This document shows, piece after piece, positions 1 through 32,477 of a DNA stretch of 32,477 nt; position 1 is the first letter of the stretch; each line of letters begins with the position of its first letter. This DNA comes from a virus, in IMG/VR virus record IMGVR_UViG_3300037107_000061, positions 1 to 32,477 of that record; one strand, given 5' to 3'. The position numbers were made by a program, and so were the translations under genes. A model generated the notes under the pieces. The model was not told the origin of the DNA and did not search any database. It was given only the letters and a program-made list of their open reading frames with translations.

Positions 1-66
1 ACCACGGCCTCCTTGGTCGGCAAAACGATCACCATCAAAAACGGCCTCATCACAGCGTTCGCGTAA
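1..66 (+). CDS. C-terminal end of an unidentified protein (5' truncated by the window)
   Basis: Frame 1 is open from the first base to a TAA at 64-66 and reads TTASLVGKTITIKNGLITAFA without the first residue's context. The ending, a short beta-like run of Thr/Ile followed by NGLIT, looks like the C-terminus of a small phage structural or fibre-like protein. It loosely recalls the Thr/Gly-rich end of the 110-aa protein at 29982-30314. Too little is present to name a family. Frame 2 also stays open here but gives an Arg/Pro/Ser-rich product, which is less plausible. Direct joining of the window's two ends does not keep this frame, so it is not simply the continuation of the gene cut at 32477. 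Confidence 0.6.
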   Translation, partial: TTASLVGKTITIKNGLITAFA

Positions 67-116
67 CCGCCGGCAGGCTTGCATTCAAGTGGGGCACCGG
101 TCATAGCAAAGGTTCC

Positions 117-410
117 ATGAAGTCACTACCAAATCAAATCTTCACCATCGAGATCCCCGGCATAAAGAGCCCGATCACCGCCGCTTCGCTTCTGAAACTC
201 TGCCTTGCCAACCCTCCGCAGGGCGGTTTCGACTACAAGGAGATGCGCGCCAGAAATAAGATTGAGGACGCCGTGGAGACAGTCGAACCGGGCGGTACGA
301 TTGAACTGGAAGATGCCGACCACGCCGTCGCCGTGCAATGCGTCACCGCCATGCGCTGGGGCATCCGCCACAAGGATCTGGCCAAGTTCGGGGAACTGTT
401 CGGGGCCTAG
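117..410 (+). CDS. Hypothetical phage protein, 97 aa
   Basis: I do not recognise the family. The product is a mixed, soluble small protein with no membrane segment. It has a Lys/Arg-rich middle (EMRARNKIEDAVE, about residues 42-54), an acidic stretch (ELEDADHAV) and a helical end (MRWGIRHKDLAKFGELFG). The ATG at 117 follows GCAAAGG, a weak ribosome-binding candidate. Amino-acid composition is normal for a real protein, and the opposite-strand frame is poorer. It is the last plus-strand gene before the convergent replication operon. Its TAG (408-410) overlaps the stop of the helicase on the other strand, the two sharing the four bases CTAG. Confidence 0.7.
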   Translation: MKSLPNQIFTIEIPGIKSPITAASLLKLCLANPPQGGFDYKEMRARNKIEDAVETVEPGGTIELEDADHAVAVQCVTAMRWGIRHKDLAKFGELFGA

Positions 411-418
411 CCGAACGG
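396..418. terminator. Hairpin centred on two convergent stop codons
   Basis: GTTCGG (398-403) and CCGAAC (411-416) form a perfect 6-bp stem around a 7-nt loop that contains both stop codons of the convergent genes. C396/G418 and a T397/G417 wobble can lengthen it to 8 bp. A symmetrical stem exactly at a convergent gene junction fits a bidirectional terminator. Neither side has a strong T-run, so efficiency is uncertain. Confidence 0.45.
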
Positions 419-2275
419 CAAATTGTCGGTGGCTTCCTCCGGAAGCTCTGGCTCAGGTGTTCGCACCTGGGCCTTTTCTTTGGGCAGCTCGGCAAACGGG
501 GCCAGCGTATACATGGCCGTTCCACTCTGACCCGTGGCTGGGATAAACAGAACCAGCCCCATCGAAATCCAGCCCTGGATGGCCTCGTACAGCTTCCCTC
601 GGCTGATGGGCTTGGTTCCGTTGGCCGCCTTTTGGATCGTATTGAGATCGGCTGCCGGCTGACCGGGCTTGGGGAAGAAGGGTCGATAGACGGCAAAGGA
701 TTCGGTTACTTCCCGGCCTTTTCTTGGAGCTTCGGAATGGTCTTCAACTGGCGGAGGATCGGCATCGCGCAATTCCCAGAAGATCGCCGGCAGCTTCCGC
801 TTCCTACCCGGGATCTCGATCAGGCTCTTCGAGTGCTTCAGTGGGATCGTGTCGACCGGCTCGTCGCGCCAGCCTGCGCCGGCCTCGACGCGCTTCGTCA
901 CGCCGGCGCGCATGCCGCGCTTGGCCAGCACGAGGTTGAAGTTCCCTTTATCGACCGCCGGCCGAAGCGACATGATGAAGCGCGCCCAGTTAATGATCTC
1001 GGCTCCGCCGGCCATGTCGTACATGACTTCGTGCCAGAGCCGCTCCGCCCGATCCTTCCCAGTCGCCGGCTTGGTTGTATGGTGGACGAGGATATAGCCG
1101 AAGGCCGGAGGATCGTTGATCCCGTTCAGCCCCTCGCGCAAAAACTTTCCCAGATCGGCCGCCTGCGTCACGTCGCCATCCATAAACGCCTGTAGGGGGT
1201 TTATCCATACGAGATCCGGTCGGTGATCTTCGATCAGATGGCGCAGGTTAAGCAGGAACTTCTCACCCCGGTTCTTTCGGTCGGTATGGATTCGCACGCG
1301 CTGGTTTACGAGCTTGGCGTCGCTCTCCGACAAATTGAGCCCGAAGCGAAGCGACGTTGCCACCTCGGCAATATCGCCCGGTGAATCTTCCGCCTGCACC
1401 ATCAGCGAGGTGAGCGGACCGTTTGACTGCATCCCGAAGGCGTTTCGGTTGAGCGCCCACAACGCCGCCATCTGTTTCTCAATCGAGCTTTTGCCGATGC
1501 CGGATGTTCCGACCAAAACCCCGCCGTCGCCGCGGTTCAGATAGCGGTTGCCCACCAGAATCGATCTATCTCCATCGGGCGGAAGCTCGAAGTCGAACAG
1601 CCCGACCGGATCCGGGCGCTTAACTCCGTTGAGCTGGGCCAGCGAGGCGAATTGCTGCTGGGCATTGCCCAGAAAAGCGTCATCTTGGCCGTCCCATCCA
1701 AAACACTGCTCGACCGTCGATGTCGCGATCTTGATGGCCTCGCGGATCTGGTAGAGCTGGCGGACCTTGGCGATGAAGTATTGCGCCTGAACCGTCGTGC
1801 CAATTCGAGAGCTGACTTGAATCAGATATGGGACTCCGCCCACTGCATCGAGCTGGTGAGCTTCGCGCAGTTCTTCGATCAGGATTTCAATCCCAGCCGG
1901 CTTCTTCGATAGGTGCATCTCTACCAGCTTCTCGAAGATAATGCGGTTCGGTGGGAAGTAGAACGCAGCGGGAGAAAGATGGCCGTCGATGCACTTGGCG
2001 ATCGTGTCCGAGCCATCGAGCAGGCAGCACGAAATCAGGTATTCCTCAGCCTCCATGCTGTGCGGCGGCGTGCGGCCGACGAAAGATCCGGTGGTGATGA
2101 TCTCAGCGCGCGGCGGCGGAAGCTGGCGCTCGGAAGGAGTCCATTTGTCGATTTTGTCTAGGGGAACCTGGCGCGGAGAAGGCATTGGCTGTTGAGGTTT
2201 CGGAGCCGCCGGCCTGGGTGCTGGTGGATCGGGCTTTCGCTCGGGCTCGGGATCGCTAAAGTCTATGTCGATCAT
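407..2275 (-). CDS. Replicative helicase: DnaB N-terminal domain fused to RepA-like (AAA_25-type) ATPase
   Basis: Likely unwinds phage DNA at the replication fork or loads the host machinery. Numbering from the ATG at 2275 (622 aa): residues 1-68 are a Pro-rich disordered leader. Residues 70-185 resemble the DnaB N-terminal helical domain (HSMEAEEYLISCCLLDG, then the AVGGVPYLIQV block). Residues 235-460 are a RecA-fold ATPase with Walker A GTSGIGKSS (256-264), a Walker B-like strand DLVWINPLQAF (354-364) and HHTTKP (398-403) before a conserved-looking LAKRGMRAG. Residues 520-592 look like a winged-helix end. The strand ends in Asn358 where many RecA-fold enzymes have Asp. A longer reading from a TTG at 2464 adds 63 Arg/Pro-rich residues and was rejected. 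The ATG at 2275 overlaps the stop of the preceding small gene (ATGA), implying coupled translation. Family assignment is from remembered motifs, not a search. Confidence 0.85.
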   Translation of the reverse strand: MIDIDFSDPEPERKPDPPAPRPAAPKPQQPMPSPRQVPLDKIDKWTPSERQLPPPRAEIITTGSFVGRTPPHSMEAEEYLISCCLLDGSDTIAKCIDGHLSPAAFYFPPNRIIFEKLVEMHLSKKPAGIEILIEELREAHQLDAVGGVPYLIQVSSRIGTTVQAQYFIAKVRQLYQIREAIKIATSTVEQCFGWDGQDDAFLGNAQQQFASLAQLNGVKRPDPVGLFDFELPPDGDRSILVGNRYLNRGDGGVLVGTSGIGKSSIEKQMAALWALNRNAFGMQSNGPLTSLMVQAEDSPGDIAEVATSLRFGLNLSESDAKLVNQRVRIHTDRKNRGEKFLLNLRHLIEDHRPDLVWINPLQAFMDGDVTQAADLGKFLREGLNGINDPPAFGYILVHHTTKPATGKDRAERLWHEVMYDMAGGAEIINWARFIMSLRPAVDKGNFNLVLAKRGMRAGVTKRVEAGAGWRDEPVDTIPLKHSKSLIEIPGRKRKLPAIFWELRDADPPPVEDHSEAPRKGREVTESFAVYRPFFPKPGQPAADLNTIQKAANGTKPISRGKLYEAIQGWISMGLVLFIPATGQSGTAMYTLAPFAELPKEKAQVRTPEPELPEEATDNLPFG

Positions 2276-2481
2276 GCGGTCTGGTGCACGCCTCGGAACG
2301 GCCGGCTCGGGCAGGTTCCATCTTCTGATTCGGCCCGCTCGCGCTCTCGGCGCTGCTGCTGGCCTTTGGCGAAATTGTAGAGCTGGGCCTTCCCAGCCGG
2401 AGGCTCGATCACTCCTTTCGGGCGAGCCACGGAAAACAAACCACGCCGGAACAGGTCCGGCCAAACCTCTTCAGGTTTCAT
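2272..2481 (-). CDS. Small basic hypothetical protein upstream of the helicase, 69 aa
   Basis: This short ORF begins at an ATG at 2481 (MKPEEVWPDLFRRGLF...) and ends with a TGA whose first two bases are the last two of the helicase start codon (ATGA). That junction type is used throughout this genome and is the main argument that the ORF is real. A TTG two codons upstream (2487) is possible but less likely. The product is hydrophilic and rich in Arg and Gln in its second half (GQQQRRERERAES), consistent with a nucleic-acid-binding or disordered accessory protein. I recognise no family. No clear Shine-Dalgarno sequence precedes it. Confidence 0.5.
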   Translation of the reverse strand: MKPEEVWPDLFRRGLFSVARPKGVIEPPAGKAQLYNFAKGQQQRRERERAESEDGTCPSRPFRGVHQTA

Positions 2482-2492
2482 GGGCAATGAAA

Positions 2493-2523
2493 CGCCGCGG
2501 CCGGAATAGGACCGGCCACGGCG
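2493..2523 (-). terminator. Strong GC hairpin between DUF2303 gene and helicase pair
   Basis: CGCCG (2493-2497) pairs with CGGCG (2519-2523) and GGCCGG (2499-2504) pairs with CCGGCC (2512-2517). There is one mismatch and a 7-nt loop, so the stem has 11 pairs. Read on the minus strand it follows the DUF2303 stop and is followed by TTTCATT. It could be a leaky terminator or an mRNA-processing hairpin that lowers read-through into the helicase genes. Confidence 0.55.
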
Positions 2524-2540
2524 TTGACTGTGAAAGCCTA

Positions 2541-3380
2541 CTAGGCCGGGATCGGAAGCGGCAGCGTCGTACCCGTCAGGATCGGAAGACCAGTTCCAGC
2601 AGCAACCTCAGCTCGCATCGCGTCGAGCGCGGCCTCGATGACTTTGTGCGGGCGGATCAACTCGTAGAACAAAACCAGCGTCCCTTCTTTGATCCGGTAA
2701 CGAAACCACGCCTCGACTGAGTAACTCGGCCCCTTCATGAATACCGGGATCTGGATCGTCAACTTTTCTGGGAGCGTCAGGCTACCACGGACGCCGACCG
2801 TCGTTGTGCTTTCGTAGGCGAATTCCCGATCGCCATTCTGAAGACGTTGGGCGGATTTGAAACGGCCGCTGGTTGTTGCCTCGATCGACTGGGCCATCTC
2901 AATGATGTCGGCGGCCTTGGGGTCGATGATGTCCAGGCGATTGTCTTCGAGGAAGCGCGCGAAGGTCTCTTGGTTCATCGCCAGAGTGTTGCTGCCTGCC
3001 CATTTTTTCCACTCCGGAGCCAGCTCAAGGATAAAGTTGCAGCGATGTTCACACCAGTCCGCACCTTCCGGACCGTGATAATCAATGAAGGCTGTAAATG
3101 AACCTGTATCATCGTCCGTCTCGCAAAAGAGCATCGTGTTCGGCGCTTTGAAGCGATTGACGTAAGCGATGAAACTGGCGGTGTCTCGAACGGTCGCAAC
3201 GGCGCGCCGGCGAAGCGGCGTAATGAGGTAACGCTCGATCGATTCAATCTTGCCGGTGCGCGGCCAGACGACGATCGGAGTTGAATCCTTCAAGTCGGGA
3301 GATTTGAACGGATCGATGATGGGCGAGACGTTTTGGGTCGCGAGTTCCGCGACAGCATCGGCTTCTGATCTACGTTCCAT
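2541..3380 (-). CDS. DUF2303 family protein (YfdQ-like), 279 aa
   Basis: Resembles DUF2303, the family of the E. coli prophage protein YfdQ. Its biochemical function is not established, but it is usually encoded in phage early/replication regions, as here. Recognisable parts are an N-terminal stretch ending VVWPRTGKIESIERYL, a middle FIDYHG segment with the preceding FCETDD, an EWKKW...NQETFARFLEDN segment, and a C-terminal beta-rich half (FAYESTTTVGVRGSLTLPEK...IQIPVF). The length is normal for the family. It lies second in the minus-strand operon, 33 nt after the 126-aa gene and 59 nt before the 69-aa gene, with a hairpin in the latter gap. The assignment is by remembered sequence pattern. 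Confidence 0.75.
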   Translation of the reverse strand: MERRSEADAVAELATQNVSPIIDPFKSPDLKDSTPIVVWPRTGKIESIERYLITPLRRRAVATVRDTASFIAYVNRFKAPNTMLFCETDDDTGSFTAFIDYHGPEGADWCEHRCNFILELAPEWKKWAGSNTLAMNQETFARFLEDNRLDIIDPKAADIIEMAQSIEATTSGRFKSAQRLQNGDREFAYESTTTVGVRGSLTLPEKLTIQIPVFMKGPSYSVEAWFRYRIKEGTLVLFYELIRPHKVIEAALDAMRAEVAAGTGLPILTGTTLPLPIPA

Positions 3381-3413
3381 GGGAATAGTTTTTGAGGGTT
3401 GAGAGGGAGAAAG

Positions 3414-3794
3414 TTACTGGGCTTTGGAAGAGATCGGCACGACGACCCGGGCGGTTTCGGCCATCTCCTGAATCAGTTCCATCTGCTTTGGATCATCGCG
3501 GGAAAGCGTGCCGTCGGCGCACACGAAGAAGACGGTCGAACGGTGCGGCGTCTTCTGGATCTTCTCGTTGACCCTGGCAATGGTCTCGATCGACGTCACC
3601 TCGCCCTTGTTGGCCGGCGAGAAATCGATCTCCAGCCGGAGGGTTTGCTTGAGTCCGGTTTTCCGGACCATTTCGATGCAGTGGTCGAGGGCTTCGCGAA
3701 GCTCGCTCAGGGTCTCGCCGCGATGGAGCGACGGGAGCATTTGAACGAACGGATGTTCAGGCTGGGCAGGCGTGACGGGCGGTGTGGTTGTCAT
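3414..3794 (-). CDS. Hypothetical early protein, 126 aa
   Basis: First gene of the minus-strand operon. I chose the ATG at 3794 (MTTTPPVTPAQPEHPF). A reading from 3863 would add 23 residues rich in Arg, Gly and Ser that cover the regulatory dyads. After a Thr/Pro-rich tail the protein has a helix (ETLSELREALDHCIEMVRKTG), then alternating beta strands (LRLEIDFSP, TVFFVCADG). This suggests a small alpha/beta domain. Genes of this size often accompany DUF2303 genes in prophages, for example the yfdP-yfdQ pair in E. coli, but I cannot show homology to YfdP. The function is unknown. Confidence 0.65.
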   Translation of the reverse strand: MTTTPPVTPAQPEHPFVQMLPSLHRGETLSELREALDHCIEMVRKTGLKQTLRLEIDFSPANKGEVTSIETIARVNEKIQKTPHRSTVFFVCADGTLSRDDPKQMELIQEMAETARVVVPISSKAQ

Positions 3795-4013
3795 GGGATG
3801 AGAGAAGCGCCGCCGCTGCCCGGAAGATCGTTTCCCGCCGGCCACCGACAGGCGACCGGGCAACGGTCGGCGTGAGACCGTAAAGTCTCAAGGGTGTGAG
3901 GATGGGTCTGCGGTGCCATGGGAAACGATGCGATCCAAAGACTCCCGCCGGGAACGGCTGTCAAGGACAATTCCCGCTTGACGGGATAAACGATGATTCC
4001 ACACTGCACCGGA
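3795..4013. promoter_or_regulatory. Divergent control region with several dyads
   Basis: This 219-bp gap separates the minus-strand replication operon from the plus-strand regulator-glycosyltransferase operon. It holds a 10-bp inverted pair, ATCGTTTCCC (3827-3836) with GGGAAACGAT (3920-3929). It also holds TGAGAC-N6-GTCTCA (3873-3890) and two TCCCG/CGGGA dyads (3943-3953 with a 1-nt spacer, 3972-3986 with a 5-nt spacer). A perfect -35 hexamer TTGACA lies on the minus strand at 3964-3959, and TTGACG lies on the plus strand at 3978-3983. The matching -10 boxes are poor (2 of 6). A 42-codon minus ORF runs through it but looks like noise. I infer a regulated divergent promoter. Confidence 0.55.
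3969..3989 (+). promoter_or_regulatory. 21-bp repeated motif, copy 1 (candidate operator/promoter)
   Basis: The sequence starts AATTCCCG and ends CGGGATAA, with core TCCCG-CTTGA-CGGGA. An identical copy lies on the minus strand at 25203-25183. The last base is 24 nt before the ATG at 4014. It contains TTGACG, which could be a -35 box, inside a 5-bp inverted repeat. This fits an operator overlapping a promoter, possibly bound by the regulator encoded just downstream. Confidence 0.6.
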
Positions 4014-4229
4014 ATGGAAAACGAGAACCGGAATTTGAAGAGATTTGGGCAGAACCTAAAGGCTCACCGCCTGGATAGCGGATTCCCGACGCTGCGCTCG
4101 TTGGCCGACAAAGTAGGCATCTCCTACAAATCGCTCTTCAATATCGAATCGGGCTTCAACTGGCCATCGATGCCGGTCTACCTACGAATCTGCCAAGAGC
4201 TAAAGTTGCCCGATCCGCCGCTCTTTTAA
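4014..4229 (+). CDS. Small XRE-type helix-turn-helix regulator, 71 aa
   Basis: A probable DNA-binding transcription regulator. The whole protein is about one Cro/C1-type HTH domain. FGQNLKAHRLDSG (helix 1) is followed by LRSLADKVGISYKSLFNIESG (residues about 27-47), the turn and recognition helix in the classic 'A...gis...l...E.G' layout, then PVYLRICQELKLP. I prefer the ATG at 4014 (MENENRNLKRF). An upstream ATG at 3993 would add seven residues and lies only 3 nt after the repeated motif. The gene is first in the glycosyltransferase operon and ends 3 nt before the next start. Autoregulation through the adjacent dyads is plausible but not shown. Confidence 0.8.
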   Translation: MENENRNLKRFGQNLKAHRLDSGFPTLRSLADKVGISYKSLFNIESGFNWPSMPVYLRICQELKLPDPPLF

Positions 4230-4232
4230 CCG

Positions 4233-5657
4233 ATGGCTCGCAAGCTCTACATTGAGCTGGGAAGGAACGGAGATTGCATAAACATTTTTCCTTTGCTCTG
4301 GCGCGACCGCTTCCATAACGAGCCGGCCAACCTGCTCGTCGCAAAGGAATACCTTCCGCTAACACAAGGCTGCAGCTACTTCCAGTCGGTGCTCTATCCA
4401 GGCCCGCACAACCAGCCGGCCCGGGCGGAGACCTGGGCCAAGCAGAACCGGCACACCGAAAAACCGGTGGTCTGTCAGGTAGAGAATAACCCACACGACG
4501 GCGAGCGATTGACCTCTTCCTACCAGAAGGAATCCTGGCGGCTGGCCGGGGCACTCGACGATTTCGGCCGCTGGCCGCTGGTCTTTGACCGCCGCGACAG
4601 CCGACGCGAGCAGGCGCTCCTGGCCAAGCATCGGCACGATAAGCCAATGATCCTCTTCGCCGGCCAGAGCATCTCGTCGCCCTTCTCCGACTCCGCTCCT
4701 CTGCTGGCCTCATTACGGTATCAATTTTCTGAATACGAGGTTGTCGACATGAGCGAAGTGCGGGCGGAACGCCTCTACGATCTTCTCGGATTGTTCGATG
4801 CCGCCGTGCTGCTTGTCACCGTCGACACCGTGCATCTGCATCTGGCGCGGGCCGCAAGGATTCCGGTCGTGGCCATAATTAACAACGGCTGGCTGGGCTC
4901 GGTCCCGCCGCCGTCAACCATTGCCACTTTTCGATACGCGGAAGTCTCAGCGTCCGCAATCCTTGCGGCTTGCGACCGGATATTGTATCCCAATGTCGGG
5001 CGCATCTTTCACGCGGTCGATCTTTTCGGCAACACCGAACGGCACCAGCGCGCGCGCAAGACCTGGGTGAACCTTTACAACGCTGGAGTGATTCCGGTCC
5101 ATGTCACCGACTTTGACCGCGACGCCCGCCAAGTTCAGTGCGCCCGACCGCTGCACTATCTCAAGGACGTGCTCGGAGAGGCTCTGGCCAAGATGGCTCC
5201 GGATGACGTCGTTATTTTCGGGCCGGATGACGTGGGGCTGAAGGCGGAGGTGATTCCATGGGCTCGATCCCATGTCGGTCTTTACGGCGCCGCCAGCATG
5301 CGCCGGCACACCGGACATTGCGGACGCGAGTTGTTCGGCTTCACCCGCAGATGGCTCGACGAGCATTGGAGCGAGATTCCCGACTTCATCCTCGCGGTCG
5401 ATAGCTGGGATCTGGGACTGGCCGCGCTGATCCGGCATCACCGAGGCATCGCCTCGACGCTTGAGAATCTGCTGATCGACTTATTCCCCTGCGAGTGCGT
5501 AGAACGCTTTGCCGTGCACGAGACTCATGCGTCGTCTTGGTTCAAACCGGGCTATGAACAGGAACCCGCCGCCGTTCACAACCGGACGAGTTTTCGCAAG
5601 TGGGCTGAAAAATACCAGCCGCAGATCCCATATAACAGGGACTCCGTGATCGCATGA
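4233..5657 (+). CDS. GT9-like glycosyltransferase with an extra C-terminal domain, 474 aa
   Basis: Residues 1-240 resemble the heptosyltransferase (GT9/GT-B) fold. There is an early GRNGDCINIFPLLW segment (10-23) in the place of the usual G..GD......P loop, and a late block VDTVHLHLARAARIPVVAI (197-215), which matches the family's 'D(S/T)...H.A.A.....VA.' sugar-nucleotide site. Residues about 245-474 form a second domain that I do not recognise. It has GPDDVGLKAEVIPWA, a CGRELFGFTRRWLDEHW segment and DSWDLGLAALIR, and could be another transferase or a partner-binding domain. The gene starts 3 nt after the regulator and overlaps the next gene by ATGA. The substrate is unknown; host lipopolysaccharide or virion sugars are the obvious candidates. 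Confidence 0.65.
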   Translation: MARKLYIELGRNGDCINIFPLLWRDRFHNEPANLLVAKEYLPLTQGCSYFQSVLYPGPHNQPARAETWAKQNRHTEKPVVCQVENNPHDGERLTSSYQKESWRLAGALDDFGRWPLVFDRRDSRREQALLAKHRHDKPMILFAGQSISSPFSDSAPLLASLRYQFSEYEVVDMSEVRAERLYDLLGLFDAAVLLVTVDTVHLHLARAARIPVVAIINNGWLGSVPPPSTIATFRYAEVSASAILAACDRILYPNVGRIFHAVDLFGNTERHQRARKTWVNLYNAGVIPVHVTDFDRDARQVQCARPLHYLKDVLGEALAKMAPDDVVIFGPDDVGLKAEVIPWARSHVGLYGAASMRRHTGHCGRELFGFTRRWLDEHWSEIPDFILAVDSWDLGLAALIRHHRGIASTLENLLIDLFPCECVERFAVHETHASSWFKPGYEQEPAAVHNRTSFRKWAEKYQPQIPYNRDSVIA

Positions 5658-6442
5658 AAATACCCCGCCTAGAGATCATCACGATCGTACTCGACGGGGA
5701 ACCCTGGATCGAGCGGCATCTGCCGGAATTCCATAAGCTCCGCTGCGACTGGCATTGGCATGTCATCGAGGGCGTGGCCAACAACCGGCACTGTACCAAT
5801 TGGTGCAAACCCCTTCGCCCACGCCTTTCGAATGACGGCACGACAGAATACCTCGCCAAGATCGCCGGGGATCCGAGAATCACCATTCGGAGAAACGCCT
5901 TCTGGGATGGGAAGATTACCATGGTCAACGCGCCGATGGAATCGATCAAAGAGCCGGCGGTCGTCATGCAGATCGACTCTGATGAGCTATGGGCCGCATC
6001 CCAGTTGGACAAGCTCGTCCGGATGTTCAAGGATCTACCTCGGATCGAATCGATGCAGTTCTACTGCCGATATTTCGTCGGCAAGGACATCATCACGACG
6101 GCGCTCGGTCACTACGGCAACAACCCCGGAGAATGGCTCCGTGCATGGCGCTACCACAAAGGAGCCCGGTTCCAGAGTCACGAGCCGCCAGTCTTCAACC
6201 ATAACATCGGCTGGTGCATGCCGCCTGAAAATACCGCCAGCCTCGGACTCAACTTCGAGCATATGGCCTATGCCACCGAGGCGCAGGTTCGCCTGAAGGA
6301 ATACCTCTACGGCTACGAGAATGCGGTTGCTCACTGGAAGCGGCTACAGGAGAACACCACTTGGCCGGTCCGCTTGAAGGACTTCCTCCCTTGGGTGGAT
6401 GACGGCGCAACCGCAGACAAACTCAAAAACAAAACATCATGA
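5654..6442 (+). CDS. GT2-like glycosyltransferase, 262 aa
   Basis: Looks like a small GT-A fold transferase. The N-terminus LEIITIVLDGEPWIERHLPEF (6-26) matches the first strand and helix of GT2 enzymes. DGTTEYLAKI (61-70) fits the 'ndGS.d.t' segment, and VVMQIDSDELW (103-113) contains a DxD-type metal/nucleotide-sugar motif (D108-S-D110). The rest (YFVGKDI...RAWRYHKGARFQSHEPPVF) resembles the acceptor-side half of GT2 proteins in which 'W.D.DE.....' is followed by a YR/WR element. No membrane helix is present, so it should act in the cytosol. ATGA junctions at both ends place it firmly in the operon. Confidence 0.7.
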   Translation: MKIPRLEIITIVLDGEPWIERHLPEFHKLRCDWHWHVIEGVANNRHCTNWCKPLRPRLSNDGTTEYLAKIAGDPRITIRRNAFWDGKITMVNAPMESIKEPAVVMQIDSDELWAASQLDKLVRMFKDLPRIESMQFYCRYFVGKDIITTALGHYGNNPGEWLRAWRYHKGARFQSHEPPVFNHNIGWCMPPENTASLGLNFEHMAYATEAQVRLKEYLYGYENAVAHWKRLQENTTWPVRLKDFLPWVDDGATADKLKNKTS

Positions 6443-6603
6443 GCTTCAAAGCCGTTCAGGGAAAAATCGCAGCCAAGCAAGGCGTCCCCGCCAAGAATGC
6501 CGGCGCCATCCTCGCCAATTCGAGCCGCAAGGCGAGCCCGGCCGCCAAAAAGAAGAACCCCAAGCTCAACAAAGTGAAGGGGCTCTTTGGGAGACAAGGC
6601 TGA
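6439..6603 (+). CDS. Small Lys/Ala-rich protein, 54 aa
   Basis: Read from the ATG at 6439: MSFKAVQGKIAAKQG..., then a GAILANSSRKASPAAKK segment and an end VKGLFGRQG. Its start overlaps the upstream TGA (ATGA) and its stop overlaps the next ATG (TGATG), so it fits exactly between two genes and is very likely translated. The product is strongly basic (about a quarter Lys/Arg). The 'FK.VQ..IA...G......GAILA...RKASPAAK..NP.L..VK' layout is familiar to me from short proteins in other phage genomes, but I cannot name a function. DNA or RNA binding is possible from charge alone. Confidence 0.7.
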   Translation: MSFKAVQGKIAAKQGVPAKNAGAILANSSRKASPAAKKKNPKLNKVKGLFGRQG

Positions 6604-7337
6604 TGGGGGGAATCGCCATCTCAGTCTTGCACGCGACGCGCGGCCGCCCGAAGGAGGCGGTCGCCGCGATGCGTTTGTTCCACGACCGGGCGGTCAATCC
6701 AGCGTCGATCGAGTACATTCTGGCGATTGATCTTTCCGATCCATCATCGCCCGACCTGATGCACGCCGTCGGCAATCAGGCCACGATCCTCCGCTTTGCG
6801 AAGATCCATATCGTCGAAATCCCCGGTCACAGCTCCGTCTCCGCCTGGGATGCCGCCGCCAAAAAGAGCAGCGGGACGATCTTGGTGCAGGGACAGGATG
6901 ACATCCAGCCGCCGGAGAAATGGGATCTTTCGCTGGTGGGATGGCTCTACAAGGTCTGCGGCAAGGATTGGGCGTCGATGCCCGCCGTCGTCGCCGTGTC
7001 CGACGGCTACCGCAAAGACCGGCTGCTATGCACCGCCATCTGCAATCGTGCCCGGTACGAACAGGAAGGTGAATTTTTGCACAAGGGCTATCGATCCGTG
7101 TTCAGCGATGGAGACTTTACGCTTCGGGCCTATCAGGATGCCAAGTTCGGCCGCTGCACACTGGTCGAAGCGCGGGAACTTGTAATGCGCCACGAACACC
7201 CCTATCACAATCCGAACGTCCCGACCGATGCAATCTATCAACATGAGAACAGCAACGAAGCCTATGGCCAGGGGGCACAGACGTTCATAACCCGCAACCC
7301 CCTCTGGAAAGAATCTGGATTTGTTGACTGGCTCTGA
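6603..7337 (+). CDS. GT2-like glycosyltransferase, 244 aa
   Basis: Starts at the ATG at 6603 within TGATG. A longer frame from 6399 only reads through the two preceding genes. The N-terminal GIAISVLHATRGRPKEAVAAM (3-23) matches the first beta strand and helix of GT2/GT-A enzymes. SVSAWDAAAKKSSGTILVQG (78-97) followed by QDDIQPP places an acidic DD pair at the nucleotide-sugar site, and VFSDGDFTLRAY is the usual later 'D.dl..R' acceptor element. No membrane segment is seen. It probably transfers a sugar in the same pathway as its neighbours, but donor and acceptor cannot be read from the sequence. A 9-nt gap follows before the next gene. Confidence 0.7.
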   Translation: MGGIAISVLHATRGRPKEAVAAMRLFHDRAVNPASIEYILAIDLSDPSSPDLMHAVGNQATILRFAKIHIVEIPGHSSVSAWDAAAKKSSGTILVQGQDDIQPPEKWDLSLVGWLYKVCGKDWASMPAVVAVSDGYRKDRLLCTAICNRARYEQEGEFLHKGYRSVFSDGDFTLRAYQDAKFGRCTLVEARELVMRHEHPYHNPNVPTDAIYQHENSNEAYGQGAQTFITRNPLWKESGFVDWL

Positions 7338-7346
7338 AATCCCACC

Positions 7347-7616
7347 ATGGCCAAGAACTATCCCTCCCCCGCCGTCCCCCAGAATTCCTCCGGGCTCGGC
7401 ATGAAACCCAACTGGAGCAAGCTCGACTGCGATGAGAAGATCGAGCGGCTCCGCGAAGTCGTGAAGCTCCAGCGCGCGCGCATCGACTATCTCGAACGCA
7501 CCAGCGAGAACCACACCCACGACGAGGAATCAGGGAGACCCGTGCTCCCGGTGAACACCTACGACGCCGTGCGCAACCGCGGCGAGGAGAAGCCCAACGA
7601 CGAGGTATATATCTGA
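7347..7616 (+). CDS. Hypothetical coiled-coil protein, 89 aa
   Basis: A small hydrophilic protein. A Pro/Ser-rich N-terminus precedes a charged helix (DEKIERLREVVKLQRARIDYLERTSENHTH, about residues 29-58) with hydrophobic residues spaced as in a coiled coil. A disordered acidic end follows. Its TGA overlaps the ATG of the next glycosyltransferase (TGATG). I recognise no family. The helix suggests oligomerisation, perhaps as an accessory subunit. A small-terminase role is conceivable from the position upstream of the terminase, but there is no helix-turn-helix and I do not propose it. Confidence 0.65.
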   Translation: MAKNYPSPAVPQNSSGLGMKPNWSKLDCDEKIERLREVVKLQRARIDYLERTSENHTHDEESGRPVLPVNTYDAVRNRGEEKPNDEVYI

Positions 7617-8353
7617 TGGATGATCGGTTTTACATCGCCATTCCGACCCACAATCGGCGCTCCATCGTCGCCGAGTGCGTCCCGACTGTTAAGGCCGGCA
7701 TGGCGCTTGGCGACATTCTGGTGATCTATGATGACGCATCGACCGAATTCGGCTACAAGTTCCTCGAGAAGTGGGCAACGGTTGTCCATCGTGAGCCCCA
7801 CGCAATCGGGATCGAGGCCCAGCGGCGGAATCACTTTCGTGCTTTCTGGGCCAGCGGGCTTCCTTATTGCTACCTCACGGACTCTGACGCGCTCCACGAT
7901 CCTGCATGGCGCAAGGAAGCGTTGAGGCTACAGGCTCTTGCTGGCGGTGCCCCGGTTTGTCTCTACAACACGATGGCGCATGTCACCATCCAGGGAAACA
8001 CGATTGAGGACGATCCCGACAGCGACATCATTTGGCGGCGCGTGGCGCCCGGCATCTCCTACCTGCTCACGCGAGAGCACGTCAAATCCATCATGCCGTT
8101 CGTCGATAATTTGGCCCACTGGGATTGGCAGGTTCCAGAGATCCTCGGCCACCGATTTGCCGTCGCCCGCCGGAGCTACGTCGATCACATCGGGCAGGGA
8201 GGGCTACACCACGATCCAAAACAAGGCTACGATGGCGGAGATAGGGCATTGAATCCCAGCGTGCCGCTCGTCCGCCTGCGCCGGGAAATCGTCGCCCGCC
8301 TAAAAGAAGTCTATGCCACCCGAGACAACTTCACCGAACACGCTTCACGCTGA
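7616..8353 (+). CDS. GT2-family glycosyltransferase, 245 aa
   Basis: The clearest GT2 enzyme of the cluster. RFYIAIPTHNRRSIVAECV (4-22) is the first strand-helix with the usual T.NR. DDAST (39-43) is the nucleotide-binding acidic motif. IGIEAQRRNHFRAFW (65-79) fits the 'g...arN.g...a' segment, and YLTDSDALHDP (86-96) carries the DxD metal motif. DWQVPEILGHRFAVA matches the later region that contains the catalytic-base area. No membrane helix is seen. It overlaps the previous gene by TGATG, and the following acetyltransferase gene begins inside its last 41 nt. Confidence 0.8.
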   Translation: MDDRFYIAIPTHNRRSIVAECVPTVKAGMALGDILVIYDDASTEFGYKFLEKWATVVHREPHAIGIEAQRRNHFRAFWASGLPYCYLTDSDALHDPAWRKEALRLQALAGGAPVCLYNTMAHVTIQGNTIEDDPDSDIIWRRVAPGISYLLTREHVKSIMPFVDNLAHWDWQVPEILGHRFAVARRSYVDHIGQGGLHHDPKQGYDGGDRALNPSVPLVRLRREIVARLKEVYATRDNFTEHASR

Positions 8354-8738
8354 TGTCGAAGAAGGCACGGGCCGCCTCGATCTGGAGTGGACCGGCAAGC
8401 ACCTCCGCCAGCTCTACGATTACCGCGAGCTGACCGATGCCGACATTGGGCGATGCTTTCTCTCAAGCCTGTGCTTCGGGCTCTACATCATGGGCGAACA
8501 GATCGGCTTCGCGCGCGTGGTGACCGACCGGGCGGTCTTCTCCACCGTCGCCGAGATCGTGATCGACGAGAAATTCCAGCGCCAAAGCTACGGCCGCCAG
8601 CTACTCCAGGCCGCCCTTGCCCATCCGTGGGTCTCCGGCACGATCTGCATCGCCTGCAGCCGGCGGGCCCCTGAGTTCTTCGATAACCTTGGATTCAAGC
8701 GGGTCCATGACTGGGTCGGGCAAAGGATGCCGAGATGA
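8313..8738 (+). CDS. GNAT-family N-acetyltransferase, 141 aa
   Basis: Predicted to transfer an acetyl group from acetyl-CoA. GEQIGFARVVTDRAVFSTVA (61-80), then EIVIDEKFQRQSYGRQLLQA (81-100), matches GNAT motifs D and A, with the Q-S-Y-G-R-Q pyrophosphate loop in place of the usual Q/R-x-x-G-x-G/A. EFFDNLGFKRV (121-131) is the typical C-terminal strand-helix. The length is normal. The ATG at 8313 makes a 41-nt overlap with the upstream gene. No later ATG keeps the N-terminal strand, so I keep it. Its stop overlaps the terminase start (ATGA). In this setting it may acetylate a sugar made by the neighbouring transferases, but protein substrates are equally possible. Confidence 0.8.
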   Translation: MPPETTSPNTLHADVEEGTGRLDLEWTGKHLRQLYDYRELTDADIGRCFLSSLCFGLYIMGEQIGFARVVTDRAVFSTVAEIVIDEKFQRQSYGRQLLQAALAHPWVSGTICIACSRRAPEFFDNLGFKRVHDWVGQRMPR

Positions 8739-10555
8739 ACGAGAGCGAACTACTTAAAGCGGCGGTCAGGACCAACACCGGAGCTTGGGCTGAAACGTCG
8801 GGCAAAATATGGGGGAAGGATAGGACCATTGGGTTGATAACCCCGCGCCTGAATTATCTGCAGAAAAAGATCCAAGCGACGGTGAACCAATTCGTGCGGC
8901 TGAAACTTCCGATTCGTATATTGGGGTTGAAACCTAGGCAGCGCGGATCGACCACTTATTTCACCGCACTCGGCTACACGGCAATGCGCCGGACCAGCAC
9001 GTCCGCCATCTTCATCGGTGGCCAGCAAGACCAAACGGTGGGATTGTGGACCATGCTGAAAACGTATAACGACAACGATACATTCAACTGGGGAAACACC
9101 GGCACCGTAAACGAGAAAGGGGCGACGTTCAGCAACGGAAGCCGGGCGAAGAAAGAAACCGCTCGCGATGTTCAAGCCGGGATCGGGGATACCTATACAT
9201 TGCTTCACGCAACTGAGGTTGCCCGATGGAGCCGCTATGGTGTCAATAATGCCGCAGATGTTCTGACCAACGTATTGAAGGCGGTGCCACTTAACCCCGG
9301 CACGGCGATTTTCCTAGAATCAACTGCCGAAGGCTCGGGTAACGACTTCCATAAACGCTGGATGGATGCTGTTGACGCTGAGGATTTCATTGCCGGTAGG
9401 GTGACAATTCAACCCGGCCAGTACGTGAGGGTGTTTGCACCATTTTTTGAATTTGAAGATTCCGCATTACGCCTCGACACCGACCAGAAAAAAGAGATCC
9501 AACGCACGCTCGACTCCGAAGAGGAATTCAAGGGCGAGCAGCAGCTCATCGACCGCTACGGGCGCGACGACAACGGAACGATCCGCCTTGGCACAGCGGT
9601 CAAGGATTTCGACGTTTACGAACAGCTTGCTTGGCGGCGCTACGCCATCCACGAGGAATGCAAACGAGACAAGATCGTCTTCGACCGGGACTATCCGCAC
9701 TCCTGGCAGGACGCCTTTGTTAAGTCCGGCAACCTGCGCTTCAACCAGACCGGACTTTCCGTACTACGGAAAAGGCTGAAGCTGGCTAGCGTCCAGACCG
9801 GGATCATCGAAGAGACAAAGGGCCGGATCGTTTTACGCCCGACCGAGCTGGGCGAGGCGAAGTTCAAGATCTTCGAGCGGCCGACGGTTGGCCGGCGCTA
9901 TTTCCTGTCGGTCGACCCGATGACCGGCATCACCCAAGTCGGCGGACAGGATCCCGACTATCACGCCGCCTGGGTTCTTCGGCAGGGTTTCTGGGGCAAT
10001 AACGGCCAATGGACCCGGCCATGCACGGCCGCCCGAATCATCCGGTCTCGCTGGGATATTGACGTTCTGGAAGAGGCAATCTGGAAACTCGCCCGGTACT
10101 ACGGACCGAGCTTCGGATGCTGCATCGGGATCGAAATGAACCAAGACCGAGGGCTCACGGAATTGCTGAAGACCCGGAGCGCAAATCTGTATATGCGGGA
10201 GATCTTCAATCAGCGCGAACAGAAGACCTCCAAAGCCTACGGCTACCAGACCAATGTGAAGACCCGCGAGATTCTGGTCGAATGTCTGGCCAAGGCGATT
10301 CGCGAATGGGACTCACCGGGCGAGGGAATCGACATCTGGGATGAAGATGCCTTGGAGCAGTGCGAACAGTTTATCACCCGGCCGGACGGTACTTCGGGCG
10401 CGAGCGAGGGTTACCACGACGACGATCCGATCGGGATCGGGCTCGGCCTGCTCCTGCTGGAGCATGGCACGGTCATGCCGCCGCGGGATACAGGGTTCCT
10501 GCTACCGCCCGATCTGAGGGAAGACACGGTTGTCCGTGCAAACCCCTATTCGTAG
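8735..10555 (+). CDS. terL: Terminase large subunit, 606 aa
   Basis: The DNA-packaging motor and nuclease that cuts and pumps genome DNA into the procapsid. ATPase half: a deviant Walker A KPRQRGSTT (66-74), in the 'RQ.G.ST' form common in phage terminases; a Walker B region LLHATEVARW (156-165), where the Glu is the likely catalytic base; and a coupling motif LESTAEGSG (194-202). Nuclease half (RNase H fold): Asp394 in LSVDPMTG, Glu467 in IGIEMNQD, and the HDDD cluster at 561-564, giving the expected acidic triad. The length is at the upper end of the usual range. It overlaps the acetyltransferase by ATGA. No recognisable small subunit is next to it. Confidence 0.93.
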   Translation: MNESELLKAAVRTNTGAWAETSGKIWGKDRTIGLITPRLNYLQKKIQATVNQFVRLKLPIRILGLKPRQRGSTTYFTALGYTAMRRTSTSAIFIGGQQDQTVGLWTMLKTYNDNDTFNWGNTGTVNEKGATFSNGSRAKKETARDVQAGIGDTYTLLHATEVARWSRYGVNNAADVLTNVLKAVPLNPGTAIFLESTAEGSGNDFHKRWMDAVDAEDFIAGRVTIQPGQYVRVFAPFFEFEDSALRLDTDQKKEIQRTLDSEEEFKGEQQLIDRYGRDDNGTIRLGTAVKDFDVYEQLAWRRYAIHEECKRDKIVFDRDYPHSWQDAFVKSGNLRFNQTGLSVLRKRLKLASVQTGIIEETKGRIVLRPTELGEAKFKIFERPTVGRRYFLSVDPMTGITQVGGQDPDYHAAWVLRQGFWGNNGQWTRPCTAARIIRSRWDIDVLEEAIWKLARYYGPSFGCCIGIEMNQDRGLTELLKTRSANLYMREIFNQREQKTSKAYGYQTNVKTREILVECLAKAIREWDSPGEGIDIWDEDALEQCEQFITRPDGTSGASEGYHDDDPIGIGLGLLLLEHGTVMPPRDTGFLLPPDLREDTVVRANPYS

Positions 10556-10584
10556 CAACAAATTGACGGATGTAAAATAGGGGT
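10542..10584 (+). promoter_or_regulatory. 9-bp perfect inverted repeat spanning the terminase stop
   Basis: ACCCCTATT (10542-10550) and AATAGGGGT (10576-10584) are exact reverse complements separated by 25 nt. The span includes the terminase TAG (10553-10555). The interval carries TTGACG (10563-10568). The pair could fold into a long-looped hairpin in the mRNA or act as a two-site operator over the promoter-like element before the giant gene. There is no T-run, so it is not a classical terminator. Confidence 0.4.
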
Positions 10585-10592
10585 GTAGTGGG
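10563..10592 (+). promoter_or_regulatory. Candidate phage promoter upstream of the giant gene
   Basis: TTGACG at 10563-10568 is followed 18 nt after its start by GGGTGTAGTGGG (10581-10592). A very similar arrangement (TTGACT, then GGGAGTAGTGCG at an offset of 19) precedes the scaffold gene. The segment in the -10 position, TAGTGG, matches the housekeeping consensus poorly, so a phage- or host-specific form is implied if it is real. Confidence 0.35.
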
Positions 10593-10603
10593 CACTTACT
10601 CCG

Positions 10604-13600
10604 ATGCCCGCACCAGCCGACACAGAAGAGATGCTGAAAAGCACGACTCGCCCAGCCCGACCAGAAGACGAACAGACGACAGAAGAGCAGCAACAGCCCG
10701 CACAACAGCCGGAAGAGCAGCAGCCGGAACAGACAACCAACCCGCCGGCGGGCAACAAACTCCCGGCTCCGATCACGCCGCTAACCCGCGTGCGCGGGGC
10801 GCTGGCGGCGCCGGAGGACGAAGATCAGCGGCACGCTGACGCGATCTCGAATCTCGAAACCCAGCGCCGGCAGCAGTGGGAGCAGCAAATGCCGTTTGCG
10901 CCGTCCGGCTGGATGCCGGCGGTGCGCCCGGACGAGCAAGCCGCCGCGGTGCGGCAGTCTGATTACACTGCCCAAAAGCAGCAGCGCCAGCAAAAGAACG
11001 TCGACCTAGAGGAACAGCGGCAGGTCAACAGCCAGCGCGAAGCGCAGTTCCGCGCCACCGGCCAGTCGTTCTATCGCGATCCGTATGGCGATCTCCAGCC
11101 GGTGATCGACACGACTGGACGGCCAATGTATCGGCCAACCGGATTCGAGACCGGGGAGAATGAAAAGGGCGAGACCATGATGGTCCGCCGCAACGCCTAC
11201 GGTAAACAGGAGTACAAGACCCCTCCGATAACCACCTCCGGCGACCCGGCCGATGAGAATCTTTATTACAACCTGCCCGATGGCGAGTTGAAGCCCATCG
11301 GCAAGATCGACGATCTTAAGGGGCACACCAATCCGACGATTGCCCATGCCGCCGCCCGGGAATTCGCCCACCGGCATGCCGCCATGTGGCGCGAGGCGAT
11401 CAACGGGGTGGAAAGCGCCAACGGGGAGATCCAGGGGCAGATCGCCCAGGCCACGGCGGATCATGAGGCTATCGGCACAAAAGCCGAGGACATCCAGAAG
11501 CAGATCGATACGCTCCGAGCGGATCCCCATTTCAACGAGACAACCGGCGGGATTCTAGGCATGGGCGGAAAACCGTCCGACGCCGCGCTCCAGCTACAGA
11601 CCAAGGCCAATCAGCTTCAGCTTCAACTGGAGACCACGCAGCAGCAGCAAGCCGATATTGCCGGCCAGATTGCCAAAGGCGGGGAGCTGGACGTGCGGGC
11701 CAAGCAGGCGAAGGCCGATCTGGCGATCTACAAGCTGAAGGCCGGGCACGACAACGCGAAGAACCTCGCCGACGTGCGGCGGGCGATCCTCGATCTCCAA
11801 GGCAAGACCGATAAAAACGATCCGGTCCTGTCCGAGATCCTGAAGAAGCAGGACGAATTCGCCAAAGGCATCCAGCAGGCGACGGACTTTGCTAAGACCC
11901 TCGGACCGCGCGGACTGAGCTCCGGCGATGCCGCTGAGCGGCCATTGCCCGGTCTGCCTGATCAACTCCAGCAAGAGCCGTTCGCCATGGTGGCCAAAGG
12001 GGTGAAGCAGGTTGGCCCGTTGTCCATCGACCGGATCGCTCAGCTTTACGGCGACGGGAAGACAGGCTTCAAGCCCAGTTCTTTGCTGGCGATGAACCAG
12101 CGGATCAATGACATCGAGGAAACGATCCAGGGATTCGCCGGCCAATCGCTCGCTCCGAAGTCGGGCCAGATGATCGCTTCGCTCAAGGAGGAACAGGACT
12201 ACCTGAAAAACCTCTACGCCAATCGGCTGACCCAGCTTCCGGCAGATCAGCAGCGCAAGGTCACGGAGTACATTGGAAGCCTGAAGACGACGGCCATGGG
12301 CGCCGTTTTGCGCGATGCCGGAGTCAATATCGTGCCGGCAATGGCCGCGGCCAAGGCTGGCAAGGTCGGAGGGCTACTTGGCACGAAGATCGGCGCCATG
12401 ATCCCAGGACTGGGAGAGACGGGCATTGGCGAAGCCGGCGGAGCGATAATCGGCGGCGGCATATCGGCCATTCTCGGCTACATGCTGGCCGACAAAGCCC
12501 AGCGGGCACTTATCAAGGCGGCATTCCCAGATCAGTACGACAAGCTCGTAGATTATGCCGCGAAGGATTGGGATCAGCATCCGATTGCCAAAACCCTCGG
12601 CGGAGCCGCCGGACAGGCACCGGCGTTCGGACTCAGCGCGGTCAGTACCGCGCGCGGAATGCTTGCCCTTGGCAAGATAGCTGCCCGGCAGGAGGTCACC
12701 GCAGCCGAGACGGCATCAGCCAAGGCGCTCGCGATTAAGGCCGGCGTCGCCACCGCGCAGAGCGTCGGCTTCGACCTTAAGGAAAACAAGAGCGTCGATC
12801 CGGCGCGCGTGTTGTCGGCGGTCGCTCAGATGATGATTCTCGGCGGCGAGGAGAAGGCCAAAGGCCCATCGCTCGGAGAAATGCGGGCGAAGGCAGAGGC
12901 AGGCCGCGGCGGGCCGGCAGGCCGACAGATGCCCGAACAGGCCGCATTCGACGAACAGCAGCGCATGCCGGCCAAGGAGGCGAACGCCGAGCTCGTTCCA
13001 AAGGAGGGAGAGAACCAACTCGGCGCCGGAGGTCCGGCCAAAGAAGCGTCCGCCGCCGATCTCAAATCGCGCATGGAAGCGATCGACAAGCGCCTCCAAT
13101 CTCTCAAGGGCAAGAACGGTCCGGCACAGGCACATGCCGCCGCCAAGAAGGCCGGATGGAGCGATCAGGAGTTTGTCGACAGATTCGAGAAGGCATTCGG
13201 CAAAAAGAACGCTCCGAAGGCTCCGCCGCCAGATGCCAATTTCAACCAGCAGGGCACCGAAGCGCCTCCGCCCGCCGCCGCGGCTCAAGGGCGAACGAAG
13301 CCATTCGAGGCCGAAGGCCAGCCGAAAGGGGCCAAGCCGCCGCCGGGCGCCGCCCAGGCCGATCAGAAGCCGCCGGGGTTTGTCGATGTCACGACCGGCA
13401 AGCCGATGACGGAGGCTGAGGCGATGAAACCGCCGGGCGCAGAACCGCCGTCCGCCGCTCCAAAAACAGCGCCCAAGCCTCCGACCGCCCCGACGCCAGC
13501 ACCGGCTGGAGCCGCCAAGGCCGCGCCGATCGTCACGCCGCCGCCCGCCGAGCCGGCAGCAGCGCCGAAACCGCAGAAGACCGAGATGGGGGACAAGACC

Positions 13601-16600
13601 GTCGATTTCCTTGGAAAGAAGCATGCGGTTATCGAAGGCCACGGCCCGGAGCTTTCCCAATGGCAGATCAAGGACAGCGAATCCCCGACCGGCAGCCGAA
13701 CGACTCACGACGTTGGCGAGGTGATGGATGCCTTCAGCCGGATGAGCGCGGATGATTTCACGAAACAATCGAAGGCTGATCGACCAAACAAACGAGGAGG
13801 GTCCGAGCACGCAAAGGAGATGGGTGAAGCCGCCAAAGGGAACACCGATCTCGTCGCCCGACTGGACAGCCACGCGAAGCTTGCGCGCGAGGCTTCCCAC
13901 ACTGCGATGGATGCCGGCGACATGGACCGTGCACTAGCCGAGGGCGCCAAGGCGCAGATGTTCCGCGAGGCCCACGAGTTTGCGACCCAAACCGGATACT
14001 ACTCCAAGGAATCAATCGCCTCCCGCGCGGCCGAAGCCGAGCGCGTGGCCCAAGAGAAAGCGAAAGCCAATGCCACTCAAACCGGGGAAAAGCCAAAAGG
14101 TAATATCGGAGAACATCAGGGAATTCCACAAGGGACCAACATTCCAGCGAACGGCGCAGAAGTTCGGAAAGGCCAAGGCGAACAAGCAGGCGGTGGCGGT
14201 GGCGCTGTCCAACGCCCGCCAGAAGCCAAAGCACAAAGTCCGGAATCTATTCGGGCGGCCATAGAAGAAGGGAATAAATCGCCAGAAGAAGATGCGAGGA
14301 TTGATGCGGAGCTTGCTGCAAAGAAGGTTGCCGCTGCCGAGCCTCCCGGGCCGGCTCTGGAACTCGAATCCCAGACTCCGGAGCAAAGCGCAGCGGAGGC
14401 CAAAAAGACTCGAGAAGCCGCCGCCAAAAAAGCCGAGAGTAAGCCGCAGAAACGCACGTCCGACAAGGTGATCGACGCTCTGAAAAAGGCGAAGATGATG
14501 CCACCGGGAGCGACCCTGGGTGCCTCTCCGTTCTCGGTCGCCTATGACGGAGCGATCGATCTGGCCATCGGCGCCATCAAAGCCGGGCGGGCGGTTGCCG
14601 ACGTGGTGAAGATGGCGCAGGAACACTTCAAGGCGAAGTACCCGAACGCCAGCGCCGAGGCTCTGGAGGATTTGGCCAACGACATCAAGATGGCGCACAG
14701 CGGAGTTGCCGCATCCGGCGCCGCTGCCGCCGGGCGCATGCAGAAGGTTCGCGATCGTATCGCAAATGTCGCCTTCAACATGGGGCTCGGGGAGAAGGGT
14801 AAGATCTACGATGAGATGGCGAAGAGCCGGGACGCCGCCGACAATCAAGCCAACCTCTTCGGCCGCCAGAACGCCCGCGCCATTGAGAACGACATCGTAC
14901 ACGCCTTCGGGCAAAAGACAGACCAGAAGGCCGCCCGTGACGCCCTGACGTTCGCCGTTGAGGCCGGCGGAGACAGCAAGGCGCTCGACGCGATGGCCGC
15001 CAAGATTGGCGCGAGCAAGAAGGCGCCGGAGAAGTGGAAGCAGCGCGCTCTCGATTCGATTGCCTTTGCTCAGGCCCACATGGCGGAGATGAAGCCGATG
15101 GTGGACCGCTATCACCGCATGACGCGGGATCAGGTGACCGCCGAGAACGCCGCCGGCATCGACACGATCTATCGATCGAACTACGTCATGCACGCCCAGG
15201 ACATCGACAATTCCTTGGGTCACTGGTTCACCGGGGAAGGAAGCCGTGGCGACTTCAGCAGTTTCGAGAAGAACCGCACGCATGAGACTTTTGCCGACTC
15301 GCTCGCCGCCGGCGTCAACCCGAAGAGCCTGGACGCGCTCGACCTCCTGCAATCCCGGCTGATGCACGGCCAGCGCATGATCAACAAGGGCGCCTGGATG
15401 GAAGGGCTGAAGGGGATTACCGACCCGCTGACCAAGAGCCCGATCGCCGCCGAACCGACCCTAAAGGAACGTGCGAACGGATCGAAGTATTTCGACGCTC
15501 CGAAGGGTTACACCGTCGAGCACGTCGGCCGCACAGCCATCGCCGTGATGAATGGATACGAGGGAATCTTTCACGCGCTGACCGATCCAAGCCGCCTTGG
15601 CGATGATGGGTTCATGAAGGTTGTCCAGCAGGCCAACGCCGGAGGGAAGTCGTCGAACCTGCTCTTCGACAGTTTCCACTTCGGCCGGCTGGCGGCCTGG
15701 AACGCCGCCATGCGTGCAAACGCGGGCGGAGTGATGGGCGGAGGCGCTGAAATGCCCAACCCGTTTTCCTATAAGCGCGGCCTCAATCTACTCGATAACA
15801 CCCCGGGCGAGATCGTCAAACAGGCCCGGCTCGACGGCTGCTCGCCGGAGCAAATCAAGCAGCTCATCCAGACCAAGGTGAAGCTCGACATGCTCACGAA
15901 GGAAGGGATGAACGTCGGGCAGATCGCCGACAATCTCCACCAAGAAGTCTTGCGGCGACTCCCGGTGATCGGGCGGTTCAATAAATTCCTCTTCGACTCC
16001 TTCCAGCGCGGCATCATGTCCGAGATCGGAACGATGGAATATGACCGGCAGCGCGGGATGAAGGGCAACGCCGGACTCAGTGACCAAGAGGTTGCCAGAA
16101 AGGTTGCCCAGGAGATCAACACCCGATTCGGCAACTTTGGCCGGCAAGGGCAATTCAAGAGCAAGTCCGCCCAGGATGTCATGCGGCTGCTCGTGCTGGC
16201 TCCGCAGTGGAACGAGGGACTACTCAAGTCGGAAGGCGGCGCCGTCGTCAACGCCGGCAAGTCGGCCGCCAACCTCGCCATGGGCAAAGGGCTCGCCACC
16301 TCAATGCTGACGCGCTCCGTGGCGACCATGGTGCTCGCAACCTTTGTCGGGAATCAACTACTCAACCAGTACACCCGTGGCAAGTGGACATGGGAGAATC
16401 CTGAAGAGGGGATCGGGGCCAAGCTCTCCGCCTGGATTCCTGACGTCATCGGAAAAGGCCCCGGATTCTTTCTGAACCCAATGGGCATCGGCGCTGAGGT
16501 CACCCACCTGATCATGTCGAAGTACGAGAAGACCGATAGCATGAGGCGATCAGTCGGAGGGTTTATTCGATCCCGTGCTTCCGCAATCGGTCGGCCGGTG

Positions 16601-17230
16601 GCGACAATGCTTTTCGGAACAAACGCCATGGGGCAGAAGATCCGGCCGGAGAATCTGGTAAAGGAGACCGTCAAGGCGGCAGTTCCGCTGCCTATCCCGG
16701 CCGCTCCGCTCTACGGATCAGCCAAACAGGCGATCACCGGAGAGCCTGGACAGTCGTTCGCCGGCCAGTTCCAGAAGCAGCTCATGTCTTCGGGCGGCGT
16801 AAAGCTCGACCAAGCCCCCTCGCAGATCCAGCGCATTCAGAACCTAGCCACGCAGTTCAACCTGGCGCACAAGGTTGAGGAAGAAGGCGAGTTTTACGTC
16901 GGGCATTTGCACGATTTGGAGCACGCCATCGAGATGAAGCAGCCCAGCGAAGCCCAAAGCGCGATCGAAGATTTGCTGAAGAAGAGCACGCCTAAGGCGG
17001 TCGTGGCCGACTTCCTGAAATACGCCAAGTCTCCGTTCACCCGGAGTAAGAAGCGGGAGGAAGAATTCATTAAGAGCCTCAACCCGGAACAGAAACAGAC
17101 GATGCTCGCGGCCCGGCGCAGTCGAGTCCAGATCCGCGATAGCGCACTCAACCTTCTCAGGCTCTATTTCAAAACCCATCCCGTCGCTGGCCGCCAGGAA
17201 GCTCTCGATCTGATGAGCAAGAACCGTTAA
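10604..17230 (+). CDS. Giant 2208-aa virion-associated protein (polyvalent/internal-virion type)
   Basis: Not assigned by function. Layout: Gln/Pro-rich disorder (1-60); coiled coil (about 265-375, QIAQATADHEAIG... and LQLQTKANQLQLQLE); a Gly/Ala-rich hydrophobic stretch (about 560-630) able to insert in membranes; a Pro/Ala/Lys-rich linker (about 870-990); a charged helical middle; and a conserved-looking C-terminal third. There, VIGRFNKFLFDSFQRGI (about 1789), LLVLAPQWNEGLL and a hydrophobic helix SVATMVLATFVGNQLLNQY (about 1904-1922) resemble the LPD38-type ending of large phage 'polyvalent' proteins. I see no lysozyme, transglycosylase, protease or polymerase motif. It lies 48 nt after the terminase and 12 nt before the portal. 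An ejected internal protein that travels with DNA is the likeliest role, by inference. The start is the first ATG after the stem-loop region. Confidence 0.75.
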   Translation: MPAPADTEEMLKSTTRPARPEDEQTTEEQQQPAQQPEEQQPEQTTNPPAGNKLPAPITPLTRVRGALAAPEDEDQRHADAISNLETQRRQQWEQQMPFAPSGWMPAVRPDEQAAAVRQSDYTAQKQQRQQKNVDLEEQRQVNSQREAQFRATGQSFYRDPYGDLQPVIDTTGRPMYRPTGFETGENEKGETMMVRRNAYGKQEYKTPPITTSGDPADENLYYNLPDGELKPIGKIDDLKGHTNPTIAHAAAREFAHRHAAMWREAINGVESANGEIQGQIAQATADHEAIGTKAEDIQKQIDTLRADPHFNETTGGILGMGGKPSDAALQLQTKANQLQLQLETTQQQQADIAGQIAKGGELDVRAKQAKADLAIYKLKAGHDNAKNLADVRRAILDLQGKTDKNDPVLSEILKKQDEFAKGIQQATDFAKTLGPRGLSSGDAAERPLPGLPDQLQQEPFAMVAKGVKQVGPLSIDRIAQLYGDGKTGFKPSSLLAMNQRINDIEETIQGFAGQSLAPKSGQMIASLKEEQDYLKNLYANRLTQLPADQQRKVTEYIGSLKTTAMGAVLRDAGVNIVPAMAAAKAGKVGGLLGTKIGAMIPGLGETGIGEAGGAIIGGGISAILGYMLADKAQRALIKAAFPDQYDKLVDYAAKDWDQHPIAKTLGGAAGQAPAFGLSAVSTARGMLALGKIAARQEVTAAETASAKALAIKAGVATAQSVGFDLKENKSVDPARVLSAVAQMMILGGEEKAKGPSLGEMRAKAEAGRGGPAGRQMPEQAAFDEQQRMPAKEANAELVPKEGENQLGAGGPAKEASAADLKSRMEAIDKRLQSLKGKNGPAQAHAAAKKAGWSDQEFVDRFEKAFGKKNAPKAPPPDANFNQQGTEAPPPAAAAQGRTKPFEAEGQPKGAKPPPGAAQADQKPPGFVDVTTGKPMTEAEAMKPPGAEPPSAAPKTAPKPPTAPTPAPAGAAKAAPIVTPPPAEPAAAPKPQKTEMGDKTVDFLGKKHAVIEGHGPELSQWQIKDSESPTGSRTTHDVGEVMDAFSRMSADDFTKQSKADRPNKRGGSEHAKEMGEAAKGNTDLVARLDSHAKLAREASHTAMDAGDMDRALAEGAKAQMFREAHEFATQTGYYSKESIASRAAEAERVAQEKAKANATQTGEKPKGNIGEHQGIPQGTNIPANGAEVRKGQGEQAGGGGGAVQRPPEAKAQSPESIRAAIEEGNKSPEEDARIDAELAAKKVAAAEPPGPALELESQTPEQSAAEAKKTREAAAKKAESKPQKRTSDKVIDALKKAKMMPPGATLGASPFSVAYDGAIDLAIGAIKAGRAVADVVKMAQEHFKAKYPNASAEALEDLANDIKMAHSGVAASGAAAAGRMQKVRDRIANVAFNMGLGEKGKIYDEMAKSRDAADNQANLFGRQNARAIENDIVHAFGQKTDQKAARDALTFAVEAGGDSKALDAMAAKIGASKKAPEKWKQRALDSIAFAQAHMAEMKPMVDRYHRMTRDQVTAENAAGIDTIYRSNYVMHAQDIDNSLGHWFTGEGSRGDFSSFEKNRTHETFADSLAAGVNPKSLDALDLLQSRLMHGQRMINKGAWMEGLKGITDPLTKSPIAAEPTLKERANGSKYFDAPKGYTVEHVGRTAIAVMNGYEGIFHALTDPSRLGDDGFMKVVQQANAGGKSSNLLFDSFHFGRLAAWNAAMRANAGGVMGGGAEMPNPFSYKRGLNLLDNTPGEIVKQARLDGCSPEQIKQLIQTKVKLDMLTKEGMNVGQIADNLHQEVLRRLPVIGRFNKFLFDSFQRGIMSEIGTMEYDRQRGMKGNAGLSDQEVARKVAQEINTRFGNFGRQGQFKSKSAQDVMRLLVLAPQWNEGLLKSEGGAVVNAGKSAANLAMGKGLATSMLTRSVATMVLATFVGNQLLNQYTRGKWTWENPEEGIGAKLSAWIPDVIGKGPGFFLNPMGIGAEVTHLIMSKYEKTDSMRRSVGGFIRSRASAIGRPVATMLFGTNAMGQKIRPENLVKETVKAAVPLPIPAAPLYGSAKQAITGEPGQSFAGQFQKQLMSSGGVKLDQAPSQIQRIQNLATQFNLAHKVEEEGEFYVGHLHDLEHAIEMKQPSEAQSAIEDLLKKSTPKAVVADFLKYAKSPFTRSKKREEEFIKSLNPEQKQTMLAARRSRVQIRDSALNLLRLYFKTHPVAGRQEALDLMSKNR

Positions 17231-17242
17231 CCCTCGCCTTCC

Positions 17243-19540
17243 ATGTCTGACCAAATTCGCGAATTCCTAGACAAAGCCCACGACGTAGCCAGTCCGACAG
17301 AGTTGGATGCGGACAGCACGGAGAGCGAGCCCAAGGTTCCATTCCAGACCCAGCTCAAACTGACGGGCGAGCAGGAGAAGAAAATGATGGATCATGCCTT
17401 TCGGCGCTACAACGACCTGCAGCGCATCAGCGGCCGCGATCAGGTGATCTCCCCGACGTGGTGGATGAACACGGCACCGGCGGCCAATCTGTTGCTCGCC
17501 AGTCAGGGATTGCACGCCGCCGACACTTGGATGGGCAAGCGCGCCCGCTACGACGCCATTTTCTACAATGACGTTTCATGGCGCCCATGGACGATGGGAC
17601 CAGACAACATTTTTCTCTCCAGCAACATCGCCATTCCAGTCACCCGCCGCATTGCGCGGCAGATGATCGCCCGCGCCCAGAACAGCTTCTTCGGTTCGGA
17701 TCCGTGGTTCTCTGTCGATCCGGCCCCGGTCGTCGAGCGCAACGAAGACCCGATGATTCCAGCCGACGAGCAGAACAACACCGGGATGGCTGACAAAATT
17801 GAGCGGTTCTGCCGGTTCAAGGCGATGGAGTCCGATTCAAAGGAGGATAAAAAGCGGATCATCGCCCGGGCGCTCATCCTTGGCGAATGCGCCGTCAAGA
17901 CCACCTATGTCGTGCGGGATCAGATCTTCGATGTCGAAGCTCAGGTTTTGGTCGACGTCCAAGGCGAGCCGATCCGCGGCGCCGATGGCAACCATATCAC
18001 GCCCAATGACACTTGGGAGGATAAGCAAGACGGGATGGGCACTCAGGTTCTAGCACGCGACAAACAGACCCCGCAGCCGGATTCCCCGATCTACCTTAAA
18101 AAGGATCTAACCCGGCGCCAGGTGCTTTTCGAAGGGGCGAAGTCGGAGCCGATCTATTACAAGGATTTCCTCTGCCCGATGACAGCGACGGACGTTCAGA
18201 CGGCCGATTGCGTCATTCACATTTACGACAAGCCGGTGATGGAATTCATCGATCTGATCGTGAAGCGAGGGATGATCGACGATTCGACCAAAGGCCGGCT
18301 CGATGCCGCAAAAAAGATGGTCGCGCTGGTGCAGACCTTGGCCGAAAGCAACAGCAAGCCGAAGGCCGCTCTCACCCAAGAGCTGAAGCCAAACGAAAAC
18401 TTCATGCCAATCCCGGCCGATGACTACGGTTCTCCAGTGGCGGAGTTCCTCGAGTTTTATCTCTGGTTCGACGCGAACGGCGACGGGGTGGCAGAAAATA
18501 TCATGGTGGTTGCCGACCGGCAGAGCCAAGCGCCGGTCTTCTACGATTATGTCGCCAACGTCACGACCGACGGCTTGCGGCCGATTGAGATCGTCCGGAT
18601 CAATCCCATGGAGGGCCGCTGGTACGGACTGGGCATCGTCGAGCTTTTCGAAAGCTACCAGACGGCGATCGATCTGATCTTCAACCGCTGGAACTTCAGC
18701 CAAAGCCGGTCCGGCCGGATCGATCTTTGGAAGCCGACCAACACCCAGGAGGGCGACCGCGATCCGCATTTGAAGCTCAACTGGGGATCGACCTACACCC
18801 TCAAGCCCGGTTGCACGCCGGAGGATACGCTCAAGCCGATCTACCTTAACGACGTGAAATTCGAGCAGCTCAAGCTGCAGCTCGACACGCTTATGCAACT
18901 CCTGATGAATGAGTCAGGTGTTTCGAACGCCAACGACGCCAAGGCGGCCGGTCTGAATTCGAGCGATCTGGCGACAGGAGTGATCAACATCCAGCAATCC
19001 GGCGACGAGCTTTTCCAGCCGATCATCGACGATCTGAAGGGTCCGCTCACGCGGCTGCTGAAGCGCGAGATCGACGTAACGCTGGCCAACATGAACCCGG
19101 ACGAGGCGTTCACCTACCTCGAAGGCGATACGCTCAAGCTAGGTCACCTCTCTTCCGCCGACGTCCGGGACATCAAATATCACTGCACCTTCGAACTGAC
19201 GGCGCACAAGAACCAGCAGATTCTTCAGCTCTCCGCCCAGGCGGCGGCTCTGGTTAAGGATTTCTACATGAGCATCCCTCCGGAGGTGCAGCCGAAGGTC
19301 ATGGAGTTCTACCGCCGTCAACTGCGCATCTTGGATCCGAAGGCCGACGCCGACACGATCATTCAGCCGATTGCGCTGCCGGCGCCGGGCCAACCCGGTC
19401 AACCGCCGGGCGGCGCGCCGGGCGGCGCTCCCAAAGGACCGGCCACGGGCGGCAATGCGGTGGCCCAGACCCAGCTCGGCCAGAAAGCCAGTCAGATGCC
19501 TGGAGTCTCAGCGGCCGGAGGAACACCAGCGAAAGGATAG
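17243..19540 (+). CDS. Portal protein (P22-like family), 765 aa
   Basis: Forms the ring at one capsid vertex through which DNA is packaged and ejected. The size, the FYLWFDANGDGVAENIMVVA segment and the nearby GLRPIEIVRINP / EGRWYGLGIVELFESYQ run followed by NRWNFSQSRSGR are the patterns I associate with P22-type portal proteins. The N-terminal part (ISPTWWMNT, then SSNIAIPVTRRIARQMIARAQN) is the usual wing/stem entry. The C-terminal 80 residues are helical and then turn Gly/Pro/Gln-rich (PGQPGQPPGGAPGG), probably disordered. The start follows CTCGCCTTCC with no clear Shine-Dalgarno. It lies between the giant protein and the tail block. Confidence 0.88.
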   Translation: MSDQIREFLDKAHDVASPTELDADSTESEPKVPFQTQLKLTGEQEKKMMDHAFRRYNDLQRISGRDQVISPTWWMNTAPAANLLLASQGLHAADTWMGKRARYDAIFYNDVSWRPWTMGPDNIFLSSNIAIPVTRRIARQMIARAQNSFFGSDPWFSVDPAPVVERNEDPMIPADEQNNTGMADKIERFCRFKAMESDSKEDKKRIIARALILGECAVKTTYVVRDQIFDVEAQVLVDVQGEPIRGADGNHITPNDTWEDKQDGMGTQVLARDKQTPQPDSPIYLKKDLTRRQVLFEGAKSEPIYYKDFLCPMTATDVQTADCVIHIYDKPVMEFIDLIVKRGMIDDSTKGRLDAAKKMVALVQTLAESNSKPKAALTQELKPNENFMPIPADDYGSPVAEFLEFYLWFDANGDGVAENIMVVADRQSQAPVFYDYVANVTTDGLRPIEIVRINPMEGRWYGLGIVELFESYQTAIDLIFNRWNFSQSRSGRIDLWKPTNTQEGDRDPHLKLNWGSTYTLKPGCTPEDTLKPIYLNDVKFEQLKLQLDTLMQLLMNESGVSNANDAKAAGLNSSDLATGVINIQQSGDELFQPIIDDLKGPLTRLLKREIDVTLANMNPDEAFTYLEGDTLKLGHLSSADVRDIKYHCTFELTAHKNQQILQLSAQAAALVKDFYMSIPPEVQPKVMEFYRRQLRILDPKADADTIIQPIALPAPGQPGQPPGGAPGGAPKGPATGGNAVAQTQLGQKASQMPGVSAAGGTPAKG

Positions 19541-19543
19541 ACC

Positions 19544-21370
19544 ATGGCATTTTGTGATCTCCAAAATCGGGCGCCAAAAACCATTTTACTTCCGGATGGT
19601 CGATTGCGCGTCACCTACGTCTTCGACGTGCTCAACTTCACGGCGAAGACGCGAGAGGGATTGGAAGCCGAAGTCTTCATCGACCGCGGTTCTCCCGACG
19701 TCAAATTCCCTGATTGCTACCTCATCCAGCAGACGGTTACCGGGCAGATCGAAAACCCGTTCGACAAACCCGTCGACCGGCCGCCGCAGCTCGTGCGGGA
19801 GTACGAGCAACTCAATGGGCTATTTGAGACTCCAATCGGTAATGCCGACATCGTAGTTGGGCAGGATGACCTCTACACGGTTCGGCAAGAGCTGTGGCAG
19901 TTGAATGCAGGGACGAGCATATACGCCATCCCTGGCGTGAGTGTCGGGCCGACAATACCCGGAGTCCCGACAACGATCCTGAAGACCGAAGAGCGAACCG
20001 ATGACGGTACGCTTAAGAAGATCAAGCGCACCTACATCTCCTCCGGCGAGATTTCGCAAGAGACCCAGACCAAATTCGACGGCGCTCTCACGATCGAGAC
20101 GCTGACCTATGTGAACGAAGTGCCGCCGACTCCATCCGGATTCATCTTGGTGAATGCCAAGATCGATTACCCTATGGGATTGCCGGTCTACACCTATTCC
20201 TTTGCCAAGGGTGTTGGGGAGATCTCTCGCACGACCGAGTACCTGGTGAGCGCCGACGAGGGCGTGAACGGCATCACCGAGACCACGGTTAAATATCTCA
20301 CCGATCCATCGGTCTCAACTAGCCCGATCGCCCAGCCGGCGGGCAGCGTGGTGATGAGCATGGAGCACACCGACAGCGACGGCTATCGGATCTGGACGGC
20401 CACCTTTGCCCATGGTCAGGGCATCATCCATCGCGAGACTGAAATCCGAAACAACGGACTGCTCTACATCTACAAGATCATTTCTCTGAACGTGGCTCCA
20501 GATGCTCCTTCTCCCACCATCGGCGGAACGGTCACGCTGATCGCCACAGAGCAGCGAAACGGATCTCGCTTCGACCCCGGGTGCATCATCTACACTTATT
20601 CATGGGCGGAAGGCAAAGGGCTGATCGAACAAAACATCATCGTTCACGGTGAAGGCGAGCTTTCCGGCCTGCAGGATGAAACATGGGTCAGTCTGGGCAC
20701 GAAGCTCACCCCTCCCAACGGACCAATCATTCGTGACGAGTTTGTTCAGGAGAATGGCGTCACAAAATACACTGTGACCGTGCGACAGGCAGCCGGCGGA
20801 GCTGGCGATCCGTCGACGGTCACCAAGGTTTCAACGCGGTATCAGAATTTCCGCCACCCCGGTCGGGCGGCTCCATACAAGCATTCGGTCGGAACCTGGG
20901 GCGGGGCGCTGGACGTCTTCCTTTCGCCTCCCATCGACGTGCTCATTCCGCACACCACGACGATCACCTACCAAACAAGTTCGTCCATCGGAAGCGTCGG
21001 CACGGTATGGAATCCTCTTTCTTGGGCGACATCAGTGGCGAGCTGGGCTGGACTTGGCGATTATCCTCAATCGAAGATCACCGGCTATCGCGATTACCGG
21101 GCATATCCGGCTCCCGGCACGTCAGTCTCGATGACAGCCGGATCGCTCGACACAAACGGAGGGACCTGCTTGGGGCAGGCGGTCTATGGCGGAAGCGCGG
21201 CGAATATCACGGTCTACGGAGGCCCGGTAGATCCCGCCGGAGCACTTTGGACGGTTGACGCTGAATTGAAGCCGGTCTTTCAGGATAGCGCCGGAGTCCA
21301 GTGGTATCGGAAAACCGTGGTGACTTGCACGCCGCCGGCGCTGGATGACATTAGCTCCTTCCTCGTGTGA
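19544..21370 (+). CDS. Repeat-containing probable tail/virion protein, 608 aa
   Basis: I do not recognise a named family. After an N-terminal domain (1-140) the protein contains four clear and one weak beta-rich repeats of roughly 55-68 residues, about 144-190, 200-252, 268-315, 330-384 and 393-436. Each is built as a strand pair, 'Y.Y.FA.G.GeI.r.TE', then a Gly turn and another strand. For instance, KKIKRTYISSGEISQET, YTYSFAKGVGEISRTTEYL, WTATFAHGQGIIHRETEI and YTYSWAEGKGLIEQN line up. The C-terminal 170 residues are also beta-rich with few charges. Such repeats suit an elongated tail or adhesion protein. GAAAGGATAGACC before the ATG is a usable ribosome site. Its stop overlaps the next GTG (GTGA). 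Confidence 0.7.
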   Translation: MAFCDLQNRAPKTILLPDGRLRVTYVFDVLNFTAKTREGLEAEVFIDRGSPDVKFPDCYLIQQTVTGQIENPFDKPVDRPPQLVREYEQLNGLFETPIGNADIVVGQDDLYTVRQELWQLNAGTSIYAIPGVSVGPTIPGVPTTILKTEERTDDGTLKKIKRTYISSGEISQETQTKFDGALTIETLTYVNEVPPTPSGFILVNAKIDYPMGLPVYTYSFAKGVGEISRTTEYLVSADEGVNGITETTVKYLTDPSVSTSPIAQPAGSVVMSMEHTDSDGYRIWTATFAHGQGIIHRETEIRNNGLLYIYKIISLNVAPDAPSPTIGGTVTLIATEQRNGSRFDPGCIIYTYSWAEGKGLIEQNIIVHGEGELSGLQDETWVSLGTKLTPPNGPIIRDEFVQENGVTKYTVTVRQAAGGAGDPSTVTKVSTRYQNFRHPGRAAPYKHSVGTWGGALDVFLSPPIDVLIPHTTTITYQTSSSIGSVGTVWNPLSWATSVASWAGLGDYPQSKITGYRDYRAYPAPGTSVSMTAGSLDTNGGTCLGQAVYGGSAANITVYGGPVDPAGALWTVDAELKPVFQDSAGVQWYRKTVVTCTPPALDDISSFLV

Positions 21371-22515
21371 GCACGAAGATCCCTGATCCGTTCGACTCTG
21401 CGATGGACCGCATTGCGGAGCGCAATCGCAGCAGTGGCGAGCTCGCTTCGGGTTTCATCACGGAGTATCTCGTCGAAGGGCGCGACGTTTCGACTTTCAA
21501 CCCTACGAGCCTTATCGGAGGTGGGGTCAGCGCCGGAGAGCCAAGGGACCAAAGCGATCCTCGCGGCTTTCTTGATCCAACGGGATTTTTCTCCGGTCGG
21601 GATACGGTCGATATGCCGCTGGATCTGATCTCGCCCAAAAAGCCGTTGCCGCCGCTGATCCCATCGCTCTTCTGCCGCAAGCGCGGAGGCACGGCGTTTC
21701 TTTTTGGTTTTGATGAAACTCCCGGCTACGCTTCCAGCCCGCCCAAAAAATTCCTCACCATGAGTTTAGGCGGAACGATCACGTTGGTCGGATATTACGG
21801 AGGCACTCCTGATCCCTGCACGTCACCCAACGGGCAAGAGGCGTCATTCAGTCTCGCGGGCAGCTGCAGTTACGACGCGCTCACCGGAGTCTACACGGCC
21901 GACGCAACCTGGAGCCGCCCCGGCCCGGGAACATTGCTAGGCCCTATCGGAAGCGGATCGCAATCCTGCGCAAGCTCCCCATCTGTGCCCTATTCTTTTT
22001 GGGGAACGACATTGGTTTACACCGCCACCACCGCAGTCCTAACCGGCACGGGACTCTGCGTTCCGCACGATGACATGGGAGAAATCATCGGAGGGTCCAA
22101 CACCTGCACTCTGTCGAACGAGGACACCGAGGGGAATGCCCTCACTCGACTCTGGGCAACAAGCGCCGGGGTCTGGGGGTCATGGTGCCAGATTGCTCCA
22201 ACTGATTCCATCAACTGCGATCCCACACTGCCCGAAAACCCCGCGCAAATTTGCTGTCTCGCAAGCTACCAGCAACGGACTGGCTTTTCTTTCGCCTACG
22301 TTGAGGCGCAATACAAGATCACGGCGACCGGACTGCTACCGGGCGTATCGTATACAGTGAATCTCAAAGTCTGGCGCAGCCTCTACGGAGTCGACAGTTA
22401 TTCCCTCTTCGAGACGCTTCCGGTCAGCGGATTCGCTGATAGCGGGGGAAACCTCGACATCGAGGGGGACGTTCCAACGCAGGTCGGGTATGACACCTAC
22501 GTTACCCTCGCATGA
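21367..22515 (+). CDS. Cys-containing probable tail-associated protein, 382 aa
   Basis: Starts at a GTG that overlaps the previous stop. Residues 1-110 are hydrophilic and Pro-rich. From about 105 the protein is beta-rich and rich in Gly, Ser and Thr with many Cys (TPDPCTSPNG, AGSCSYDA, GSQSCASS, GTGLCVPH, SNTCTLSN, WCQIAP, CDPTLP, ICCLASY). This is unusual for a cytosolic phage protein and suggests disulphide bonds or metal sites in an exposed particle component. The end, YKITATGLLPGVSYTVNLKVWRSL, recalls a fibronectin/Ig-like sandwich. I recognise no family. It sits between the repeat protein and the zinc protein and probably belongs to the tail block. Confidence 0.65.
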   Translation: MSTKIPDPFDSAMDRIAERNRSSGELASGFITEYLVEGRDVSTFNPTSLIGGGVSAGEPRDQSDPRGFLDPTGFFSGRDTVDMPLDLISPKKPLPPLIPSLFCRKRGGTAFLFGFDETPGYASSPPKKFLTMSLGGTITLVGYYGGTPDPCTSPNGQEASFSLAGSCSYDALTGVYTADATWSRPGPGTLLGPIGSGSQSCASSPSVPYSFWGTTLVYTATTAVLTGTGLCVPHDDMGEIIGGSNTCTLSNEDTEGNALTRLWATSAGVWGSWCQIAPTDSINCDPTLPENPAQICCLASYQQRTGFSFAYVEAQYKITATGLLPGVSYTVNLKVWRSLYGVDSYSLFETLPVSGFADSGGNLDIEGDVPTQVGYDTYVTLA

Positions 22516-22892
22516 GAGCGATCGTTGGCACCCCGATCGTTCATCGGCCGGACCTTGATATTCCTCCGCCGCGGCCGCCGCAGGCTACAAATATTTCCCC
22601 GCCGCCTTTGCCGCCGGAGCCGCCCACCCTGATTGAAATGGCGGCCAACTTCTCCGGCGCCATGGCTCGATGGGCAGCGGCAGGCTTCCCGACAGTGGAT
22701 GCGGCAGAACTTGAACAGCGACTCAACACCTGCCGAGCCTGCGAAAACTGGGGAATGGTTCTCGGCTTCGGCCGCTGCAAGGTCTGCGGCTGCTTCGGGC
22801 TGAAGCTGTGGCTGAAGACGGAACGCTGCCGACATCCCAAAGGCTCGCGCTGGCCGCAGAATGAATTTGTAAAATCACCATCCAAGGAGTAA
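22512..22892 (+). CDS. Small zinc-ribbon-like phage protein, 126 aa
   Basis: A Pro-rich N-terminus (residues 18-40) is followed by a helix (ELEQRLNTCRACENW) and a Cys cluster: C74-x2-C77-x11-C89-x2-C92-x-C94-x11-C106, with a His (H108) close by. The CxxC...CxxCGC...C layout, with GFGRCKVCGCFGLKLWLKTE in the middle, matches a recurrent type of small metal-binding protein encoded among phage structural genes. The role is unknown. Zinc or another metal binding is inferred from spacing. It overlaps the upstream gene by ATGA and is followed by an AAGGAG 14 nt before the next start. Confidence 0.7.
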   Translation: MRAIVGTPIVHRPDLDIPPPRPPQATNISPPPLPPEPPTLIEMAANFSGAMARWAAAGFPTVDAAELEQRLNTCRACENWGMVLGFGRCKVCGCFGLKLWLKTERCRHPKGSRWPQNEFVKSPSKE

Positions 22893-22902
22893 CGCCAATC
22901 CC

Positions 22903-23760
22903 ATGATCTCGACCCGTCGCTCGCAACCCTCCCGAACAGGCCGACCGTTATTCCCTCGGTTTCCAGGCCGCAACGGCGGAGGGCGATCGGGAGAGCAAGC
23001 GCCACTTCAACCGAAGACAGGCACGACCGGCGGGATCAATCCATTGGCCCAGCTCCAAGAAGGCGAATGGTGGAACAAACCTGCCGGCGCAGTAACGCAG
23101 GCCCAGCCGGAGCCGGCCGGCAGTCAATATGCGCCGGAGGCCGCTGCACCGGTTGGAACCGCGGCCAATCCTTCTCCTTCAACCGTCAATCCAGCGCGAC
23201 CGAATTCCGGCGGCACAATCTCGACTGGGCTAAAGGCCGGTCCGTCTCCATGGGGAAAGCCGGAGGATCGAGCTTCCGATGCGATGACCTCGACCGGGCT
23301 GACGCGAACGATTGCCCCGGAGGCCGCGCAAAGCCAGCCGGTTAACCCCAACGTCGGAACAGAGAAAGCCAACCCGATGACCGGCGCACCGGCCGCCGCA
23401 CCAGCGGCCGCCAATCAGCCTCGCGCCAATTCAGGCGGAACGATCACCACTTCGATGAAAACACCGGCCGGGCCTTGGGGCAAAGCCGAGGATCGAGCTT
23501 CGGACACGATGGGGAAAACCGGGCTCACCCGCACGATCGCACCTGAAGAACCAAACCACGCTCAGGATCTTGGCATCAGCCAGCGCGGATCAAGTGTACC
23601 CGGCGGTGCCGATACGCTTCCCGGCAGCGGCGACGTCGGCAGCTCGGGGTTGTTCAATCGGTCGTTCACCAATCCCAAGGCCGGAAATATTTATGCCTCT
23701 TATGTCCGTGGGCTGTTCGCTGACGGAGGGATTGGAAGCCAGAGTAGCGAGGGCGCCTGA
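22903..23760 (+). CDS. Low-complexity repeat protein, 285 aa
   Basis: A Pro/Ala/Gly/Thr-rich protein, likely disordered for much of its length. Two units of about 42 residues (99-140 and 174-215; bases 23197-23322 and 23422-23547) share NSGGTI, PWGK, EDRASD and TGLTRTIAPE. These could be short binding motifs on a flexible spacer. The C-terminus GLFNRSFTNPKAGNIYASYVRGLFAD is less simple and could dock on a particle component. AAGGAG lies 14 nt upstream of the ATG, rather far. The last 171 nt overlap the 3' end of the minus-strand 137-aa gene, an unusually long antisense overlap. No family is recognised. Confidence 0.65.
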   Translation: MISTRRSQPSRTGRPLFPRFPGRNGGGRSGEQAPLQPKTGTTGGINPLAQLQEGEWWNKPAGAVTQAQPEPAGSQYAPEAAAPVGTAANPSPSTVNPARPNSGGTISTGLKAGPSPWGKPEDRASDAMTSTGLTRTIAPEAAQSQPVNPNVGTEKANPMTGAPAAAPAAANQPRANSGGTITTSMKTPAGPWGKAEDRASDTMGKTGLTRTIAPEEPNHAQDLGISQRGSSVPGGADTLPGSGDVGSSGLFNRSFTNPKAGNIYASYVRGLFADGGIGSQSSEGA

Positions 23761-24003
23761 TTCGTCCGTATCGAGCAGCGTGCGAAGCTCCTTGTAGGCT
23801 TGCAGCTTGATTCGATACTCCTCGCGCTGATCCTTCGTACACACCGAGGGGAGATCATTCTCGAAATGATCGCGTGTCTCCTCCTCCTTCTGCTTCAGCC
23901 GGCGCATGAAATACCGGTTGAAGGAATCGGAGTTTCGCAGAACTCCGATGTCCATCAGATCCCGGCGTAACAACTCCGCCGCTACTCGTTCAGGAATGCT
24001 CAT
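23590..24003 (-). CDS. Hypothetical charged helical protein, 137 aa
   Basis: I take the ATG at 24003, which overlaps the end of the GT9 gene by 14 nt. A TTG at 24021 is less likely. Residues 1-80 look genuine: MSIPERVAAELLRRDLMDIG, then FNRYFMRRLKQKEEETRDHF, then an EYRIKLQAYKELRTLL helix. The pattern of a charged helix followed by an 'L.aykELr.ll' helix is one I have seen in short proteins near phage portal or capsid genes, without a known function. The last 50 residues are simpler and lie antisense to the repeat protein, so the real functional part may be the first two thirds. Confidence 0.6.
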   Translation of the reverse strand: MSIPERVAAELLRRDLMDIGVLRNSDSFNRYFMRRLKQKEEETRDHFENDLPSVCTKDQREEYRIKLQAYKELRTLLDTDESGALATLASNPSVSEQPTDIRGINISGLGIGERPIEQPRAADVAAAGKRIGTAGYT

Positions 24004-25159
24004 CGGCGGTGGCCGTTTCAAACTTCACCACCTTGGCTTCGCCATCGACCGGCTCCGCAAGCACGGCTTTCGCCCCGCGCGCGATCTTCTCGACCTTGTG
24101 CACGATCTTGTCGGGCGTAATGCCGGCCAGCACCTCGCAGAAACCCATGTGCGCTGACGGACAGTTGACCGGGAAATCGTTGCGGCGATTGGCGATCGCA
24201 TGATGGAAGCACGGCGCGCACGGTCCGGTGCCCTGGAGCGCAACGGTGGTCGGACAGTAGGCGGTTCGGAGCTGCCATGGGAACGGGCCATAGAGACCGA
24301 CCGCAGGAACGCCCAGCGCCCCGGCGACATGGATGAACGCGGAATCAGATCCAATAAAGGCGTCGCACTTATCGACAACCGCCGCGCTCTGGCGAAAGGA
24401 AAGATCGGCGAGACAGAGATTCTTGAGCCCGGGAAGGAACGGCACTTCCACCTCCGGAGATCCGTCTGGCTTCCGACCGCCAATCAGGTAGATTTCCCAT
24501 CCCTTGTTGAGTAGCTGCTTCACCACCATGCCCATCGCATTCCGGTGATAGGTTCGAGCAACGGAGCTGGTTCCGACCTGAATTGCCACGCGCGGAAGGC
24601 CGGGCGTGCGAGGATACGCTTCCTTGCTCCAAATCTCTTCGTTCCCGCTGACCCGATAGTCCGGCAGCTTGTTGTCGAAATCTTCGGGCAGGCCGGCGAT
24701 CGACGCATAGAGGTCGGTCATGTGCTTGGTCCTCGCCGCGGGATTGCGCTCGATGGCATTTTCCAGCCACACCCAGGCGTCGAAGGTCTCAGCAATTTGC
24801 TTCGAACAGGGATAGCGCACGATCTGGCTGACGTAGGGCAGACCGTGCAACGCGACGGCGTAATGGCCCATCGTGCAAACGGCGATCTTCAGGTTCGGCC
24901 AGCGCCGATTCAGTTCGCGCAATACCGGCGTGAGCAGAATCAGATCGCCGAAGCCTCCGAGCCGCATGAAGAGGATTGATTTTCCATTCCAATTCTTTTC
25001 CGAATCGAATGGCCTTTTCTCGACGAGCGGCGTCATTTGGCCGCTTCCGCTGAAGGCAATCAGGTGGCCGCCCGTCACGTCGTCGAGGTAGTATTCGCCC
25101 GGGACAATGCAGTCACGCGGCCCAAGATCGACCTGTTCCAAGAGGGTTAAATGGTGCAC
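23990..25159 (-). CDS. GT9 heptosyltransferase-like glycosyltransferase, 389 aa
   Basis: Resembles ADP-heptose:LPS heptosyltransferases (WaaF/RfaF-like, GT-B fold). After about 60 extra N-terminal residues comes KSILFMRLGGFGDLILLTP (60-78), the family's G-x-x-GD-x-x-x-x-x-P loop. VAIQVGTSSVARTYH (191-205) corresponds to the 'p....k.w' acceptor/ligand strand. CDAFIGSDSAFIHVAGALGV (265-284) followed by PAVGLYGP is the donor-binding signature (D-S/T-x-x-x-H-x-A). It starts at GTG (no ATG is available) 23 nt after the 21-bp repeated motif. It runs opposite to the flanking structural genes, typical of a cargo ('moron') gene. The probable role is altering host surface sugar. The exact donor is unproven. 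Confidence 0.85.
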   Translation of the reverse strand: MHHLTLLEQVDLGPRDCIVPGEYYLDDVTGGHLIAFSGSGQMTPLVEKRPFDSEKNWNGKSILFMRLGGFGDLILLTPVLRELNRRWPNLKIAVCTMGHYAVALHGLPYVSQIVRYPCSKQIAETFDAWVWLENAIERNPAARTKHMTDLYASIAGLPEDFDNKLPDYRVSGNEEIWSKEAYPRTPGLPRVAIQVGTSSVARTYHRNAMGMVVKQLLNKGWEIYLIGGRKPDGSPEVEVPFLPGLKNLCLADLSFRQSAAVVDKCDAFIGSDSAFIHVAGALGVPAVGLYGPFPWQLRTAYCPTTVALQGTGPCAPCFHHAIANRRNDFPVNCPSAHMGFCEVLAGITPDKIVHKVEKIARGAKAVLAEPVDGEAKVVKFETATADEHS

Positions 25160-25182
25160 GGAGGGATCGAACGGTTCCGGCG

Positions 25183-25203
25183 TTATCCCGTCAAGCGGGA
25201 ATT
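25183..25203 (-). promoter_or_regulatory. 21-bp repeated motif, copy 2 (candidate operator/promoter)
   Basis: On the minus strand this is base-for-base identical to 3969-3989, with core TCCCG-CTTGA-CGGGA. It ends 23 nt before the GTG of the GT9 gene, almost the same spacing as copy 1 to its ATG. TTGACG inside it could be a -35 box; the -10 position reads TTCGAT (3 of 6). The bases flanking the 21 bp are not conserved between copies. Confidence 0.6.
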
Positions 25204-25221
25204 ATGAAACGGAAGATTACA

Positions 25222-25252
25222 TTGACTGTTCGAGAGTAACGGGAGTAGTGCG
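25222..25252 (+). promoter_or_regulatory. Candidate phage promoter upstream of the scaffold gene
   Basis: TTGACT (25222-25227) is followed at an offset of 19 nt by GGGAGTAGTGCG (25241-25252), only 5 nt before the scaffold ATG. It parallels the element at 10563-10592 before the giant gene. If it is a true promoter the transcript would be nearly leaderless. It could instead be a translation-related element. Confidence 0.35.
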
Positions 25253-25257
25253 AAAAT

Positions 25258-26403
25258 ATGAGCGAAAATGGCGGGGAAGTTCCCCATTCAGCCCAAGAGG
25301 CAACAGCAGTTAATTCCGGAGCGGCGCCCGCGGCTGCTTCCAGTTCTTCAACAAAGCAGGACACATCAATCGCGGAACGCATCCAAAATGCGAGAACGCC
25401 GGCCGACTTAGCCGCCCTTGTGGCGGGACTCAATCAGCCGGTCGAAGCCGCTCCAGCCGCCAAGGAAGCCAATTCGGAACCGCCAGCAGAGGGCTCAACC
25501 CCTGCCACGGAACCGGCGCCGACAAGCGAGGGGGAAACTCCCGCCGAAGGCACAACTCCCGAACCCGCCACGGAACCAGCTCCCGAACCCGCCGCCGAAC
25601 CAGCCGCCGAGCCCGAAGCGACCGATGAGACCGCTCCCATCGAGTCCGTCAAGGCCCGGCTCAAACTGAGGGAGGATGACGAAGTCGGCCGTCTCGCAAT
25701 TGCTTTCCAGAAGCGCGATCCAAATCTGACGCTGCAGCAGGCAGTCGCCAAGGCCCAGGACCAGCTCGGGGAAACCCAGCCGGCCGAAGCCGAAGCGGAG
25801 ACTGCTCCAGGCATGCCGGCAACTATAGAGGAAACCGACGCCGCAATCGCCGCGGCAAGGACCGAGCGCAAGAAAGCCAGCACCGCAATGGATTTCGAGG
25901 TCGCTGATGCGAAAAGCGTGGAGGTTGAAAACCTTATCCAACACCGCTTCAACCTTCAGCGCCAAGCCGAAACCGCAGCCGCCAATCAGGAAGCGACTTA
26001 CGATCGCACCTTCTCGGTGGCGGAACGCCGGGCAACGGATCTATATCCGGCTGCCGGCGATCCCAACAGCGCATTCGGCAAGGAGATGCTGCGAATCGAG
26101 GCGGACATGAAGGCCAATCGGGATCCCACCTACCGGGATCCGGAAAAGCCCCTCATCATCGCCCAGATGGCAGCACGCAACCTCAGAATCGCCCCGCGAA
26201 GCAAGACCGCCCCAGCCGCAGCGAAGGCCGCAGCGCCCGCTCCGGTTGCACCCGGCCCCAAGAAAAATGTGATCCCGTCAGGCTCGAGTGTGACTGCCAA
26301 AGCCCAGCCCGGTCAGTTAAACCCGATCGATACCGCCATTCGCAGCATCAAAGGGCCAGCGGATCTCACTAAAGTTCTCAAGGAACTTGGGCTCCCGACC
26401 TGA
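25258..26403 (+). CDS. Probable scaffolding protein, 381 aa
   Basis: Assigned by position directly before the major capsid gene and by composition. It has an acidic Ala/Glu/Pro/Thr-rich first half (SEGETPAEG, EPAPEPAAEPAAEPEA), then helical segments (IESVKARLKLREDDEVGRLA, then TIEETDAAIAAARTERKKAS) and a basic Ala/Pro-rich tail with a terminal helix DTAIRSIKGPADLTKVLKEL. A charged disordered centre with helical ends is typical of scaffolds that guide capsid assembly and are then released. I see no Ser-protease or other enzyme motif. Its TGA overlaps the ATG of a 26-codon leader ORF (TGATG). Confidence 0.7.
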   Translation: MSENGGEVPHSAQEATAVNSGAAPAAASSSSTKQDTSIAERIQNARTPADLAALVAGLNQPVEAAPAAKEANSEPPAEGSTPATEPAPTSEGETPAEGTTPEPATEPAPEPAAEPAAEPEATDETAPIESVKARLKLREDDEVGRLAIAFQKRDPNLTLQQAVAKAQDQLGETQPAEAEAETAPGMPATIEETDAAIAAARTERKKASTAMDFEVADAKSVEVENLIQHRFNLQRQAETAAANQEATYDRTFSVAERRATDLYPAAGDPNSAFGKEMLRIEADMKANRDPTYRDPEKPLIIAQMAARNLRIAPRSKTAPAAAKAAAPAPVAPGPKKNVIPSGSSVTAKAQPGQLNPIDTAIRSIKGPADLTKVLKELGLPT

Positions 26404-26483
26404 TGGAACAGCGAAGCGCGGAGGATGATTGGCCTCGCCCGCAGGCCGCGGGCAACAGTTTGCAATCATTTTCACAGCGATGA
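26403..26483 (+). CDS. Possible 26-aa coupling/leader ORF before the major capsid gene
   Basis: ATG at 26403 lies in TGATG with the scaffold stop. The frame (MEQRSAEDDWPR, ending QSFSQR) stops at a TGA (26481-26483) that overlaps the major capsid ATG (ATGA). A gap spanned exactly by an ORF with overlapping junctions at both ends is the same arrangement used by accepted genes here. The peptide may have no function of its own and merely carry ribosomes through the hairpin at 26437-26453 to the capsid start. Chance is also possible for so short an ORF. Confidence 0.4.
   Translation: MEQRSAEDDWPRPQAAGNSLQSFSQR
26437..26453 (+). promoter_or_regulatory. Hairpin 27 nt upstream of the major capsid start
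   Basis: GCCCGC (26437-26442) and GCGGGC (26448-26453) form a 6-bp all-GC stem with loop AGGCC. It is followed by AACAGTTTGC rather than a T-run, so it is more likely a translation-control or mRNA-stabilising/processing element between scaffold and capsid than a terminator. Confidence 0.45.
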
Positions 26484-27952
26484 GCTGGGACATCAATACA
26501 CCCAATACAGGGACAGCCCTGGCCAACATGAGCCCGGATTCGGTCCGGATCCTGTGGCAAAAAATGGTCGACGTGTTCGACCAATCGGAAGACTTCTTCG
26601 CCCCCTTCGAGGGCGACAACAAGAAATCCCCCGTCCGCGTCATCAATGACACGGCGGTCGGCAAAGGTCTCAAATTCCGTATCACCTCCCGCGCCGGATA
26701 CTTCGGCAAGGGCAAGAGCGGAGACGACCTGTTTGAAAACTCCACGGATTACGAGCCGGACCTGATTTCGTCGAACGAAGTGGATGCGGACTTCCTCCGC
26801 AATGCCACGTCGATCACGCAACGGACTGACGAGTTCCTGGGCACCCAGAACGAGATCCGGAACGGGCAGGCTGAAGAGCTTGGCAAGTGGATGGGCCGCG
26901 AGAAATCCGCCCGCCTTGGCATGCTGTACCGCCTGCGCGGCGGTTCGCAAAACCTGCTTATCGGCGGCGGCAAGTCCAATCAGGATCTCCTGAAGACGGC
27001 CGACGGTCTGGTCTACGCCGACTTGCTTTACATGGGGCAAGCTCTCAAGCCGCTCGGCGGAACCCCCGCCGAAGTCGGAACGATCCGCGGCGTCAAGATC
27101 TACAAGTATCTGATGCTCGGAACCACCCCCGGGTTGTTCAGCCTCAAGGCCGATTCGGATTATCAGGCCAAACTCAGGGACGCGATGCCGCGTGAGAAGT
27201 GGGACGAGAATCCGCTGTGGGCCGGCGGCTATGCGGAGATCGACGGGCACACGATTCGGGAGTTCAACCCGATCGACAACGACGGCGACGCTTGGGTCGG
27301 TTCCTTCTGGAACCCCAAGGCGTATCTGGGCGCTGCGATCAACGCCGGGACGGCGGTATTCAATGTCACCGGCGGCGGCGTCAATTCTGGAACCCGGGTC
27401 GATTATTTCCGGTTCTTCGAGAACTTCGCCTTCGAGTTCCTGCCGGCGGACATCTTCACGCCGACTTACGCCACGGCGTACTTCCTGATCGTCAACCCGA
27501 AGAACGCGGCAGTTGACCCGGGCAAGGTCGGCATGTACTCGTACACGACCGGCAACCAGGGCAATTACATCACGGTGCTGAATCGGCTGGGACCGAGCAA
27601 CGCCGGCGGGATGGTCAGCACGCTGGGCAGCGTGATCTGGAACAGCGGCGTGTGGGCGGGCCTGCACACGAATGTGCATCCGGTTGGTTCGACGATCATC
27701 CAATGCAACGCTTTCGGCGTTCCGTTCGGAGACACGATCATGACCGGATCCAATTCCGCGTTGCGCGGCTACGGGTCCATGCGGAACAAGCGTTCGGAGT
27801 GGTTGATTGAAGGCGGCTTCCAGATGCGGACGTTCATCACGTCGGTCTTCGGGCAAGCTCTCCGGAAGAACGTGAACGGCGTAATCCCGGGCTACGTCCG
27901 GCTGCGCCACGCGCTCAACTATCCGGAGCTGGGTTTGCCTGTGGTCGTCTAG
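26480..27952 (+). CDS. Major capsid protein (N4 gp56 / DUF4043-like), 490 aa
   Basis: Main shell subunit with an HK97-type fold expected. The start is the ATG at 26480 (MSWDINTPNTG); a longer frame from 26429 adds 17 unlike residues that read through the leader region. Typical features are an N-terminal arm with KMVDVFDQSEDFFAPFEG, then SPVRVINDT and GKGLKFRITSRAGYFGKGKSG, then RTDEFLGTQNEIRNGQAEELGK. The domain with YFRFFENFAFEFLPADIFTP and AYFLIVNPKN follows, and the basic end GYVRLRHALNYPELGLPVVV closes the protein. The order and these segments match the capsid proteins of the N4 gp56/DUF4043 group as I remember them. It follows the scaffold and is followed by a strong hairpin. Confidence 0.85.
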   Translation: MSWDINTPNTGTALANMSPDSVRILWQKMVDVFDQSEDFFAPFEGDNKKSPVRVINDTAVGKGLKFRITSRAGYFGKGKSGDDLFENSTDYEPDLISSNEVDADFLRNATSITQRTDEFLGTQNEIRNGQAEELGKWMGREKSARLGMLYRLRGGSQNLLIGGGKSNQDLLKTADGLVYADLLYMGQALKPLGGTPAEVGTIRGVKIYKYLMLGTTPGLFSLKADSDYQAKLRDAMPREKWDENPLWAGGYAEIDGHTIREFNPIDNDGDAWVGSFWNPKAYLGAAINAGTAVFNVTGGGVNSGTRVDYFRFFENFAFEFLPADIFTPTYATAYFLIVNPKNAAVDPGKVGMYSYTTGNQGNYITVLNRLGPSNAGGMVSTLGSVIWNSGVWAGLHTNVHPVGSTIIQCNAFGVPFGDTIMTGSNSALRGYGSMRNKRSEWLIEGGFQMRTFITSVFGQALRKNVNGVIPGYVRLRHALNYPELGLPVVV

Positions 27953-27975
27953 CAGGCATTCATGGGATGGAAAAC

Positions 27976-28003
27976 GGGGCGGCCGGTTTCGGCCGGTCGC
28001 CCC
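27976..28003 (+). terminator. Terminator-like hairpin after the major capsid gene
   Basis: GGGGCG (27976-27981) pairs with CGCCCC (27998-28003) and CCGG with CCGG, with one G-T pair between and a 6-nt loop. This gives an 11-pair stem 24 nt after the capsid stop, followed by TCACTTT. Partial termination here would make capsid mRNA more abundant than that of the following genes. Confidence 0.6.
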
Positions 28004-28010
28004 TCACTTT

Positions 28011-28331
28011 ATGACACGGTTAATTATCTGGGTCGGCGGCCGCACCATCGTGCACGGCTTCAAGCGCCGGGGATTCCTCTGGTCACAATCCCACGGCTGT
28101 TTCATCTACCTGGGTCGCGAGTTGACGGATCGAGAATTCAACGGCGTCATCGACAAGGCGCTGCGGGAGGGAGAAGGCATGTTCCCGTCGGTGAAAGTCG
28201 TGGCTTTCTCGTCAGAGGCAGCCGCAGCCCCATCGATTACCGCCCAGCAAGCCGAAGAGATTCTGCAACGGTTCGCCCCAGAACGGCTAAAGAAGAAGCC
28301 GGGCCCCAAGCAGCTCGTCGAAGTCGACTAA
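28011..28331 (+). CDS. Hypothetical protein after the capsid gene, 106 aa
   Basis: Begins at the ATG at 28011, 7 nt after the hairpin. The N-terminal half is beta-rich and basic (TRLIIWVGGRTIVHGFKRRG, then GCFIYLGRELTDREFNGVID). The C-terminal part is helical and ends in a Lys/Pro-rich tail (ERLKKKPGPKQLVEVD). An overlapping frame from 27962 gives an Arg/Pro/Ser-rich product running through the hairpin and is rejected. Its place between capsid and neck genes suggests a head-completion or minor head role. I recognise no family. Confidence 0.65.
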   Translation: MTRLIIWVGGRTIVHGFKRRGFLWSQSHGCFIYLGRELTDREFNGVIDKALREGEGMFPSVKVVAFSSEAAAAPSITAQQAEEILQRFAPERLKKKPGPKQLVEVD

Positions 28332-28337
28332 CTCCCA

Positions 28338-29063
28338 ATGCCACTTACCCTCGCAGCAGCCCAGAGCGATCTCCTCAGCAAGCTCGGCATTGAGGATGTC
28401 AGCGTTGCCACGGATCTGATGCAGCAGGACGTCATCATTGCCATCAACGGGGCGATGCAAACCCTGCAGAGCGCCGGCGAGGATTATTTCACCCGGCAAA
28501 AGCTCCTGCTCACTCTCGGGGTTGGAACGAGCGTTTATTCGATCGCTGGAGTTCAGGCTGTACTCGGCCCGGTCCGGCTGAACGATTCGATCCCGCTTCG
28601 CGCGCTCGAGTCCCGCGGTGAAATCGATCAGTTCGATAGGATTTTCCTTGGCGGAACAGACTATGGTTCGATCGCCGGCACGCCGATGGCGTACTGGGTC
28701 GAGTATCTGCGCCAAGGATCGGCCGGCAACATCCAGCAGGTCAACATCTGGCTGGCCCCTCCGACGGCAGCTTCCGTTTTGCCAGCCACGCTCGCAGTCG
28801 AGGTGGTCGACGCAGCCACTTCTTACTCGGCGGCGGATCTGGCGACCAATGCGTTGTTGCCAATCTCGCAAAACTACGGCGAATCGATCTTCCTACCGAT
28901 CGCCCGCTATCTGATTACGAGGTCGAGCCAGTTTAGCCGGCCGGATATTCTGGCCGGACTGACGGCTGACTATCAATCCGCCATGCAACGGCTCGGGCTC
29001 TTTGGTGGATTCCCCAACGTCGACCAGAGCGGCACCAAGCCACCACGAAAGGTCCAGGCATGA
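28338..29063 (+). CDS. Neck/adaptor (head-to-tail connector) protein 1, 241 aa
   Basis: Predicted to sit on the portal ring and link it to the tail. The N-terminal helical part (LAAAQSDLLSKLGIEDVSVATDLMQQDVIIAINGAMQTL) followed by a beta-rich middle (FTRQKLLLTLGVGTSVYSIA) resembles the adaptor proteins of podoviruses. A C-terminal helix (ISQNYGESIFLPIARYLITRSSQF) carries the rest. The next gene has a related N-terminal segment (QDVIIAINGAMQTL versus EDVIAACNGALQRL), so the two may be paralogues. It overlaps that gene by ATGA. The role is inferred from position and layout, not from a search. Confidence 0.6.
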   Translation: MPLTLAAAQSDLLSKLGIEDVSVATDLMQQDVIIAINGAMQTLQSAGEDYFTRQKLLLTLGVGTSVYSIAGVQAVLGPVRLNDSIPLRALESRGEIDQFDRIFLGGTDYGSIAGTPMAYWVEYLRQGSAGNIQQVNIWLAPPTAASVLPATLAVEVVDAATSYSAADLATNALLPISQNYGESIFLPIARYLITRSSQFSRPDILAGLTADYQSAMQRLGLFGGFPNVDQSGTKPPRKVQA

Positions 29064-29968
29064 GTATTTCGACAGTCCAGCTTGCCGCTCGCGTTGCCCG
29101 CCGATCCCGCACCGGAGACGTCACCCGACTTTCTATGTCGGAGCAGGAGGATGTTATCGCTGCCTGCAATGGCGCGCTCCAGCGGCTCTTCAATGCGCTG
29201 CCGGCCTACTTCAAGGAACAGACGCAGGGCTTCCTTCTGCCGGCGCCGCAGATCATCCAAGGCATCGGAGCCATCCAGTATGGCGTGACGCTCACCGGAA
29301 TCGTCTTGGCCGCCAACCAGATCGGCCAAACCATCGTGCTCGATGGCGATCAGGGGTGGAATCAGATCATGGCGATCGATCCGATTGCCCAGACAGTATC
29401 GCTGCTCAATCCCTTCATGGGCCCGACCGGGACAACCTCGGCCACGATCTACGGCAACGCGCTTTACTCGACCGATTACCCCTTCGACCGGATTATCGGC
29501 AATCCGATCTTCGCCAACGCCGCCCTCACGCCGCTCATGCGGACCGACATGATTCGGGCGAACGGCAACGATGCCAGTTGGATCTTCCAGCAGAGCGTCG
29601 GCCAGCCGCAAGCGTGGTGGACCCAGGTATTCGGAGAGTCGCAGGGCAAGACTCCGCTCGTTGTCCTGCGCTTCGCGCCGGCGCCGGACCAAGCGTATGC
29701 CGTCAATGTCCGCCTCGCCTTCTGGCCGCGGCTTCTGACGCTCACTGATCTCCAGTCGGCGCGCCCGGTCTTCGTCCCCGATCAATTCATTCACCCATCC
29801 CTGATCCCGATGGCGATTCAGGAATTCATGCAATATCCCTCATTTCTCTCACGCAAGGATGAGAAACAGGTCGACCAAAAGGGCAAAGAGGGAGAGAAGT
29901 GGGCAAAGGATCAGCTCGGCCAAATCGGAGTTCCCAACAACCGCATCTACACACCAGTCGGATACTAA
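29060..29968 (+). CDS. Neck/adaptor protein 2, 302 aa
   Basis: Begins MSISTVQLAARVARRSR, followed by EQEDVIAACNGALQRLF (about residues 28-44), the segment shared with the preceding gene. A long beta-rich middle (FLLPAPQIIQGIGAIQYGVT, then LVVLRFAPAPDQAYAVNVRLAFWPRLLTL) precedes a helical, charged C-terminus (KDEKQVDQKGKEGEKWAKDQLGQ). The layout fits a tail-tube terminator/neck protein stacked on the first adaptor, as in podoviruses with two ring proteins. It is joined to its partner by ATGA. A 13-nt gap leads to the next gene. Confidence 0.6.
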   Translation: MSISTVQLAARVARRSRTGDVTRLSMSEQEDVIAACNGALQRLFNALPAYFKEQTQGFLLPAPQIIQGIGAIQYGVTLTGIVLAANQIGQTIVLDGDQGWNQIMAIDPIAQTVSLLNPFMGPTGTTSATIYGNALYSTDYPFDRIIGNPIFANAALTPLMRTDMIRANGNDASWIFQQSVGQPQAWWTQVFGESQGKTPLVVLRFAPAPDQAYAVNVRLAFWPRLLTLTDLQSARPVFVPDQFIHPSLIPMAIQEFMQYPSFLSRKDEKQVDQKGKEGEKWAKDQLGQIGVPNNRIYTPVGY

Positions 29969-29981
29969 CCATCATTTCACC

Positions 29982-30314
29982 ATGTCCACACGCCTCCTTG
30001 GAGTTGCACCAGAAGACAGAGCCCAGATCGTAGCGATCGGGAAAACCCCGTCCGGCAAAGTTGTCCTGCTCGCCGTCGACGAGTCGGGCGGTCTGATGGG
30101 CGGCGGCCACAGCGCCGGCCTGTTCATCAACGACACAGGGGCCCACACGGGCGCTTGGACTTCGTTCCAGGCCACCACCGCCACGGTCGGCACCTTTGTC
30201 GCGAGCAACATCACCGGGGCGATGACAGGCATCACGGTGCCCGCCGGCGGAACCGTCTACGGCAATTTCACTTCGATCACGCTGGCAAGCGGAAGCGGCA
30301 TTGCCTATGCCTGA
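29982..30314 (+). CDS. Possible head-fibre/decoration protein, 110 aa
   Basis: Start ATG at 29982 (MSTRLLGVAPEDRAQIVAIG); upstream ATGs run through the neck gene. The N-terminal third is alpha/beta with KVVLLAVDESGG. The C-terminal half is rich in Thr, Gly and Ala with short strands (VGTFVASNITGAMTGITVPA, then GTVYGNFTSITLASGSGIAYA). Endings of the type 'G..Y.G.FTSI.LASG...AY' recur in small phage virion proteins, so exposure on the particle is plausible. Its TGA overlaps the next ATG (TGATG). No enzyme motif is visible. Confidence 0.6.
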   Translation: MSTRLLGVAPEDRAQIVAIGKTPSGKVVLLAVDESGGLMGGGHSAGLFINDTGAHTGAWTSFQATTATVGTFVASNITGAMTGITVPAGGTVYGNFTSITLASGSGIAYA

Positions 30315-30538
30315 TGACCTCGCCCGACCTCAACCTCCTGCGCCAAAAGATTGGCATTGAATCAGGAGAGGACTTCAGGTGGGTGCACGAAATCCGTTTC
30401 TATCTAAATTCCGGAGGCTGTTATACGATCACCCTTGGAGGACGGAAAAACTTTGTTTCCGTCCGCTGGCTCCGGTCTCTACTTCATCTCTCTCGCTTAG
30501 ACCGTACAATAGATCAACGAAAGAAATCCATCCCATGA
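30314..30538 (+). CDS. Small hypothetical protein, 74 aa
   Basis: Begins at ATG 30314 inside TGATG and ends with a TGA overlapping the start of the secreted Ig-like gene (ATGA), so it fills the interval exactly. The product ([20 protein letters not shown]..., then [20 protein letters not shown]) has a charged N-terminus, a short beta-like middle and a basic C-terminus. It has no signal peptide or membrane helix. No family is recognised. Codon use is less typical of the neighbours in the last 25 codons, so a non-coding control segment with an incidental ORF is the alternative. Confidence 0.5.
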
Positions 30539-30954
30539 AAACCGCCAAACTGTCCTTCCTCGCGCTCATCTTCGTGGCGCTCGCCGTCTTAGCTCCTTCC
30601 GCCTGCGCCAGCACTGGGACGGCCGTTGTTGGGCATTCGGTGACGTTTTACCTGATAGCGATCAGCGGTACTACGCCTATAACCTACCAATGGCAGAAGA
30701 ACGGGACGAACATCCCTGGAGCTACCGGAATTGCCCTGCCTGCTGGTGTGACCGGGATTGCCAACTCCGCTTACACCATCGCCAGCGTCTCGGCTGGTGA
30801 CGCCGGCGTCTACACCGTTGTCGCCACCAATAACGCCGGATCGGCCACCTCTGACACGGCTACCTTGACTATCAACTCAGCCCCCAACGGTGCGGTCACT
30901 GGAGTCCAAGTGACGCAAAACGGAGTCACCACACCCTACAACTTCAGCTCGTAG
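30535..30954 (+). CDS. Secreted Ig-like domain protein, 139 aa
   Basis: The ATG at 30535 gives a clear signal peptide: [20 protein letters not shown], then PSACAS, with a signal peptidase I site likely near residue 25-26. The Cys is not preceded by a standard lipobox. Residues about 28-113 form one bacterial Ig-like domain: [27 protein letters not shown] with the core Trp53, then [20 protein letters not shown], the 'D.G.Y.v...N' strand with Val in place of the usual Cys. It should be exported and stay monomeric, or bind a surface or envelope partner. Such domains occur on phage particles without signal peptides; a signal peptide makes host-envelope export more likely. It precedes the holin-like gene. 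Confidence 0.75.
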
Positions 30955-30958
30955 CGCC

Positions 30959-31477
30959 ATGCAAAAACAATCTTCAGTCCGCCGTTGGATTTTCTGGCTT
31001 TTTTGCGCGGTCTTCGCTGCCACCGCCTATGGACAAGCAGTAGCAACGACAACGGGCGCCGCAGCCGCGACGACGCCGGCCTCAGCGCCCCCCCTGCCCT
31101 GGCAGCTCTCCCTAATTCCGATCTTCACCCCCTTGATCATTCAGGCGGTGAAGATGTTCGTGCCTAAGATCCCGACGCTTTGGCTGCCGGTTATGGCTCC
31201 CTTCCTGGGCGCCTTGCTGGACGTGATCAGCCACTACTCGACCGGCTCGAATATCTCGATCGGCACCGCGGCCGCGCTGGGCCTTGCCGGCGTTGGCGTG
31301 CGCGAAGTCGTTGACCAGATCCAGAAGGTCTCTCCTGCCGGACCCTCTGTTCCAACCGTTGCCACCGTCCCCATTCAGACATCCCCGCCGGCCACGGCTG
31401 TCAAAATCGTCCCTCTCGCCACGGTCGTTGAAACGCCTGCCGTTACAACCCCTGGCCCAACGGTGACGCCTGCTTAG
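30959..31477 (+). CDS. Membrane protein, holin-like candidate, 172 aa
   Basis: Starts with a signal-like hydrophobic segment (residues 10-27). After a Thr/Ala-rich linker come three candidate membrane helices: about 49-66 (WQLSLIPIFTPLIIQAVK), 72-90 (PTLWLPVMAPFLGALLDVI) and 99-116 (ISIGTAAALGLAGVGVRE). The C-terminus is Pro/Val/Thr-rich (PAVTTPGPTVTPA). A multi-helix small protein next to a lipoprotein gene and short membrane proteins fits a holin that permeabilises the inner membrane, but the long Thr/Pro tail is unusual for holins. An alternative is another envelope-modifying protein. The gene follows the Ig-like gene by 4 nt. Confidence 0.5.
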   Translation: MQKQSSVRRWIFWLFCAVFAATAYGQAVATTTGAAAATTPASAPPLPWQLSLIPIFTPLIIQAVKMFVPKIPTLWLPVMAPFLGALLDVISHYSTGSNISIGTAAALGLAGVGVREVVDQIQKVSPAGPSVPTVATVPIQTSPPATAVKIVPLATVVETPAVTTPGPTVTPA

Positions 31478-31514
31478 CTTCCCTTCTGCAGCTCCAACGT
31501 TAATCCATCAACCC

Positions 31515-31973
31515 ATGAGAAATTCCAATCGCTACATCCCAGTTCTGCTCCTCGCGGCTTTCGCCTTCGCGCTCGCCGGCTGCCCAGCCACGTCCAAGGT
31601 CACGCTCGCTCCGGGCGGTGCTTACACCGACCCCGTGATCTTCCAAGCCGACAAGTCCATCGACCAAGCCATCGTCGCCATGGACGGATTTGTCGCGTGG
31701 CAAAGCGCCAATGCCACCTTCCTCGCCCAATGGCCGGAGATCGCCGTGCTGGCGAAAAGCATATCCACCAACGAGGGTCAGTGGGTGCGCGATGCCTACG
31801 CCGCCCGCGATGCTTATATTGCTGCTGCCGACGCCTACAAGGCGGCCGGGGCCAACGCTGACGGCACCGCTAAGACCGCAGCTCAAACTAAGCTGGATGG
31901 GCTTGTCGCGGCCCTCGTCAGCGTCACTACCAACGTCGCTGCCTTCCGAACTGCCCACGCCGGGGCGCAGTAA
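31515..31973 (+). CDS. Lipoprotein with predicted lipobox, 152 aa
   Basis: MRNSNRYIPVLLLAAFAFAL, then A-G-C at 21-23, is a type II signal peptide with lipobox LAGC and lipidated Cys23. The mature part is Ala-rich and helical (DQAIVAMDGFVAWQSANATF, AYAARDAYIAAADAYKAAGA), probably a soluble periplasmic helical domain attached to a membrane. It could be an outer-membrane lipoprotein in host lysis (a spanin partner) or in surface exclusion. It is longer than typical Rz1-type lipoproteins. It starts 37 nt after the previous gene. The function is not determined. Confidence 0.7.
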   Translation: MRNSNRYIPVLLLAAFAFALAGCPATSKVTLAPGGAYTDPVIFQADKSIDQAIVAMDGFVAWQSANATFLAQWPEIAVLAKSISTNEGQWVRDAYAARDAYIAAADAYKAAGANADGTAKTAAQTKLDGLVAALVSVTTNVAAFRTAHAGAQ

Positions 31974-32009
31974 CGCCGGTCAACCGCAACCTAGCCAATA
32001 TCTCACGTC

Positions 32010-32261
32010 ATGAATATCACTGCTGAACAGATCACCGAGATCGCCAACGCGCTCGGAGCCGCCGCCGCCCTCTTCGTTCCCGGTTCCGCCGCTGTCATCG
32101 CGGCTGCCGAGGGTATTATTTCCCTGGTCGACAACACCCTGCTGCCGATCATCCAGAGCTTCGAAGGGGAAGAGGCATCCGTCGCCGAACAGGCTTTGGT
32201 CGCCGCCCGGACGGTTGCAAACGAGAAGCGGTTCGGCGCTCCGCCCGCTCCGCATAACTGA
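32010..32261 (+). CDS. Small Ala-rich amphipathic protein, 83 aa
   Basis: MNITAEQITEIANALGAAAA, then LFVPGSAAVIAAAEGIISLV and NTLLPIIQSF, make a strongly hydrophobic/amphipathic first half. The second half is charged (EGEEASVAEQALVAARTVANEKR). The hydrophobicity is high enough for membrane association, so a second holin or antiholin-type protein is possible. A helical bundle virion protein cannot be excluded. No family is recognised. It is separated by 36 nt from the lipoprotein and 6 nt from the next gene. Confidence 0.6.
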   Translation: MNITAEQITEIANALGAAAALFVPGSAAVIAAAEGIISLVDNTLLPIIQSFEGEEASVAEQALVAARTVANEKRFGAPPAPHN

Positions 32262-32267
32262 TCTCCG

Positions 32268-32414
32268 ATGATCATCCTGCTCGCCCTGTCCGCCGGGTTT
32301 GTCGTAGGCGCCGGGGCGAGTTTTTTGTGCCTCAAGTGGAGGATTCAGAATCTTGCCTTTGATCTGATGCGTGCCAAAGCTGACCTTGCCGCCGAGAAAT
32401 CCCGACGCCCATGA
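32268..32414 (+). CDS. Small single-membrane-helix protein, 48 aa
   Basis: Reads MIILLALSAGFVVGAGASFL from 32268, then CLKWRIQNLAFDLMRAKADL and a short basic end. Residues 2-22 form one transmembrane helix and residues 23-45 a charged cytosolic or periplasmic helix. Its TGA (32412-32414) overlaps the next ATG (ATGA). The shape, a short anchor followed by an amphipathic helix, could be an inner-membrane spanin-like partner of the upstream lipoprotein or a small regulator of the holin. It is much shorter than usual Rz proteins, so this is a weak suggestion. Confidence 0.6.
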   Translation: MIILLALSAGFVVGAGASFLCLKWRIQNLAFDLMRAKADLAAEKSRRP

Positions 32415-32477
32415 GCCCAGAAGAGAAACAAGTGATAGAAGATCTGCGCGACTACTTCACCAAGCAGATCGACGGCG
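32411..32477 (+). CDS. Start of an unidentified gene, cut by the window end
   Basis: ATG at 32411 in ATGA with the preceding stop; MSPEEKQVIEDLRDYFTKQI is followed by two more codons before the sequence ends. The visible part is a charged helix. Not enough is present for a family. Confidence 0.5.
   Translation, partial: MSPEEKQVIEDLRDYFTKQIDG

Follow-up and report, generated by a model that had tools for sequence, protein, structure and literature searches.

A putative phage-specific operator over the -35 box at XRE and glycosyltransferase genes of uncultured phages

Why should one phage carry the same 21 bp twice, 21 kb apart and in inverted orientation, once before the gene of a small XRE regulator that is followed by glycosyltransferases and once before a solitary GT9 gene? 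An earlier note on this DNA had taken the repeat for an operator on a promoter common to both units, controlled by the XRE protein or by a host factor. We propose, with a probability of roughly 0.7, that the motif is a phage-specific operator lying over the -35 box of a leaderless promoter and bound by the XRE protein, which would most likely repress both its own unit and GT9.

The repeat and its surroundings

The window, by which we mean the whole stretch analyzed (a 32,477-bp IMG/VR virus record, W in the comparisons), holds AATTCCCGCTTGACGGGATAA as an exact pair (Table 1). This is the window's sole exact repeat of that length and also its longest, against a maximum of 18 bp in 60 first-order Markov shuffles, and the next best match to the 21-mer has six mismatches. 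In two other samples, near-identical contigs (L004/L017 and L005/L016) carry both copies unchanged, which excludes an assembly error: the pair is as first described, and its flanks are indeed not shared between the copies. The reported distances of 24 nt to the XRE ATG and 23 nt to the GT9 GTG likewise hold with starts at 4014 and 25159. An upstream in-frame ATG at 3993 would leave a gap of 3 nt before XRE, but ATG 4014 is favored because the spacing is constant in relatives; the GT9 start is backed by the M/V-H-x-L N termini of its orthologues. A scan of GTDB genomes with the 18-mer core returned only eight matches, in unrelated taxa, which equals the chance expectation, and a viral match (L003) was set aside as accidental, lying within a coding ORF of an unrelated phage. 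A shorter palindrome upstream of copy 1 is a possible auxiliary site.

Around these sites, DnaB and DUF2303 genes run leftward, and XRE, glycosyltransferases, a GNAT acetyltransferase, terminase, a 2208-aa protein, portal and capsid run rightward, with GT9 reversed. Pfam matches among the genes from 407 to 8738 and GT9 comprise glycosyltransferases, GNAT, DnaB and DUF2303. The genes behind XRE (4233-8353) have orthologues in relatives. The GNAT and terminase genes probably belong to the same transcription unit as XRE and the glycosyltransferases, with which they are co-directional and contiguous. Elsewhere in the window, a 74-nt imperfect direct repeat (73%; 23248-23321 and 23473-23546) lies within a 285-aa low-complexity protein (22903-23760).

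Table 1. Features of the window, and dyads before genes of related phages
Feature	Position	Strand	Remarks
Putative operator/promoter, copy 1	3969-3989	+	Dyad TCCCG-CTTGA-CGGGA 3972-3986; -35 TTGAC 3978-3982; center 35 nt before XRE ATG 4014; position kept in relatives
Putative operator/promoter, copy 2	25183-25203	-	Dyad 25186-25200; TTGAC 25194-25190; center 34 nt before GT9 GTG 25159
Shorter palindrome TCCCG-C-CGGGA	3943-3953		Upstream of copy 1, same arm sequence; absent at GT9; read from window sequence
XRE (HTH_3/Cro-C1) regulator	4014-4229	+	71 aa (78 aa if ATG 3993); Pfam, AlphaFold2, Foldseek; candidate binder of both operators
Glycosyltransferase-like (per earlier note)	4233-5657	+	No Pfam match; behind XRE
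GT2-like	5654-6442	+	Behind XRE
Conserved protein	6399-7337	+	Behind XRE
Small gene	7347-7616	+	Behind XRE
GT2	7616-8353	+	Behind XRE
GNAT acetyltransferase	8313-8738	+	Contiguous and co-directional with large terminase
Large terminase (TerL)	8735-10555	+	Follows GNAT
Control promoter without dyad	10563-10603	+	TTGACG 41 nt before ATG of 2208-aa gene
2208-aa protein gene	10604-17230	+	Between terminase and portal; only parts conserved in relatives
GT9 (heptosyltransferase-like)	23990-25159	-	PF01075, E=2.4e-18; isolated, reversed relative to neighbors; orthologues aligned
Control promoter without dyad	25222-25257	+	TTGACT 36 nt before ATG 25258 of scaffold/capsid unit
L041, XRE site			TTACCG-CTTGA-CGGTAA
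G009, GT9 and 56-aa gene sites			TTCTCG-CTTGA-CGGGAA
G008, GT9 site			ATCTTG-TTTGA-CAAGAT
G011, five sites			TTTCG-CTTGA-CGAAA or CGATA
G027, GT9 and second site			TTTCCG-CTTGA-CGGAAA; XRE site one base off
G012 XRE site, G026/G029 GT9 site			TTCGCG-CTTGA-CGGTAA
G025, XRE and 52-aa gene sites			TCTTG-(C/T)TTGA-CGAGA
G003, XRE and GT9 sites			TCTTG-CTTGA-C, poor right arms

Matched dyads in related phages

Whole contigs of relatives were searched. A single-sequence terminase scan gave a near-identical contig and relatives at 58%; alignment-based terminase scans gave about a dozen closer relatives (TerL 47-66% amino acid identity) and many distant ones; and a GT9 scan added others. Among annotated phages, protein searches turned up distant relatives of the terminase only, and none of GT9. 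A profile search placed XRE orthologues in the window and in G003, G004, G007, G009, G011, G012, G015, G024, G025, G027 and L041, and GT9 orthologues are present in most contigs searched.

The earlier note had advised looking in relatives for the core at the same distance from starts. The exact sequence is absent from the diverged relatives, but these keep the element at XRE and GT9 in a version of their own, so that a phage-specific dyad stands at the same two genes at the same distance, as a promoter operator common to both units would. In G004, TTTCGCG-CTTGA-CGCGAATC precedes both genes: CGCTTGACG occurs exactly twice, before XRE and before GT9, within an identical 20-mer (TTTCGCGCTTGACGCGAATC) that is found nowhere else at 0-1 mismatch in the 15-bp core. 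Sites of the same kind with other arms stand before XRE in L041, G012, G015, G025 and G027 and, more weakly, in G003 and G007, where symmetry is poor, and before GT9 in G003, G008, G009, G011, G026/G029, G027, G028, G030, L102 and L106 (Table 1); G012 and G026, which share an identical stretch, are probably one phage. The central TTGAC is invariant and stands 34-39 nt ahead of the start codon. The arms are symmetric, alike between the copies of one phage and different between phages, and the center lies 33-39 nt before the start in nearly all sites. Certain arms are common to two phages (CCCG in W and G030, TTTCG in G011 and G028). No site lies directly upstream of XRE in G009 and G024, and the dyad is absent at GT9 of G013, G014, G015, G024 and G025; in G009, a third copy 2.2 kb upstream of XRE heads genes that run toward it in the same direction and may thus still head the XRE unit.

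Exact inverted copies separated by 21 kb, as the window has them, might also be sites for site-specific inversion of the intervening DNA, or remnants of a mobile element or duplication. We find this scarcely credible: in G003 and G004 both sites point the same way, each toward its gene; the copies have no flanking sequence in common; three to five copies, mostly before genes, occur in G027 and G011; and no recombinase was found among the window genes tested. Nor is the dyad spread through coding DNA, a distribution that would have spoken against an operator. Around the pattern NTTGA-C, dyads with arms of at least 5 bp are expected about once per nine shuffled genomes, against some ten non-redundant sites observed, each with an ORF start within 80 nt downstream.

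The window has two sites and its relatives two to six, mostly 33-41 nt before starts. Further dyad copies or similar sites (G011:3933, 6420, 9342 and 49683; G027:55004 and 33586; G003:7229) precede genes of unknown function, in G003 a lipoprotein-like gene, and such extra copies suggest that in some relatives the regulon extends beyond XRE and GT9. Small proteins of 52-56 aa with the pattern F(Y/I)VEL are encoded behind operator copies or similar TTGAC promoters (G009:52975, plus strand; G025:16953, minus; G008:23737, plus); they look like ribbon-helix-helix DNA-binding proteins, and the two tested had no Pfam match. GT9 itself runs against portal and capsid in the window but, in G003 and G004, in the direction of terminase and portal, which suggests that gene and operator moved or flipped as a unit. 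A tRNA-like sequence lies directly upstream of GT9 in G007 (9590-9680).

A putative leaderless promoter class and its dyad-bearing subset

Across 20 contigs, TTGAC is enriched 34-38 nt before start codons, with 19 genes at 35 nt against about one per distance for permuted 5-mers. The scaffold gene has TTGAC 34-36 nt before its start, and no dyad, in 14 phages (the window and 13 relatives), an arrangement that makes a useful promoter rule for the family. When genes are aligned on TTGAC, the sole clear signal outside the operator region is an A/T at +24 from the first T, or -11 with the start codon counted as +1; support for a -10 element is modest and the element weak, the EM log-likelihood being 20.1 vs. 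14.8±2.1 for shuffles. A Shine-Dalgarno sequence precedes 6 of 47 genes with TTGAC at 35 nt and 116 of 686 others, at a random rate of 12%; its frequency is thus near random in both classes, does not separate them, and speaks neither for nor against leaderless starts. A consensus sigma-70 scan called no promoter at either copy in the window. Two further assignments were rejected: a -10 box at the 5' end of the 21-mer (CATAAT/GACAAT), because relatives do not conserve this segment and TTGAC suits a -35 element counted from the start, and a terminator, because copy 1 has just one terminator-like call nearby, which lies on the minus strand. The layout points to a leaderless promoter class of sigma-70 type with a weak -10, in which the XRE and GT9 subset would carry a phage-specific operator over the -35. 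The earlier placement of an internal TTGACG on a promoter is thereby upheld and refined, TTGAC appearing as the -35 element of a class found at many genes of these phages.

The promoters lacking the dyad also serve as controls for its symmetry. For the pairing statistics, only XRE and GT9 sites were used, selected for the gene they precede irrespective of symmetry. At these sites, 3.41 of the 5 arm positions 4-8 pair on average, against 1.26 at the promoters of the scaffold and 2208-aa genes in these phages (p=3.5e-6, or p=1e-5 if the window is omitted), p-values that, like the others given here, are guides and not exact probabilities because the phages share ancestry. Pairing, which is 4.48 of 6 at the true center, reaches no more than 2.52 when the center is moved by 0.5-3 bases. 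The left and right arms match better within a phage than across phages in all 20,000 of 20,000 permutations, and copies of one phage have 8.7 of 11 arm bases in common vs. 6.1 between phages (p=5.5e-4); two control promoters of one phage agree at only about 4 of 12.

Covarying arms around a constant loop would also suit an RNA hairpin in a 5' leader (stem UCCCG/CGGGA, loop CUUGA) that controls translation or mRNA stability; the strand does fold in this way (-7.1 kcal/mol, z=-3.1), and at least one pair becomes G-U in G009, G025 and L106. The stem is broken, however, in G012/G026 and G003 even though the copies within each phage largely agree, the identical flanks outside it (AA, TAA) are not required by a hairpin, and TTGAC occurs at the same distance in the stemless control promoters, which places the element probably upstream of the transcript. 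We therefore hold the hairpin to be very improbable, and an operator on DNA remains our reading of the dyad.

The XRE protein as candidate regulator

The window XRE matches Pfam HTH_3 at E=1.1e-4 and 22.6 bits, just under the 23-bit cut-off, and its orthologues score 27-38 bits, above it. An AlphaFold2 model built from a 12-sequence alignment (pLDDT 90) has an HTH domain, for which Foldseek returned C.BclI, C.AhdI and a designed HTH protein as the nearest structures, followed by other XREs and P22 c2; XRE profile matches were found in the PDB, and the protein is a member of HTH_XRE (Cro/C1-type). Residue 29 of the recognition helix (434 numbering) is Lys in W, G004, G003, G009 and G025, and C occupies operator position ±6 in 9 of 10 half-sites of these phages vs. 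3 of 10 in the others (p=0.02). Over ten related phages, helix and operator distances correlate (Mantel r=0.37, p=0.018). That residue 29 tracks the base at ±6 is only suggestive, because the test came after the correspondence had been seen and the phages share ancestry.

The 71-aa XRE protein of the phage itself is most likely the regulator. It is favored over a host factor by the arms, which within each phage change together and follow the XRE recognition helix. A host transcription factor whose regulon the phage borrows is improbable: the arms common to W and G030 and to G011 and G028 could reflect a shared host, but related phages differ in their arms around a constant TTGAC, the core occurs in GTDB genomes no more often than chance predicts, and G013 and G014, where the search returned no XRE, are likewise without the dyad at GT9. 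The two controllers first suggested thus fare differently, the phage's own XRE fitting well and the host factor less so.

The closest known arrangement is found in the controller proteins of restriction-modification systems. In C.Csp231I, whose C-box is CTAAG-n5-CTTAG, repression acts through the repeat that the -35 overlaps, and transcription is leaderless (PMC4824078). Like C.Csp231I, C.AhdI, C.BclI and C.Esp1396I, the phage XRE is a small single-domain HTH protein encoded by the first gene of its unit, preceded by an inverted repeat of 5-bp arms and a 5-bp spacer overlapping the -35 (TCCCG-N5-CGGGA over TTGAC in the window); C.Esp1396I also has a second site before another gene (PMC4824078). 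In the phages, TTGAC at -35 from the start codon of many genes, with A/T at -11, may point to leaderless transcripts. Unlike these systems, glycosyltransferases and terminase follow the phage XRE, with no restriction endonuclease or methyltransferase beside it, and specificity differs between related phages.

An XRE protein bound to the same operator might instead activate, or switch from activation to repression as such controllers do (PMC4824078); C.BclI and C.AhdI have the nearest folds, and dependence on an activator would fit a weak -10. We nonetheless consider activation unlikely. The dyad is centered on the -35 box, where the OR sites of C proteins repress, activating sites lying farther upstream; the phage promoters have one dyad and no second tandem dyad of this geometry in place of an OL and OR pair, the window having only the extra shorter palindrome; and the window XRE has P-T-L-R in place of the sigma-contacting SQE motif, relatives varying there. 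With neither an OL site nor an SQE motif, the activating half of the C-protein mechanism is disfavored here, and repression is more likely.

Other phage regulators are comparable in part. As in lambdoid Cro/CI systems (434, P22 c2), an HTH_XRE fold goes with the same dyad geometry and phage-specific operators with matching recognition helices, and XRE lies in a divergent region between replication-side and structural-side operons; here, however, the 3863-4014 intergenic region has one XRE and one dyad, an opposing second repressor and a triplet of tandem operators were not found, and single sites are dispersed before particular genes. Related Cluster A mycobacteriophages carry different, internally uniform sets of dispersed repressor sites (PMC6550527). 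These stoperators, phage-specific as ours are, differ in being asymmetric, 13 bp long, about 20-30 per genome and mostly outside promoters, whereas the sites described here are near-palindromic, two to six per phage and mostly in promoters. TgrL of phiCbK is likewise a phage-encoded XRE factor that controls transcription during infection, but it binds host-chromosome sites shared with host XREs (PMC10688885), whereas our candidate sites are in the phage genome and differ between phages.

In light of these comparisons, we propose that host RNA polymerase would read TTGAC, which begins some 35 nt ahead of the start codon, and most likely begin transcription at or within a few bases of that codon. 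An XRE dimer, the most likely binder, would contact half-sites (TTCCCG and its partner) one helical turn apart that flank TTGA. The bound protein would cover the -35 box and so most likely repress its own unit (XRE, glycosyltransferases, GNAT and terminase) as well as the separate GT9, thereby coupling the dose or timing of the two.

XRE autoregulators, palindromic operators and leaderless promoters are each of known kinds; the open-licence papers searched gave no instance of the combination seen in these phages, or of operators changing side by side around a promoter core that stays fixed. One repeat in one contig has become a testable regulon across some 15 uncultured phages, and a natural repressor-operator series of fixed promoter core and changing specificity that is useful for studying specificity switches in phage regulators. 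The promoter rule, TTGAC at 35 nt from the start with probably leaderless transcription, helps to annotate these phages, and the sites offer an initial hint of the time at which they express their glycosyltransferases. Tentatively, this uncultured family may possess an autoregulated XRE switch resembling a restriction controller, with no restriction-modification genes beside it, that ties glycosyltransferases and packaging together through leaderless promoters, and operator and recognition helix may diverge together, which would let closely related phages stay independently regulated during co-infection.
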